Positions 1-64,000 of a DNA stretch of 64,000 bases are shown piece after piece. This DNA is from Marinomonas sp. UCMA 3892. Its GTDB lineage: Bacteria > Pseudomonadota > Gammaproteobacteria > Pseudomonadales > Marinomonadaceae. Numbering within the stretch: position 1 is the stretch's first letter; each line of letters begins with the position of its first letter. Both the position numbers and the translations under genes were made by a program. The stretch spans positions 1 to 64,000 of the forward strand of contig NZ_PTXN01000023.1 in assembly GCF_012726345.1 (NCBI RefSeq), read 5' to 3'. A model generated the notes under the pieces. The model made no database searches. It was given only the letters and a program-made list of their open reading frames with translations, and was not told the origin of the DNA.

Positions 1-1
1 G

Positions 2-442
2 CATTATCTCTCGCTTGTGACAGACGCTTTTAATCGAAAAATCATGGGGTATAAACTCAGTCATGATATGAAAGCAGACAATGTCGTTAAAGCCTTAAAG
101 AAAGCGGTTCAGTCTCGTAAAACGACAAAGCCACTAACGCATCATTCAGATAGAGGGTCGCAGTATTGTTCGGCTCTTTATCAAAAAGAATTACAACGTA
201 ATAAAATACGACCGTCGATGACAGATGGCTATGACTGCTACCAAAATGCGTTAGCAGAAAGGGTGAATGGCATATTGAAGCAAGAATTTTTGATTGGAAG
301 ATGCAGAACTTTTAAAGAGTTAGAAAGGCATATTAGTGAGTCTATTGATATTTATAATAGGTATCGACCTCACTTAAGTCTAAATATGAAAACACCAGAA
401 GAAGTGCATGAAAAAGCCAGTATGGAATCCATACTGGCTTAA
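2..442 (+). CDS. IS3-family transposase (OrfB), C-terminal part
   Basis: This is the 3' part of a DDE integrase-type transposase; its start lies before the window and the frame is already open at base 2. The first codons read HYLSLVTDAFNRK, containing the first catalytic Asp in the usual rve-domain setting. HHSDRGSQY carries the second Asp and NALAERVNGILKQE the catalytic Glu, so all three DDE residues are present. The end (YRPHLSLNMKTPEEVH) is typical of IS3-family OrfB proteins. The gene ends 32 bases before the presumed right end of the element. A perfect hairpin covers its last codons and stop. What is visible is intact; whether the whole element is active cannot be judged. Confidence 0.9.
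   Translation, partial: HYLSLVTDAFNRKIMGYKLSHDMKADNVVKALKKAVQSRKTTKPLTHHSDRGSQYCSALYQKELQRNKIRPSMTDGYDCYQNALAERVNGILKQEFLIGRCRTFKELERHISESIDIYNRYRPHLSLNMKTPEEVHEKASMESILA
414..440 (+). repeat. Perfect 13-bp hairpin over the end of the transposase gene
   Basis: aagccagtatgga and tccatactggctt are exact reverse complements separated by a single base. The repeat overlaps the last codons and the first base of the TAA stop (440-442). No T-run follows, so it is not a standard terminator. A hairpin at the end of a transposase gene could limit impinging transcription or protect the mRNA end; that role is inferred. Confidence 0.7.
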
Positions 443-496
443 CAAAAATCGTCAACGTATTTTAGGACGAGACATAAGGCTAGACTAATTGAGTTG

Positions 497-516
497 AAAG
501 GGTTCGGAGCCTTTTT
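497..516 (+). terminator. Weak terminator-like hairpin before etfB
   Basis: aaagg (497-501) pairs with cctttt (510-515) across an 8-base loop and is followed by a short T-run. It lies between the IS end and etfB, where it could block readthrough from the IS. The stem is short. The rest of 443-720 shows no gene; it holds a small palindrome, cagttaactg, at 559-568 followed by gcgctttttt, which might be a second weak terminator. Confidence 0.35.
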
Positions 517-720
517 AATAGATAATGCGTCATTAGAACGAGACTTGAATATTTTTGTCAGTTAACTGGCGCTTTTTTGTTATTGATGAAAAGCATTCCC
601 AAACTACTATAGAGGGTAAGTGAAGAGTTCTATTGATAGGGAATATTAATATGTAATCAATCTAGTGAAAGTTAAGGTTGAATGCATGAAACAGAACTTA
701 ATAATAAATACGAGGGGCTT

Positions 721-1473
721 ATGAAAATTTTAGTATCTGTAAAGCGAGTCATAGACTATAACGTCAAGGTTCGTGTCAAATCCGACCATACAGCGGTCGA
801 TCTTACCAACGTCAAAATGTCCATGAACCCTTTCTGTGAAATCGCCGTGGAAGAAGCTATTCGCTTAAAAGAGAAAGGTGTTGCTTCTGAAGTTGTGGTT
901 GTTTCTGTTGGTTCAAAGTCTTGCCAAGAAACTTTGCGTACAGCAATGGCATTAGGTGCAGACCGCGCCATTCAAGTGGAAGCGGAAGATGGTTTAGATT
1001 CATTGTCCGTTGCCAAATTGATCGCAAAAGTTGCCCAAGAAGAAGCGGCAGATTTAGTGATTATGGGTAAACAAGCCATTGACTCAGATAATAACCAAAC
1101 AGGCCAAATGGTCGCAGCGTTATTGGATTACCCCCAAGCGACTTTTGCGTCAGAGGTGGTTATTGAAAATGGCGAAGCACAAGTTACTCGTGAAATTGAT
1201 GGCGGTTTGCAGACCTTGGCGATTACCCTGCCCGCGGTTGTTACTACGGACTTGCGTTTAAATGAGCCACGTTTTGCTTCTTTACCAAATATTATGAAAG
1301 CCAAGAAAAAACCATTGGATGTAAAAACACCTGCCGATCTAGGTGTAGAAGTTGGGTCTAATGTCAGCATCGTATCTGTTACTCCGCCGCCACAACGCGC
1401 TGGTGGTATTAAAGTGGGCTCGGTTGCTGAGTTAGTAGACAAACTTAAAAATGAAGCGAAGGTGGTGTCATGA
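721..1473 (+). CDS. etfB: Electron transfer flavoprotein, beta subunit
   Basis: EtfB pairs with EtfA to carry electrons from acyl-CoA and other dehydrogenases to ETF-ubiquinone oxidoreductase. The 250-residue product begins [19 protein letters not shown], as in bacterial EtfB, and contains the signature stretch [20 protein letters not shown] that binds AMP. An in-frame ATG lies upstream at 682, but 721 is chosen because gagggg precedes it at the right distance and the family starts there. The stop overlaps the etfA start by 4 bases (ATGA), which implies coupled translation. The downstream fadBA genes fit a role in fatty-acid oxidation. Confidence 0.95.
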
Positions 1474-2399
1474 GCGTTTTAATCATTGCAGAACACGACA
1501 ATAAATCTCTTAAGCCTGCGACGCTAAATACAGTAACCGCAGCCACACAAATTGATGCCGAAGTTCATATGCTCGTTGTTGGCTTTGAATGCCAAACGGT
1601 TGTTGAACAAGCATCACAAGTCGCTGGGGTGACAAAAGTTTTAGTGGCAGATAATGCAGCCTATGAGCATCAGTTGGCTGAAAATGTTTCTAAATTAATT
1701 GTCGACGTTGCTGAGGGTTATGGACATATTTTAGCGCCTGCAACCACGACTGGGAAAAATACCTTGCCACGTGTAGCGGCACTTTTGAATGTTGCTCAGC
1801 TGTCTGATGTTATTAAAGTTGAGTCGGCCGACACATTTGTTCGTCCTATTTATGCTGGCAATGCTATTGCTACTGTTAAAACAACTGACGCAGTAAAAGT
1901 TCTTACAGTTCGAGCAACTGGCTTTGATGCCGCGGCTAGCTCCGGTGGCAGCGCAGAACGCCAAGTATTGTCTCAAGTAATCAATTCTGAGCGCAGTCGT
2001 TTTGTTAAAGAGCAACTTGCAGAGACTGATCGCCCAGAGTTGACTGCGGCCAATGTAATTATTTCGGGTGGTCGTGGTATGGGGAATGGTGATAACTTCA
2101 AATTACTTGAAGGTGTCGCGGATAAACTAGGCGCCGCTATTGGTGCTTCACGTGCCGCAGTGGATGCTGGTTTTGTGCCAAATGATTTGCAAGTTGGTCA
2201 AACCGGTAAAACTGTTGCGCCAGATCTTTACATTGCTGTGGGTATTTCTGGTGCTATTCAGCATTTAGCTGGGATGAAAGACTCTAAGGTTATTGTTGCA
2301 ATTAACAAAGATGAAGATGCACCTATCTTCCAAGTAGCTGATTATGGATTGGTTGCTGACTTGTTTGATGCCGTACCTGAGCTAGAAAAAAGCTTGTAA
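1470..2399 (+). CDS. etfA: Electron transfer flavoprotein, alpha subunit
   Basis: EtfA is the FAD-carrying subunit of the EtfAB dimer. The 309-residue protein has the usual length. Its C-terminal half carries the FAD-binding region [20 protein letters not shown], followed by [40 protein letters not shown] and [14 protein letters not shown], all typical of the family. It starts inside the etfB stop codon and ends just before a strong terminator, so etfBA is a two-gene unit. Confidence 0.96.
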
Positions 2400-2418
2400 T
2401 TTTTTAATAGAAAGTCGC

Positions 2419-2455
2419 CTGTTTAAGCTTTTTGACAAAGCTTAAACAGCTTTTT
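2419..2455 (+). terminator. Rho-independent terminator after etfA
   Basis: A perfect 13-bp stem (ctgtttaagcttt at 2419-2431 with aaagcttaaacag at 2437-2449) has a 5-base loop and is followed by c and five T. It should end the etfBA transcript. Confidence 0.9.
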
Positions 2456-2463
2456 AAATACCG

Positions 2464-2494
2464 GATAGTGGTGAAAGATTGTTTCACCACTATC
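2464..2494 (+). repeat. Perfect 13-bp hairpin in the fadB leader
   Basis: gatagtggtgaaa (2464-2476) pairs exactly with tttcaccactatc (2482-2494) across the loop gattg. It lies 14 bases after the etfA terminator stem and 25 bases before the fadB start, and is followed by A-rich sequence and the Shine-Dalgarno ggag. It could be a second terminator arm, a leader structure of fadB mRNA or a protein-binding dyad. The sequence alone does not decide. Confidence 0.6.
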
Positions 2495-2519
2495 AAAATA
2501 AAAATAACTGGAGACCAGC

Positions 2520-4670
2520 ATGATTTTCGAAGGACAAGCAGTCAAGGTTGCAGTCGATGATGCCGGCGTAGCAACCGTTACTCTGGATTTGGTCGGTGAA
2601 TCGGTCAATAAATTCAATAGTCTTACCTTGAATGAATTGGCCGAAGCCGTTACTGCGCTAAAACACATTGATGACTTACAAGGTGTTATTTTTGCCAGTG
2701 CAAAAGATGTTTTTGTCGTAGGTGCGGACATTACCGAATTTACCTCTTGGTTCAAGCTTGAGGACGATGATTTAGCCGATAAATTGCGTCACGCTCACAG
2801 CATTTTTAATGACATCTCTAACCTATGTTGCCCAACGGTAGCCGCTATTAATGGTATTGCTCTTGGTGGCGGCATGGAGTTGGCCTTGGCTTGTGATTAT
2901 CGCGTGATGGCTGACACAGCGAAAATCGGTTTACCAGAAACTCAACTGGGTATTTACCCAGGTTGGGGTGGTACCGTTCGCTTACCTCGTTTAATCGGTG
3001 CCGATAACGCTTGTGAGTGGATTTGTGGTGGTGCTCAGAAACGCAGCGAAGATGCTTTTAAAGATGGTGCGGTTGATGCGGTTGTGCCTGCAGCGAAAGT
3101 CAATGAGTCAGCTCGTCATCTTATTCAGCAAGTGCTGGATGGAAAGTTGAACTACCACGCTCGTCGTGATGAATTACGCGCACCAATGGAATTTACTCCT
3201 ATTGAAAAAATGATGGTTTTCGAATCGGTACGCGGTGTAGTTGGTGCGAAAGCGGGTAAACATTACCCTGCGCCAATGGCTGCGATTAAAACCATTGAAA
3301 AAGGCATCAGCCAAGATATGGAAAAAGCCCTTGATACCGAAATCAAAGGTTTTATTAAACTTGCTAAGGGCCCAGTAGCGAAATCTTTAGTGAACTTATT
3401 TTTAAGTGATCAACAGATTAAGAAAACGGCAGGCAGATACGCTAAAAATGCGACGCCAGTTAAGCAAGCTGCGGTATTGGGTGCAGGTATTATGGGTGGT
3501 GGTGTTGCCTATCAGTCTGCGTCAAAAGGCACACCAATTATCATGAAAGATATTCGTCCTGAAGCCCTAGAGTTAGGTTTGAGCGAAGCGAATAAGCTAT
3601 TCAATGGTCAAGTAGAGCGCGGACGTTTAACAACCGAAAAAGCCTTTAAAGCAATGAATGCAATTATTCCTGCTTTGAGCTATGGCGAATTTGAACATGT
3701 TGATCTAGTAGTCGAAGCGGTTGTTGAAAACGTTAAAATCAAAAAATCTGTTTTGGCTGAAGTAGAAACTAAGATCTCAGACGACGCTATTTTGACGTCT
3801 AATACTTCAACTATTTCCATTACTGAATTGGCAAAAGATCTAAAACGCCCAGAAAATTTCTGTGGTATGCATTTCTTTAACCCTGTGCACCGTATGGCTT
3901 TGGTCGAAGTTATTCGCGGTGAAAAAACCAGCGATGCTGCAATTGCCAAAACGGTTGCTTATGCTCAAGCTATGGGTAAAACACCTGTTGTGGTAAATGA
4001 CTGTCCAGGGTTCCTAGTTAACCGTGTGTTGTTCCCTTACTTTGCTGGTTTCTCCTTGATGATGCAGGAAGGCGCGGATTTCCAAGTGGTAGATAAAACC
4101 ATGGAAAAATTCGGTTGGCCAATGGGGCCTGCTTATTTGCTTGACGTGGTTGGTATCGATACGGCTTATCATGCGGATCAAGTTATGGCAGAAGGCTTTC
4201 CAGATCGAATGAAGCATGAAGGCACAAACGCAGTAGATTGTTTGTTCGAGTTAGAGCGTTTTGGTCAGAAAAACGGTAAAGGTTTTTATACTTACGAACC
4301 AGATCGTAAAGGTAAACCGAAGAAAATCTTTAATGAAGAAATCGATGTTTTACTTTCTTCCATAGTTGTGTCGAAGTCTGAGTTGAGCGAAGACGACATA
4401 GTGGCACGGATGATGATTCCACTTTGTATTGAAACAGTACGTTGCCTTGAAGAAAATATCGTGGCATCGGCGGCAGAAGCTGACATGGGATTGATTTACG
4501 GTATTGGTTTCCCTCCATACCTTGGCGGTGCTTTGCACTACTTAGATCAAATGGGACTGCAGGCCTTTTGTGACCTTGCAGATAAATACAGCCACTTAGG
4601 TAAGTTGTACGAGCCAACCGCAAAAATGCGTGAAATGGCGAAGAATAACGACACTTATTACGGCGCATAA
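2520..4670 (+). CDS. fadB: Fatty acid oxidation complex, alpha subunit
   Basis: FadB carries enoyl-CoA hydratase/isomerase and 3-hydroxyacyl-CoA dehydrogenase activities of beta-oxidation and works with FadA in an alpha2-beta2 complex. The 716-residue length matches E. coli FadB. The N-terminal crotonase domain has [15 protein letters not shown] and [15 protein letters not shown], which carry the two catalytic glutamates. The dehydrogenase half has the NAD motif [17 protein letters not shown] near residue 320 and [17 protein letters not shown] with the catalytic His near residue 450. A GGAG ribosome-binding site precedes the ATG. fadA follows after 27 bases, as in the standard fadBA operon. 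Confidence 0.97.
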
Positions 4671-4685
4671 TTTCCCATAGGCTAG

Positions 4686-5873
<1,188 letters not shown>

Positions 5874-5945
5874 GTAATATTGAACTAAGTACATGAAGTT
5901 GTGTGCCTCCTTGCTCTAGAACAGCAAATTGTAATCTCTGTCTTT

Positions 5946-5972
5946 AGCCCCGCCATGTGCGGGGCTTTTTTT
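5946..5972 (+). terminator. Rho-independent terminator after fadA
   Basis: agccccgc (5946-5953) pairs with gcggggct (5959-5966) across catgt and runs into seven T. It ends the fadBA transcript. Confidence 0.93.
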
Positions 5973-6053
5973 GCTCTGGTGTTTTGTACTATCTTGGTCG
6001 ATGATAAGCACCATTAACCAAGCGATATCAGATGAGTAAACGAGGATTGTTGC

Positions 6054-7022
6054 GTGAAAGTAGCCGTATTAGATGATTACCAGAATTGTGTTAAAGATCT
6101 TGCTTGTTTCCAAGTATTACAAGGTCATGATGTACATGTATTTAATGAGACTTTTACTAATACAGAAGAGTTGGTCGCTAAGCTAAAGGATTTTGACGCT
6201 TTGGTTTTGATACGAGAGCGCACGGTGATCTCTGAAGAATTGCTTGCTAACTTACCTAATTTAAAACTGATTAGTCAAACAGGAAAAATCAGTAATCACA
6301 TTGATGCCAAGCTCTGCCAAAAATACGGGGTTGCTGTGGCGGAAGGTGTTGGTTCTCCGGTTGCGCCATCTGAATTATGCTGGGGTCTTATTATGTCTGC
6401 GAGTCGACATATTCCTGAATACGTTGGGCAATTTTCACAAGGCTATTGGCAACAGTCTGGTTCTTTAGGGTTAGGTCGAGTATTGAATGGGTCAATGTTG
6501 GGGATTTGGGGCTACGGTAAAATAGGCCAACGTATTGCGCAGTATGCGAAAGCTTTCGGCATGAAGGTACTGGTTTGGGGAAGCGAAAGCTCAAGGTCAT
6601 TAGCCCAAGAGCATGGCTTTTTAGCGGCTGTCTCCAAAGAAGATTTTTTTAAAACGGCAGATGTTATTACTTTGCATTTGCGACTTAATGACGCAACTAA
6701 AGCCATAGTGACGCAAGCGGATTTAGCCTTGATGAAATCGGACTCTTTGCTCGTAAATACCAGTAGAGCAGAGCTTATTGAAAGTGGTGCCTTGTATAGT
6801 GAGATGTCATTGAATCCAAGTAAACGTGCTGCCGTCGACGTGTTTGAGACAGAACCTGCGAATACTAATAATGAGCCTTTGTTATCACTCCCCAATGTAC
6901 TATGTACGCCGCACATTGGTTATGTCGAAAAGAACAGTTATGAGCTTTACTTCAAAATTGCTTTTGAAAATGTTGTGGCTTTCGCCAACGGTAAAGCGGA
7001 AAACTTGGTTGTTAATCCATAA
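6054..7022 (+). CDS. D-2-hydroxyacid dehydrogenase family protein
   Basis: This is an NAD(P)-dependent dehydrogenase of the D-isomer 2-hydroxyacid (SerA-like) family, 322 residues. The Rossmann motif is GIWGYGKIGQRIAQYAKAFG. The catalytic Arg is in NTSRAELIESGAL, the Glu in DVFETEP and the His in CTPHIGYVEKNSYE, so the triad is complete. The start is GTG with a gagg ribosome-binding site about 12 bases upstream; the protein begins naturally at MKVAVLDDYQN. It lacks the ACT domain of true SerA, so it is not necessarily a phosphoglycerate dehydrogenase. The substrate is unknown. It stands alone between two terminator-like structures. Confidence 0.88.
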   Translation: MKVAVLDDYQNCVKDLACFQVLQGHDVHVFNETFTNTEELVAKLKDFDALVLIRERTVISEELLANLPNLKLISQTGKISNHIDAKLCQKYGVAVAEGVGSPVAPSELCWGLIMSASRHIPEYVGQFSQGYWQQSGSLGLGRVLNGSMLGIWGYGKIGQRIAQYAKAFGMKVLVWGSESSRSLAQEHGFLAAVSKEDFFKTADVITLHLRLNDATKAIVTQADLALMKSDSLLVNTSRAELIESGALYSEMSLNPSKRAAVDVFETEPANTNNEPLLSLPNVLCTPHIGYVEKNSYELYFKIAFENVVAFANGKAENLVVNP

Positions 7023-7031
7023 GATCGGACG

Positions 7032-7064
7032 CGAATTAACGTTGTTATTAGCTCCGTTAATTCG
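7032..7064 (+). terminator. Hairpin after the 2-hydroxyacid dehydrogenase gene
   Basis: cgaattaacg (7032-7041) and cgttaattcg (7055-7064) form a perfect 10-bp stem, extended by a G-T pair, with a 13-base loop. It lacks a clear T-run, so termination is only likely. Confidence 0.5.
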
Positions 7065-7157
7065 TGTTAACATTTATTGGCTAAAGCTTTTAATCAATCT
7101 GCGCAATGACTTCTCATTACGCCACTGGATATATTTTAAATTACATAGGATGTCGCG

Positions 7158-7580
7158 ATGAAATTTTTTGTACCTAAGCTGTTTGTTGCAGTGTCAGCCT
7201 TAGTTTCTTCTAGTTTATTAGTTGCTGAAGAAACCACTGAGGCGCCTGTCTGTGAAATCAAAGATATAACGTCTTTTTCTTACATGGAAAACCTTCCGCC
7301 TAATAGCGACATAGATGTTGGGGCGATATATAAAGCCAAAACAGAAGAGCTTATTGCTTTTGGTAAAACGAATAATTTAGAAGACTTTCAAGTCATTAGC
7401 CAAGATGCATCTTTTAGCCCTAACTGCTGTGGCAATTATGGTTCACAAGTAAATATGAATTATACCGTGAGCTATAAGCCTAGCTATGATGCATTTAATG
7501 CTTTCCGTAAATTTGCGGGGATGGGAGCCGTATCAACGTATCGCGTTGGTATGGAAAACTGTCCTGTAGAGAATAATTAA
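7158..7580 (+). CDS. Exported protein of unknown function
   Basis: I do not recognise the family. The 140-residue protein starts with a Sec-type signal peptide (MKFFVPKLFVAVSALVSSSLLVAEE, split here only by description: basic start, hydrophobic core, likely cut after residue 23). The mature part of about 117 residues has four Cys (one near residue 32, a CC pair in SPNCCGNYG and one in MENCPVENN), consistent with disulfides in the periplasm. An aggat ribosome-binding site precedes the ATG. It is flanked by hairpins on both sides, so it is probably a single-gene transcript. Confidence 0.7.
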   Translation: MKFFVPKLFVAVSALVSSSLLVAEETTEAPVCEIKDITSFSYMENLPPNSDIDVGAIYKAKTEELIAFGKTNNLEDFQVISQDASFSPNCCGNYGSQVNMNYTVSYKPSYDAFNAFRKFAGMGAVSTYRVGMENCPVENN

Positions 7581-7586
7581 TTAACT

Positions 7587-7623
7587 GTCTTGCTCTTTAA
7601 CTGCTAATGTTAAAGAGCAAGAC
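7587..7623. terminator. Bidirectional terminator-like hairpin between convergent genes
   Basis: gtcttgctctttaac (7587-7601) pairs perfectly over 15 bp with gttaaagagcaagac (7609-7623) across tgctaat. It lies between a plus-strand gene ending at 7580 and a minus-strand chemoreceptor gene ending at 7673. T-runs are weak on both sides, so it may act as an mRNA end stabiliser as much as a terminator. Confidence 0.65.
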
Positions 7624-7672
7624 GCTATTTATAGCTCACTTTATCTTTTACTAATTTCTACCTCTAGTAACA

Positions 7673-9709
7673 CTAGATTTTAAAGTTTCCTACTTCGTTG
7701 TTAAGTGTTTTATACAATTCTGTGATTTGTGTGGACTGTTTGTTTATTAGGTTTGAAACATCTTTCACACCGTTGGTTTGCTCTTTTAGCAGCATAAGGC
7801 TCTGGTTTATACCGTCGGACAGCGCTGCTTGTTCGATTGTAGCTTGGGCTGTTTTTGAGGCCATTTGTTGTACTTTTTCAAAGGAATGATTTAGAGAGTC
7901 AAAAATGTTGATGACGTTGTCGAAGTTAGCTGCTGTGTTATCGGCGTTGCTCCGGCTGTTTTGAGTGGAAATAGAGGACTCTTTAACATTCTGTTTGAGT
8001 TGTTCAATAATGGTTTCTATTTCATCTGTACTGTTCTGTGTACGGGTTGCCAATGTTCGTACTTCATCTGCAACCACGGCAAAACCACGACCTTGTTCCC
8101 CAGCTCGAGCAGCCTCGATGGCTGCGTTTAAGGCCAATAGGTTGGTTTGTTCGGCAATGTTTCTAATCACTTCAAGTACGGAGGAAATATTTTCTGAGCT
8201 TTTTTCTAACTCTTCTGCTCGTTTCAATGATTCTTCGATATTACTGATTAGACTGGAAATGGCTTTGTGTGACGTATTTACTGCTTGAATACCTTGTTCG
8301 GTTAATTGGCTTGAAGTGGTTGCTTCAGCTTCGGTGTCTTTTGCAACTTCCGCCATCTGCTGGTTAGATACATTCATTTCTTGTCCAGCACTGATCATAG
8401 ATGACGATGCATCCACTAGAGCATGAGTTATATTATTAGTGGTTTCGGAGGCATTCTTTAATTCTGTTGTCATGCTGCCAAGAGCCGATGATTGTTTATG
8501 TATATTGCTAATGATTGATCGTAGTTGTTCAACAAAACCGTCGAACTCTTTAGCAAGATCGCCAAGTTCGTCTTTAGCGCTTGAGTTAATTCGTTGGGTT
8601 AAATCACCATCACCTTCGGCGATCTCTCTAATCCGGCGTGCCATACTTTCCACATTACGAGTTATTTTGAGTGGAACGTAATAACCAAAAGCCATTGCAA
8701 AAATAAACGCGATTACCGTTAATGTCATAGCAAGTTTTTGGTTTTGTTCGACGTTTTCAGCTGTTTGTTGTTCCATGTCTCGAGCGTGTTTTCTTACTGT
8801 TTCACCTGCTTTGTCTAATAGCTCGCGAATTTCAGCGAAATTTTTGTCAGCTTCAACAATTTCTTGTGGTAGTTTTTTAACTAAATCTGATTCTGGAGAG
8901 CTAATTTGATCAAGACTGCCTTCGTACCATTCATTGAAGAGCCCGCTAAACTCGTCATAAGGTTTTGTAAGCTCGGGCTCGTTAACTAAATAACCTCGGT
9001 AAGCTCTAAACCTGTCTATGGCTTGTTTACCGTTTAATCTAAACTCTTCTTTATTGGCTTCTTTATCACCAATGCCATTGAGTATTCTTTGGTGGGCGAG
9101 GCGAGCTTGATAGAGGTCGCGGTCAGCGTTGAGGACTTCGGTAATGGCTTCTATAAAATGGTTTAATTCATTGGCTGAGTTGAATTCGTCTTTATGTTCG
9201 TTGGTATAATCATGTAGTTTCTCACCGGCTTTATCCAGCATGTCCCGAATGACTTGGAATTTCTGATCGAGCTCTATCATAGCGTTTGAAAACTGCATGC
9301 TGCCGTTTGATGATGTGATCAATCTTTCGCTTGAATTTACCCAAGAATTATAGAGTTCTTCAAAAGATTTAAAGGGGGTTAGTAGCTCTTGAGGTTCGTC
9401 TTGAAGATACTTTCTATAAAGTTGAAAACGATCAAAAACTTGCTGGGCGTTTTCTCGAAAGTCGACCTCATTTTCTTTATTAGGGGCTTTACCATTTAGC
9501 ATTTTTTCTTGTGCTAAACGGGCTTGATAAATATCTCTATCTGCATTTAATACAACTGAGATTGCTTCGAAATAATGCTCTGCTTGTCGTTTCATATTAT
9601 TTTTTTGAATACTGCTCATTAGCATCATAAAGATAAAAAGGCAGATCAAAATTGCTGAGAGAAAAATGATTGGAAGCATCATTTTGATTCGAATTGAATG
9701 GACGCGCAT
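7673..9709 (-). CDS. Methyl-accepting chemotaxis protein with duplicated helical sensor
   Basis: This is a 678-residue transmembrane chemoreceptor. TM1 is at about residues 11-32, the periplasmic sensor at about 33-326, TM2 at about 327-345, followed by HAMP and a standard signalling tip with [20 protein letters not shown] and [20 protein letters not shown]. The sensor contains two tandem copies of a helical unit of about 140 residues: [14 protein letters not shown] at 53-66 recurs as [14 protein letters not shown] at 192-205, and [13 protein letters not shown] at 151 recurs as [13 protein letters not shown] at 291. Two stacked bundles recall helical bimodular sensors, but the ligand is unknown. 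AAAGGATT precedes the ATG. Confidence 0.93.
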
Positions 9710-9796
9710 ATATAATCCTTTATCATTTTTAAGTTATTTACAGTCTAGGAAAAGATGTTTGTAAGCGCAAAAAAATGATCAAATTTTGATCTGATC

Positions 9797-9854
9797 TTTT
9801 GTTTTATTGTTAGCTACTTATTTTGTTTTATTGTTAGCTACTTATTTTGTTTTA
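9797..9854. repeat. Tandem 24-bp direct repeat upstream of the chemoreceptor gene
   Basis: The unit ttttgttttattgttagcta followed by ctta occurs exactly at 9797-9820 and 9821-9844, and its first ten bases recur at 9845-9854. It lies between codA and the chemoreceptor, about 90-145 bases upstream of the receptor start. It may be a slippage-prone repeat in the promoter region or a decayed small mobile sequence. Confidence 0.85.
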
Positions 9855-9872
9855 ATGGGAATTAGACGTACA

Positions 9873-9906
9873 GAAAAGGTGAAAGTGCTATATCATTCAC
9901 CTTTTC
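9873..9906 (-). terminator. Hairpin after codA
   Basis: gaaaaggtgaa (9873-9883) pairs exactly with ttcaccttttc (9896-9906) across a 12-base loop. It lies 24 bases after the end of codA on the minus strand and is the likely 3' end of the codBA transcript. The T-run is inside the stem end only. Confidence 0.6.
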
Positions 9907-9930
9907 ATTGAAGGAATATTCACTTGTAGA

Positions 9931-11187
9931 TTATTTTGTCGCTTGTGTAATCCAAGGTGGAGTTATCACCTGAGATGGTTGGCGTTGCATAATAATTTCA
10001 CCGCGACGAACAGACAGTAAAACCTCTCCTTGTTTACGCAGCACGCTGTAATCATCTTGCCCTTCCAATAAGATAAAGTTTGCTGCATTACCTTCTTGAA
10101 TTCCGTAATTTTTTAAGCACATAGTGCGAGCGCTGTTGTCGGTAATCATATCTAGTGCACGAGCGTAGTCTTGATAGCCCATCATTTGGCAAATATGCAT
10201 GGCATAATCTAATGTCCGTAGTAGTTTGCCATTGCCGAGTGAATACCATGGATCGAAGATAGAATCTTGACCCAAGCACACATTGATATTGGCTTCTCTT
10301 AGTTCTTTGACTCTGGTCACTCCACGACGTTTTGGATAAGTGTCAAAACGGCCTTGTAAGTGAATGCTTTCGGTGGGGCAAGAGATGAAGTTGATGCCAG
10401 AATTTTTCAGCAATCGGAATAGCTTTGAACAATAGGCGTTGTCATAAGAGTGCATCGCTGTCGTGTGGCTAGCGGTGACTTTTGAGCCCATGTCATGGAG
10501 TAAGGCTTCATGAGCGAGAAACTCTAAGAACCGAGAGTTCGGGTCGTCAATTTCGTCACAATGGACATCGACCAAGCGATCGTATTTTTGAGCCAACTCA
10601 ATGATGAGTTTGACGGACTTTTCTCCTAACTCGCGCGTGTATTCAAAATGTGGAATGCCGCCAACCACATCAGCACCAATTTCCAAGGCTTCTTCCATTA
10701 ATTTTAAGCCATTTGGGTAAGACAACATGCCATCTTGTGGGAAGGCCACCACTTGCAAGTCGATTTTGTCTTTTAGCTCATCCCGTAAAGCGCAAAGTGT
10801 TCGAACACCAATTAATGTTGGATCTGTAGTATCTGCATGGGTTCGAATGGCTTGAACACCGTTTTGCACCAAAAGCTCTATTGTTGATAGCACTCGTCGG
10901 CGGATATCTTCTTCATTCAGCATGGGTTTTCGTTGACGCCAGCGTTCAATGCCTTCAAACAAGGTACCACTTTGGTTCCATTCTGGTTCACCGGCTGTTA
11001 GAGCTGCATCAAGGTGGATATGAGGCTCAACAAAAGGGGCGCAAATTAAATTACCGCCAGCATCTATTGCATTGTCGGATGCTACTTGCGTGCTTTCTTG
11101 AACTTCAATTTTACTGAAACGGCCTTTGTCTATGTAGATGGAAAATAGCTCTGGACGTTGGCGTAAACGGGCGTTGATGATTTGCAT
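9931..11187 (-). CDS. codA: Cytosine deaminase
   Basis: CodA hydrolyses cytosine to uracil and ammonia. The 418-residue protein matches the amidohydrolase fold of E. coli CodA. PFVEPHIHLDAALTAGEP carries the two metal-binding His (about residues 56 and 58), followed by WNQSGTLFEGIERWRQRKP. DVHCDEIDD holds the catalytic Glu region, TASHTTAMHSYDNAYCSKLF a metal His and LGQDSIFDPWYSLGNG the metal Asp. aagga precedes the ATG. It lies downstream of codB on the same strand, although 303 bases of spacer separate them, unlike the nearly overlapping E. coli pair. Confidence 0.93.
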   Translation of the reverse strand: MQIINARLRQRPELFSIYIDKGRFSKIEVQESTQVASDNAIDAGGNLICAPFVEPHIHLDAALTAGEPEWNQSGTLFEGIERWRQRKPMLNEEDIRRRVLSTIELLVQNGVQAIRTHADTTDPTLIGVRTLCALRDELKDKIDLQVVAFPQDGMLSYPNGLKLMEEALEIGADVVGGIPHFEYTRELGEKSVKLIIELAQKYDRLVDVHCDEIDDPNSRFLEFLAHEALLHDMGSKVTASHTTAMHSYDNAYCSKLFRLLKNSGINFISCPTESIHLQGRFDTYPKRRGVTRVKELREANINVCLGQDSIFDPWYSLGNGKLLRTLDYAMHICQMMGYQDYARALDMITDNSARTMCLKNYGIQEGNAANFILLEGQDDYSVLRKQGEVLLSVRRGEIIMQRQPSQVITPPWITQATK

Positions 11188-11490
11188 AAAAATTCAATCC
11201 TTTTGGGTCAGGCGTGACGGCCTGATCATCAAAGTTGTGATGGTGAAATATGATTTGTTCAATGAGTAGAGCATTTTGTAAGTTGAGTCGCAAAAATGGG
11301 TCTTGTAAAGAATAGCCTAAGCGTTGTTCCGGTGACAAAAAACAGCTTACCACCACTGCCCCATGGTTGAATGGAGTCGTTCTCTGCAACATAAGGCCAG
11401 CAGACAATACGTTGACCTCCAGTTAAACCGGCTCGAAAGCTGATGCTTTCGAGCCGGGTAGACGAGGTATATCTGCGCAACAAATACTCA
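11188..11490 (-). other. Long spacer between codB and codA
   Basis: This 303-base stretch holds a perfect GC-rich hairpin close to codB (11428-11457) and about 240 bases with no recognisable gene. Short open frames on the minus strand (for example 11259-11483) have no recognisable domain and no convincing ribosome-binding site. The spacer could be a remnant of a lost gene or a long leader for codA. Confidence 0.55.
11428..11457 (-). terminator. Perfect GC-rich hairpin after codB
   Basis: ccggctcgaaagc (11428-11440) and gctttcgagccgg (11445-11457) form an exact 13-bp stem with a 4-base loop. Read on the minus strand it lies 33 bases after the codB stop and is followed by only three T. It could partly terminate transcription, or protect codB mRNA and set the codB:codA ratio. 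Confidence 0.65.
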
Positions 11491-12744
11491 TTAGTTTCCT
11501 AGTGCGGTGACCGTTTGTCTATGGGTTAGAAAAGATAATATGCCATAAGCCACAATGGCCACAAAGACCCCAACAATAGGTGGCATAACAGGAGATAGAT
11601 AGGCCGCTGCAGACGCAATAGCATAAGCGCCAAGCCCAATCCAGTTAAAAGCGGGAAGGTTTACATCGGCTAGTAAAGGATACTGACCTTTATGGCGTAA
11701 CCAAAAGTCCGCCATGATGACGCCACCAATAGGCGGGATAAATGTTCCCAGTAATACTAAAAATGGAATAAGGAAATTGTACATACCAAACACAGCCATG
11801 ACTGTGCCAATGGCTGCCCCAGTGACGGTCACAATTCGACGTTTATCGGTGCGAAGAAGGTTACACCCAGCAACGGCAAAGTTATAAATGGTATTGTCTT
11901 GAGTGGTCCAGATATTAAGAAATAGCATAAGCACAGCCAGAATCATAAAGCCTTGAGCGAGCATAACATCGACAATATCCGCTTGTTGATAAATTAACGT
12001 ACCAAGCGCTCCGGTTAATACCATCAAACCATTGCCGATAAAGAATGCGCCCATGGTTGCCCAAATAGCGACCTTGCCACTGTTCGCAAAACGACTCCAA
12101 TTGGTTGCCTGAGTGGCGCCGCTGACAAACGTACCTATGACGATGGTGATGGCGGCGGTGAAGCTCAAACTTTGTGTTGGCTCAATACCAAATAAAGCTG
12201 AGAGTCCACCTACATCGACTAAGCCAGTATAAAGACTAATTAAAATAAACAAGAGCATGGCAGGAACGGCGATGCGGGACAAAATATCCATGCCTCGAAA
12301 GCCAATCATGGCGGTGATACAAAAAGCCATACCAAACAAAATCATTAATGGCGTTTGCCATACTTCTGGTATGCCCGTGATTTTAACCAACACAATAGCG
12401 AGCGTTGCCGTTCCCCATGCGTACCAACCTATTTGAGTAAAGCCCAAGATGAAGTCGGCTAGTTTGCTACCAATTTCACCAAAACAAAATCGACCCATTA
12501 AAACGCTGTTTAAACCACTCTTATAGGCAATGAATGCTAGACATGAAGCATAAAGACCAAGAAGCAAGTTGCCGACAAAAATGACCAAGAGTAATTCGGC
12601 AAAAGAAAAGGCTGTACCTAATGTACCTCCAGCCCACATGGTGGCAGTAAAAAAAGTGAAGCCAAGCAGAATCACTGCCATCGGTAGCAATCCTCGACGT
12701 TGGTTTTGAGGCACTTCAATTAATGGATAATCTGATTGAGTCAT
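11491..12744 (-). CDS. codB: Cytosine permease (NCS1 family)
   Basis: CodB imports cytosine for the deaminase encoded downstream. The 417-residue protein is hydrophobic throughout, with about 12 membrane segments, and has the NCS1-family N-terminal region (PLIEVPQNQRRGLLPMAVIL then FTATMWAGGTLGTAF) and the inner features WYAWGTATLAIV and WTTQDNTIYNFAVAG. A ggga ribosome-binding site precedes the ATG. The upstream region has a candidate sigma-54 promoter, which would fit use of cytosine as a nitrogen source. Confidence 0.93.
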   Translation of the reverse strand: MTQSDYPLIEVPQNQRRGLLPMAVILLGFTFFTATMWAGGTLGTAFSFAELLLVIFVGNLLLGLYASCLAFIAYKSGLNSVLMGRFCFGEIGSKLADFILGFTQIGWYAWGTATLAIVLVKITGIPEVWQTPLMILFGMAFCITAMIGFRGMDILSRIAVPAMLLFILISLYTGLVDVGGLSALFGIEPTQSLSFTAAITIVIGTFVSGATQATNWSRFANSGKVAIWATMGAFFIGNGLMVLTGALGTLIYQQADIVDVMLAQGFMILAVLMLFLNIWTTQDNTIYNFAVAGCNLLRTDKRRIVTVTGAAIGTVMAVFGMYNFLIPFLVLLGTFIPPIGGVIMADFWLRHKGQYPLLADVNLPAFNWIGLGAYAIASAAAYLSPVMPPIVGVFVAIVAYGILSFLTHRQTVTALGN

Positions 12745-12807
12745 AGTCGTTTCCCATGATGGTTAAGTTAAAGTCGCTTTCATTTGTGGCCTTGCTTTAC
12801 CTGACTA

Positions 12808-12823
12808 AGCAACTTGTGAACCA
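12808..12823 (-). promoter_or_regulatory. Candidate sigma-54 (-24/-12) promoter of codB
   Basis: On the minus strand the sequence reads TGGTTCACAAGTTGCT. It has the invariant GG and GC exactly ten bases apart and matches 9 of the 12 defined positions of TGGCACG-N4-TTGCW. It would start transcription about 50 bases before codB. A half-site TGCACCA at 12952-12958, followed after five bases by tagcaat, resembles an NtrC enhancer site about 140 bases upstream. Confidence 0.4.
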
Positions 12824-12873
12824 GTTTTGGCTAAACACGGTATAAGAAATGAGTTTATGGCGAGATGACCAAG

Positions 12874-12892
12874 AATAGTAATAATCATTAGT
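12874..12892. promoter_or_regulatory. Fur-box-like sequence upstream of katG/codB
   Basis: aatagtaataatcattagt matches 14 of 19 positions of the consensus GATAATGATAATCATTATC. It lies 219-237 bases before the katG start and 130-148 before codB. The region is AT-rich, so a chance match is possible. Confidence 0.35.
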
Positions 12893-13062
12893 TAACTTAT
12901 ACATAGCTGGGTTTTAGTTAACCTTGAATACTTATGTTTTTGAATGCTGGATGCACCATTTGATAGCAATAAAACAGCTGGTGGCCAGTTTAGGCTATCG
13001 TAGTCTTAGTTTTTATTTATTAGTTACTTACTCTTTTTAAGTTTATAACTATAGTTAATTAA

Positions 13063-15324
<2,262 letters not shown>

Positions 15325-15358
15325 TCTCTTATCTTTATTTATTAGCGTTACCAACACC

Positions 15359-15394
15359 AAACCCCGTTTCCGAAAGGAATTCGGGGTTTTTTTT
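15359..15394 (+). terminator. Rho-independent terminator after katG
   Basis: aaaccccg (15359-15366) pairs with cggggttt (15382-15389), the inner ttcc-gaaa-ggaa forms a stable tetraloop stem, and a T-run follows to 15394. Confidence 0.9.
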
Positions 15395-15579
15395 ATACAG
15401 TCTTCGTTAAAAAGCCAACTTCTTACACTAAAAAGCTAGTAAAGGTAGAGATTTATAAATAGCTGTTATAACTTCAGCGTAACTTGTTAAATTGAAATAA
15501 TTTGGTGTTATCAAGTTTAATATTGAATTTGCATGGAAGCGGTGACGCTGTTTTAAGTTTATTAAATAGGTGGTGAAAA

Positions 15580-17460
15580 ATGAAGGTCTCTCATAAGGTT
15601 GTCTTGTGCGCATCAATTATTGTTGTTTTAGCATTATCCATATATTCATGGTTGCAATACAGCAGTCTTAGAAGTGCATTGTTTGAGAAAACCACAACGA
15701 GTACTCAGGAAAGTAGTAAGGCACTGGCTTTACAAGTTGAAAACTGGTTGAAGAATAAAATGGATTTGATTGATGTTATTTCGCAGAAAGTCGATGCTAG
15801 TTTTAGTAAAAAAACAATCCAAGAGGCGTTTGATCTTCCAATTTATCAAAAAGAATTTATTCAGCTATTCGGCGGTTTAGATGTCGATGGCAAACCGATA
15901 ACTAATGACCCAAATTGGAATCCCGTTGATTGGGACGCTCGCAAACGTCCTTGGTATAATTTTGGTAAGGATTATAAACAAGCAATTTTGACAGAGCCAT
16001 ATATGTCTGTTGAAGGGGAGTTGCTAATTTCGGTGATTTCAGGTTTTCGGGATCGCGGTGAGTTTAAGGGAACTTTTGGTGGTGATATCAGCCTTAAAAC
16101 AGTCTCTGAGTCAGTAAATGCACTTAACTTTAATAATACTGGTTATGCTTTTTTATTGAGTAAAGATGGAAAAATCATTAGTCATCCTAATGCGGATTTA
16201 AACGGCAAGTCGGTTTCTAGTTTACTGCAAGGTGGTGTGCCAACATTAAGTACAGACTTGGTAGAAAAACAGCTGACTGACGATACTCCTGTGTATGTTT
16301 CTTTTAGTCCATTACCTAATTTGTATGGCTCAGATTGGTATGTCGGTGTGGTGTTGGATAAAGATAAATTGTTCGCCAGTGTCAGAGAATTTGGCTGGGT
16401 GGCTTTTTGGGGAACCTTAATTGCTGCTTTGCTTGTTTCTATCGTGCTGTATTTTGTCGTGACAGGTTTGCTACAACCACTTCGTGCTTTGCATGAATCG
16501 CTAAAAGATATCAATGGCGGAGAAGGTGATTTAACCAAACGTCTTGCGATTACCAGTGACGATGAATTTGGTCATGTATCGGGTGAATTTAATAAGTTTA
16601 TTGATTATTTACAGCGATTGATTGGCGAAGTGAAAAGTCAATCTCGTCATATTCGTGAAAATACGGACAAGACAGCCGCGTCTTCTGTAGAGTCCTCAAA
16701 GCAGTTGTATACTCAGCTTAATGAACTGGACCAACTTGCGACAGCGATGCATGAAATGTCAGCCACAGCCCATGATGTGGCTGACAATGCTCAAACGGCG
16801 GCAAGCCGAGCGAATCAAGCGGATGTTGCTGCGAAAGAAGGTGAGGTTATTGTTGATCGCACGACCACTTCGATTGCTGAATTGACTCATAAAATGGGCG
16901 ATGTAGTTACTACCATTAATGATTTGGTGAAATACAGCGATAATATAGAATCGATTCTTACCGTTATTACTGACATTGCTGATCAGACTAACTTGTTAGC
17001 CTTAAATGCGGCGATTGAAGCGGCGCGAGCTGGAGAGCAGGGCCGAGGCTTTGCTGTCGTTGCTGATGAAGTTCGAAACTTGGCTTCGAAAACTCAGGAA
17101 TCGACGGAACAAATTCAGAAAATGATTCAGCAGTTGCAAACCGGTGTAAGAGGAGCGGAAAAAGCCATTCTTGAAAGTCGAGAGGGCGCCAATACAACGC
17201 AGCAGATTGCCGATAAAGCCAAGCAATCTTTGCAAGCTATTCGTTTAAGTATTAATGAAATTAATGATATGACAGTGCAAATTGCTGCCGCAGCAGAAGA
17301 GCAAAGTGCAACATCCAATGAAATTAACCGCAATACTACGAATATTCGTGATATTAGTCAGTCCGTTTCGGATGCGGCACAAGGTCAATCTGTGCTTTGT
17401 GAAACTATGGTTGAGATTACCGTTGAACAAGCGAGATCATTAGATAAATTTAAAGTGTAG
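15580..17460 (+). CDS. Methyl-accepting chemotaxis protein with dCache sensor
   Basis: This 626-residue chemoreceptor has TM1 at about 7-27, a double-Cache periplasmic domain at about 30-265, TM2 at about 270-292, HAMP and a signalling domain with [20 protein letters not shown]. The sensor contains [12 protein letters not shown] (Arg123, Trp125, Tyr126), Tyr141 in TEPYMS and Asp169 in GGDIS. These match the order and nearly the spacing of the amino-acid-binding dCache motif of PctA-type receptors, with Trp118 where Tyr is usual. An amino acid or amine ligand is therefore likely. ggtgg lies before the ATG. A terminator follows. Confidence 0.93.
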
Positions 17461-17477
17461 ATTTTTCTAAGTTTTAT

Positions 17478-17517
17478 AAAAGCGAGCTAGGCCTTTGAGT
17501 CTGGTTCGCTTTTTTTA
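17478..17517 (+). terminator. Terminator after the dCache chemoreceptor gene
   Basis: aaaagcgagctag (17478-17490) pairs with ctggttcgctttt (17501-17513) with two G-T pairs, and the T-run continues to 17517. Confidence 0.8.
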
Positions 17518-17631
17518 ATGACTCATTAGTCAGCTTCTATAACCATTGGTAACAAAGGAGGAAAAATATAGTAATCACTTTTTTGTCATCCCATTCAGGT
17601 ATGCTGACTTTTTTAAAAAGAAGTAGCGTCT

Positions 17632-18099
17632 ATGAAGTTTGAAGGCTTAAAAGCAATTGCGGTCGTTGATGGGGTAAAAGGTCTGCTGGCTTTATGCTTG
17701 GCTCTGAGTGTCAATGTGATTGCTGAGCAAGATCTTCATCAACTTGCCGCTAAGGCGATGCAAAATTGGCCAATTTCGCCAAACAATTATTATGTTAATT
17801 TGCTGTTAACCTTTGTCGAGAAAGTGACTCAGCAAAATCATCTTTTAGTTATTACCCTTTGTTTAATGTATTCGTGTTTTCGTTTTGTTATCGCCTATGG
17901 TTTATGGCATAAACTACGCTGGACGGAATGGTTCGCTTTCATCAGTGGTTCACTTTATATTCCCTTTGAACTCTACGCCATTTACCAAAATCCCAACCTA
18001 GTTAACTTTTCAGTGCTCTTGTTTAACTTTGTGGTTGTTGCATACTTGTATTGGATACTTAAACGGGGCAAAAGGGCCTTAGCAAAGACTGTTAAATAG
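17632..18099 (+). CDS. DUF2127 family membrane protein
   Basis: This 155-residue protein has about four hydrophobic segments. It shows the DUF2127 pattern: an N-terminal LKAIAVVDGVKGLLAL helix, and RFVIAYGLWHKLRWTEWFA followed by ISGSLYIPFELYAIYQ. The function of the family is unknown. It is followed after 14 bases by the ypeA-like gene, with which it may be co-transcribed. Confidence 0.75.
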   Translation: MKFEGLKAIAVVDGVKGLLALCLALSVNVIAEQDLHQLAAKAMQNWPISPNNYYVNLLLTFVEKVTQQNHLLVITLCLMYSCFRFVIAYGLWHKLRWTEWFAFISGSLYIPFELYAIYQNPNLVNFSVLLFNFVVVAYLYWILKRGKRALAKTVK

Positions 18100-18113
18100 A
18101 AGGGTCATGTTGT

Positions 18114-18533
18114 ATGAAAATTCGTCCATTTGAAGAAAAAGATAGGGCCGCTACCATTACCTTGTGGCAACAGTGTGGCTTGGTTGTTCCGCATAATGAT
18201 CCCAATAAAGACATCGACCGCAAATTAAAAGTAGACGCCGATTTGTTTCTGGTTGGTGTCGATAATAATAAAATAGTGGCTTCTGTTATGGGAGGCTACG
18301 AAGGTCACCGTGGTTGGATTAACTATCTTGCTGTAAGTCCAGATCACCAAAGAAAAGGCTACGGACAAGCCATGATGCAAGCGGTTGAAGAATTAATTTT
18401 GGCTAAAGGTTGTCCGAAAATTAACCTGCAAGTCCGTAATTCCAACCAAGCCGTCATCGCATTTTACAATGCGATTGGCTATGGTCAGGATCAGGTTATT
18501 AGTTTAGGCAAGCGCTTAGAACACGATAATTAA
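18114..18533 (+). CDS. ypeA: GNAT family acetyltransferase YpeA
   Basis: The 139-residue protein is a single GNAT domain that transfers acetyl from acetyl-CoA to an amine. It closely follows E. coli YpeA: ITLWQQCGLVVPHNDPNKDI near the start, VMGGYEGHRGWINYLAVSP, the acetyl-CoA loop DHQRKGYGQAMM, CPKINLQVRNSNQAVIAFYN and the final ISLGKRLEHD. The substrate of YpeA is unknown. It ends three bases before the end of the convergent gene. Confidence 0.88.
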   Translation: MKIRPFEEKDRAATITLWQQCGLVVPHNDPNKDIDRKLKVDADLFLVGVDNNKIVASVMGGYEGHRGWINYLAVSPDHQRKGYGQAMMQAVEELILAKGCPKINLQVRNSNQAVIAFYNAIGYGQDQVISLGKRLEHDN

Positions 18534-18536
18534 TTC

Positions 18537-19598
18537 TTACTCTTTAAGCCCTTCAAATTTGTTATCGAATGCTTCTATAAAGGCGTTTTTCAATGCTTCT
18601 AAAACAGCGTCAAACGCACTAATTTCTGGGTCGTTTAGTGAACCGGTAATTTCGATGATGGTAGCGGCTTTGTCCGTATCGCTGTTGGTAAATAAGCTTG
18701 TTAATCCACCACTTAGCCCTTCCCAAGACAATTGAAAGAGTCCGTCGCCATCTTCTACCGCGTCTTGTTGCCAATCAAGAATATCGACTTTTTTGAATAA
18801 GGGTTTTACGTAACCGTTTAATTCTCCATCCGCGGCTTTTAGTTCACTGACCACTTCGCCTGTACCTGCTCGAAAATCAAATCCGGCATAGGCTTGGGCA
18901 AAATCATTGAGTAAAGGCAGTGAAACGGACTCTGTTTTTAAGGCGATACTAAAATCGTTTGAGACAAAAGGGTCGAACTCAGCATTCATTTCCAAAGAGG
19001 CTGAATTCAGAAGTTTTGCGTCTAGATTTAAGCTCGCCACACGTTTACCGTCTTGTCCGGCAATATTGGTCAGGTTAGACACTTCAGCATTGAGTTCGGT
19101 AAGCTGTACATTAACAGGCGGCTCGGATTCAAAATTACGAAAGGCAATGCTGCCATTGTTTAAACTGATTTTACTAATGGTAATAGGAATAAGTCCTTCG
19201 ACGACACCTTGCCAGTCTCCACCTTTGCCTGATTGCGCATTATCCGCTTTATCACTATCGACAAAGTTTACCTGTGGTGAGTTCAGAGCGATATCAGCAA
19301 GAATTTCGCCTTTAAATAATGCGCGCCAGCTTAAGGCAATATCTATGTTATCGGCGCGAATGAATGGCACTTTGTGCGTACCTTTTATCTTTGAAACAGA
19401 TAATTCCTGTAGCTGATAAGCACCTCGATAAAGATCTATGTCGACGTTTTCTATGTGTCCCGAATAATCTCCCATATCAGATAATTTTTGATTCACTGTA
19501 TAAAGTGCCCAATAGGGTAAATACAGTCTTAATATGATGAGAATACTTAAGATCATCATAAGAAAAGTGATGGTGTTTTTCAGTCGTTCTGCTTTCAT
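18537..19598 (-). CDS. DUF748/AsmA-like membrane-anchored envelope protein
   Basis: The 353-residue protein has one N-terminal membrane anchor (residues about 10-30) and a long beta-rich periplasmic part. Features such as IRADNIDIALSWRALFKGEI, KISLNNGSIAFRNFESEPPV and GELNGYVKPLFKKVDILDW match the AsmA/DUF748 type of protein, which bridges or faces the outer membrane and is linked to lipid transport. A role in lipid trafficking is inferred from the family only. AAGGAGA precedes the ATG. It stands alone on the minus strand, and a Fur-like sequence lies about 50 bases upstream. Confidence 0.7.
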   Translation of the reverse strand: MKAERLKNTITFLMMILSILIILRLYLPYWALYTVNQKLSDMGDYSGHIENVDIDLYRGAYQLQELSVSKIKGTHKVPFIRADNIDIALSWRALFKGEILADIALNSPQVNFVDSDKADNAQSGKGGDWQGVVEGLIPITISKISLNNGSIAFRNFESEPPVNVQLTELNAEVSNLTNIAGQDGKRVASLNLDAKLLNSASLEMNAEFDPFVSNDFSIALKTESVSLPLLNDFAQAYAGFDFRAGTGEVVSELKAADGELNGYVKPLFKKVDILDWQQDAVEDGDGLFQLSWEGLSGGLTSLFTNSDTDKAATIIEITGSLNDPEISAFDAVLEALKNAFIEAFDNKFEGLKE

Positions 19599-19639
19599 GC
19601 TAATTTCTCCTTGTTAGCATTTAGATTAAGGTGCAGCGC

Positions 19640-19660
19640 GATTTTTCTCAATGAGAATCA
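19640..19660 (-). promoter_or_regulatory. Weak Fur-like dyad upstream of the DUF748 gene
   Basis: The plus strand contains ttctcaatgagaa (19645-19657), a dyad with one central base, and the minus strand reads TGATTCTCATT, the core of many Fur sites. Only about 10 of 19 consensus positions match, so this is tentative. Confidence 0.2.
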
Positions 19661-19737
19661 ATGCTTTTCATAATCTATACGAGACCTTTGCATTATGTTA
19701 AGTCCAGTTAACATTGAAAAACAAAACAGCTTAAGGC

Positions 19738-20151
19738 TTATTCAAATGCAGCAATAGACAACTCAACTCTTTGTCGGAAGTCATCAGGAAAGGGAATGGC
19801 AGCTTTGGCGGCTTTGGAGAAGCACACATAAGTCACATCGGCTTCAGCTACGGTCTCATTGGTTGGAACCTTGATGATGGTTTGTTTCATGGTGATGCTG
19901 CGATTACCGATTTTAGTGTAGCGGGTTTGTACTTCGAGAAGATCCCCGAAGTTCGCTTCGGATTTAAAATTAATGTTTATATTAACCACTGGCCAGACGA
20001 GATCTTGCTGCATCCAATCGTTGTCATCGAAAAACTCATCAAAAAAAGCCCAACGACCTTCTTCAATGAACTCTAGATAGCGAGCATTGTTGACGTGTTG
20101 AAAAAGATCAAGATGATAACCGCGTACTTTTATTTGCGTTTTGTTGAGCAT
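19738..20151 (-). CDS. fadM: FadM-like acyl-CoA thioesterase
   Basis: This is a single hot-dog-fold thioesterase of about 137 residues. It follows E. coli FadM: QIKVRGYHLDLFQHVNNARY with the catalytic Asp region, LEFIEEGRWAFFDEF, and VVNININFKSEANFGDLLEV. FadM hydrolyses long-chain acyl-CoA, including 3,5-dienoyl-CoA arising during oleate oxidation, which suits the fadBA genes in the same window. An ATG 15 bases upstream (20166) exists, but the start at 20151 is preferred because the ggag inside the upstream codons lies at ribosome-binding distance. Confidence 0.82.
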   Translation of the reverse strand: MLNKTQIKVRGYHLDLFQHVNNARYLEFIEEGRWAFFDEFFDDNDWMQQDLVWPVVNININFKSEANFGDLLEVQTRYTKIGNRSITMKQTIIKVPTNETVAEADVTYVCFSKAAKAAIPFPDDFRQRVELSIAAFE

Positions 20152-20252
20152 GTTATTGTTCTCCATAAAAAACTAACGGAAAAGGTTACGATGCTTTAAA
20201 AACGAAACAAATAACAAAATCGCTCGATTTTACTAACAGCGAATTTGAATAG

Positions 20253-21278
20253 TTATGAAGCGCTTGGACGTACGGTGTGTCTCCACACTGGTGGAGCGTG
20301 AAATATTAGATGTTGTTTTTTACGCTGCTCTTTGTCAGAGGCGTTTTCCAGTAATGTTGAAATAGCATCTGCCATTGCACCAAGTGGTTGAGAGAACGTA
20401 GTTAGTTGATAGCCAAGCCAACTTGCTTGTTCTATATCATCGAAACCGACAATACAGATATCTTCTGGAATACGTAGACCAAATTCATTTTTCGCCACAT
20501 CCATAAAGCCGCAAGCAATCAGATCAGTGACACAAAAAACGCCATCCGGTCTATCCCGAGAGGCTAATAAACGTCGTGCTGCGTCTACGCCAGTTTGGTA
20601 ACTCGTTGGTCCTGCTCGTAACAAGGTACAAGCTTGCTTGGCGTCTTCGGCGGCTTGAATAAACAGTTTTTCACGAGTTAGTAAACTAGGTGATTGAATT
20701 GTCGACGACACAACCGCAAGCTTCTGGCAGCCTGCTCGTAGCAGCATGTGATGGGCGTCAGCCATAGCAGATTGGTAATCTATGCTGATGTGGTCTGTGC
20801 CTTCAAATTGTCCGGCACGGTTCACAAGGATGACTTGTTGTCCGCTTTGTACACAAGTTTCAATCAAAGTGGTTTGTGGTGTGCCTGATAAAACGATGGT
20901 CGCCGAGGCGCGGTAATTTAACGTTTGACGTAACGCCGCATCGGCACTGGCTTCGCCGCCTGAGGTGTTAATCACCATCACGGCTCGACCAGCCAGTTGC
21001 AGACGTTGGGTGAGAGCATCGAGCAAGCTTGCTTGATAAGGTGCATTAAGATTGGCGCCTAGAATACAAACAGGTCGGCTTTTTTCACTGGATAAGCCAC
21101 GGGCGAGATGATTGACGTGATAATTCAATTCTGCGGCCGCGGCCAGCACACGTTCACGAGTGTCTTTGGAAACGCTCGCACCTTGGGTAAAAGTGCGAGA
21201 AACAGCAGACCGAGAAACGCCCGCTAGTCTGGCGACTTCTGCTGCACTGGCAATGTTTTTCGGTCGTTGCTGTGTCAT
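20253..21278 (-). CDS. LacI-family transcriptional regulator
   Basis: The 341-residue protein has the LacI N-terminal helix-turn-helix (IASAAEVARLAGVSRSAVSR then TFTQGASVSKDTRERVLAAA and the hinge YHVNHLARGLSS) and a periplasmic-binding-protein-like sensor. It is the last gene of a six-gene operon for transport and phosphatases, and its ATG overlaps the stop of the phosphatase gene by one base. It probably controls this operon through the palindrome at 27164-27183 in response to the imported compound. It ends without an obvious terminator. Confidence 0.88.
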   Translation of the reverse strand: MTQQRPKNIASAAEVARLAGVSRSAVSRTFTQGASVSKDTRERVLAAAAELNYHVNHLARGLSSEKSRPVCILGANLNAPYQASLLDALTQRLQLAGRAVMVINTSGGEASADAALRQTLNYRASATIVLSGTPQTTLIETCVQSGQQVILVNRAGQFEGTDHISIDYQSAMADAHHMLLRAGCQKLAVVSSTIQSPSLLTREKLFIQAAEDAKQACTLLRAGPTSYQTGVDAARRLLASRDRPDGVFCVTDLIACGFMDVAKNEFGLRIPEDICIVGFDDIEQASWLGYQLTTFSQPLGAMADAISTLLENASDKEQRKKQHLIFHAPPVWRHTVRPSAS

Positions 21279-21910
21279 TATTTTTTCATATCCTGACCAA
21301 AACCAGCGTCTCGCAATATTTTTTCCATGCTTGCGGCACGTTCTGCTAAGTGAATCAAAGCCGGTTTTGGGGTTTCAAACCATTCATCGGGATGAAGCTC
21401 TCGTGTTTTACGAATGTGTGCGATGGCTGCATCCAACGTAGGGTAGCGATCTGGGTATTCTAGATGTAAAAACAAGGCAACTATGGTGACGGAGCGGCTA
21501 CGTCCACCGCGACAATTCACTAAGATATTGCCTTTTTCGCGAACTTTATAAGAGGCTTTCTCGGGTAGCTCTTGATCCAGTGCTGAACGCATTAAATGGT
21601 AACCTGCCAAGACCATAGATTCAGGGTTACCAGGGCCGTCAATAAGGCCAATTTTATAATAACGAACAGGAGCCCAACCATGTTTTAGCAAGTGTGCTGG
21701 TGGGTTAGGTTCTTGCAAATTCACAAGGTCAATATCTAAGTTTACGGCACAATTTAGCACGACTTTGATGTTGTGTTTTTCAAGCAATTCCGCGTCAGCT
21801 ACACCGTTAGAACCGCCAATATAAATGTCGACGCCCCAGCCTGGAATATTGCTTTCGATCAAGCTAATCGGTGGACGTGGATAATGCTTTTTTACCTTTT
21901 TAGATGTCAT
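21278..21910 (-). CDS. Dual-specificity-type protein/phospho-substrate phosphatase
   Basis: The 210-residue protein has the Cys-based phosphatase signature CX5R in LVNCRGGRSRSVTI (Cys near residue 132) and a probable general-acid loop at IGLIDGPGNP. VDIYIGGSNGVADAELLEKH is typical of the dual-specificity fold. Cys phosphatases of this kind can act on protein phosphotyrosine or on small phosphates, including inositol phosphates. Its place in a transport operon with an inositol-monophosphatase-like gene favours a small-molecule substrate, which is inference. The ribosome-binding site is weak. Confidence 0.8.
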   Translation of the reverse strand: MTSKKVKKHYPRPPISLIESNIPGWGVDIYIGGSNGVADAELLEKHNIKVVLNCAVNLDIDLVNLQEPNPPAHLLKHGWAPVRYYKIGLIDGPGNPESMVLAGYHLMRSALDQELPEKASYKVREKGNILVNCRGGRSRSVTIVALFLHLEYPDRYPTLDAAIAHIRKTRELHPDEWFETPKPALIHLAERAASMEKILRDAGFGQDMKK

Positions 21911-21969
21911 GGTTTTTCGTTCTCTTTTTTTTGCGCTTGTCTTTTATAAAGTACAAATGAGCCAAGGTG

Positions 21970-22842
21970 TTAGGTAGTAAGTTCAAGCTCTGTCGTGCGT
22001 TGGTTATATAGTTCTTTTGGGGCTTTATGTTCAGCTGCAAGCGATATCATGGTGTCATTGGCAAACTGTTCTGCCACACCGGGAGCGACCGCTAGAATAG
22101 CCCCGCCATGCGCTATTTCCTCGTGAGTTTTAGGATAGGTACCTGTTCGTCCACCAGCCTCTCGTACCATGAGTAAACCGGCCAAGCAATCCCATGCATT
22201 CATATGCGATTCTGCGTAGCCGTCGGTTCGGCCTTCTGCCACCCATGCCAGTGCCAATGCACCAGAGGCACCACGTCGAATATTAGTACCGCTTGCCAAA
22301 AGAGAAGAAATGATTGCCAAGTAGACTTCTTGGGGAATCCGTGTAGACCATCCTAATTCAAAGGATGAGCTATGAGTATCCCTTATGTTAGAAACACGTA
22401 GGGCTTGACCATTTTTGGTGACGTATTGGTCTTTTCTAGCCAAGTATATTTCGTTCGTCGCTGGATTATAAATCGCGCCGAGTAACGTATCGCCGTTATG
22501 CACAAAGGCGATGGAAATACAAAAATGATCTATGCCCCGAGCGAAGTTAGCGGTGCCGTCAATCGGGTCAACTACCCAAAGCGAGGGATTCGATGTTGAG
22601 CCTCCTGTTTCTTCTCCAAGTAATCCATCTTCAGGAAAAAGGTTATAAATAGCTTGGCGAATGTGTTCTTCGACCAGAGCATCAGCTTCGGTCAAAAAGT
22701 CTTGTTGGCCCTTCAGTGTAAAATCGCCAGGTTGTCTGGCGCGATAGCTTTCTAGTGCTAATGCTCCTGCGCTTAGAATAATTGAGTGCAGGGCGGCTTC
22801 GCGCTTTTCTAGTTCGCTTTTTTTGATGTTGTTGGGTGTCAA
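21970..22842 (-). CDS. Inositol-monophosphatase family protein
   Basis: The 290-residue protein belongs to the Mg-dependent inositol-monophosphatase/FBPase superfamily. Glu77 is in LLGEETGG, the first metal motif is VDPIDGTANFARG (Asp92, Asp95), and the second is NAWDCLAGLLMVREAGG. It should hydrolyse a phosphate monoester of a polyol or sugar, or of a nucleotide such as PAP. The start codon appears to be TTG, with aagga eight bases upstream; no ATG lies nearby in frame. It follows the binding-protein gene after 95 bases that contain a hairpin. Confidence 0.87.
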   Translation of the reverse strand: MTPNNIKKSELEKREAALHSIILSAGALALESYRARQPGDFTLKGQQDFLTEADALVEEHIRQAIYNLFPEDGLLGEETGGSTSNPSLWVVDPIDGTANFARGIDHFCISIAFVHNGDTLLGAIYNPATNEIYLARKDQYVTKNGQALRVSNIRDTHSSSFELGWSTRIPQEVYLAIISSLLASGTNIRRGASGALALAWVAEGRTDGYAESHMNAWDCLAGLLMVREAGGRTGTYPKTHEEIAHGGAILAVAPGVAEQFANDTMISLAAEHKAPKELYNQRTTELELTT

Positions 22843-22871
22843 GGAGGGATCCTTTTCTATTTGTTATATAT

Positions 22872-22905
22872 AAATCAGTTGGGAAAAATTCGTCCCAACT
22901 GATTT
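22872..22905 (-). repeat. Hairpin between the binding-protein and monophosphatase genes
   Basis: aaatcagttggga (22872-22884) and tcccaactgattt (22893-22905) form a perfect 13-bp stem with an 8-base loop. It lies just after the periplasmic binding-protein gene within the operon, the position where stems often protect the binding-protein mRNA or partly terminate transcription. Confidence 0.7.
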
Positions 22906-22937
22906 CATTTTTAGTAATAGCTAGAGCCTTTTACTGC

Positions 22938-24056
22938 TTAATTTTTGAAGCTTAGGCTCCATAGGTCTTGCCAATCTTGACGGCTTTCCCAGTCAGATTT
23001 TGCTGTAGAAGCATCGTATCCCATGATTTGGTCGCGGACTTTATCTATACCTGCTGGCTCGTTATCAGGTAGTTTAACGGTTTGGTTGGTGGACATTTTT
23101 CCATCAACACCCTGTGGCGCGATGCCTTCGGCTGTCATCATGTAATGAATAAATAATTTCGCGGCGTTAGGGCTTTTCGTTCCAGTGGTAATGAAGCCTA
23201 AACCTGGATAGCTCCAACCGCTAAATGGCACCATATCGGCACAAAGACCCAGCTTCATACCATTTTCGTTTTGACGAAATTTTGCCGCGCTCACCATGCC
23301 GACAAAACTGTCTTTCACATCTGGTGCGCCAACAGCGTTAGCGGCTTCTGTATCAGAACTAGTGACTAGTGGATGATTTTCTGCGAGGGCTTTTACAAAG
23401 GCTGCTGTGGCGCTGTCTTCACTGGTTTTTAATGGTTTTCCAAATTCTGCTTGATAGGCATCGGCCATGGCTTTGTCGTGGTGTGTGGCGAGCTGGTTAA
23501 ACCAATCTGTGTAAGATGGTTTGCCAAGAGGGTCCTGCATGGCGACTTTGCCACGCCATTCTGGTTTAGTAAGTTGCCACACATTGGTTACTGGGCAGGT
23601 GTCATAAAGGCCTGTGTTATAAGCCCAAATATTGGGCGCTAAGACCACCGTAAGCGGGTTTTGGTAGGTCGCAGGAATATTAACGGCAAGGTCCGTAGGA
23701 ACCCAGCTGGTGACATAGCCTTTTGATAGTAGCTGCTCCATGCCCGCAGGTGCATCGGCCAGAATAGCGACGTCAGCTTTCACATTACCTGCTTTAGCTT
23801 CACGACTCACAATCTCTAGGATTTGCGATGCTTTGGCTTTGATACCTGTTGCTTGAATACCGTATTTTTTACTAAAGGCCTCTGCCTGTTGGACGATTTT
23901 CCCTGTGGAGTCATACACAGTCAACGGTGCTTCTTGTTTTGCAGCCGCGATTAATGCTTGAAGATCAAATGAGTCTGTGGCTGAAGCTGAAATAGAACCG
24001 AGAGTTGTTAAGCTAACACTCAGTGCAAGAAGGCTTTTTTTCATCGGGAAGTTCAT
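22938..24056 (-). CDS. ABC transporter periplasmic substrate-binding protein (AfuA/FbpA-like)
   Basis: The 372-residue protein has a signal peptide ending near ISASA-TD (residue about 26) and a cluster-D-type binding fold, shown by APLTVYDSTGKIVQQAEAFS, ADVAILADAP, NIWAYNTGLYDTCPVTNVWQ and PEWRGKVAMQDPLGKPSYTD. This fold binds ferric iron in FbpA, sugar phosphates in AfuA and phosphonates in others. I see no obvious paired Tyr motif that would prove iron binding, and the operon's two phosphatases favour a phosphorylated organic ligand. aaggaaac precedes the ATG. It is the third gene of the operon. Confidence 0.85.
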   Translation of the reverse strand: MNFPMKKSLLALSVSLTTLGSISASATDSFDLQALIAAAKQEAPLTVYDSTGKIVQQAEAFSKKYGIQATGIKAKASQILEIVSREAKAGNVKADVAILADAPAGMEQLLSKGYVTSWVPTDLAVNIPATYQNPLTVVLAPNIWAYNTGLYDTCPVTNVWQLTKPEWRGKVAMQDPLGKPSYTDWFNQLATHHDKAMADAYQAEFGKPLKTSEDSATAAFVKALAENHPLVTSSDTEAANAVGAPDVKDSFVGMVSAAKFRQNENGMKLGLCADMVPFSGWSYPGLGFITTGTKSPNAAKLFIHYMMTAEGIAPQGVDGKMSTNQTVKLPDNEPAGIDKVRDQIMGYDASTAKSDWESRQDWQDLWSLSFKN

Positions 24057-24080
24057 AACAGTTTCCTTTTTAAGATTAGC

Positions 24081-25265
24081 TTATGCTTGTTTAGCGTAGG
24101 ATTGATTCGTGTGTATTTGATTAGCGTTTTGTTTATTAGGTAATGCTGAGCTGGGCAGTAAATTGCTGTAATCAAGGTGACTTTCTGACAGAACAAGACG
24201 CTTTTCATCATGATCAAAAAAGTGCAGTGATGGTGTTGGCAAATACGCGTTTACCTGATCGCCTTCACGCCACTTCGGACGAGATTGAGTCGAATGAAAT
24301 AATCGGTCTTCAGCGAAACTTAGTTCAATCACCCAGCTACCGCCTGTGGGCATGATATTTTCTATGACCATCGGTAGTGTGTTGATGTTTGCTGTGTTGG
24401 TGAGAATGATTTCTTCAGGGCGAATGGCGCAGACATCGGCGAATTTACTTTCTGGCTGTCTGGCTAAAATGTGGCTGGCAAGATTGATGAACTTATCATT
24501 GGATTCTTTTAGCTTGATCAGATTGATTTTCGGGTTACCAATAAATTCAGCCACAAAACGATTGCTTGGTTCGGCGTAAATTTCGTCTGGCGTGCCGATT
24601 TGTTGCAGCTGACCTTTGTTCATGACCGCAATGGTATTGGCCAGCGTCATGGCTTCCCATTGATCGTGGCTGACAAAAATAATGGTTGTGCCAAAGGTTT
24701 GGTGTAAGCGACGTAGCTCGGCGCGCATTTCTAGTCGCAGAGTCGCATCAAGGTTCGATAATGGCTCGTCTAATAGCAGCACACCTGGATTCACCGCCAG
24801 CATACGTGCCAAGGCAACACGCTGTTGTTGGCCGCCGGATAATTGAGACGGATAACGATCGGCGTATTCAAGAATGCGTAACTTGCTCATCACATCCAAA
24901 CAACGTTCTTTGCGTTCTTGGGCTGGCACCTTTTGTAAGCGCAAACCAAAGTCCACATTGCGTTCCACTGTCATGTGAGGCCAAAGTGCATAATTTTGAA
25001 ATACAAAACCAATACGGCGCTGTTCCGGTGGAATAAAACAGGACTGATGGACAGAATCTACCACCAAATCGTCTACGGCAATTTCACCGCTGGTGGAATG
25101 TTCGATACCAGCAATCATGCGCAAAATGGTGGTTTTGCCGCATCCAGATGGGCCAAGCAAACACATAAATTCGCCGTCTTCCACTGTCAGTGATACTTGG
25201 TCAACGGAAGGTTCAGTATTGCCGTCGTAGCATTTCGTTAGATTGGTTAATGTGATAGCAGGCAT
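24081..25265 (-). CDS. ABC transporter ATP-binding protein (FbpC/AfuC type)
   Basis: The 394-residue ATPase energises the adjacent permease. Walker A is LLGPSGCGKTTILRMIAG, the signature is QLSGGQQQRVALARMLAVNP, Walker B is VLLLDEPLSNLDA and the switch His is in IIFVSHDQWEAMTLA. A C-terminal TOBE-like regulatory domain (about residues 270-360) is present. The tail after about residue 365 is rich in Asn and Gln and looks non-conserved. The ATG follows the permease stop after a single base, so the two are translationally linked. Confidence 0.93.
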   Translation of the reverse strand: MPAITLTNLTKCYDGNTEPSVDQVSLTVEDGEFMCLLGPSGCGKTTILRMIAGIEHSTSGEIAVDDLVVDSVHQSCFIPPEQRRIGFVFQNYALWPHMTVERNVDFGLRLQKVPAQERKERCLDVMSKLRILEYADRYPSQLSGGQQQRVALARMLAVNPGVLLLDEPLSNLDATLRLEMRAELRRLHQTFGTTIIFVSHDQWEAMTLANTIAVMNKGQLQQIGTPDEIYAEPSNRFVAEFIGNPKINLIKLKESNDKFINLASHILARQPESKFADVCAIRPEEIILTNTANINTLPMVIENIMPTGGSWVIELSFAEDRLFHSTQSRPKWREGDQVNAYLPTPSLHFFDHDEKRLVLSESHLDYSNLLPSSALPNKQNANQIHTNQSYAKQA

Positions 25266-25266
25266 A

Positions 25267-27096
25267 TTAATTCTCCAGACCTTGAGCCAAACCCGTACCG
25301 GAGATCTTTTGGATCAATACGGTACCAAGCCAAGCGATAAGAGCAATCATTAAGACCACCGCATTGGCGGCTTGGTCGTAGTTGTAATCGAGTAAACGCA
25401 GTGAATAGGTGGTGAGTACATCGGTGGATGGAATCGCCAAGATAATGAACAAGCTGACGCCTTTAATGCCGGAAATGAAAGGTAATAGAATCCCCGTTGC
25501 CAATGGACCTGCTTGTATTGGAATAATGATTTTGCCCATGCGGCTAAACCAGTTGGCACCAGCAATACGTGCCGCTTCTTCGGGTTCTTTGCCCAGTTGC
25601 GTCATAGCTGCAATACCTGATCGGCTGGCAAAGGGCATTTTTTCTGCGACGAGGGCGATGATGAGAATCAACGGTGTTCCGTACAGCGCCGGAATTGGGC
25701 CGCGAGCCACAGCGAACAAAGATAAAAACGCCGCCGCAAAGGCAATGCCGGGAACCAAATAAGGCAAGAAGGTAATTTGGCGTAAGAAAGAACCCACGCC
25801 TTTGAATGAGCAACGTAATACTGCATAACCGACTAACAACCCTAAGACGCCAGATATCATCGAAGATGAACCGACAATCACAATAGTATTCCATGCAGCT
25901 TGCCAAAATTCTGGTGTCAGCAAGATGCCATTGCGTAGGGCAACCGTGTCTAAATTACTGCCGATCCAGTAATCGAGAGTGAAGTTGTCTAGCGTAAAGC
26001 GACCGGGCAAAATCATGATGGTGGATAAGAACAAGGTCAGTAACGGCAGAACTACTCCGATCAATACAAAGGCCCCCGCAAAGCCAGATGCAGGTAAACG
26101 CATACGGCCCAGTTTGCGTAGCCTGTCCATGTTGCCTTTACCGCCGACAGTTACGAAGCGGCGAGCTTCTTTCATCATGCGAACATCAATCAGTAAGGTA
26201 ATCACACCGATGATCATAATAACCGCAGCAATCACTGCCGCCACGCCGTTTTGACGGGTGTCTAGTGCTCGATACAATCCAGTTGCCAAGGTGTCATAGC
26301 GCACAGGTAAGCCTAAAATATAAGGCACTGCAAACTCGCCAATACAATCGGCAAAAATCAATAAAGCGGCAGACATTAAGGCAGGGCGAATTAATGGCAG
26401 AACAATAGAAAAAGCGATGGTTCGTGATGGCGCACCAAGTACACGAGCGCTGTCTTCCATTTGTGAATCAAGGCGACGTAACGCATTGCCGACAATCAAA
26501 ATTACTAGCGGTGTGTAATGCAAAACCAAGATGAAAACGATGGGGAAATAGCCGTAAGCAACACTGTTTGAAGTAGTTATGCCTAAGGATTCTAGCCAGC
26601 CGGGTTGTCCACCAACGGTGCGGTTTTTAAAAATTGTCGTCCAAGCGAGAGCGAAGGTCCACGTCGGTAACATAAAAGGCACAATTAGCGCCGTGGCAAA
26701 CCAAGCACGTCCTGCCATGTTGGTGCGATTTACCAACCACGCTAGCACTACGCCAATACTCATAGAAAACACCACAGTACTGGCCGCAATGGCTAAGGTG
26801 TTATAGAGAGGTTGCCATATGAGGATTTCAGAAATGCGTGAGTAGAGAGTGCGTACAATATAGTAAAAGGTGAAACTGCCTTCGTCTTGGTGGGTTCTGG
26901 CTTCGTCTCCTGATTGCACGATAAAGGAATCTACAAGAATCGAGAGCACAGGTGCAAGAATCAAATAAGCAAAGAAAATAGCCAGAACAAGGCCAATCAA
27001 ATTAGCAGGTTCATGTCTGGCAACAGCAAATGAATGCCTTGCGCGTCGCCAAAGATTTGGCTTCTTTTGCTCTGCTGCGGTGAGCAAGGTAGTCAT
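25267..27096 (-). CDS. ABC transporter permease, two fused domains (AfuB/FbpB type)
   Basis: The 609-residue protein joins two BPD_transp_1 permease domains of about six membrane segments each (about residues 80-305 and 390-600). The ATPase-contact loops are EDSARVLGAPSRTIAFSIVL in the first half and EEAARIAGANWFSRMGKIII in the second, so one chain provides both halves of the channel. This layout is usual in FbpB and AfuB systems. It is the first gene of the operon, about 70 bases after a perfect palindrome that probably is the operator. Confidence 0.92.
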   Translation of the reverse strand: MTTLLTAAEQKKPNLWRRARHSFAVARHEPANLIGLVLAIFFAYLILAPVLSILVDSFIVQSGDEARTHQDEGSFTFYYIVRTLYSRISEILIWQPLYNTLAIAASTVVFSMSIGVVLAWLVNRTNMAGRAWFATALIVPFMLPTWTFALAWTTIFKNRTVGGQPGWLESLGITTSNSVAYGYFPIVFILVLHYTPLVILIVGNALRRLDSQMEDSARVLGAPSRTIAFSIVLPLIRPALMSAALLIFADCIGEFAVPYILGLPVRYDTLATGLYRALDTRQNGVAAVIAAVIMIIGVITLLIDVRMMKEARRFVTVGGKGNMDRLRKLGRMRLPASGFAGAFVLIGVVLPLLTLFLSTIMILPGRFTLDNFTLDYWIGSNLDTVALRNGILLTPEFWQAAWNTIVIVGSSSMISGVLGLLVGYAVLRCSFKGVGSFLRQITFLPYLVPGIAFAAAFLSLFAVARGPIPALYGTPLILIIALVAEKMPFASRSGIAAMTQLGKEPEEAARIAGANWFSRMGKIIIPIQAGPLATGILLPFISGIKGVSLFIILAIPSTDVLTTYSLRLLDYNYDQAANAVVLMIALIAWLGTVLIQKISGTGLAQGLEN

Positions 27097-27163
27097 AGGT
27101 TATTCCTTAGAAAAACATTTAATTTTCTAAACAATAATCTTTGTCTATGACAAACCGATGACA

Positions 27164-27183
27164 TTTTGCACATATGTGCAAAA
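27164..27183. promoter_or_regulatory. Perfect 20-bp palindrome, likely operator of the transport operon
   Basis: ttttgcacatatgtgcaaaa is its own reverse complement. It lies 68-87 bases upstream of the permease start and about 100 bases before the divergent pentapeptide-protein gene. LacI-family regulators bind palindromes of this size, and the last gene of the operon encodes such a regulator. Control of the operon by that protein is inferred. Confidence 0.7.
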
Positions 27184-27280
27184 AAATTTTTCGAACGTTT
27201 TTTTAAGCTAAATAACCTTATTAGATTGAGCACGCTGACATCTCTTGTTACTTTAGTTTTTCTAGTGAAGGGAGAATGTA

Positions 27281-27880
27281 ATGGAACATGTATTGCCGAA
27301 CGATGAGGCTTTTTATGGAAAAACCTTCACCGACTTAGCTATGGTGCAGGAAAGTGTGAGCCGTAAGGTGTTTGAGTCTTGCGTATTTGAATCGTGTGAT
27401 TTCAGCGAAGCCTTCTTTGATGCCTGTACTTTTAAGGATTGTCAGTTCCGTAAGTGCAAGTTGACCGCGGTAAATGTGAGAAACAGTAAGTTCTCAGATG
27501 TACAGTTTTATGAATCAAAAGTTTTGGGTGTGGATTGGACCAAAGCCTATTGGCGAGGCTTAGAGCTGGGCGCGCCGCTTTTTTTTAAAGAATGTATGGT
27601 TAATGGCTCGTCGTTTTATGACTTGAAATTATCAGGAATTGTTTTTGAAGAGTGCCGTGCTCATGATGTGGATTTTAGAGAAGCGACACTGTCTCGTGCG
27701 CGTTTTACTGGAACTGATTTAACGAATAGCTTGTTTGTGAATACTAATCTAACTGGCGCAGATTTTAACGGCGCGACCAACTACGATATTGATGTGAAGA
27801 AGAACACCATTAAGAACGCGATATTTTGTCGTTATGAAGCGGTAAGTTTGCTGACGTCACTGGGGATCAAATTGGTTTAA
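27281..27880 (+). CDS. Pentapeptide-repeat protein (Qnr-like fold)
   Basis: The 199-residue protein consists largely of pentapeptide units with a central Phe or Leu (VFESC, DFSEA, TFKDC, QFRKC, KFSDV and, after an interruption around residues 85-100, DFREA, RFTGT, DLTNS, NLTGA, DFNGA). Such proteins form a right-handed quadrilateral beta-helix. A C-terminal helix (RYEAVSLLTSLGIKLV) resembles the dimer helix of Qnr-like proteins, some of which shield DNA gyrase. Protection of gyrase is a family-based guess. gaaggga precedes the ATG. The next gene follows after 33 bases. Confidence 0.85.
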   Translation: MEHVLPNDEAFYGKTFTDLAMVQESVSRKVFESCVFESCDFSEAFFDACTFKDCQFRKCKLTAVNVRNSKFSDVQFYESKVLGVDWTKAYWRGLELGAPLFFKECMVNGSSFYDLKLSGIVFEECRAHDVDFREATLSRARFTGTDLTNSLFVNTNLTGADFNGATNYDIDVKKNTIKNAIFCRYEAVSLLTSLGIKLV

Positions 27881-27913
27881 AGGTAACGGATAAAAATAAA
27901 AAAGGAAAATGGC

Positions 27914-28453
27914 ATGTTAAGAAAAGATAAAACGGGTTTGGTCGTGATCGACGTCCAAGGAAAGCTAGCGACTATTGTTCATGACAGCGAGGCGTTTATC
28001 GCCAATCTCGTTAAATTGGTGAAGGCCGCAAAGTTATTGGGCTTGCCCATTCTGTGGTTGGAACAAAATCCAGAAAAACTGGGCGCGACTGTACCAGAAT
28101 TGCGAGAGGTTCTGGATATGGTTGAGCCAATTGCTAAGTATTCGTTTAGCGCCTGTGGTGAGCCTGCTTTTGTTGATGCGGTTAAAAAAGCCAAGGTGAA
28201 TACTTGGTTAGTCAGCGGTATTGAAGCGCATATTTGTGTTTATCAAACGGCGTTGGGCTTGCTAGATTTGGGTTATGAAGTTGAACTGGTAAGCGATTGT
28301 GTGTCGTCACGAGCTATAGAGAATAAAGACATGGCGCTTGCCAAGTTAGCTCGCAAAGGGGCAGAAGTGACTAGTCTTGAAATGTGTTTGTTTGAGTTGA
28401 TTGGTGATTGTCGGGCGGATGAGTTTAAGGGGGCATTGAGTTTAATCAAGTAG
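27914..28453 (+). CDS. Isochorismatase-family hydrolase
   Basis: The 179-residue protein is a stand-alone cysteine-hydrolase fold. The catalytic Asp is in GLVVIDVQGKL, the Lys in IAKYSFSACG and the Cys in SGIEAHICVYQTALGLLDLG. It differs from the siderophore enzyme EntB in size and lacks a carrier domain, so it is not part of that pathway. Relatives act on amides or are of unknown substrate (YcaC-like). It may be co-transcribed with the pentapeptide-repeat gene. Confidence 0.85.
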   Translation: MLRKDKTGLVVIDVQGKLATIVHDSEAFIANLVKLVKAAKLLGLPILWLEQNPEKLGATVPELREVLDMVEPIAKYSFSACGEPAFVDAVKKAKVNTWLVSGIEAHICVYQTALGLLDLGYEVELVSDCVSSRAIENKDMALAKLARKGAEVTSLEMCLFELIGDCRADEFKGALSLIK

Positions 28454-28563
28454 CTTTGCTTCGAACAATGTCGATTTAATTTATCTTGAACGGTCTGCTT
28501 TGTGGTTTAATCCAGCAATAGTTTTTCATTGAGACTCAATACCTTTCCCTTTAGGCAGGCAGC

Positions 28564-28848
28564 ATGAACATAGATAAATCTAAAAAACGTATCGCAAAGA
28601 AAGTTAAAATGGGTTTCAAAGGTTATCCGCAACTATCCATTGCTTACTTCGGCGATACTGAAGACATCGCCACAGAAGTGATTGTCACCTTTACCGTAGA
28701 AGAAGGCGCTGAGCCACAAGATCAGCGTTTTGTGGGCCAAAGCGATGTACGCGAAGACGAAGTGATTCAATCCGCCTTGGTGAAAATCATGGAACGCACA
28801 GATGCGAAAACAGTATTAGAAGTAGAAGGTGTTTCGATCAAGAGCTGA
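28564..28848 (+). CDS. Small protein of unknown function
   Basis: I do not recognise this 94-residue protein. It starts with a basic stretch (SKKRIAKKVKMGFKGYPQ) and continues acidic with alternating strand-like segments (ATEVIVTFTVEEGAEPQ). It has no signal peptide, membrane segment or Cys. A purine-rich aggcagg precedes the ATG, and the codon use looks normal, so it is probably real. It lies alone before the metal-pump promoter. Confidence 0.7.
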   Translation: MNIDKSKKRIAKKVKMGFKGYPQLSIAYFGDTEDIATEVIVTFTVEEGAEPQDQRFVGQSDVREDEVIQSALVKIMERTDAKTVLEVEGVSIKS

Positions 28849-28884
28849 GACTCTTTTTTTATTTAAATAATATGAAACTGGTGC

Positions 28885-28916
28885 TTGACCTTGGACTATT
28901 ATCCAAGGTCTACACT
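28885..28916 (+). promoter_or_regulatory. MerR-family (ZntR-like) promoter of the metal pump gene
   Basis: The -35 box ttgacc (28885-28890) and the -10 box tacact (28911-28916) are separated by 20 bp, the overlong spacing typical of MerR-regulated promoters. Within it lies the dyad accttgga-N6-tccaaggt (28888-28909), with perfect 8-bp arms. The layout closely follows the zntA promoter of E. coli. The start codon is at 28948. No MerR-type gene is in the window, so the regulator is encoded elsewhere. Confidence 0.88.
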
Positions 28917-28947
28917 CTCCTTATAGCTTAAAAACAGGAGAGACGTT

Positions 28948-31359
28948 ATGCATCATTCATCAGGTCAAGATTCAAATCAACACACGCCTGGTCAGCATAA
29001 AGCCGGCTGTCAGTCAGATTCATTATGTCAGTGCCACCTTTCTAATCAATCAAAAGCTCATGATCATCAAGGGGTAAGCGGGTCTTGTTGCTCGACGTCA
29101 GGTAAAGCTTCCTCGTGTTGCTCAAGCGATAATGCGAGTCAAAAAGAAAACCAATGTTGTTCTTCTGACGACGAAGATGCCAGTGACAGAACTTCTGTCA
29201 CACAAGGGAATGGAAAACAAACTTATATCTGGCGAGTCAGCGGGATGGATTGCGCTAGCTGTGCGCGTTCTATTGAGAAGGCGGTTACTTCCGTGGATGG
29301 TGTGGTTAGCGCCAATGTGGTTTTCTCTACCGAAAAATTGCGTGTTTCTGCGGATGCTGATGTCTCGGTCAAGGTTCAGGAAGCAGTGAAAGGGCTAGGT
29401 TTTAGTTTGGCTTCTTTGGATAAAAGCGCTTCTAATAACACTAATTCAGCTCAAACTATTTCAAATCAAAACACGACTTCATGGTTTTCACGCCAGCAAT
29501 TAAGTGAATACGGTCCGATTGCGGCTTTGGCAGTGCTGATGTTATTGAGCTGGGGCATCGCGCAATTTAATCCATTATTTGGCGAAACCGCCTTTATAGT
29601 CACTACCTTGGTTGGCTTAGTGCCTATCATGAAAAAATCATGGCGGATGATGCGCAGTGGCTCGCCGTTTGCCATTGAAACTTTGATGAGTGTTGCAGCG
29701 ATAGGTGCATTATTTATTGGTGCTACCGCAGAAGCCGCCATGGTGTTGTTGCTCTTTATGATTGGCGAATGCTTGGAATCGTTTGCGGCGAACCGTGCGC
29801 GCAAAGGCGTGAGCGCTTTGATGGCTTTGTTACCAGAAGAAGCCTTAATCATCAAAAATGGTGTGCGTCAAAAAATCGCTATAGCGGATTTACGTCCTGG
29901 GGATGAAATAGAAGTATCGCCGGGTGAACGTTTGCCTGCCGATGCTGAGCTCTTGTCCGAGATGGCAAGTTTCGATGAAAGCGCGTTGACGGGTGAATCT
30001 GTACCTGTTGAACGATTACGAGATGAAAAAGTTCCAGCAGGGAGCTTGTTAGCTGATCGAGTTGTGCGACTCAAAGTAGTGTCGCAACCGGGTAATAATG
30101 CCATTGATCGAATTCTACACCTTATTGAAGAAGCGGAGGAGCGCCGAGCACCGCTTGAGCGTTTCTTAGATAAATTCAGCCGTATCTATACGCCCGTGAT
30201 TATGCTTATTTCTGTCTTGGTGATCTTGATTCCGCCTTTGGCCTTTGCTCAACCTTGGGATACGTGGATTTATCGTGGTTTAGCCTTGTTGTTGATTGGT
30301 TGTCCTTGTGCCTTGGTTATTTCGACGCCAGCGGCGATTACGTCTGGTTTGGCGGCGGCGACTCGTCGTGGTGCTTTGATTAAAGGCGGATTAGCGTTAG
30401 AGCAACTTGGTCGAATAAAAACCATTGCTCTTGATAAAACCGGCACACTTACAGAAGGTAAACCAAGTGTGACGGATGTAGTTACTTTAAACGGTTCTAA
30501 CTTTAATGATTTGTTGGCTGCTGCAGCGTCCGTTGAAATGGGGTCTCATCATCCATTGGCGAAAGCCATTGTTGATTATACAGAGCAGCAGGGGATAGCA
30601 TTAGTACATGCTGATAATCGCAAAACCTTGGCTGGTGTTGGTGTGGAAGGGGATTTTGCAGGTAGAAAAATCAAGATTAGTTCGCCAAGTAAGTTAGAGG
30701 AAGCGTTAGATGACTCTATTCAACAGGAAGTTATTCGTCTTGAGCAAGAAGGTAAAACTGTCGTTGTTGTTTTAGAAAAAGGTGAATTGTCGGGCTTGAT
30801 CGCTTTGCGGGATAGATTACGCGATGATGCTAAGGCGGCGCTTAAAGATTTAGCGGCTTTGGGAATTAATGGTGTGATGTTAACGGGCGATAATGCCCGT
30901 GCCGCAGCTGCGATTGCGGCAGAGCTGAATATAGATTATCGAGCGGATTTATTACCAGAAGATAAAGTTATGGCGGTCACTGAGTTGAATCAACAACAAG
31001 CGACAGCCATGGTGGGCGATGGTATCAATGATGCGCCAGCGATGAAGGCATCTACCATAGGTATTGCCATGGGAAGTGGCACCGACGTAGCGTTAGAAAC
31101 GGCGGATGCGGCATTGACACATAATCGCCTACAAGGCTTAGCAGAGATGATTCGCTTATCGCGTGCAACCAATGCCAATATTCGTCAGAATATCACTATT
31201 GCTTTAGGGCTAAAGGCGGTGTTTCTGGTGACGACCTTGCTGGGTATAACTGGGTTATGGTTGGCGGTATTGGCTGATTCTGGCGCAACCGCGTTGGTCA
31301 CTGCGAATGCCTTGCGATTACTGCGTAAAAAAGAATCCGCTAAAAATAGCCAGAAATAA
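28948..31359 (+). CDS. zntA: Zn/Cd/Pb-exporting P1B-type ATPase
   Basis: The 803-residue pump exports divalent soft metals. After a Cys/His-rich tail of about 90 residues (C21, C27, C29 and CC pairs at 47, 57 and 70, plus many His) comes a metal-binding domain with GMDCASCARS. Then follow the membrane Cys motif CPCALVIS, the phosphorylation site DKTGTLTEGKP, SHHPLAKAIV, and the hinge GDGINDAPAMK. The last membrane part reads VLADSGATALVTANALRLLR, with the Asp that marks Zn/Cd/Pb pumps. aggag precedes the ATG. It is expressed from a metal-sensing promoter. Confidence 0.95.
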   Translation: MHHSSGQDSNQHTPGQHKAGCQSDSLCQCHLSNQSKAHDHQGVSGSCCSTSGKASSCCSSDNASQKENQCCSSDDEDASDRTSVTQGNGKQTYIWRVSGMDCASCARSIEKAVTSVDGVVSANVVFSTEKLRVSADADVSVKVQEAVKGLGFSLASLDKSASNNTNSAQTISNQNTTSWFSRQQLSEYGPIAALAVLMLLSWGIAQFNPLFGETAFIVTTLVGLVPIMKKSWRMMRSGSPFAIETLMSVAAIGALFIGATAEAAMVLLLFMIGECLESFAANRARKGVSALMALLPEEALIIKNGVRQKIAIADLRPGDEIEVSPGERLPADAELLSEMASFDESALTGESVPVERLRDEKVPAGSLLADRVVRLKVVSQPGNNAIDRILHLIEEAEERRAPLERFLDKFSRIYTPVIMLISVLVILIPPLAFAQPWDTWIYRGLALLLIGCPCALVISTPAAITSGLAAATRRGALIKGGLALEQLGRIKTIALDKTGTLTEGKPSVTDVVTLNGSNFNDLLAAAASVEMGSHHPLAKAIVDYTEQQGIALVHADNRKTLAGVGVEGDFAGRKIKISSPSKLEEALDDSIQQEVIRLEQEGKTVVVVLEKGELSGLIALRDRLRDDAKAALKDLAALGINGVMLTGDNARAAAAIAAELNIDYRADLLPEDKVMAVTELNQQQATAMVGDGINDAPAMKASTIGIAMGSGTDVALETADAALTHNRLQGLAEMIRLSRATNANIRQNITIALGLKAVFLVTTLLGITGLWLAVLADSGATALVTANALRLLRKKESAKNSQK

Positions 31360-31723
31360 CGGTTGAAAAAAGTCGCTAGGAGGCATTAAAGAGATTTAGA
31401 GAGCATTGAAAATGAACCCTAAGTCATGAATATTTCATTTATGTTAATGAAATGGGTAAGAAAAGATTAATCCGCTTACAAAGCACTAAGTTTTGTTCTG
31501 CAAGCGCATTTTTATAGAAAGTTGGTGGTAGGATTTCGCACCTTGTGTTTGATGTTGGTCGTAGAAAGGGCGCTTTTAGTGGTTTTAAACCAATCACAAA
31601 ATGCTCACACTGCGGTTAGCCTATATCAATGTCTGATGCTGGTGAGGTGCTTTTAGTCTGTCTTTTGAGGATAGCAAGCACGTCCTATCATCCAACTATA
31701 AAATAATAGATGTTGTTTGCTTT
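31360..31723 (+). other. Intergenic region before the fucP-like gene
   Basis: The 364 bases hold no convincing gene. A dyad tggttt-t-aaacca lies at 31580-31592 and could be an operator. No clear terminator for zntA and no clear promoter could be assigned. Confidence 0.4.
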
Positions 31724-33028
31724 ATGAAAAATCAAAATACAGCTCCAGAAAAATCCTTATCTGCTCCGTTCGTTTATCCGAACATGAAAATCGCGTTTAT
31801 CTTATTGATTACCTGTTTTGCTGCATGGGGCGTTGCCGCCAATATGACAGATCCATTGGTAAAAGTGTTTAGTAAAATTTTTACCATGAGCACGTTTGAA
31901 TCCGCTTTAGTGCAGTTCGCTTATTATGGCGCGTATTTCTGTTTGGCGATTCCAGCAGCGTTTATCAATGCTCGTTACTCTTATAAAGCGGGTGTGTTGA
32001 CAGGTTTAGGCTTGGCTATTTTAGGCGCCTTAGCTTTTTATCCCGCCAGTGTTTCGATGACGTATGGTTTCTTTTTGGCTGCTTTGTTTATTTTGGCAGC
32101 AGGCTTGTCTATTTTAGAAACCTCGGCGAATCCTTTTGTGATGACTATGGGACCAGAAGGCAGTGCAGCACGCCGTTTAAACTTGGCCCAAGCCTTTAAC
32201 CCAGTTGGCACCAATATCGGTGTGTTTCTTGCGGCTACATTGATTCTTCCTAATCTAAATACGGCTTCTCCTGAAGAAAGAGCCAGCATGGCGCCAGAAA
32301 TGCTACTGAGCATTCGAGCAGATGAATTAAATAGCGTGATGACACCTTATGTCGGCATGGCGTTTGTGTTGATGATCATTTGGGCGTTTATCTATTTTAT
32401 GCGCGTACCTAAATCGGCTAACAAGGTTAATGTTGATGAGGTACAGAAGATTGATTTTGTGGCGACACTAGGACGATTACTTGCTAGAAAACAATACCGT
32501 TGGGGAGTTGTAGCACAGTTCTTTAACGTTGCTGCACAAACTTGTACTTGGACTTTTACTATCCAATATGTGCAAGAAACATTGGGTGGTACAGAAGCCA
32601 GTGCGTCTGATTATTTGCAGTATAGTTTGATTATTTTCTTAATATCGCGTTTTGTTATGACGTGGTTGATGGGCTTTTTCCGTCCTGCTGTGTTGCTAAG
32701 CATCTTGGCTTTATTAGGTACTGCTTTATGCCTATACGCTGTGATGGTGCCAGATGTAACTGGTGTTTGGGCGATAGTGTCTATTTCCGCTTGTTTATCT
32801 TTGATGTTTCCAACGATTTACAGCATTGCGTTGGACGGTCTTGGTAGTGATACGAAATTCGGTTCTGCGGGTTTGGTAATGGCTATCTTGGGTGGCGCAG
32901 TAATGCCATTGATCCAAGGCGCGACTATCGATGAGTACGGCGCTATTATTTCTTATGTTGTGCCTGCTGCTTGTTTCTTAGTTGTAGCAGCTTACGGAAT
33001 GTTCTCAGTGAAAAGCACCTCTGTTTAA
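31724..33028 (+). CDS. FucP-like sugar:H+ symporter (MFS)
   Basis: The 434-residue protein has about 12 membrane segments and matches the fucose permease group of the MFS: FAAWGVAANMTDPLVKVFSK, YYGAYFCLAIPAAFINARYS, SILETSANPFVMTMGPE and the LNLAQAFNPVGTNIGVFLAA motif. The family imports L-fucose, glucose/galactose or related sugars. The downstream sugar locus (AraC regulator, GPH symporter, GH3 glycosidase) supports a sugar role. The ribosome-binding site is weak. It ends before a strong terminator, so it is a separate transcript. Confidence 0.9.
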   Translation: MKNQNTAPEKSLSAPFVYPNMKIAFILLITCFAAWGVAANMTDPLVKVFSKIFTMSTFESALVQFAYYGAYFCLAIPAAFINARYSYKAGVLTGLGLAILGALAFYPASVSMTYGFFLAALFILAAGLSILETSANPFVMTMGPEGSAARRLNLAQAFNPVGTNIGVFLAATLILPNLNTASPEERASMAPEMLLSIRADELNSVMTPYVGMAFVLMIIWAFIYFMRVPKSANKVNVDEVQKIDFVATLGRLLARKQYRWGVVAQFFNVAAQTCTWTFTIQYVQETLGGTEASASDYLQYSLIIFLISRFVMTWLMGFFRPAVLLSILALLGTALCLYAVMVPDVTGVWAIVSISACLSLMFPTIYSIALDGLGSDTKFGSAGLVMAILGGAVMPLIQGATIDEYGAIISYVVPAACFLVVAAYGMFSVKSTSV

Positions 33029-33051
33029 TTACTGGTTAATGAATTCTAAAG

Positions 33052-33079
33052 AGCCTCGCGAATTGCGGGGCTTTTTTTT
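33052..33079 (+). terminator. Rho-independent terminator after the fucP-like gene
   Basis: agcctcgc (33052-33059) pairs with gcggggct (33065-33072) with one G-T pair across gaatt and is followed by eight T. Confidence 0.92.
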
Positions 33080-33186
33080 GTCTGTGACTTTGTACGCTTA
33101 CTTCTTTATGATTCCAGCTCACTCAAATCAATGTTGAAAAGGCTCGTGGTTGATTTTTGTTGGATCATTAAGGATGTTAGTTTGTT

Positions 33187-34086
33187 ATGTATTTATCGAA
33201 CAGAGCGGAAATATTAGAAGAAGAAAGCCGCATATTTGCTCATTCTGTGACTCAGTGTGATTTACACCATCATGATGCCCATGAATGCTTATGGGTGGTA
33301 AAAGGTCGAATTCGAGTTCAGGTGATGGATGAAATACTGCTTTTGCAGGAAGGCGATGTTTTATTTATTAATAAAGAATTGCCTCACGCCACTCAATCTA
33401 CCGAGGATGATAATTTAGTGCTTTGTCTACAGCATAACTTTGCTGGAGTGGCTCTGGATACTTGCCCAATGAAAGCATGGAGTTTGGTTCAGAAAAATAT
33501 GCTGCCAACGATTAAGCGGCTGATGGCGCATTTGTGGTGGGAGCACTACTACAAGGCGGATCATTGGCAACAGGCACAAACAAGTTTACTTGCTCAATTT
33601 GGCTTGCTGTTTGCTCGTTACTTTCCTTCGACTAATGCAATTAGAGAGGACTCTCTTGAATCTACTTTATTGATGAATGACCTGTTGCGTCAGATTACAT
33701 TGCGTTACCAAGAGCATCTATCTCTGTCCTTGTTAGCAGAGGAGCGAGGTTTGTCGGAAGCCTATTTAAGCCGGTATTTTAAAGCCAAAGTAGGCGAGAC
33801 TTTTCTACGCTATTTGACCCTTTATCGATTAGAAAAAAGCTTGTCAGATTTGGCACAGAAACCTAAAAAAGCCGTATCAGATATCGCTTTTGATCATGGT
33901 TTTCCTTCTGTAAAAGCCTTTAATATGGCATTTCGCCGAGAATATGACTGTACGCCAACGGAGTTTCGTCTTAAGCGGGAGTCGGTAAGTTTAGTGAGTG
34001 TGGGGCAAGCCTATGCGGGAGTAGATGTAGTACTTTTGAAACAACGAATTATGCCGTGGTTGGATAGGCAGTTTTTGTATCTTTAG
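33187..34086 (+). CDS. AraC-family transcriptional regulator
   Basis: The 299-residue protein has an N-terminal cupin-type sensor (CDLHHHDAHECLWVVKGRIR, then EGDVLFINKELPHATQS) and a C-terminal pair of helix-turn-helix motifs (LAEERGLSEAYLSRYFKAKV and AFDHGFPSVKAFNMAFRREY). aagga lies about 11 bases before the ATG. It lies upstream of the symporter and glycosidase genes and probably activates them when their sugar is present. Confidence 0.9.
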   Translation: MYLSNRAEILEEESRIFAHSVTQCDLHHHDAHECLWVVKGRIRVQVMDEILLLQEGDVLFINKELPHATQSTEDDNLVLCLQHNFAGVALDTCPMKAWSLVQKNMLPTIKRLMAHLWWEHYYKADHWQQAQTSLLAQFGLLFARYFPSTNAIREDSLESTLLMNDLLRQITLRYQEHLSLSLLAEERGLSEAYLSRYFKAKVGETFLRYLTLYRLEKSLSDLAQKPKKAVSDIAFDHGFPSVKAFNMAFRREYDCTPTEFRLKRESVSLVSVGQAYAGVDVVLLKQRIMPWLDRQFLYL

Positions 34087-34205
34087 TAAAAGGTGATTTT
34101 TTTTAAGGTCAAAAAACGGCTACTGAGCAGGTCAAAAATCGGATAGCACACTTGATATTAATTCCCATAATGAAGCAAAACAATAAATACAATTAAGGTT
34201 TCATT

Positions 34206-35552
34206 ATGAAGAAGTTGTCGTTTTTCGATAAGGTTAGTTATGGCTTTGGTGACTTAGCCAGTAATGTGGTGTTTACTGCTGTTGGCACCTATTTGATGTT
34301 TTTTTATACCGATGTGTTCGGGATTTCTGCAGCTCTCGTCGGGACATTATTTTTTGTTACGCGAATGTGGGATGCCATATCTGATCCAATAATGGGTATG
34401 ATAGGTGACAGAACCCAAACTCGATTTGGTAAATTTCGTCCCTATTTACTCTATGTTCCTATTCCACTGGCTATTGTTGCTGTGCTCACTTTTACGACGC
34501 CTGATATGGATGAATCCGGCAAAATCATTTGGGCATTTGTGACCTATATTCTATTGATGACACTCTATACAGCCATCAATATCCCATATTCCTCTTTACC
34601 AGCAACCATCTCGGATAGCTCAGTAGAGCGTGGTCAAATGGCTTCATTTCGCATGGTATTGGCTTTTACCGGCGCATTATTGGTCAATGCGAGCACGTTA
34701 CCGCTTGTTGAATTTTTTGGTGATGGCAATAAGCAGCAGGGCTTTCAGTACACCATGATATTGCTAAGTGCTGTCATGGTTGTAATGTTCTGGCTGTGCT
34801 TTTCTCGCGTCAAAGAGCACGTTCCAATGATCAAACAACGTTCTTCTTTGAAGGATGATTTTGCCGTGGTGATCAAAAACCGCGCTTGGTGGGTGACTAT
34901 TTTAATGGGCATCCCATTGTTTACCTTTACCATTATGCCGTTTGCCGTAGGTATGTATTATTTTACTTATATCGTAGGCGATACAAGTAAAGCTGGAATG
35001 TTCTTTACTATGGCTAGTTTAGGAATGATCGCTGGCTCGGCGTTGATGTCTCAGTTAGTGAAGCGCTATTCAAAAAGGAGTTTGGTAATTACTGGTGCCT
35101 TGTTGAGTATGTGCTGTATTAGTAATTTATATTGGGTTGACCCATCTAATATGTATTTGATCTACGCCGTTATCTTTCTTAATCAGATGTCGAAGGGGAT
35201 TGCCGCTTCTTCTTTATGGGGACTCGTTGCTGACACTGCTGATTATGTAGAGTGGAAGTCTGGTCGCCGTGTGGTTGGTTTGTCTACCAGTTCTGCGACC
35301 TTCTCTCATAAATTTGGTATGGGGTTAAGTGGCGCCTTAGTCGGTATTGGGTTGAGTTTTGCTGGTTATCAAGCAGGTGTTGAGCAAACTGCAGAGTCTG
35401 CTCAGATGATTTTACTTTTCATGAGTCTGATTCCTGCTTTTGGCGCTGGGTGTATTGCTGTTATTGCTTACTTTTATCCGATCACGCGAGAGGTAGAAGA
35501 CACAATGCAATCTGAATTACGTGCGACTCGTGAAGCGAACCGAGCAAATTAA
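34206..35552 (+). CDS. GPH-family glycoside:cation symporter
   Basis: The 448-residue protein with about 12 membrane segments matches the glycoside-pentoside-hexuronide family (MelB-like): YGFGDLASNVVFTAVGTYLM, FYTDVFGISAALVGTLF, the loop MWDAISDPIMGMIGDRTQTR and FGKFRPYLLY. It should import an oligosaccharide or glycoside with Na+ or H+. The glycosidase gene follows after 19 bases, so the pair works as import plus cleavage. Confidence 0.93.
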   Translation: MKKLSFFDKVSYGFGDLASNVVFTAVGTYLMFFYTDVFGISAALVGTLFFVTRMWDAISDPIMGMIGDRTQTRFGKFRPYLLYVPIPLAIVAVLTFTTPDMDESGKIIWAFVTYILLMTLYTAINIPYSSLPATISDSSVERGQMASFRMVLAFTGALLVNASTLPLVEFFGDGNKQQGFQYTMILLSAVMVVMFWLCFSRVKEHVPMIKQRSSLKDDFAVVIKNRAWWVTILMGIPLFTFTIMPFAVGMYYFTYIVGDTSKAGMFFTMASLGMIAGSALMSQLVKRYSKRSLVITGALLSMCCISNLYWVDPSNMYLIYAVIFLNQMSKGIAASSLWGLVADTADYVEWKSGRRVVGLSTSSATFSHKFGMGLSGALVGIGLSFAGYQAGVEQTAESAQMILLFMSLIPAFGAGCIAVIAYFYPITREVEDTMQSELRATREANRAN

Positions 35553-35571
35553 AGAATACTGAGATTTTATT

Positions 35572-37233
35572 ATGAATGAATCATTCCGTAATGCACCGTT
35601 TTTTCTGGGTGACACTGAGCTTACTTGGGTGAATACAACATATTCAGAGCTAACGTTAGAGCAAAAAGTAGGGCAACTGTTTAATCTTATTGTTAGAGCA
35701 AATTCTGCAGAAGAGTTATCTCTTATTGATACGATTCAGCCTGGTGCGGTGACTAAGTTTGTCGGGCAAGATCTTGATACCGAAGTAAAGATGATGAATC
35801 AGCTGCGCAGTCATTCTGTCATTCCGCTTTTGGTGAGTGGTGACCTTGAAGGCGGTGGCATGAGCTTTCCTTTCGGTGCTCAAGTGCCAAACCAGCTTGG
35901 TCTTGCTGGGTTGAAAGATGAGAGTGCGGTGGAATATTGTACCCAAGTGATTGCTCAAGAAGCTAAATTGCTTGGCATTAACTGGTCATTTACTCCGGTT
36001 GTTGATATCAACGCTAAGTTTCGTAGTGCTGTCGTAGGTACACGATCATACGGTAGCGATGTTGATGTTATCGAAAGTATGAGTCGCTCGAATATTACTA
36101 CTTTCCAAAAAAACGGTATTGCAGCAACGGCAAAGCATTGGCCGGGGGAGGGGTTCGACGACCGAGATCAGCATCTAGTCACCACAGTAAATCCATTAAC
36201 TATGTCCGAATGGGAGGAGCGTTATGGACGACTTTACCGTAGTGCGATTGACAATAATGTGATGTCGATTATGTCCGCTCACATTGCTTTGCCTGAATAT
36301 GTAAAGGCTCATGAGGGCAACGCAGCAGAGTGGTGGCGTCCGGCAAGTGTTAGTAAGCTGCTCAATGAACAGCTCTTGCGTGGAGAGCTGGGCTTTAATG
36401 GTTTAATTGTCTCAGATGCTACTGTGATGGCGGGTTTGAGTAGCTGGACGAAACGTGAAAACGTGGTTGCTGAGATCATTGAAAACGGTTGTGACATGCT
36501 GTTGTTTTGCAAGGACCCAGTCGAAGATTACGCTTATATGCTTAAAGCCGTGCGTGAAGGTAGAGTATCTGAAACACGTTTAGAGCAATCTGTTATGCGA
36601 ATCTTAGCGATGAAAGCCGCTTTGGGCTTGCACGAAAAGCAAGAGGAGATTAGTTCTAGTAAATTTAATGATCTGTTGGCATCGGATTACGCGGACCGAA
36701 TTCCCGAGTTGAATCGTCGCACGGTGCATTTGGTAAAAAACCGCGATGATATTTTACCAATCAATTTAGAGCGTCATCAGCGTGTGTTGGTTGTTTCTAC
36801 TGGTATTCGACATGTTTTTAGTCCTATTCCTGCGCCATTAAGTGTGGCTAACATGCTGAAAAATGAAGGCTTTGAAGTCACAGAGTTTCAAACAGGAATG
36901 GCATTAAACGTGAAAGAGTATGATTTGTTACTCTATCTTAACGCTGATGAATCTATGTTGGTGAAGTCGCATATTTATATTGATTGGATGGTACTACATG
37001 GCGGTTTTGGTAATGCCATGTATCGTCCGTGGGTCGATATTCCGACGGTAATGGTGTCTTTTGGTCATCCTTATCTTTTGTACGACGCGCCTAAAGTGCC
37101 AGTATACATTAATGCCTATAGCCCTTTATTGGAGGTTCAGAAGGCGGTCGTAGAAGGCTTGTTAGGACGGTTAAGCTTTAATTCTAATGCTGCTATTGAT
37201 CCTTTCTGTGGGTTAGAGCAACTACGTTATTGA
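35572..37233 (+). CDS. Glycoside hydrolase family 3 enzyme (NagZ-like active site)
   Basis: The 553-residue protein has no signal peptide and so acts in the cytoplasm. The GH3 barrel covers about residues 25-350: DLEGG at 91, the substrate loop AKHWPGEGFDDRDQHLVTT (Lys188, His189, and the Asp199/His201 dyad of the NagZ type), and the nucleophile Asp282 in GLIVSDATVM. A second domain of about 170 residues follows. The Asp-His dyad points to beta-N-acetylhexosaminidase or a phosphorolytic/hydrolytic relative rather than a plain beta-glucosidase. It is likely fed by the symporter encoded just upstream. Confidence 0.87.
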   Translation: MNESFRNAPFFLGDTELTWVNTTYSELTLEQKVGQLFNLIVRANSAEELSLIDTIQPGAVTKFVGQDLDTEVKMMNQLRSHSVIPLLVSGDLEGGGMSFPFGAQVPNQLGLAGLKDESAVEYCTQVIAQEAKLLGINWSFTPVVDINAKFRSAVVGTRSYGSDVDVIESMSRSNITTFQKNGIAATAKHWPGEGFDDRDQHLVTTVNPLTMSEWEERYGRLYRSAIDNNVMSIMSAHIALPEYVKAHEGNAAEWWRPASVSKLLNEQLLRGELGFNGLIVSDATVMAGLSSWTKRENVVAEIIENGCDMLLFCKDPVEDYAYMLKAVREGRVSETRLEQSVMRILAMKAALGLHEKQEEISSSKFNDLLASDYADRIPELNRRTVHLVKNRDDILPINLERHQRVLVVSTGIRHVFSPIPAPLSVANMLKNEGFEVTEFQTGMALNVKEYDLLLYLNADESMLVKSHIYIDWMVLHGGFGNAMYRPWVDIPTVMVSFGHPYLLYDAPKVPVYINAYSPLLEVQKAVVEGLLGRLSFNSNAAIDPFCGLEQLRY

Positions 37234-37534
37234 TTGATAATTAGCTTAATAAAAAGAGTCTGTGAGATTAATGTGCGCAGGCTCTTTTTTTGTTTGCTGA
37301 CTTTGTGTGCGAACTCGCTTATGATGGTCCGTTGTGGTGCAAATCCACCGCTCGAATTGGAAAGAGTGAGTGTTATAAAAACAAGGAAGGTTTCCTGCTA
37401 GAGCAAATTCCCCTTCCGTTATACTTTTTTACACACTGGAAAAATTTCTGAAGCAAGTCGTAGGTAATGAGTTTACTTACGGCTTTTTTCTATTTTAAGT
37501 AATAGGTTAGACCAAGATAAAGAATAGGTAGATT
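37234..37534 (+). other. Intergenic region before rnk, with a terminator and possible leader structure
   Basis: After the terminator at 37254-37291 about 240 bases lead to rnk. They contain a stem gtgg-tgcaaat-ccac near 37334-37348 and ggaagg (37385-37390) with ccttcc (37412-37417), which can pair. These could be a structured mRNA leader or a small RNA, but they match no riboswitch that I recognise. Confidence 0.4.
37254..37291 (+). terminator. Terminator after the GH3 gene
   Basis: aagagtctgtg (37254-37264) pairs with cgcaggctctt (37276-37286) with two G-T pairs and is followed by a T-run to 37291. Confidence 0.85.
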
Positions 37535-37948
37535 ATGATGCAAAGACCACAAATAACCATTTCATCATTAGATGCTGTGAGACTTGAGAAGATACTGGAT
37601 TCACTAAGTTATTCGCAATTCCCCAACAAAGATGATTTACAGGAGGAGATTAATCGCGCCGAAATTGTTGAGCCACGAGATATGCCTGACAATATTGTGA
37701 CGATGAATTCGACTGTAACATTTAAAGTCTTATCTTCTGAAAAGGAATTTTCAAAAACCTTAGTATATCCAAAAGATGCTAATGGCGCTGAAGACACGGT
37801 TTCAGTTTTAGCACCTGTTGGCAGCGCGTTACTTGGTCTAAAGGAAGGAGATCAAATTGATTGGCCTAAGCCAAATGGTGATGTGCTGTCGGTAGTTATT
37901 ATGAAGGTAGACTATCAGCCTGAACGTGCTGGTGAGTTCCAACTTTAG
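37535..37948 (+). CDS. rnk: Regulator of nucleoside diphosphate kinase
   Basis: The 137-residue protein belongs to the GreA/GreB-like family and resembles E. coli Rnk: RPQITISSLDAVRLEKILDS, then MPDNIVTMNSTVTFKVLSSE, TLVYPKDANGAEDTVSVLAP, VGSALLGLKEGDQIDWPKPN and DYQPERAGEFQL. It has a short N-terminal helical part and a C-terminal FKBP-like domain that binds RNA polymerase. There are two adjacent ATGs (37535 and 37538); either may be used. It is convergent with the synthetase gene. Confidence 0.92.
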   Translation: MMQRPQITISSLDAVRLEKILDSLSYSQFPNKDDLQEEINRAEIVEPRDMPDNIVTMNSTVTFKVLSSEKEFSKTLVYPKDANGAEDTVSVLAPVGSALLGLKEGDQIDWPKPNGDVLSVVIMKVDYQPERAGEFQL

Positions 37949-37984
37949 GTTTTTTGGTTGGTTAGTGATCAGTTTTTGGTAATA

Positions 37985-38024
37985 AAAATAACCCCTTGCG
38001 TTTGACGCTCGGGGTTATTTTTTT
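37985..38024. terminator. Bidirectional terminator between rnk and the glycine synthetase gene
   Basis: aaaataacccc (37985-37995) pairs with ggggttatttt (38011-38021), and the inner gcg and cgc pair as well. T-runs are present on both strands, so it serves both converging genes. Confidence 0.9.
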
Positions 38025-38041
38025 AGTCTTGCCTGATACCG

Positions 38042-41000
38042 TTAATTTACTTTGGTTTTATGCTTTTCAGCAGATTGCTCAAGGCGTTCTTTTATAATAG
38101 GAGCAATGGCATTTAGCGGTTCAGAATCAAGCATATCTTGATGTCGACATGAAATGTTATGAGTTTCTATTTTACCTGTGATTCTTGAGGCCCAGGCATT
38201 GGATTGGTGCTCAAGAATATTGCCCATTGAGCCATTCACACTATCTTCAGCGACAAAAAACAGTAAATCTGCATCCACCTTTCCAGGTTTGAAGCGCCCC
38301 GCCAGCGTTAAATTGTTTTCGATAATAGTTTGAATTTTGTCCATAATATCCGCTTGGTTTTTTTGGATGTCTTGAACCACAGACATGGACGAATCATCAT
38401 AATCTCGCCATAACAACGACGCTAACTCTTCTTTGTTAATTGGCAGCTTTTCCAAAGTGTTGAGGTCATAGCCAAGGAAAAGTAAGGCGGAGCGCACAAT
38501 ATCTGCTTCATTAGTGGGTTGCTCAAAACCAATCTTGTATGGGTAGCTGTCTAACATACATAAAAAAGATACTGTTTCATCTTCTGCTTGTAGCTTCTCA
38601 GCAATAGCGTGAGCAACCAGACCACCAAAGGACCAGCCTAGAAGGCGGTATGGTCCTTTTGGTTGCACGTTTTTAATTTGCAATAAATACTCTTCTGCCA
38701 TTTCTTCTATGGATTCTGGCAAGCGCGCTGCATGGCGTAAGCCCGTAGCTTGCAGTCCATATAAAGGAGTGGGTTTTGGTAAATGGCGCAGTAAGCCGGC
38801 GTAACCCCAAGAAAGTCCTAATGCTGGATGAATACAGAATAGGGGAGATTCTGAACCGCTTGATTTAATTGGTAGCATGCTAATTAAAGGGTCCCAATCT
38901 TCGCTTTTACTTAGGTAATCAGAAAGATCTGCAATAGTAGATGCTTTAAATAAAACACCTAATGGCACTTCAATTAACAAGTTCTTCTGTATGTGATTCA
39001 AAATCCGCGTTGCTGAGATGGAGTCACCACCAATTTCAAAGAAATTATCTCGTATACCAACAAGCGTAAGACCTAAGGTTTCTGCCCAAAGGCTAGTGAG
39101 CATTTCTTCAAGTTGATTTCTTGGTGGTTCATATGTATTAGAAGCTTGCCATGTTGGCATGGGTAAGGCTTTACGATCGACTTTTCCATTTGGTGTTAAT
39201 GGCATCTCATCCAAGAGCATAAAGTGAGCTGGCACCATATAGTCAGGTAACACATTGATTAGCTGGCGACGAAGTTCGCTGGTATCAAGGTTGCTATCAA
39301 CTGGTATTACATAGGCAACCAGTTGCTTATCTTCGTTCGGCGACGTTTGAGCTACAACGATGGCTTGAATGACTTCGCGACATGCCAATAATGCAGATTC
39401 AATGTCACCAATCTCGATACGGAAGCCGCGAATTTTAATCTGATGATCATCTCGACCTTGGTATTCTAATACCCCATCTTGGCGCCAGCGTGCTTTATCT
39501 CCCGTGATATATAGGCGGCTGCCTTTTTTGCCATATGGATTAGAGATAAACCGCTCATTTGTTAATTCAGGGCGATTGTAATAACCCAGTGCTAAACCAT
39601 TACCAGCAATATATAAGTCACCTGTCACGCCTACCGGAACAGGTTCCATAGCGTGGTCTAAAACATACATTTGAGTGTTTAGCAGAGGTCTGCCAATAGG
39701 AGGGTGACGCAGGTCTGTTGGTTTAACCAGTGGCATAATACTCGACCATATTGTTGTCTCTGTTGGACCATATAGGTTTACAACAGGATGCCCCAAGTTT
39801 GACATGATTTGAGCCAGTTGACCTGGTAATGCTTCGCCTCCTACCAAAGGCCGAATGCCTTTTAGTTCATTACTGTATGTCGGTAATAATGCCTGCCAAA
39901 GCGACGGCGTAGCTTGAAGTAAAGTTACACCTTCTGTCACCGCTAGCTCTGTTAAAGCCTGTGGATCACGAACGGTTTTTCTATCCGCAATCAGAACCGA
40001 TGCTCCAACCGTAATAGGCAGGAATAACTCTAAGATAGAAATATCGAATGAAATGGTCGTAATAGCCAGAAATTTGTCTTCGCTAGTAAGATCGAGTTCT
40101 TTTTGCATAGCGCATAAGAAATTTATTAAGGCTTTATGTGAAATTTCTACACCTTTTGGCCGACCAGTAGATCCAGAAGTATAGAGAACATAGGCAGGAT
40201 TGTTTCCTTGAATTGATAAATTAGTAGGATGAGAAACATTGTTGTCTAAGGAAATGTCAGAATGTGAGTCATCGATTAATAATATCGGCAGATTAACTTT
40301 GGGTAACTGTCCAATAGCACCATGGCAGCTGAGTATTAGTTTCGGATTTGCATCCTCAACTATGCCGCGAAGACGCTCTTCGGGAAAGTCAGGATCCAGT
40401 GGTAAATACGCAGCTCCAGCTTTTAGTGTACCCAACAAAGCGACAAGCATGTCCGTATTACGTGTGAGTGCAATAGCAACTAAATCGCATGGGCAAACCT
40501 GTTCTTTTATTAGCTTATTTGCCCAAGCATTAGAAAGTGCATCAAGCTCTGAATAGTTTAAAGAGTTTTGTCCAGAGGATACTGCGATGGCATTTGGGGT
40601 ACTGATTACTTGAGCATTAAATGCTTCGACTACGGATTGTTGTGAGATAGAGCAAGCTGTATCGTTCCATGTATGCAGAATTTTGTAGCGCTCACTTGCC
40701 GACAACAATGTTGCCTTACTGATAGGATTGGTAGGTGCCAATACCATTGAGTCTATTAGGCGTTCAAACTGTGCTAAATGGTTTTCTAGTTCTTGTTCTG
40801 TGTAACGTGTAGGGTTCGCGTCAAACTCTACTTTTAGACCATTATTGTCATGTCTGTCGAAGATAAAAACAGTAAGATCATCGATCAAGGCATTACTTAG
40901 GTTATGCAGTGAGGTCGAGCAATTTCCAAATGTTAAGTCATAATTAAAAGGTTCAATGTTAACCCCTAGTGAGGCAATCTGCTGACCAGCAGACATTAGG

Positions 41001-42052
41001 CCGAGTTCACGCTTTAGGTCTTCATATCGATATTGTTGATGACGTAATGCTCTGAGCACGACTTTAGATACTTGTGCTATTAACTTTTCCAATGTGGTTT
41101 CAGTAGATAAACTCAAGCGAATAGGCACAGCGTTTGCCATCATTCCAGGTGTACTTCGTTGCAATCGTTGGACTCTTGCGGTAACAGGCATTGCAAAAAC
41201 TAAATCATTTGCTCCTGTCATACGATAAAAATACGCAGCCACTAAAGCGATTAGTGTTTGTGGCAGGCTGGCATTGACTTGTTGCCCAATAATAATGAGC
41301 TTACTAGTCAATTCTTGAGATAATGTTAGAGGTTTACGTAACTGCTTTTTATTCTGAGAATGATCTATTCTCTGAGAAAGAGACGTAGTTTCAGGTAAGT
41401 TGATAAGGTTTTCTAGCCAGTACTGACGATCTTTTTTATAGCGTTTGGAAGATTTGTATTCATGTTCACTTTCGACAAGAGCAGCAAGAGAGCCAAAAGG
41501 ATTAGGACCTGCATCGAGATTGTTTAGTAATGCATTGTATATTTCAGCGAGTCTTAGCGTGAGCAGGTTCCCTCCGAAACCATCGAGTGCAACGTGATGG
41601 CAGCGGTGGTACCAGTAATGATGGTTTTCGCCCAGCTTAATTAGAGCACTACGCCACAAAATATCCCCTGGATTGGAGAGTGGCTGCATCATGTCATCCG
41701 TCATCCATTTTATTGCTGTTTGATGTGGATTTTCTGTAGAACTAACGTCTGATAAAAAGAAATAGCCTTCATTTGTTTGATGGATAATCTGGATAGTTTT
41801 ATCGTCTTCTTCGACGATTCGGCTGCGAATGCAGTCAGCTTCACTGATAAGTTGTTTGATAGCGGAAGTAAAATGAACTGCATCTATTACACCTTTTATT
41901 TCAAGGTATTCGGCAATATTAAAGGCAGCATCTTGAGGCGCTAGTTTTTGGGCTATCCATTGTCCACGCTGAGCGGTAGAAAGGGGTAATGCAAATGATT
42001 GTTGAGATATAGGTTCTTGTGAACCATAGCAATTGTTATGACTTTTAATCAT
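38042..42052 (-). CDS. Nonribosomal peptide synthetase C-A(Gly)-T-TE
   Basis: This 1336-residue synthetase has one module: condensation (about 15-450, HHVALDGFG), adenylation (about 475-975, TSGSTGRPKG and YITGDKARW), carrier (GGDSI near 1010) and thioesterase (GWSFGG near 1140). The adenylation pocket, read by alignment, is D-I-L-Q-L-G-L-I-W(-K), the classical glycine code; FDISILELFLP, QATPSLWQAL, LVGGEALP and NLYGPTETTIW closely follow the glycine module of DhbF. The start at 42052 is chosen over upstream in-frame ATGs because aggag lies eight bases before it. Predicted substrate: DHB-carried acyl plus glycine. It lies next to an MFS exporter gene. Confidence 0.9.
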   Translation of the reverse strand: MIKSHNNCYGSQEPISQQSFALPLSTAQRGQWIAQKLAPQDAAFNIAEYLEIKGVIDAVHFTSAIKQLISEADCIRSRIVEEDDKTIQIIHQTNEGYFFLSDVSSTENPHQTAIKWMTDDMMQPLSNPGDILWRSALIKLGENHHYWYHRCHHVALDGFGGNLLTLRLAEIYNALLNNLDAGPNPFGSLAALVESEHEYKSSKRYKKDRQYWLENLINLPETTSLSQRIDHSQNKKQLRKPLTLSQELTSKLIIIGQQVNASLPQTLIALVAAYFYRMTGANDLVFAMPVTARVQRLQRSTPGMMANAVPIRLSLSTETTLEKLIAQVSKVVLRALRHQQYRYEDLKRELGLMSAGQQIASLGVNIEPFNYDLTFGNCSTSLHNLSNALIDDLTVFIFDRHDNNGLKVEFDANPTRYTEQELENHLAQFERLIDSMVLAPTNPISKATLLSASERYKILHTWNDTACSISQQSVVEAFNAQVISTPNAIAVSSGQNSLNYSELDALSNAWANKLIKEQVCPCDLVAIALTRNTDMLVALLGTLKAGAAYLPLDPDFPEERLRGIVEDANPKLILSCHGAIGQLPKVNLPILLIDDSHSDISLDNNVSHPTNLSIQGNNPAYVLYTSGSTGRPKGVEISHKALINFLCAMQKELDLTSEDKFLAITTISFDISILELFLPITVGASVLIADRKTVRDPQALTELAVTEGVTLLQATPSLWQALLPTYSNELKGIRPLVGGEALPGQLAQIMSNLGHPVVNLYGPTETTIWSSIMPLVKPTDLRHPPIGRPLLNTQMYVLDHAMEPVPVGVTGDLYIAGNGLALGYYNRPELTNERFISNPYGKKGSRLYITGDKARWRQDGVLEYQGRDDHQIKIRGFRIEIGDIESALLACREVIQAIVVAQTSPNEDKQLVAYVIPVDSNLDTSELRRQLINVLPDYMVPAHFMLLDEMPLTPNGKVDRKALPMPTWQASNTYEPPRNQLEEMLTSLWAETLGLTLVGIRDNFFEIGGDSISATRILNHIQKNLLIEVPLGVLFKASTIADLSDYLSKSEDWDPLISMLPIKSSGSESPLFCIHPALGLSWGYAGLLRHLPKPTPLYGLQATGLRHAARLPESIEEMAEEYLLQIKNVQPKGPYRLLGWSFGGLVAHAIAEKLQAEDETVSFLCMLDSYPYKIGFEQPTNEADIVRSALLFLGYDLNTLEKLPINKEELASLLWRDYDDSSMSVVQDIQKNQADIMDKIQTIIENNLTLAGRFKPGKVDADLLFFVAEDSVNGSMGNILEHQSNAWASRITGKIETHNISCRHQDMLDSEPLNAIAPIIKERLEQSAEKHKTKVN

Positions 42053-42224
42053 TTGTTTGCTCCTGCAAAAAACGTCATCCATGTGAGATCTATGATTATT
42101 ACGTGCTAAATTTTTACTTAAATTAACATAAGTTGGCTTTAGAATTAAGTCTATTAAATGAAATTTACATATATATGAATATATAAGTTGAAAGTATTTT
42201 TTATATTGTTTTTTAATTGCAGCC

Positions 42225-43463
42225 TTAACTAGAAAAAGCAATATTTTTGTTTTTGATGTGACTAGTTACTTGCAGAAAAAGCAGTACGCCTGACAGAATG
42301 CCAAAGCCTGCTAGCCCTGACCAAATCCAACCATGATTTATATTTGTCGAAGATAATAGCCAACCTGTGCTGATATTGCCTATAAAAGCGTATAGACCAC
42401 CCACACAAGAATACAAACCATAATGACTACCTAGTTCCTTAGCGGAGCAAAATTTAGGGACATAAGCCCCTAAAAGTGGGAACACTAACATAGAGCCCAG
42501 ACTAAAAAATATCGCACAAATTATGAAAGGTAAGGCTGGTAGCCATGGTAGGCTAAGGTTGAGCCATAGGTAGCTAGAACCCATAATCGCCATACCTAAC
42601 CCTATACCGCGAGCCGTTCCCAAGTGGGATTCCACGAAACGGCTTACGGGCATTTGCATTAAGACTCCCATAATAGAAGATGTCGCGAAAACCCAAGTAA
42701 TGATACTGACATTTTGCGTGACTACACGGATTTCATGTGGAACAGCAATGTAGAGCTGATGGAACAATAATTGATACACTGAGGCGCATAATACAAATTG
42801 CATAAAGGTTTTGTGCTTGAGCATATGGCTCCATTGCTTCCAGAAGTGCGAATGGGCGTGTGCTGTATTCTTTTGTGATTCCAACTCGGGTAGAAAACGC
42901 CACTGTACAGCGAGTAGTAGTGTAAATAGACCAGCTGAAATGATGCCAACTAAAGCGAAATCGAAATAGAGTAAAGATAAGCCTACTAATGGACCAAGTA
43001 ACATCCCTGCACCAGACATTAAATTCTGCAGGGCGAATACTTTATCTCTGGATTTTTGTTCGGGATATTCTGAGGCTAAATAGGCTTGACTGCTTGGTGT
43101 AAAAAGTGCGCCAGCAAAACCAGAACAAAATGCCCCTAAGATTAGGATGGGAATAGTCTGACCAATTCCTAATAAGGTAAAGCCAACTATACGAACTGCA
43201 CAGCCTAATAATATTAAGCGTTTGTAGCCTAATCTGTCGCCTAAAGTACCACCGACTAAAAACATACCTTGTTGGCTTAATACTCTAAGCCCAATGATCA
43301 CGCCAACATACCAACCACTGATGCCTAAATTATGCTGCAAATGATCGGCTAGGTAGGGTAGCAGCATGTAAAAACCAAGATTGAAGGTGAAACCATTTAT
43401 CACCAATACTCGTCCCGCAGGAGATAGTAATTGCCAATCTTTTATCAGGTGTTTCGAAAGCAT
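42225..43463 (-). CDS. MFS transporter, candidate siderophore exporter
   Basis: The 412-residue protein has about 12 membrane segments and MFS drug-exporter features: GGTLGDRLGYKRLILLGCAV in the loop between segments 2 and 3, and GFAGALFTPSSQAYLASEYP. It is not EntS-like. It is placed between the ferric-siderophore ATPase gene and the glycine synthetase gene on the same strand, so it may export that synthetase's product. The ribosome-binding site is weak. 172 bases separate it from the synthetase gene. Confidence 0.85.
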   Translation of the reverse strand: MLSKHLIKDWQLLSPAGRVLVINGFTFNLGFYMLLPYLADHLQHNLGISGWYVGVIIGLRVLSQQGMFLVGGTLGDRLGYKRLILLGCAVRIVGFTLLGIGQTIPILILGAFCSGFAGALFTPSSQAYLASEYPEQKSRDKVFALQNLMSGAGMLLGPLVGLSLLYFDFALVGIISAGLFTLLLAVQWRFLPELESQKNTAHAHSHFWKQWSHMLKHKTFMQFVLCASVYQLLFHQLYIAVPHEIRVVTQNVSIITWVFATSSIMGVLMQMPVSRFVESHLGTARGIGLGMAIMGSSYLWLNLSLPWLPALPFIICAIFFSLGSMLVFPLLGAYVPKFCSAKELGSHYGLYSCVGGLYAFIGNISTGWLLSSTNINHGWIWSGLAGFGILSGVLLFLQVTSHIKNKNIAFSS

Positions 43464-43542
43464 GATGTGGTTAATTTAAGCCTTTATAAAATATTAATAT
43501 GAAGCAAGTGCTTGTTTATTGCTATTCACTCTGACTGGGTGT

Positions 43543-44382
43543 TTAGAAAGCGCCTTCTGCGACTTTGATTGCTTGTTCTTTTGGTTCTTTGTTCTTGATG
43601 ATAGGAGTAGCTATGCGATTGTTTCGGATAGTTCGAACAAAAGGAATGCCTGCGGCGTCTTTGGTAATGTCGGCCTCAACGTTATAAACATTTTTTACTA
43701 GCGATGGTGTCAGTATGTTGTTTGGGTGACCGTTAGCAATTAATTTTCCATCTTTAAGAACCAGTAGATTATCGGCATATTGAGCTGCAAGATTTAGGTC
43801 ATGAAGCACCATTATAGTTATCCAACCTTGTTCTTTTGTTTGAGCATCTAGATGATCAAGAAGGACTTGTTGGAAATGAAGGTCTAATGCGCTGACAGGC
43901 TCGTCTAACATGAGTATTTGAGGTTTTCTCATTAAGGCTTGAGCAAATAAAATCATTTGGCATTGACCGCCACTGAGTTTATTTACTGGGCGATCTGCTA
44001 GATGCAAGAGGCCAATTTTATCAAGTGCTGATAACGCTTCTTTAATAACACTATCATCTAATCGAAAACCTAGAGCGTTTAATTGCCCAAGTAGAACCAC
44101 TTCTAAAACACTTAACTCTACATCAAGACGAATATCTTGAGGCATATAACCAAACTGCTTACGCCAGTGTGGTAATTGTTTACGTTGTAAGGTCTCGTTT
44201 GCAAACGTTATTTCGCCAGATTTTGCGTGAATATCGCCAAACAAGGTTTTTAACAACGTACTTTTCCCTGTGCCATTAGGGCCAATAATAACGTTGACCT
44301 TGCCAGGTTCTAGGTCAAATGACATGTCTTTTGCCAAAACAAGGTCATCTAAAACGACATTGAGATTGTGTACTTGCAGCAT
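43543..44382 (-). CDS. Ferric-siderophore ABC transporter ATPase (FepC type)
   Basis: The 279-residue ATPase has Walker A NVIIGPNGTGKSTLLKTLFG, signature KLSGGQCQMILFAQALMRKP, Walker B ILMLDEPVSALDL and switch His VLHDLNLAAQYADN. The residues match the FecE/FepC class that energises iron-siderophore and haem uptake. It begins three bases after the stop of the permease gene. The product ends with a poorly conserved basic tail. Confidence 0.92.
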   Translation of the reverse strand: MLQVHNLNVVLDDLVLAKDMSFDLEPGKVNVIIGPNGTGKSTLLKTLFGDIHAKSGEITFANETLQRKQLPHWRKQFGYMPQDIRLDVELSVLEVVLLGQLNALGFRLDDSVIKEALSALDKIGLLHLADRPVNKLSGGQCQMILFAQALMRKPQILMLDEPVSALDLHFQQVLLDHLDAQTKEQGWITIMVLHDLNLAAQYADNLLVLKDGKLIANGHPNNILTPSLVKNVYNVEADITKDAAGIPFVRTIRNNRIATPIIKNKEPKEQAIKVAEGAF

Positions 44383-44385
44383 AGA

Positions 44386-45438
44386 TTAGCGCCTTTTACC
44401 TAGAATCAGCCAAAAGAAAAAAGGCACACCAATAATGGCAGTGACAATACCGATTGGGAATAGTGCACCAGGGACGATTACTTTAGATAACACTGATGCG
44501 CTAGAAAGCAAAAAAGCCCCAATAATGAAAGAAAGCGGTAAGAAAAAACGCTGGTCTTCTCCGACCAAAATCTTGGCAATGTTAGGTGCTACGATGCCGA
44601 CAAAGCCAATAATGCCTACGAAGCTTGTAACAGTCGCTGTCATGACGGCAACGATCAGTAAAGTCCGCAATCTAAGCCGAGTAATATTGACCCCGAGACT
44701 TTTAGCTCGCTCTTCTCCTAAGCGTAATGCAGTCAGTTTCCATGCATCGCGTATTAAAAAGAACATACAGATAACGGTGACACTTATGATAATTGAAAGG
44801 TTAGACCAAGAGGCCTTTGATAAACTGCCGAAGAGCCAAAATAGAATCTGTTGGCTAAGTTCTGGTGAGGAGATAAATTGTACGAGAGACAATAAAGACT
44901 GGAAAAGAAATAATAATGCAATACCAGCTAATATAAGTTGACCTGAACTGATGTGTCTCATGGTTGCTAGAGCGAATAAAAATGTCGCTGCTAACATGCA
45001 ACAAACGAATGCACCTAGCGGAACCGCAATATCGGTATTCAATCCCAATGATCCAAAATACAACATTAAAGCCGCACCAAACCCCGCCGCGGCAGCCATG
45101 CCTAATGTATAAGGACTTGCCATGGAATTATTGAGTAGGGTTTGCATTTCTGCTCCACCGACACCTAATACGCCACCGACTACGACAGCCATTATGGCAA
45201 TCGGAAGGCGTAAATTAGATACAATGACTTGTGTCGTTGCGTCTACTTCAACAGGAAAACCTATCAGGTTGAGTAGAGCATTGGCAACATCTCTTACATT
45301 TAGCAAGGATGGGCCAGTTGCTATATCCAACACAAAAGAAAAAACAAGAATGATGAGCAGGATGCTGATAACGGACCATCGACGCTTTTCGCTACGTCGT
45401 TGGTTTGAGACAGCATCAGAAATTAAGGCTGATTGCAT
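44386..45438 (-). CDS. Ferric-siderophore ABC transporter permease (FecCD family)
   Basis: The 350-residue protein has about 9-10 membrane segments and FecCD-family motifs: RLPIAIMAVVVGGVLGVGGA near residue 85, MQTLLNNSMASPYTLGMAAAA, and IGFVGIVAPNIAKILVGEDQ with RFFLPLSFIIGAFLLSSASV. Most siderophore importers use two such permeases, but only one is present, so it probably works as a homodimer. No periplasmic binding protein accompanies it in the window. Confidence 0.92.
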   Translation of the reverse strand: MQSALISDAVSNQRRSEKRRWSVISILLIILVFSFVLDIATGPSLLNVRDVANALLNLIGFPVEVDATTQVIVSNLRLPIAIMAVVVGGVLGVGGAEMQTLLNNSMASPYTLGMAAAAGFGAALMLYFGSLGLNTDIAVPLGAFVCCMLAATFLFALATMRHISSGQLILAGIALLFLFQSLLSLVQFISSPELSQQILFWLFGSLSKASWSNLSIIISVTVICMFFLIRDAWKLTALRLGEERAKSLGVNITRLRLRTLLIVAVMTATVTSFVGIIGFVGIVAPNIAKILVGEDQRFFLPLSFIIGAFLLSSASVLSKVIVPGALFPIGIVTAIIGVPFFFWLILGKRR

Positions 45439-45903
45439 TATTATTTACCAGTAATTTGTGTGCTTTTGCTGTGATGCTTAAATCAAGCTGTGTAATTAAT
45501 AGCAGCACTTCGAATATCCATATTTTAGACGTTTAACATCAATACCAAGTCTTTGTGATGGCCAATCTGCCAATGACACAATGAAATAAAGACTCATAAA
45601 TAAGCCTTTTTTGTTGAGAATTGTTTCCGTTTGGCATCTTACGGATAGATGAGAATTAATCAAGAACTTTGTTAGGATTTAAAGCGCATTTAAGAGTCAT
45701 TACTATATACAATAAAAAAACAGGCCTATATTTGGTTAGACCATCGCATAAAATACTTTTTAGATATGGTTCTATGACTGAAAAGTCACAGCGCTTTCTT
45801 TTCTTCATAGCCCATCCTAAGCTAACAATATTTTTTATGATGTTTTCTGTTCTTGGTAGAGTGATTACGTAAAATTTACAAATTGTTAGTCTGTATATCA
45901 ATT

Positions 45904-45922
45904 GCAAGTGATTCTCATTAAG
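45904..45922. promoter_or_regulatory. Second Fur-box-like site upstream of entC
   Basis: gcaagtgattctcattaag matches 12 of 19 positions of the Fur consensus and lies 16 bases before the stronger site at 45938. Confidence 0.55.
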
Positions 45923-45937
45923 TTTATATTTACTCTT

Positions 45938-45956
45938 GATAATGGTTATCATTACA
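45938..45956. promoter_or_regulatory. Fur box upstream of entC
   Basis: gataatggttatcattaca matches 15 of 19 positions of GATAATGATAATCATTATC. It lies just before the entC ribosome-binding site (aaggag at 45956-45961), where bound Fur would block expression of entCEBA when iron is plentiful. Confidence 0.8.
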
Positions 45957-45966
45957 AGGAGTTTTT

Positions 45967-47142
45967 ATGGACACCACCTTCCCAGAATATGCTGATACGT
46001 TTGCATTGAATCATTCTCAAAATGATTTATTTTTATTCAATTCGAATTTTAATCTTGTGCGCGCAAATGGCATTAGCCAGCGTCTTACTATTCCAGTTCT
46101 TGCTAATACTTTTCATCACGACGTTCAGGCTGTATTCAAAAGAGAGAAAGCTCAAGGGAAGAATAATCCTATTTTGGTTGGGGCTATTCCATTCGATATG
46201 AATCAGGCTGCACAACTGGTAGTGCCAGAATGGTACGAGAGAGTAAAGCCCCTAGATCGTACCTGGCCGTCATTTGTGGACAAGGATTTTGTTCATCATG
46301 TGTGTGAGCATAGTTTTGGTCCAAGTCATGTGGATTTTTTAGACATGATAGAGCAGGCGTTGTCTATTTTTGAAAGCGGTCCTTTAAAAAAGGTGGTGTT
46401 ATCCAAAATACTGAAATTAACCTTAGACAGAAATGTAGACGTTCCTCGTTTATTGGCCAATATCATGGCGCAAAATCCAAGTGCTTACCATTTTAGTGTT
46501 CCGCTTGAAAATAGTGTTTTGATTGGCGCTAGTCCTGAATTACTCATTAGAAAACAAGGTAATAAGATATTTTCCAATCCATTGGCAGGGTCGGCTAAAC
46601 GTTTTGATAATGCCGATGCTGATCGGCAAGCGGCGAAAAGCCTCTCTAATTCTAAGAAAGATCACTATGAACACAGGCTTGTTGTTGATGCGATTCGAGC
46701 CTCTTTATTGCCTGTTGTCGAACGCCTTAATGTGCGGGAAGAGCCTAGCCTGATTTCAACGCCAACAATGTGGCATTTATCAACGGACATTGAAGCAACT
46801 CTGCCTGCTGTAAACCCTCCCTCGGTATTCGATCTTATAAAGCAAATACACCCAACACCAGCAATGTGTGGCACACCAACCTTACAAGCACAGCATCACA
46901 TTGAAGATCTGGAGCCGCACCAACGAGGCTTTTTTAGTGGCTTAGTTGGCTGGTGTGATGCAGAAGGCAATGGTGAGTGGGCTATAGCGATACGTTGTGC
47001 AGAAGTATCGGAGAATAAGGTGACCTTATTCGCTGGCGCTGGTGTTGTGCCAGATTCAAACCCAGAAAGCGAGTGGTTAGAAACCAGCGCAAAAATGCGC
47101 ACCATGTTGAATGCATTTGGAATAAAGGAAGATGTGATATGA
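45967..47142 (+). CDS. entC: Isochorismate synthase
   Basis: EntC converts chorismate to isochorismate, the first step to DHB. The 391-residue protein is of the chorismate-binding family: KKVVLSKILKL, SPELLIRKQGNKIFSNPLAG, SKKDHYEHRLVVDAIRAS, the Mg-binding IHPTPAMCGTPT and the end RCAEVSENKVTLFAGAGVVP with SNPESEWLETSAKM. It resembles EntC/DhbC rather than menaquinone MenF. It overlaps entE by four bases (ATGA). Fur-box-like sites lie upstream. Confidence 0.95.
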   Translation: MDTTFPEYADTFALNHSQNDLFLFNSNFNLVRANGISQRLTIPVLANTFHHDVQAVFKREKAQGKNNPILVGAIPFDMNQAAQLVVPEWYERVKPLDRTWPSFVDKDFVHHVCEHSFGPSHVDFLDMIEQALSIFESGPLKKVVLSKILKLTLDRNVDVPRLLANIMAQNPSAYHFSVPLENSVLIGASPELLIRKQGNKIFSNPLAGSAKRFDNADADRQAAKSLSNSKKDHYEHRLVVDAIRASLLPVVERLNVREEPSLISTPTMWHLSTDIEATLPAVNPPSVFDLIKQIHPTPAMCGTPTLQAQHHIEDLEPHQRGFFSGLVGWCDAEGNGEWAIAIRCAEVSENKVTLFAGAGVVPDSNPESEWLETSAKMRTMLNAFGIKEDVI

Positions 47143-48791
47143 GTATTGTTTTTACGCCTTGGCCAGAATCGTTTGCCAAAAAATATCGAGAAAAAGGTTA
47201 TTGGACTGATCGTCCATTACTGGACCTAATTGATAATGCACCACAAGAAAATGTTGCTGTTATTTGTGGTGAAAGGTCGTTGAGTTATCAAGACCTGTGT
47301 TCTCAATCTAGGCGATTAGCTGTTTATTTTCAGGAGCTTGGTTTACGAACTGGAGATACCGCATTGGTCCAGCTTCCTAATATTGCTGAGTTTTATGTGG
47401 TGTTTTTTGCGCTTATGCGTCTTGGTGTTGCTCCTGTTAACGCATTGTTTAGTCATAACAAAATGGAGTTAACCGCTTACGTCACACAAATTGCACCAAA
47501 GATTATTGTCGCCAGTGACGAACATGCTTTGTTTCATGATGGTGCTTTTTTCAACACATTGAATGTATTGTTAAAAGAGTTACAGCACGCTTTGATTGTT
47601 GGCAAATCAGAATGGGCTGAGACCCTCGAAAATATACTTGGGTCATCGACAAGTACATTGTTAACAGCAACACCAAGCAAGGCAGATGAGGTGGCATTCT
47701 TTCAGCTTTCTGGTGGCAGTACAGGTACGCCAAAGCTAATCCCAAGAACCCACAACGATTACTTTTTTAGTGTGCGTCGTAGTACTGAAATCTGTCACTT
47801 TACAGCCACTACAAAGTATCTGTGTGCGTTGCCTTGTGCTCATAATTTTCCTCTTAGCTCTCCTGGAGCTTTTGGTGTTTTTCATGTTGGCGGGTGCGTA
47901 GTTATGTCGCCAAGTCCTGATGCGAATACGTGTTTCGAGTTAATTGAACGTCATCAAGTGACTGTCGCCGCTTTGGTTCCTCCTGCTTTGGCTCTGTGGC
48001 TACAAGCGGCACCGTCTAATAATGCGTCTTTATCTTCTTTGCAGCTAATGCAGGTTGGTGGTGCAAAACTGAGTGAAAGCCTTGCTCGACAAGTGCCGAA
48101 AATACTGGGTTGTCAGTTGCAACAGATTCTTGGTATGGCGGAAGGTTTGGTGAACTACACCAGGCTGGATGATGACATTGAGACAATCGTAACTACTCAA
48201 GGGCGTCCTATGTGCTCGCTTGATGAAGTGAAAGTACTTGATGCCGAGGGCGAAGAGGTCGCTGCAGGGGAAATAGGCGAGTTGGCTACTCGTGGCCCAT
48301 ACACCATTCGTGGTTATTACAATTCGCCAGAACATAATGCCAAGGTGTTTGATGAGGAAGGGTTTTATCATTCGGGGGATTTGGTATGTCGTAACAATAA
48401 AGGGTATTTGACAGTAGTTGGGCGTGATAAAGATCAAATTAATCGCGGTGGTGAAAAGATTGCTGCAGAAGAAATAGAAAACCTTTTATTAAAGCATGAG
48501 TTGATTATGCACAGTGCGCTTGTCTCTATGCCAGACAGTATGATGGGAGAAAAAAGCTGTGCTTTTATTGTTCCTAAAGTGGTTAGTCATGGCATGAAAA
48601 GTATCTCTTTGCGTAAATATCTAAGAGGCCTTGGTGTGGCTGACTACAAAGTGCCTGATCGGTTTGAATTTATTGATTCTCTTCCCCTTACTCCTGTTGG
48701 CAAGCCTAATAAGGTTGCATTACGTGAGTTGATACGTCAGCGTTTACAACATAATTTACAGCTTACTTCTCAGTTAGATAAAACACTATAA
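47139..48791 (+). CDS. entE: 2,3-dihydroxybenzoate-AMP ligase
   Basis: EntE activates DHB as the adenylate and loads it on the carrier domain of EntB. The 550-residue protein starts MSIVFTPWPESFAKKYREKG and has the aryl-acid adenylation features FFQLSGGSTGTPKLIPRTHN, the aromatic-pocket region ALPCAHNFPLSSPGAFGVFH, YHSGDLVCRNNKGYLTVVGR and the catalytic Lys in LTPVGKPNKVAL. The start at 47139 overlaps the entC stop and is preferred to the longer in-frame version that starts at 47073 inside entC. Confidence 0.95.
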   Translation: MSIVFTPWPESFAKKYREKGYWTDRPLLDLIDNAPQENVAVICGERSLSYQDLCSQSRRLAVYFQELGLRTGDTALVQLPNIAEFYVVFFALMRLGVAPVNALFSHNKMELTAYVTQIAPKIIVASDEHALFHDGAFFNTLNVLLKELQHALIVGKSEWAETLENILGSSTSTLLTATPSKADEVAFFQLSGGSTGTPKLIPRTHNDYFFSVRRSTEICHFTATTKYLCALPCAHNFPLSSPGAFGVFHVGGCVVMSPSPDANTCFELIERHQVTVAALVPPALALWLQAAPSNNASLSSLQLMQVGGAKLSESLARQVPKILGCQLQQILGMAEGLVNYTRLDDDIETIVTTQGRPMCSLDEVKVLDAEGEEVAAGEIGELATRGPYTIRGYYNSPEHNAKVFDEEGFYHSGDLVCRNNKGYLTVVGRDKDQINRGGEKIAAEEIENLLLKHELIMHSALVSMPDSMMGEKSCAFIVPKVVSHGMKSISLRKYLRGLGVADYKVPDRFEFIDSLPLTPVGKPNKVALRELIRQRLQHNLQLTSQLDKTL

Positions 48792-48802
48792 AAGGACTTT
48801 AT

Positions 48803-49687
48803 ATGAGCATTCCAACGATACCGTCTTACTCAATGCCAACTGCTGATACGTTTCCCAATCAAAAAGTAAACTGGGTATTAGAGCCGAAGCGTGCCGTGTT
48901 TTTGATCCATGACATGCAGGCGTACTTTCTGCGCTTTTACGACGCTGATTCGGAACTGATTAAAACCTTGAAACAAAACCTTGCCGCTATCAAAGCCTAT
49001 TGCCGAGCCAATGATATTCCCGTTGTGTATACCGCGCAGCCCAATGACCAGAAACCGCAAGACCGTGCTTTATTAAATGATATGTGGGGAAGTGGCTTAA
49101 ATGATTTTCCTGAGTTGCAACAGGTTGTGAAAGAGTTGGCTCCAGACGAAAGTGACACGGTTTTAGTAAAGTGGCGTTATAGCGCATTTCATCGCTCTAA
49201 CCTTCAAGAACTTATGCAGAGCTGGGGACGCGACCAGTTATTGATTGGTGGTGTTTATGCACACATTGGCTGCATGATTACGGCAGCTGATGCGTTTATG
49301 CGTGATATTCAGCCTTTCATGATAGGCGATGCATTGGCGGATTTTAGTGAGGGAGAGCATAGACAGGCACTAACCTTTACAGGTGGAAGAACTGGTCGAG
49401 TGATTTCAACAAAAGAGGTGTTGATTGCAACCGATATTGTGGATACTGGCTTTCGCTATGAGCAGTTAAAAGCGCAAGTTTTTGCCTTCCTTGATGACGA
49501 AGATATCCAGGAGTTTGATGCCAATGAAGAGTTGATGGATTATGGCCTTGATTCGATTCAAATCATGTCATTGGTTACCAAATGGAAAGCGCAGGGAATT
49601 GAGGTTTCTTTTCAGGAATTGGCTAGTGCTGCAACGCTAAATGGCTGGTGGCACCTTATTCAAAGCAAAAGAGAGTGTGCAGCATGA
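48803..49687 (+). CDS. entB: Isochorismatase with aryl carrier domain
   Basis: The 294-residue protein has an N-terminal isochorismatase domain (residues about 25-210; FLIHDMQAYFLRFYD, VLVKWRYSAFHRSNL and GGVYAHIGCMITAADAFMRD) and a C-terminal aryl carrier domain (about 220-290; YGLDSIQIM, with Ser251 as the phosphopantetheine site). It makes 2,3-dihydro-DHB from isochorismate and presents DHB to the synthetases. Both synthetases in the locus probably draw from this carrier. An aagga ribosome-binding site is present. It overlaps entA by four bases. Confidence 0.96.
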   Translation: MSIPTIPSYSMPTADTFPNQKVNWVLEPKRAVFLIHDMQAYFLRFYDADSELIKTLKQNLAAIKAYCRANDIPVVYTAQPNDQKPQDRALLNDMWGSGLNDFPELQQVVKELAPDESDTVLVKWRYSAFHRSNLQELMQSWGRDQLLIGGVYAHIGCMITAADAFMRDIQPFMIGDALADFSEGEHRQALTFTGGRTGRVISTKEVLIATDIVDTGFRYEQLKAQVFAFLDDEDIQEFDANEELMDYGLDSIQIMSLVTKWKAQGIEVSFQELASAATLNGWWHLIQSKRECAA

Positions 49688-50442
49688 TCAATCCGCTCGA
49701 TTTTTCAGGGAAAACAGTTTGGGTAACCGGTGCTGGTAGAGGAATAGGGTTAGAAGTTGCGAACCAATTTACCCAATTTGGCGCAAAGGTTATTGGCTTT
49801 GACTTGTCATTTGATAATCAGTCTTATGATTTTGATTGTGTGATACTTGATATTAGCGATGAAAGTGCGGTTTTACAGACGATTCAAAACGTATTGTCAG
49901 ATTTTCCACGCTTAGATGTGCTGGTTAATGGTGCAGGAATATTACATTTAGGGGGCCTTGAAGAAACCAGCTTTGAGGGTTTCAAACACTGCTTTAACGT
50001 CAATGCTGGTGGTGCGTTTTTAATGATTAAGCATACGACTCCGACGTTTAAGCGTCAGAAAAGTGGGGCGATAGTAACCATTAGCTCGAATGCCGCAAAA
50101 GTACCGCGTCAGAATATGGCGGCTTATTGTGCATCAAAAGCCGCGTTATCTGCACTAAGCTATACTGCAGGTCTAGAGCTAGCGCCTTATGGTGTTCGGT
50201 GTAATCTGGTGTGTCCGGGTTCTACTGATACGCCAATGCAACGAATGCTGTGGACCAATGATGATGCTGAGCAAAACACTATTAACGGTTTTCCCGAGCA
50301 ATATAAATTGGGTATTCCGTTAGGCAAAATAGCTCAGCCGAGCGATATTGCTCAAGTGGTATTATTCTTTGCTTCTAATATGTCGAACCATATCACTATG
50401 CAAGACATTGTTGTGGATGGTGGTGCGACGTTAAATGCTTAA
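49684..50442 (+). CDS. entA: 2,3-dihydro-2,3-dihydroxybenzoate dehydrogenase
   Basis: EntA oxidises 2,3-dihydro-DHB to DHB with NAD+. The 252-residue short-chain dehydrogenase has the NAD motif VTGAGRGIGLEVA, NGAGILHLGG, the Ser motif TISSNAAKVPRQ and the active-site YCASKAALSALSY, and ends at TMQDIVVDGGATLNA. The start at 49684 overlaps the entB stop (ATGA); a longer version from 49648 would overlap entB more and is less likely. It ends the entCEBA unit. Confidence 0.95.
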   Translation: MINPLDFSGKTVWVTGAGRGIGLEVANQFTQFGAKVIGFDLSFDNQSYDFDCVILDISDESAVLQTIQNVLSDFPRLDVLVNGAGILHLGGLEETSFEGFKHCFNVNAGGAFLMIKHTTPTFKRQKSGAIVTISSNAAKVPRQNMAAYCASKAALSALSYTAGLELAPYGVRCNLVCPGSTDTPMQRMLWTNDDAEQNTINGFPEQYKLGIPLGKIAQPSDIAQVVLFFASNMSNHITMQDIVVDGGATLNA

Positions 50443-50478
50443 TTTATAATTGAATAACAATTGATTGGACTATTTATA

Positions 50479-50526
50479 AAAGAACCAAAAAGGCGAATCA
50501 TTTCTGATTCGCCTTTTTGGTTCTTT
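50479..50526. terminator. Strong bidirectional terminator between entA and the receptor gene
   Basis: The arms at 50479-50500 and 50505-50526 are exact reverse complements over 22 bp (core aaaaaggcgaatca and tgattcgccttttt) with a tttc loop. A and T-rich ends give T-runs on both strands. It separates two convergent genes. Confidence 0.95.
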
Positions 50527-50542
50527 GCGTTATTCCTAATTA

Positions 50543-52618
50543 TTACATGCGGTAGGTAGCGCTTAAGCCGATAGTGCGTGTTTGACCTACAGAGGCGCGT
50601 ACTGATCTTCCTCCACTAATTTGGTAAATAATGTCTTCGTCAGTTAGGTTCTTAACATAACCATCTATGGTTAGACTGCCATTAACGTACTGTATGCGAG
50701 CATCGGTACGGACATAGTCACCTGCTTTGTAGTCTTCGTTGTTATCTAAATCAGAGTAGTATTTGCCAACATAAGTTGTGTCCGCTCCAAAGGACCAGTT
50801 TTCACCAATATATTGAGTGAAGCCTAGGCTTAAGTTTGTTTCAGGGGCGCTAGGAAGGTCATTTCCTTTTGAGGATTCATAATTGTCAATTTCGCTTCGT
50901 AGCAAACCAATAGAACCGCGTACTTGAAGATCATCGGTAGCCCAAGCGGTGGCTTCCACTTCTAAGCCGTATGTGTGTGCTGAATCAATGTTGTTGATTC
51001 GATCATTATACATGGCTTGATAATCAGAGTAGTCATTGTAGAACAAAGAGGTATTTAATGTAGTGCCATTTTCGAATTGACTTTTGCTGCTCACTTCGTA
51101 AGCAATAACCTCTTCGCTATCATAAGTATAGAACTCGCGTGTTGAGTCCCATTGATAAGCAGAACCGCCAGGGCTGTAGCCTTTACGAATGTTGGCGCCT
51201 AATGTTGTGGTATTTGATATTGCATGTGTTAAACCGATTTTTGGTAGGAGGTTTGTTTCGCTATCGTCGTGATCAACATCGGTACGGCCATCATTGACAA
51301 TAAAGCGGTCTGCTTCTTCTCTTTCTACTCGAGCACCACCAATCAAATTTGTTTTCTCAGTTAATGCATAGCTTCCTTCACCGTAGAATGCCAATGTAGT
51401 GGTGGAGGTGTCGTTGGCTGTGTACCAGTCTTGACCACGGTAAGTGATGTCTGTATCAGCGTCTTTTTTTGACACGAATAAGCCAATGACACCTGTTAGT
51501 TTCGCGTCAGGTTGATTGAAGATGATACGGTTTTCAATCGTTGTGGTATTTTTTGTTATGTCGAGTAGGGTTGTCCCAGGATATTCATCAAAGCTTACTT
51601 TGCTTTTGCTATAGGCGATATATAAAGCGTTACTGATCCCATCACCTAGATCGTAATCGATGTCTATTGCAATTGCGTCTGTTGTTGAATCTTGTAGACG
51701 TGTATTGCGACCACCACTTCCTAAAGTCATCAGTGGCCCAGAAAAGTTATTTTTTTCATCATTTGCCCAGCTTAAGTACTCTCCTTCATACTTGTGATGT
51801 TCAACGGTTAATTTCGTAGTTAAGTTCGGGTTACTTGCAGGCTCCCAAAGCAATTTTCCGCGTACATTGTAGTTTTCTGCATCGTTGACGTCGGGGCCAG
51901 TGTCTAGCTCATTGTTTTCTTGAGCGTAGTTCATCCAACCTTCGCCCTTAGTGCCATCGAGTGTAATACGATATGCCAGCTCATCGTCAATTAAGGCACC
52001 TGATGACATCGCTCCTAAGTTGTATTTCAGATTTCCGTTTTCGTAATGTTCAAGTCCGGCTCGTATAGCGGACTCATTGGTAAAGGTCGGGTCGTTCGTT
52101 TTTATTACCACTGCGCCTGCGATCGAACTGGTACCTTGGGTTGTAGATTGTGGGCCACGTAAGACTTCCACTTGCTGGGCGTCCCAGACACCACTTGGCG
52201 TGAAATTATAGCCAGACCAATCTTGGGTTCCACCATCAATTACGGTAGAGACGCGAGAGCGTGCGCCAGTGATCAAGGCGTAACCACCGGAAGCCGCTCC
52301 GTTACCACTCATTCCTCGAATCGCGACATTACCAAATGCAGAAGTGACGACGTTTGGTGCTTGCGTTGCTAGTTCTTTTACCTCTTTAGTTTCGCCACTA
52401 GCAATATCTTTACCATGAATAATGGTAACGGCTGTTGTTGTTTCTTTAATGTCTTTGTCGATTTTTTCACCAGTAACGACCAAGGCTGGTAATGCATTAA
52501 CCTCTTCCGCGAATGCATTTGATGAAACACAAGCCGCATTAATGCTAATGACCGCTAGGGCGACGGTAGATAGGTTGCTTGGGAATTGAACTGATGGTTT
52601 TTTCTTTAAGAGAGACAT
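50543..52618 (-). CDS. TonB-dependent siderophore receptor
   Basis: The 691-residue outer-membrane protein has a signal peptide (residues about 1-40, ending at SNAFA-EE), a TonB-box-like start ALVVTGEK, a plug domain (residues about 45-170; VAIRGMSGN, VEVLRGPQSTTQGTSSIAGA) and a 22-strand barrel ending TRTIGLSATYRM. The last residue is Met rather than the usual aromatic. The start at 52618 is preferred to the upstream in-frame ATG at 52684 because aagga lies before it and it begins the signal peptide. The likely substrate is the ferric siderophore made here. Confidence 0.93.
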   Translation of the reverse strand: MSLLKKKPSVQFPSNLSTVALAVISINAACVSSNAFAEEVNALPALVVTGEKIDKDIKETTTAVTIIHGKDIASGETKEVKELATQAPNVVTSAFGNVAIRGMSGNGAASGGYALITGARSRVSTVIDGGTQDWSGYNFTPSGVWDAQQVEVLRGPQSTTQGTSSIAGAVVIKTNDPTFTNESAIRAGLEHYENGNLKYNLGAMSSGALIDDELAYRITLDGTKGEGWMNYAQENNELDTGPDVNDAENYNVRGKLLWEPASNPNLTTKLTVEHHKYEGEYLSWANDEKNNFSGPLMTLGSGGRNTRLQDSTTDAIAIDIDYDLGDGISNALYIAYSKSKVSFDEYPGTTLLDITKNTTTIENRIIFNQPDAKLTGVIGLFVSKKDADTDITYRGQDWYTANDTSTTTLAFYGEGSYALTEKTNLIGGARVEREEADRFIVNDGRTDVDHDDSETNLLPKIGLTHAISNTTTLGANIRKGYSPGGSAYQWDSTREFYTYDSEEVIAYEVSSKSQFENGTTLNTSLFYNDYSDYQAMYNDRINNIDSAHTYGLEVEATAWATDDLQVRGSIGLLRSEIDNYESSKGNDLPSAPETNLSLGFTQYIGENWSFGADTTYVGKYYSDLDNNEDYKAGDYVRTDARIQYVNGSLTIDGYVKNLTDEDIIYQISGGRSVRASVGQTRTIGLSATYRM

Positions 52619-52663
52619 GCTATTCCTTTTTGCATTGTTAAGTAAATGTTTGTTAATATTATT

Positions 52664-52682
52664 GATAACGATAATGATTCGC
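52664..52682. promoter_or_regulatory. Fur box between the receptor and esterase genes
   Basis: gataacgataatgattcgc matches 15 of 19 positions of the Fur consensus. It lies 46 bases before the receptor start on one side and 33 bases before the esterase start on the other, so it probably controls both divergent units. Confidence 0.85.
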
Positions 52683-52714
52683 AATAGTATTTAAGCGTAT
52701 TTTTGAAATAAAGG

Positions 52715-54037
52715 ATGAATGTGTTGAATCAGGAATCTGTGTTGCCAGTTTGGTTGGAATATTTTGGTGTTTGCCAAGAACAGGTTGGCAGCAACGTTTG
52801 GTGGCAAAGCGTCAGTTCTACAGGTATGCCTTTTATAAAGGAGGAAAGTGAGCAAACCAGCTCAGTGTTGTTTGTCTGGCAAGATCCTCAAGGAAATGAA
52901 TATGAATCAAGCATTGCTGGTGTGTTGCTTGATGTTAATTCGTTGACAGACCATCACAGTTGGGAACCTGTTTGCTTACATCGAATAAGTGGTACGGATG
53001 TGTGGTTGGGAGAGTTACAGGTCGATTCTAGCTGGCGAGGCAGTTATTCCTTTATTCCGATCGAAAAGCACCAGTTGCCAGATTCTGTGCGACAAACGGG
53101 CGATGGTTCTAGAGAAGCGCAACGTGCTTGGTGGATGTCTGTTGCCGTTAATCAGATTTCTGATCCATTAAATCCATTACCTGAATTGGTTTCGGGGTGG
53201 GGGATAAGTTCACCGCTTCATCTTCCTAAAGCCACAACTGCATTGGGTTGGCAGGAATGGGATCGTGGGGAGTTGAATGCTATTCCGGTGAGTCGAGTTC
53301 ATGCCATCAATTGGTCTTCAACTAATCTGGGTAATCAGCGAACAGTTTGGCTTTTCTCGACTGCAACTAGTGACGCACCATTGGTTATATTGCTTGATGG
53401 ACAAAAATGGGGAGCGCCAAGTGGCACGCTATCGGTTCTCCAGTATTTAACAGATACCTTTAAAATAGCATCTGCTCATTATCTTTTGGTGCCTTCAATT
53501 GATGGGCCAACTCGCTGGAAAGAGCTGAGTTGTCATCACTCTTTTTGGCAGTCTTTGTTAGATGAACTTTTGCCAATAGTAACGTCAATGCTTGCAGTAG
53601 ACGATTGTTCTGTTACTGATTTTCTTGTTGCTGGTCAGAGTTTAGGTGGGCTTTCTGCTTTGTACGCAGGTATTACCTTTCCAAAGTATTTTTCTAAAGT
53701 GATTAGTTTATCTGGCTCCTTTTGGTGGCCAGAAGACAGTCGGATGCGAGCACCTAATGATACGACTTCTAGTGACGAATGGATTAAGAATGTACCTGCA
53801 AATAGCCTGGCTGACCAAATCCTAAAAAATCAAATAAGCGTTTCTCATTTACAAGTTTTTTTGAATGTGGGAAGTGGCGAAGCAGATATGTGCCTATATA
53901 ACGAAGCGACTTATCGAGCGATTCGGCAAAAAGGTGGTCGGGTGCATTACGAGGTAGTTTGTGGTGGGCATGATTGGTTGTCATGGCGCTCAGGCCTTAT
54001 TGATGGTTTGCGACATTTAATGCCAGCTAGATCCTAA
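52715..54037 (+). CDS. fes: Ferric-siderophore esterase (Fes type)
   Basis: The 440-residue protein lacks a signal peptide and so acts in the cytoplasm. It has the Fes N-terminal domain (about 1-180; ISGTDVWLGELQVDSSWRGS and VNQISDPLNPLP) and an alpha/beta-hydrolase domain with nucleophile in VAGQSLGGLSALYAG, ISLSGSFWWPE, and a His in CGGHDWLSWR. It should open a serine trilactone to free iron, which implies a cyclic siderophore. aaagg lies right against the ATG at 52715, so the GTG at 52721, six bases on in frame, may be the true start. Confidence 0.92.
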   Translation: MNVLNQESVLPVWLEYFGVCQEQVGSNVWWQSVSSTGMPFIKEESEQTSSVLFVWQDPQGNEYESSIAGVLLDVNSLTDHHSWEPVCLHRISGTDVWLGELQVDSSWRGSYSFIPIEKHQLPDSVRQTGDGSREAQRAWWMSVAVNQISDPLNPLPELVSGWGISSPLHLPKATTALGWQEWDRGELNAIPVSRVHAINWSSTNLGNQRTVWLFSTATSDAPLVILLDGQKWGAPSGTLSVLQYLTDTFKIASAHYLLVPSIDGPTRWKELSCHHSFWQSLLDELLPIVTSMLAVDDCSVTDFLVAGQSLGGLSALYAGITFPKYFSKVISLSGSFWWPEDSRMRAPNDTTSSDEWIKNVPANSLADQILKNQISVSHLQVFLNVGSGEADMCLYNEATYRAIRQKGGRVHYEVVCGGHDWLSWRSGLIDGLRHLMPARS

Positions 54038-54064
54038 CTTTATTGAATTAACAGGGAGTAAAAA

Positions 54065-54289
54065 ATGAGTAATGAAGTAATTAACCCATTTGAAGATGAT
54101 TCATTGGCGTTTTTGGTCTTGGTGAATGCACTGAAGCAGCACAGTTTATGGCCACTTTTTAAGGCAATACCACCAGGTTGGCAACAGGCTTTTGGACCGA
54201 GTTCTCGTGAAAATTGTCTTGAGTATGTCGAAACGAATTGGACGGATATTCGCCCGCAAAATTCCCCTTCACTTTCTAGCGGTTCTTAA
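54065..54289 (+). CDS. ybdZ: MbtH-like protein
   Basis: This 74-residue protein is a cofactor that helps NRPS adenylation domains fold and work. It has the family pattern: NPFEDDSLAFLVLVN, SLWPLFKAIPPGWQQAFGP, and SRENCLEYVETNWTDIRP. It lies between the esterase and the two-module synthetase genes, matching the place of ybdZ near entF in enterobactin loci. gggag precedes the ATG. Confidence 0.95.
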   Translation: MSNEVINPFEDDSLAFLVLVNALKQHSLWPLFKAIPPGWQQAFGPSSRENCLEYVETNWTDIRPQNSPSLSSGS

Positions 54290-54300
54290 AGAAGTTTATT

Positions 54301-57300
54301 ATGGAAAATAACATTGCATCGCGTATTAACAAATCAATAGGCTTAGTGGATAGTTCGGTTGTGCCCCTTACTGATGTGCAAATGGGCATATGGATGGCTG
54401 ATCATATTTCTTCTCAACGTAATGCTTTCACCATTGCACATAAGGTTCATATTAAGGGTGATCTGGATTCTCAGCATTTATTGGAAGCGATTCAGTTAGG
54501 GCTTAAAGAGGCTGATACTATATGGGCTGTTTATCGTGAATACGATGGTGTTCCGACTCAACAGCTGGAATGCAGTGACCTAGATATTACTCCTGAAAGG
54601 TTGGACATCTCGAATGAAAGTGATGGACAAGCTTATATGGACTCGCTTATTCAGCAAGATTTGGATGCAGAGTTGACGCTGTCTTCGACTATGCCATTAG
54701 TTCGCCAAATTGTGTTTAAACTGTCCGATCAGCTGTATGTTTGGTATCAACGCTTTCACCATATCATGCTAGATGGGTTTAGCTTTAATGCCTTTACTGC
54801 CAGAGTAGCGAGCATATATCAGGCGCTTGTTCTGCAAAAAACGGTTTCGAATACACCTTATGCTTCGTTTTATAAGGTAGTAGAGGAAGAGCAAGCCTAT
54901 AAGAAATCAGATAAATACTTGCATGACAAAGCCTTCTGGGCCGAATACTGTGCCGATTTACCTAACATGATCAGTTTATCTAATCGTGAAGTATCGACGG
55001 ATGCAAAAAGTGCTTCGGTATCCCAGCGCTTAATTAGAGTAAATGGCCGTATTGGTGGGGAGAAATTACAAAGCTGTCTAGATCGATTCCCCTTTTCTAA
55101 TCTTACAGCTGCTGACTTGGCAATGGGATTGATCTCAGCGTATTTGATTCGAATGACGGGGCAATGGCGAGTTCCAATTGGGTTACCATTTATGGGGCGC
55201 GTTGGTAGTGTTTCTTTAAGTGCGCTTGGGCCAGTGGTGAATGTGTTGCCTGTCATTATTGAAGGGCATCTAGACGACGGTATTTTTGAGCTGGCGCGAC
55301 GAATAAAACAAATTTTGAAAGCCATACGCAAGCACCAAAAATACAATGCTGAGCAAATTTCTCGTGATTTGAATCGCGTTGGAGAAGCCTTATATGGTCC
55401 AACATTAAACTTGCGGCTGTTTGATTATGATCTCTCGTTTGGTGAGGTCTCGGCAAAAATAGAACACCTTGCAGCTGGGCCTGTTGAAGATCTGGATTTC
55501 GGTTTGCACTTTGACAGTGGCGATCTTCATATAGAGTGGGTGGGTAATGATCAAAAATACGATATCGAATCGTTAAATAGGCATCTGCAGCGCTTTGAAG
55601 AATTTGCTGAAAGACTTTTAAGAGATTCTGATACTCGTATTGCCGATGTTTCAACGTTACTAACCTCTGAGCAATTGCAGATTCAACGTTGGCAGAAGGG
55701 CGTAGTGGCATCTAATAGTCACTATGTGAGTTTGATTGAACAGTTTCATGGGTTAGATAATTCTTTGGCACCTATACCGGCGTTAGTGGTGAAAGAACGG
55801 TCGATTAGCTTCGCACAATTACATGACAATGTCGCAAAATGGGCGCAAGTGTTGAGTGAGTTTGGGGTGAAAAAAGGCGCTTGTGTTGGACTGGCTTTAC
55901 CGCGAGACGAACGCATGGTTTACGCCATGTTCGCGACCATGGGTCTTGGTGCACATTATTTACCGATTGATCCGACTTACCCTGAAGAACGCATTCATTG
56001 GATGCTAGAAGACTCTGCTCCTCAGTTATTGATTACTTGTGATGCTTATGGCTTTAACGTGTCTGACAGAACACGTGTTTTGTCGGTTGATGATGACAGT
56101 TTTATACAATCAGTAGATCAACAAGACCCTTTAAAAGCCGTGTTTGATTTTCCTTCGTCAGATGACTTGGCTTATATCATGTACACATCTGGTTCGACTG
56201 GAAAAGCAAAGGGGGTGGCGATAGCTCACAAAGGTTTAGTTAATTTAGCATTTTTCCATTGGTTACGCGATGGCAAGGCGTTGGCAGAAAAGCATTCAAA
56301 TGTGAATGCCATACTGACTGCTTCTTTTTCATTTGATACCAGTTGGGACTCGCTATATTGGCTGTGCTTTGGGCACACCCTTCATATTGTTGACGATGAA
56401 ATTTGTAAGGACCCTGAGCTTATTGAACAGTATTTTAATGAACATCGAGTTCATGTCGCAGATCTTCCACCCACAGTGCTAGGTCAGCTTTTTGATCTTG
56501 AAACAATAGAGCCAGCCAAGTGCTTTCCTGAGTTAATTTACATTGGTGGCGAAGCGCCATCTTCTCGTTTATGGCAACGAGCACGACGTTACCCAGCATT
56601 GAATGTTAGAAATTACTATGGCCCGACCGAGAATACGGTAGACAGCCTAGGAGCCGATATAAAAGACTCGGATCAAGTTGTGATAGGCCGTCCGATCGCC
56701 AATACTGAATCCTATATACTCGACTCCAGTCTATCGCCAGTTGCCATTGGAACCACCGGAGAGCTCTATGTTTCAGGACCTGGCTTGGCGCACGGATATC
56801 TAAATCAAAGTTCGTTAACCGCAGCTCGCTTTATTGCTAATCCATTCAAATTGGGTGAGAGGATGTATCGAACGGGTGATTTGGCGAGATGGCTAGAGAG
56901 TGGGCAGGTTGAGTTTATTGGGCGGATAGATCATCAAGTGCAAATTCGCGGACATCGTGTTGAACCAGGTGAAATTGAGACGGTTCTAAACGCATTTGAA
57001 AATGTGAAAAGCAGTCTGGTTGTCGCCAATAAACAGGGCAGTACACATCGTTTAGATGCTTATGTCGTACTTGATCACTATCGAAAGGTTGCTGATGAGC
57101 AGGCAATACAAAACAAAGTTCAAACTTTGATAGATGCTTTGTCTCGTCAACTTCCTTCGTATATGGTTCCGGCTACTGTGACGTTATTGGAGCAATTTCC
57201 ATTAAACACAAACGGTAAGATAGATCGAAAAGCCTTACCAGACCCTGTCATTATTCGCAGCCGTGGAATCTTGCCAAAGAACGATAAAGAAGCGCTAGTG

Positions 57301-60300
57301 TGCAAATGGGTTCAGAAGGCTTTGAATCTAGATTGTGTCTTCATTGATGATGACTTTTTTGCGTTGGGTGGCGATAGTATTGTCGCTATGTCTTTAGGCA
57401 GTTTAGCGCGAAAAGATGGCTACTATTTACGAGCAAAAGATGTCTTTGAAAGTCGTACAATCCGTTCAATAGCAACACAGTTATCACGATTAAATGTCGC
57501 AAAAAAGCCGTCAAGTGTTCAATTCGGTCAGCTATCGAATTTACCAATTTATCACTGGATGCAGGAAGCTGGGGGTCTTAATCAGCCTTATTTTCAGGCC
57601 GTATGTTTTGCTTTACCAGATTCTATGTCACATCAGCATTTTGAACAGGTTATTGCCAAATTGATTGCTGCTCATAGCATTCTTACGGCTCAAGTTCATG
57701 CTTCTCACCTTGATATTGCCGTTTCAGAAAATGCTTTTTCTGTAAAGGTATTTGAGCAACAGGAAAGTTTATCCAAATTGGCAGACGATGCTTTCGAGCA
57801 GCTTGTTCGCATTGAATCGAATGAAGCTTTTGCCGCTATGCGAGTGGCCTATTTGAGTGCTGACAATAAAAAAGCAGCCGTGTTTGTTATGCATCATTCG
57901 ATAATAGATGGGATGTCATGGCGAATTCTTTTTTCTGATATAGCGAGCTTATTGGATGACTCAGATACAAGTTTATCCCCCTCACCCAATAGCTTAATAG
58001 ATTGGCAAAAGGTTCTGGCAGATGAGATGCCTCGCTGGTTGTCCCAGCAACCATATTGGTTGGAGCAACGAAAAGGCAAGCCACTGGTAGAGCGCGAAGC
58101 ATCAAATGAGCGAGCGCATCAACGGATTTTATTAGATGAGAATGTTTCTGAACTTTTATTAGGCGTTATACCCAAGCAATACCAGTGTCAGTCCCAAGAG
58201 GCTATTTTGAGTGTTTTATATATTGCTCTCGCTAGGCAATATAAGAAGACAGATATCTCAATGATGCTGGAATCCCATGGTCGCGCAGATATCGGTGAGC
58301 TAGATTTAACTCGAACCTTAGGCTGGTTTACCGCTGAATACCCGATGCGTATGGCTGGAAAAGACACTCTATTATTTGACCTTAATCACCCAGAATCGCC
58401 TTATGAAGAAGTCGTACAGTTAGTGCGTAGTAGTCTGCTTAGAGTGCCTAATGATGGTGTGGGTTATGGTGCGTTACACTATTTAGTTGATCAGACTCCG
58501 TCTATATTTGCGATGAGTAGTAACACAGCAGCACCACAAATTTTATTTAACTACCTTGGTCGTTTTCAGCAGGGTGATCTTTCTCTGATTCAAGGTGAAC
58601 GCTATTTTAAAGACACCTTTGAAGTACATCAATCCGATCAGCTGAAATCGTCTTATGCGTTGGAACTAAATATTTTTGTGGATGAAAGCCAGGGCGCTCC
58701 GCAGTTAGTCATTTATGTGGATCACGATGTTCAACAAATTTCTCCTGCAGAAACCCAAGAACTGATTAATCAGTTATCTGATGCCACGTTGTCTATGAGT
58801 AAATTCGCTCAAACGCACCAAGCTATAGCGGCGGACACCTTGGTGCCTGAAGACCTGAAAAATTTGGATCTGAGTGAGCAGAACATACATAGGTTAAGAA
58901 GCCAATATGGCTCCTTACAAGCAATTTTGCCCGCTTTACCTTTGCAAGAAGGACTACTTTTTCATGCACAACTAGAAAAGGAAAGTAATGCTAGCGATGC
59001 GAGTTATAGCTCTTTAGTACGTCTGAAATTTTCTGGTGTTATGGACACTGAGCGTCTTAAAGCATCGTTAGGCGCTGTAATGAAAAGGCATCCTCAACTC
59101 GGCGCCTTATTTGATTTTTCCCAAGGCAATACCGCGTTACAAATTTTACCTTGGCGACGTGGCGAGCGGAAAACGTGGGTGCCACTACAGGTAGTTGATT
59201 TAACGGATCAAGATGTTCTTGCCCAACAAAAAAAATTGCAGGACATTGAGCACGAAGAACTCAATCGAGATTTTATGGCGTTTCAGTCAGCAGGCATTCC
59301 GTTACTGCATACTGTTTTAGTTTGTATGTCAGATAATCAACATTACTTGTTTTTAAATGCCCATCATTTGGTCGTTGATGGCTGGTCAACGCCTATCCTA
59401 ATTCGTGATTTGCTTACAGCTTATGGTAGTAGTGCTATTGAATTACCAGCTATTCCAGTTCCGTATTCTCAGGTCGTTGAGCGACTCGTGTCTAGAGATA
59501 AAACGGTGATGCGAGATGCGTGGAAAGGAGCATTAGCGGGTTCTACGCCGACGCTGCTATTTGCGGATAAACCACCTTCATCACAGGTAACAACTCATAC
59601 GCTGACACTTTCCGAGGATAAGTTTGCCAAGCTCAAAGGTTTTTATCAGCATAGAGGGCTTACCTTAAATAGTGTGTTGCAAACCTTGTGGGCTAACCTA
59701 CTTTCGGCGTTAACAGGTCGTTCTGAGGTGATCTTTGGTACACCTGTTTCTGGTCGCTTTTCTGATGTGGCGGGAATAGAAGAACATATAGGGCTATTTA
59801 GCAATACGGTTCCTGTCCGTGTGCAATTACAGCCTGAATTGACCTTATGGCAGCAAATGCAACAAGTCCAATATGAACAAGTTGGTTTGTTAGAACACGA
59901 TGGATTGGGGTTGGCTGAAATCCAACGCTTAGGAGGACATGCTAATTTATTTGATACCTTGCTGGTGGTGGAAAACTTTCCTGAGCAAACAGAATTATTT
60001 GCTCAGGAATACCAAGGGATTCGACTTTCAGAAGTGTATAGCCGAGGTTTCACTCATTATCCATTGACGGTATTAGCATTGCCTAGTGAACAGTTAAATT
60101 TACTGTTTGAGTACCGAGGTGGCGCTGAAATTAACGATCTAATAGAACGTTTCGATAGCTTAGTAACCTCGTTGTTAAGCGATGGCAATTCGCCACAGCA
60201 AGCATTAGATCTTAGGTTACCAGCCGAAAAAGCGATAACAAAAAGCGTGAATGACACTTTTCAGACTTTACCTAGAATGACGCTCCGTGATGGTTTAATG

Positions 60301-62835
60301 AAGCAGGTTAGTCTGACACCACATCAGGTTTGTATATCTGATGATGAGTATCAATTAACGTATTTAGAGGCTCGTTACCAAGTTGTTACGCTGGCCAAAG
60401 AACTACAATCTTTAGGTGTTCAATCTGGTGATGTTGTGGCGGTTGCGCTGCCTCGTTCTGTTAAGTTAAGTCTTGCCCTGTGGGCGACTATTGAAGTGGG
60501 TGCTGCTTATCTTCCGCTTGATACGGGATATCCAGATGATCGACTAAATTACATGCTGGAGGATGCTAAACCAGCAGCATTGATTACATTAGCAAGCGAA
60601 GCTAGTCGCTTTGTGACGGCTAGCAAACAGTACTTTTATGATTCACCGATTAGATCAGCTGAAAGTTTTGAATTACAGCGAGTGCTAGATGACTGGAATG
60701 CACCCCTTTTAAGAGTAAATGAAGCCGCATATTTGCTTTATACCTCGGGCTCAACGGGTCGGCCGAAAGGGGTTTTAGTTTCTCATCAAGCTATAGTGAA
60801 TCGTATTTTGTGGATGCAAAACCAATATCCGCTGACCTCGGACGATGTTGTTCTACAAAAAACACCTTGCAGCTTTGATGTGTCGGTTTGGGAGTTCTTT
60901 TGGAGTGCTATGGTTGGAGCCAAATTGCACATGGCACCGCCAGAGTCTCATCGTGATCCGCTTCAATTACAACAATTGATTACTGACAATAAGATAACGA
61001 CTTTGCATTTTGTTCCCTCCATGTTGGCAGCATTTGTGTCTTCCTTAGACGGCGAAAACTCAGACACTTGTCATCGTTTAAAACGGGTCTTCTGCAGTGG
61101 TGAGGCCTTGCCTGTTGAATTGTCAAAGCAATTCGAAGTAAGCGTTGGTTGCGAACTTCATAATTTATATGGGCCAACAGAAGCCGCAGTGGATGTCTCT
61201 TATTATCCTGCTTTTGGTCACTATTTGGCTCAATTAAAAGGAGTTGGGGTGCCTATTGGTTATCCCGTTTGGAATACTCAACTGCGGATACTGGATAACT
61301 TCCTACGTCCAGTACCTATTGGTGTTGCTGGGGATTTATATCTGTGTGGTGTACAGCTAGCGGATGGCTATTGGCATCGGCCTGAATTATGCGCTACTCG
61401 CTTTGTGGCTGACCCAGAAGCCAATGGTGGGCGTATGTATCGTACTGGTGATGTGGTTCGTTGGTTAGACAGTGGGGCTGTTGAATACCTTGGTCGAAGT
61501 GATGATCAGCTGAAAATTCGCGGTCAGCGCATAGAGCTAGGTGAGATAGAACAAGTGCTCGCAGCGCAAATAGGCGTGGATCAATCTGTTGTTGTGGCGA
61601 AAACATTAGGCCAAGACAATAGCGCTATGGGCGCTGATGCTCGTCAATTGGTGGCCTATGTCACTAGTCGTTCAGGCGAGTTGGACACCGTGCAGATTCG
61701 CTCCTCGATGAGTGACTTATTACCTGCTCATATGGTGCCTGTTGCTGTATTGCAATTGGACACTATGCCGTTAAGTGCGAATGGAAAGCTTGACCGAAAA
61801 GCCTTACCGCAGCCATCTGAGTTTTTAGGGGCGAAAAAAGGAAGGCCACTCAAATTAGGTCTTGAAACTGAAATAGCCAATGCTTTTTCTAAGATATTGG
61901 GTGTGACAGATCTTAATGCGAGTGATGATTTCTTTACCTTGGGCGGTCATTCGATTTTGGCAGTGCGTTTGGTTTCAGAGCTGCGTAAGATGTTGAAGCT
62001 AAATATTACGGTTGGGCAGATTATGGTGTCTCCAACTATTGAATCGTTAGCCCTGGTAATTGCCAATCAAGATCCGACACAAAGTCGCGATCTATCTGGC
62101 TTTGGCGCGGTGTTACCGATAAAAGAGGGTACTGGCTTACCTATTTTTTGTATTCATCCTGCGTCTGGTTTTGCTTGGCAATATGCTGGCTTTGCTCGTT
62201 ATCTATCGCACACTTCTCCCATGATTGGTTTGCAGTCTCCACGGCCAGATGGGCCCATTGCAGCACAAACTAATATGGACGGTGTTATCGAACAGCACTT
62301 TAAAGTGCTAAGAGAGAGGCAGCCAACAGGGCCCTACAGGCTGATTGGTTACTCCTTAGGCGGTGTCATTGCACACGCTCTGGCGGTTCGATTACAAGCA
62401 ATAGGCGAGGAGGTGAGCTTTCTTGGGTTGTTGGATACTTATCCACCCGACGAGCAAGATTGGTCCGAATCTGTTGATGCTGAAATACAGCATGAAGTTG
62501 AACGAGAGAGGGCAAAGTTCATGGATACATCAGAAGATATTTTAGATGAGCAGGTTGAAGAGGCGCAAGATGCCATGTTTGCCGATATTGTGCAGAACTA
62601 TGCCGACTCGGTAGCTTTACTTTCAAAGGCAAAAACGCAGCGTTATCAAGGCAAAGCTGTTTTGTTTGTGGCAGATAAAACCGTGCCAGAGAAGATGAAT
62701 ATTCAGGCAGCATGGGCGCCTTATGTCGATGAGCTCGAAGAGCATCATTTTGATTTTGCGCATGAAGATATTTTATCGCCTGAAGCGCTTACTGCGCTGG
62801 GTCCTGTTTTTAACCAATTGGTCTCAGAGCTATAG
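54301..62835 (+). CDS. Nonribosomal peptide synthetase C-A-T-E-C-A(Ser)-T-TE
   Basis: This 2844-residue synthetase has two modules. Module 1: C (about 15-450, HHIMLDGFS), A1 (475-985), T (GGDSI near 1023) and an epimerization domain (1077-1510; HHSIIDGMSWRI near 1198, GVGYGALHYL, FNYLGRFQ). Module 2: C (1523-1960, HHLVVDGWS), A2 (1993-2500), T (GGHS near 2548) and TE (2607-2844, GYSLGG near 2682). The A2 pocket reads D-V-W-H-F-S-L-V-D, as in EntF, meaning serine. The A1 pocket reads D-T-D-D-Y-G-Y-V-D; the extra acidic residues suggest Lys, Arg or Orn. The layout matches VabF- and CbsF-type synthetases for DHB-D-residue-Ser siderophores; a trilactone release by the TE is inferred. Confidence 0.93.
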   Translation: MENNIASRINKSIGLVDSSVVPLTDVQMGIWMADHISSQRNAFTIAHKVHIKGDLDSQHLLEAIQLGLKEADTIWAVYREYDGVPTQQLECSDLDITPERLDISNESDGQAYMDSLIQQDLDAELTLSSTMPLVRQIVFKLSDQLYVWYQRFHHIMLDGFSFNAFTARVASIYQALVLQKTVSNTPYASFYKVVEEEQAYKKSDKYLHDKAFWAEYCADLPNMISLSNREVSTDAKSASVSQRLIRVNGRIGGEKLQSCLDRFPFSNLTAADLAMGLISAYLIRMTGQWRVPIGLPFMGRVGSVSLSALGPVVNVLPVIIEGHLDDGIFELARRIKQILKAIRKHQKYNAEQISRDLNRVGEALYGPTLNLRLFDYDLSFGEVSAKIEHLAAGPVEDLDFGLHFDSGDLHIEWVGNDQKYDIESLNRHLQRFEEFAERLLRDSDTRIADVSTLLTSEQLQIQRWQKGVVASNSHYVSLIEQFHGLDNSLAPIPALVVKERSISFAQLHDNVAKWAQVLSEFGVKKGACVGLALPRDERMVYAMFATMGLGAHYLPIDPTYPEERIHWMLEDSAPQLLITCDAYGFNVSDRTRVLSVDDDSFIQSVDQQDPLKAVFDFPSSDDLAYIMYTSGSTGKAKGVAIAHKGLVNLAFFHWLRDGKALAEKHSNVNAILTASFSFDTSWDSLYWLCFGHTLHIVDDEICKDPELIEQYFNEHRVHVADLPPTVLGQLFDLETIEPAKCFPELIYIGGEAPSSRLWQRARRYPALNVRNYYGPTENTVDSLGADIKDSDQVVIGRPIANTESYILDSSLSPVAIGTTGELYVSGPGLAHGYLNQSSLTAARFIANPFKLGERMYRTGDLARWLESGQVEFIGRIDHQVQIRGHRVEPGEIETVLNAFENVKSSLVVANKQGSTHRLDAYVVLDHYRKVADEQAIQNKVQTLIDALSRQLPSYMVPATVTLLEQFPLNTNGKIDRKALPDPVIIRSRGILPKNDKEALVCKWVQKALNLDCVFIDDDFFALGGDSIVAMSLGSLARKDGYYLRAKDVFESRTIRSIATQLSRLNVAKKPSSVQFGQLSNLPIYHWMQEAGGLNQPYFQAVCFALPDSMSHQHFEQVIAKLIAAHSILTAQVHASHLDIAVSENAFSVKVFEQQESLSKLADDAFEQLVRIESNEAFAAMRVAYLSADNKKAAVFVMHHSIIDGMSWRILFSDIASLLDDSDTSLSPSPNSLIDWQKVLADEMPRWLSQQPYWLEQRKGKPLVEREASNERAHQRILLDENVSELLLGVIPKQYQCQSQEAILSVLYIALARQYKKTDISMMLESHGRADIGELDLTRTLGWFTAEYPMRMAGKDTLLFDLNHPESPYEEVVQLVRSSLLRVPNDGVGYGALHYLVDQTPSIFAMSSNTAAPQILFNYLGRFQQGDLSLIQGERYFKDTFEVHQSDQLKSSYALELNIFVDESQGAPQLVIYVDHDVQQISPAETQELINQLSDATLSMSKFAQTHQAIAADTLVPEDLKNLDLSEQNIHRLRSQYGSLQAILPALPLQEGLLFHAQLEKESNASDASYSSLVRLKFSGVMDTERLKASLGAVMKRHPQLGALFDFSQGNTALQILPWRRGERKTWVPLQVVDLTDQDVLAQQKKLQDIEHEELNRDFMAFQSAGIPLLHTVLVCMSDNQHYLFLNAHHLVVDGWSTPILIRDLLTAYGSSAIELPAIPVPYSQVVERLVSRDKTVMRDAWKGALAGSTPTLLFADKPPSSQVTTHTLTLSEDKFAKLKGFYQHRGLTLNSVLQTLWANLLSALTGRSEVIFGTPVSGRFSDVAGIEEHIGLFSNTVPVRVQLQPELTLWQQMQQVQYEQVGLLEHDGLGLAEIQRLGGHANLFDTLLVVENFPEQTELFAQEYQGIRLSEVYSRGFTHYPLTVLALPSEQLNLLFEYRGGAEINDLIERFDSLVTSLLSDGNSPQQALDLRLPAEKAITKSVNDTFQTLPRMTLRDGLMKQVSLTPHQVCISDDEYQLTYLEARYQVVTLAKELQSLGVQSGDVVAVALPRSVKLSLALWATIEVGAAYLPLDTGYPDDRLNYMLEDAKPAALITLASEASRFVTASKQYFYDSPIRSAESFELQRVLDDWNAPLLRVNEAAYLLYTSGSTGRPKGVLVSHQAIVNRILWMQNQYPLTSDDVVLQKTPCSFDVSVWEFFWSAMVGAKLHMAPPESHRDPLQLQQLITDNKITTLHFVPSMLAAFVSSLDGENSDTCHRLKRVFCSGEALPVELSKQFEVSVGCELHNLYGPTEAAVDVSYYPAFGHYLAQLKGVGVPIGYPVWNTQLRILDNFLRPVPIGVAGDLYLCGVQLADGYWHRPELCATRFVADPEANGGRMYRTGDVVRWLDSGAVEYLGRSDDQLKIRGQRIELGEIEQVLAAQIGVDQSVVVAKTLGQDNSAMGADARQLVAYVTSRSGELDTVQIRSSMSDLLPAHMVPVAVLQLDTMPLSANGKLDRKALPQPSEFLGAKKGRPLKLGLETEIANAFSKILGVTDLNASDDFFTLGGHSILAVRLVSELRKMLKLNITVGQIMVSPTIESLALVIANQDPTQSRDLSGFGAVLPIKEGTGLPIFCIHPASGFAWQYAGFARYLSHTSPMIGLQSPRPDGPIAAQTNMDGVIEQHFKVLRERQPTGPYRLIGYSLGGVIAHALAVRLQAIGEEVSFLGLLDTYPPDEQDWSESVDAEIQHEVERERAKFMDTSEDILDEQVEEAQDAMFADIVQNYADSVALLSKAKTQRYQGKAVLFVADKTVPEKMNIQAAWAPYVDELEEHHFDFAHEDILSPEALTALGPVFNQLVSEL

Positions 62836-62902
62836 CTTCAAAACAACAACTTCAAACGTATTAGAGCGCGGCAAACTGTCGCGCCAGATTTAAAGAGTCG
62901 TT

Positions 62903-64000
62903 ATGTCTAAATCAAATATCATGTTGGACTTTAGTTTGCTAAAAACCAACAGAAACTTTCGTGCTATTTTCATTGCTCGGCTGATGTCTGTGTTGGGCAT
63001 TGGGATGCTAAATGTTGCTGTGCCGGTACAGATATATGAGTTAACGGGATCCAGTTTACAGGTTGGTTTTGCCGTGGCGTTAGATGGAATGGGGATGTTT
63101 GTCGGTTTGATGCTAGGAGGTGTTTTAGCTGACAGAATGGACCGCAAATGGCTGATTCTATTTTCGCGCTTTATTTGCGGTGTTGGTTTTGTTTTGCTTG
63201 CAGCCAATGCGTATTTGTCAGAGCCAAGTCTATGGGCCGTTTATGCCATTTCCCTTTGGGACGGTTTTTTCAGTGCGATTGGAATGACAGCATTAATGGC
63301 GTCTATTCCTCATTTAGTCGGGCGAGAAAATTTGCCAACAGCGGGTGCATTGAGCATGTTGATTGTGCGAATTGGTTCCGTCATTTCACCCGCCATTGCC
63401 GGTGTGGTAATTGTGTCATTTGGGGTGACATGGAACTATACCTTGGCTGCGATAGGTACGCTTTGTACTTTAATTACCTTGGTTACTTTGCCAAACATGA
63501 AGCCGCAAGAAGGTGGGCCTCAAGAACACCCGATTCGCTCTTTAATGGACGGATTTAGCTTTGTATTTACGCATAAAGTTATTCGTGCCGTTGTTGCCTT
63601 GGGTACGCTAGAAGCAGTCACCAAATCAATTCGTATTTTATTTCCTGCTTTAGCGGCAACCGCGTTTGGTGGCGGGGCGTTTGAGGTGGGGCTCATGTAC
63701 GCCGCGGTGCCTGTAGGATCGACCTTAGGAGCACTTACTAGCGGTTGGGTTCGTCATGCGAAGAGGCCAGGTATGGTTATGCTGTTCACGGCGTTTTTCT
63801 CCTTTTTGTGTGTCTCTGCGTTGGGGTTTATGGGACATTTAGTGTTGATGCTGCTTGCCTTGGCGGTGTTTGGTTATCTAGGGTCGATTGGTGGTTTGCT
63901 GCAATACACCATTGTACAAGGTCATACTCCCGATCATATGTTAGGGCGAATTGGTAGCTTCTGGACAGCGCAAGATGTGGTAGGCGATTCTGCTGGTGCA
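62903..64000 (+). CDS. entS: EntS-like siderophore exporter (MFS), runs off the window
   Basis: The frame stays open from the ATG at 62903 to the window end, giving 366 residues of the usual roughly 415. It resembles EntS: LLKTNRNFRAIFIARLMSVL, MLNVAVPVQIYELTGSSLQV, the loop GGVLADRMDRKWLILFSR, and QYTIVQGHTPDHMLGRIGSF with WTAQDVVGDS. EntS exports enterobactin across the inner membrane. It follows the two-module synthetase gene after 67 bases (which hold a small gcgcg/cgcgc stem) and probably exports its product. The missing end lies downstream. Confidence 0.93.
   Translation, partial: MSKSNIMLDFSLLKTNRNFRAIFIARLMSVLGIGMLNVAVPVQIYELTGSSLQVGFAVALDGMGMFVGLMLGGVLADRMDRKWLILFSRFICGVGFVLLAANAYLSEPSLWAVYAISLWDGFFSAIGMTALMASIPHLVGRENLPTAGALSMLIVRIGSVISPAIAGVVIVSFGVTWNYTLAAIGTLCTLITLVTLPNMKPQEGGPQEHPIRSLMDGFSFVFTHKVIRAVVALGTLEAVTKSIRILFPALAATAFGGGAFEVGLMYAAVPVGSTLGALTSGWVRHAKRPGMVMLFTAFFSFLCVSALGFMGHLVLMLLALAVFGYLGSIGGLLQYTIVQGHTPDHMLGRIGSFWTAQDVVGDSAGA

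Follow-up and report, generated by a model that had tools for sequence, protein, structure and literature searches.

A Marinomonas dimodular synthetase with a doubly acidic adenylation pocket and a predicted epimerization domain, probably for a catecholate siderophore

Several described synthetases assemble siderophores from 2,3-DHB, a cationic residue, and Ser. According to PMC3795760 and PMC8480324, turnerbactin, the product of TnbF, contains L-Orn, and frederiksenibactin, the product of FreF, contains L-Lys; thus, both Lys and Orn are substrates of pockets related to the one described here. Vanchrobactin (VabF) is built from DHB, D-Arg, and Ser according to the same papers. The VabF code matches the TnbF code at 60%, and an epimerization (E) domain in VabF is implied by PMC3795760, while the passage available of PMC5577590 lists none. 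Viobactin of Chromobacterium violaceum is presented (PMC13251462) as a chrysobactin/trichrysobactin-kind system.

The window (the whole 64,000-nucleotide stretch of Marinomonas sp. UCMA 3892 DNA that was analysed) harbors a full 2,3-DHB siderophore locus around the synthetase NRPS1, comprising entC/E/B/A, a receptor, Fes, MbtH, and EntS (Table 1). EntC exceeds the TIGR00543 cut-off but does not reach the equivalog cut-offs for EntC and DhbC, and the start of EntE was picked within the longest frame. The site before entC was matched to the Fur consensus. On sequence grounds, the first module of NRPS1 appears to combine a starter C domain with a cationic-residue pocket, and the second is predicted to be Ser-specific and is followed by a TE. 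The best NCBIfam match of the second half is EntF, which at 1801.6 bits falls short of the 2400-bit cut-off. A further synthetase, NRPS2, was considered as a supplier of a DHB-Gly unit to this pathway. It occurs in 13/48 Marinomonas genomes, and in five of these (G005, G012, G024, G039, and G013) EntB gave no match at 1e-30, weakening this assignment.

Table 1. Coordinates of the siderophore locus and of the domains and motifs of NRPS1 in the window.
Feature	Position	Strand	Remarks
Fur-box-like site before entC	45938..45956	-	3 mismatches; 1 match vs 0.03 expected
Isochorismate synthase (EntC)	45967..47142	+	TIGR00543 291.5 bits, cut-off 224.75
2,3-DHB adenylate synthase (EntE)	47139..48791	+	exceeds two equivalog cut-offs
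Isochorismatase with aryl carrier domain (EntB)	48803..49687	+	
2,3-dihydro-2,3-DHB dehydrogenase (EntA)	49648..50442	+	exceeds two equivalog cut-offs
TonB-dependent receptor	50543..52684	-	Pfam; no NCBIfam match at 1e-60
Fes-like enterochelin esterase	52715..54037	+	
MbtH-like protein	54065..54289	+	74 aa
NRPS1	54301..62835	+	2844 aa; dimodular synthetase C-A1-PCP-E-C-A2-PCP-TE
C1 condensation domain, starter-like	54355..55680	+	clusters among DHB-synthetase first C domains
A1 adenylation domain	55696..57255	+	
A1 pocket codons, first bases (i)	D235 56335, T236 56338, D239 56347, D278 56461, Y299 56539	+	
A1 pocket codons, first bases (ii)	G301 56545, Y322 56614, V330 56638, D331 56641, K517 57217	+	
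PCP1 attachment motif LGGDSI	57364..57381	+	
E domain, predicted	57580..58689	+	from sequence motifs
E domain motifs	HHSIIDG 57892, ESHGR 58270, RTLGWFTAEYP 58312, GVGYG 58456, FNYLGRF 58546	+	
C2 condensation domain	58921..60231	+	clusters among after-E C domains
A2 adenylation domain	60247..61824	+	Ser code DVWHFSLVDK
TE thioesterase domain	62140..62796	+	GYSLGG at 62347
EntS-like exporter	62903..64000	+	cut by window end

In the alignment, the A1 pocket reads DTDDYGYVDK, with acids at D239, D278, and D331 and Lys517 as the tenth residue. The nine-residue pocket D-T-D-D-Y-G-Y-V-D that had been aligned by hand in the sequence-only reading was reproduced, and A1, PCP1, and the E domain lie at the coordinates given there. 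Past the D235 motif, A1 lacks one residue relative to A2, and when only Marinomonas domains are aligned the gap falls before a Trp, which then occupies position 239. This assignment was rejected as an alignment error. Once 79 related A domains join the alignment, the gap shifts behind residue 243, and the same register returns known codes of Ser, Thr, and hydroxyornithine domains. It also gives DSDDGGLVDK in two genomes of the order (G613 and G688), which is the TnbF code as published in PMC3795760. Together, the gap shift and the recovery of these codes argue for D239.

Acids at both 239 and 278 are found in 49/79 of the scan matches vs 4/110 of the remaining A domains encoded in the same ORFs, a contrast that is partly built in, as the scan matches were picked by likeness to these A domains. 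On these counts, the doubly acidic pocket is not due to chance. The acidic pair is common to FreF and the TnbF code, and in a tree of A domains A1 is separate from the Ser and Gly A domains that the locus also encodes, so the earlier proposal of a cationic substrate is supported. However, position 239 is non-acidic in 22/24 members of the TnbF-code clade, which counts against an acid there being a requirement.

The tree comprises 71 A domains; actinobacterial-labelled loci were excluded except for seven, as were five named loci already represented by numbered Marinomonas genomes, and VabF and CbsF are not among the sequences. Loci L178 and L179 served for domain order, and L180 and L181 were left out. 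In this tree, A1 of the window falls outside the lysine clade, which includes FreF (18 rows, support 100/100), and outside the clade with the TnbF ornithine code, a code it also does not carry. Nor does it match the lysine-clade code DSEDMG(Y/F)(I/V)DK, in which E239 and M299 are constant (18/18); A1 has D and Y at these positions. It belongs instead to a third clade, all 13 members of which have an E domain, acids at both 239 and 278, and the code D[TS]DD[YFWL]G[YF][VI]DK. The branching order among the three clades is left unresolved by the tree. Within the set examined, no product is known for any member of the third clade; the clade may already be described in the literature. A literature search for six pocket codes returned the TnbF paper (PMC3795760) as its sole match, and one on Marinomonas with siderophore, catechol, or nonribosomal peptide returned one general review only. 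VabF was also sought; no Vibrio is present among the loci listed from named genomes or among the plasmid matches listed. Establishing the substrate of the window A1 (Lys, Arg, or Orn) would give a label to all 13 synthetases of the clade.

The E domain contains the HHxxxDG, E(G/S)HGR, and NYLGR motifs, with HHSIIDGMSWRI spanning 57892-57927. HHxxxDG and ESHGR are kept in 11/11 aligned Marinomonas orthologues (12/12 with the window), of which three are only 29-32% identical over E. The prediction of a D residue from this domain is thus supported by the intact motifs and by the grouping of the next C domain with after-E C domains. However, the C2 of E-less synthetases also falls in the after-E group, so C2 is no proof of a D substrate.

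In the proposed pathway, EntE would load DHB onto EntB, and A1, with MbtH, would activate an L-cationic residue on PCP1, to which C1 would link DHB. The PCP1-bound residue would be epimerized by the E domain, and C2 would couple the resulting D residue to the L-Ser that A2 activates. The TE is expected to free monomers or to link up to three via Ser esters. Export may proceed through EntS, with the ferric complex taken up by the TonB receptor and its esters opened by Fes.

NRPS1 is thus very probably a dimodular synthetase that works iteratively to make a catecholate siderophore of the type (2,3-DHB - D-cationic residue - L-Ser)n. With DHB genes, Ser module, and thioesterase all present, its earlier placement in the vanchrobactin/chrysobactin/ornithine product group is retained. 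For the spacer residue, D-Arg is the first choice by judgement, with roughly even chances of being correct: the Lys and TnbF-code clades are separate from A1, leaving D-Arg as the remaining cationic residue known in such siderophores. Code identity does not favor it, as A1 shares 7/10 positions with TnbF (Orn), 6/10 with the chrysobactin-like code, and 5/10 with FreF (Lys). A spacer other than D-Arg, D-Orn, or D-Lys is judged extremely improbable.

Activation of L-Orn is a rather unlikely but still plausible reading, in which the product would be the D-Orn counterpart of turnerbactin, a compound of which no report is known to the authors. It accounts for the seven matching code positions, D239 and D278 included, but not for positions 299 and 322, which differ; moreover, the TnbF-code domains lie in another clade, and of its 24 rows, the 22 that were checked all lack E. 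Less probable again is that A1 takes L-Lys and that chrysobactin or trichrysobactin is made by a diverged synthetase. The E-type order, present in 16/18 of the Lys clade, is that of chrysobactin-like synthetases, and G301, Y322, and D331 are held in common; however, the well-supported exclusion of A1 from that clade and the replacement of its invariant E239 and M299 weigh against Lys. An inactive E domain, with the L residue retained in the product, is highly unlikely. E-less relatives in Yersinia and in the TnbF-code clade suggest that the pathway is workable without E, but the retention of both catalytic motifs, even in the most divergent orthologues, argues for function.

Two other Marinomonas genomes, G047 and G027, carry much the same locus with NRPS1 absent and, in its place, an E-less synthetase accompanied by a receptor, esterase, and exporter of its own, suggesting that handedness is exchanged as a cassette. 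The view that the Marinomonas spacer-residue synthetase is an exchangeable cassette setting siderophore handedness is about as probable as its opposite. The DHB genes, Fes, and EntS, and in G047 the receptor, would be kept across related species. An E-bearing synthetase would then give a D residue and, by analogy with the Lys series of PMC8480324, a Lambda ferric complex. The E-less synthetase, paired with a dedicated receptor, esterase, exporter, and binding protein, would give an L residue and Delta. If so, G047 would make an L-type siderophore yet keep D-type uptake genes, and relatives differing mainly in the synthetase slot would suit testing whether ferric-siderophore handedness privatizes iron. 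The receptor was rejected as a marker of product type, as receptor and NRPS1 similarities do not track: NRPS1 and the receptor are at 91% and 50%, respectively, in G006 and at 47% and 78% in G030, and G047, which lacks NRPS1, has the receptor at 97%.

Among the known systems, EntF shares with NRPS1 the Ser module with TE but is a single module, whereas NRPS1 has a preceding cationic-residue module with E. TnbF shares D239 and D278, the Ser code of A2, and the use of DHB, a cationic residue, and Ser (PMC3795760); it has no E, and its A1 is in a separate clade. FreF likewise uses DHB, a cationic residue, and Ser and is acidic at 239 and 278, but it lacks E and its A1 is in the Lys clade. VabF is likened to NRPS1 by the description of its product. 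The chrysobactin/cyclic trichrysobactin synthetases of the CbsF kind, represented by Dickeya undicola and other Enterobacterales loci rather than by CbsF itself, differ in the clade of A1 and at positions 239 and 299. Nevertheless, they have the C-A-E-C-A-TE order and the A2 Ser code of NRPS1, and Fes and EntS adjoin the gene as they do here; the three plasmid loci examined also include MbtH.

NRPS1, the dimodular DHB siderophore synthetase, contains by Pfam three condensation-type stretches, two AMP-binding domains, two carrier domains, and one thioesterase. In BLAST searches with domains taken from the window, the order is C1-A-E-C2-A2-TE, as it is in E-bearing relatives. A genome search matched PF00668 four times: NRPS1 has three of these stretches (C1, E, and C2), and NRPS2, the second NRPS gene, has one. 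The interval that the sequence-only reading had assigned to a first adenylation domain followed by an epimerization domain indeed covers A1, PCP1, and E. The E domain is present, with a function predicted from its motifs HHSIIDG, ESHGR, RTLGWFTAEYP, GVGYG, and FNYLGRF, which align with the E domains of GrsA (5isw) and PvdL. HHxxxDG and ESHGR are intact in 11/11 Marinomonas orthologues and 12/12 other E-bearing synthetases aligned, the remaining motifs being slightly variable. The mechanism proposed for NRPS1, which would build (2,3-DHB - D-cationic residue - L-Ser)n, is that described for such synthetases.

Features of the synthetase genes and their neighbors in the window
Feature	Position	Strand	Detail
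NRPS2, C-A-PCP-TE	38042-42241	-	pocket DILQLGLIWK
MFS, FecE-like, and FecCD-like genes beside NRPS2	42225-45438	-	
Receptor	50543-52684	-	
NRPS1 ORF	54301-62835	+	2844 aa
A1, PCP1, and E of NRPS1	55720-58830		

The A1 pocket is formed by D235, T236, D239, D278, Y299, G301, Y322, V330, D331, and K517; the alignment reproduces the previously hand-aligned D-T-D-D-Y-G-Y-V-D and adds K517 as the tenth residue. After the D235 motif, A1 domains of this kind have one residue fewer than A2; where the resulting gap is placed sets the register and thus decides between Asp and Trp at 239. With Marinomonas domains alone, the gap fell before the Trp; once 79 further domains joined the alignment, it fell after residue 243, affording D239. 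This register yields DSDDGGLVDK for two synthetases of one related genus (G613 and G688, 2432-aa frames), which are termed Teredinibacter-like because the code is identical to that printed for the turnerbactin synthetase TnbF (PMC3795760). Acids at 239 and 278 together occur in 49/79 scan matches versus 4/110 other A domains of the same ORFs, a contrast partly built in, as the scan matches were chosen by likeness. Two acids are no requirement: in the TnbF-code clade, position 239 is Leu or Val in 22/24 domains.

In a tree of 71 A domains, the window A1 belongs to a clade of 13 (support 100/99) comprising 12 Marinomonas synthetases with E plus a single one (G718) from a different family of the order, with the codes DTDDYGYVDK (7), DTDDYGYIDK (2), DSDDFGYVDK (2), DSDDWGYVDK (1), and DTDDLGFIDK (1). 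A Lys clade (n = 18, 100/100) unites FreF, the frederiksenibactin synthetase, with chrysobactin-like synthetases of Enterobacterales; its codes are DSEDMGYIDK (15), DSEDMGFIDK (2), and DSEDMGYVDK (1), and E is present in 16/18. The TnbF-code clade (n = 24, 100/99) holds both TnbF-code domains, Azospirillum, Acinetobacter, Thalassolituus, and others, including three Marinomonas (G027, G047, and G033). A domain search found E in 0/22 of its rows checked, the frames of the remaining two (G047 and G688) being too short for E. Of the comparison proposed by the sequence-only reading, this tree covers TnbF-code domains and chrysobactin-like synthetases; A1 lies in a clade separate from both. The order of branching among the three clades is not settled by the AU test (p = 0.187 when the window clade is constrained with the Lys clade and 0.194 with the TnbF-code clade). 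Smaller trees of C1 and of C2 recover the same three groups (SH-aLRT support only, some values <95). Even in E-less synthetases, C2 clusters with C domains located after E, which fits the loss of E proposed for TnbF (PMC3795760).

At 1e-50, 39/94 genomes, the window's own counted, gave any match, mostly to generic A domains. Matches >370 bits from this list place the E-bearing form in 12/48 Marinomonas genomes (own counted) and the E-less form in 3/48. A class-wide draw at 1e-95 found 1/369 genomes, namely the window's own, and an order-wide draw at 1e-90 found 15/390, own counted.

The two forms could have been swapped between Marinomonas by a cassette exchange. G047 matches the window over 32.9-52.7 kb at 88-92% DNA identity, with EntS at 94% and Fes at 80%, while 53995-62887 is without counterpart in place (the sole match, 65%, lies inside A2 and is to the other synthetase) and EntS almost directly follows Fes. 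Between receptor and Fes, G047 instead carries second receptor-like, EntS-like (56%), and Fes (32%) genes together with the E-less synthetase, which is encoded on the opposite strand, and one further gene, all named by likeness to G027 genes. G027 shares this layout, its chassis being 81-84% identical to that of the window; its block includes a CirA-like receptor, an enterobactin-type binding protein (the further gene), and a transposase fragment. In G046, Fes-NRPS1-EntS (52.2-64 kb) is 91% identical to the window and the rest of the locus 72-79%, which points to movement of this stretch as a unit. Against a simple exchange, the receptor slot is independent of synthetase type, G033 is more distant, and the E-less form occurs in three genomes only. 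The receptor varies independently of NRPS1, with identities to the window of 97% in G047 (without NRPS1), 78% in G030 (NRPS1 47%), and 50% in G006 (NRPS1 91%).

Around NRPS1, EntE, EntA, Fes, and EntS score above equivalog cut-offs, EntC above the subfamily cut-off and below every EntC/DhbC equivalog cut-off, and EntB has isochorismatase and carrier domains. A 74-aa MbtH gene lies immediately 5' of NRPS1 (MbtH is present in 17/17 genomes searched), and one putative Fur-like site, a sequence match, lies upstream of entC. G006, G027, and other genomes have an EntD-type phosphopantetheinyl transferase gene between entA and the receptor; the window has none there (between 50442 and 50543). Six of 21 genomes, the window's included, have no 4PPT_N match; elsewhere in the window's genome, a 260-aa frame gives another PF01648 match (G000:C13:94994-95263). 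In G040 (L162:15752-17730), entA directly follows entC, without entE or entB between, and an EntB 50% identical lies ~12 kb further on.

The NRPS2 pocket is one that we take to be a Gly code. In the C tree, its C domain clusters with the first C domains of DHB synthetases, and an EntB match is absent in 5/13 Marinomonas hosts of NRPS2. G046 has, on its NRPS2 side (L035:6086-6532), a pseudoazurin gene (a copper protein, barely above the family cut-off) flanked by the MFS and FecE-like genes; it is absent from the window.

Among systems with known products, PMC3795760 implies an E domain in the vanchrobactin synthetase VabF, while PMC5577590 gives two C, two A, and two PCP domains plus a TE, a list from which E is absent. 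The siderophore made by TnbF includes L-Orn, and the TnbF pocket has Asp at both 239 and 278 (PMC3795760). The code DSLDLGLVDK, read from the E-less synthetases of Azospirillum in this analysis, may denote Orn because a catecholate of A. brasilense, a different species of the genus, contains DHB, Orn, and Ser (PMC3795760). The pocket of FreF (Yersinia frederiksenii ATCC 33641) combines E239 with D278, and L-Lys is part of the FreF siderophore; ferric complexes of the Lys series take a handedness that tracks the spacer residue (PMC8480324). In Chromobacterium violaceum, an E-bearing cluster of the NRPS1 kind affords a D-Lys product (PMC13251462).
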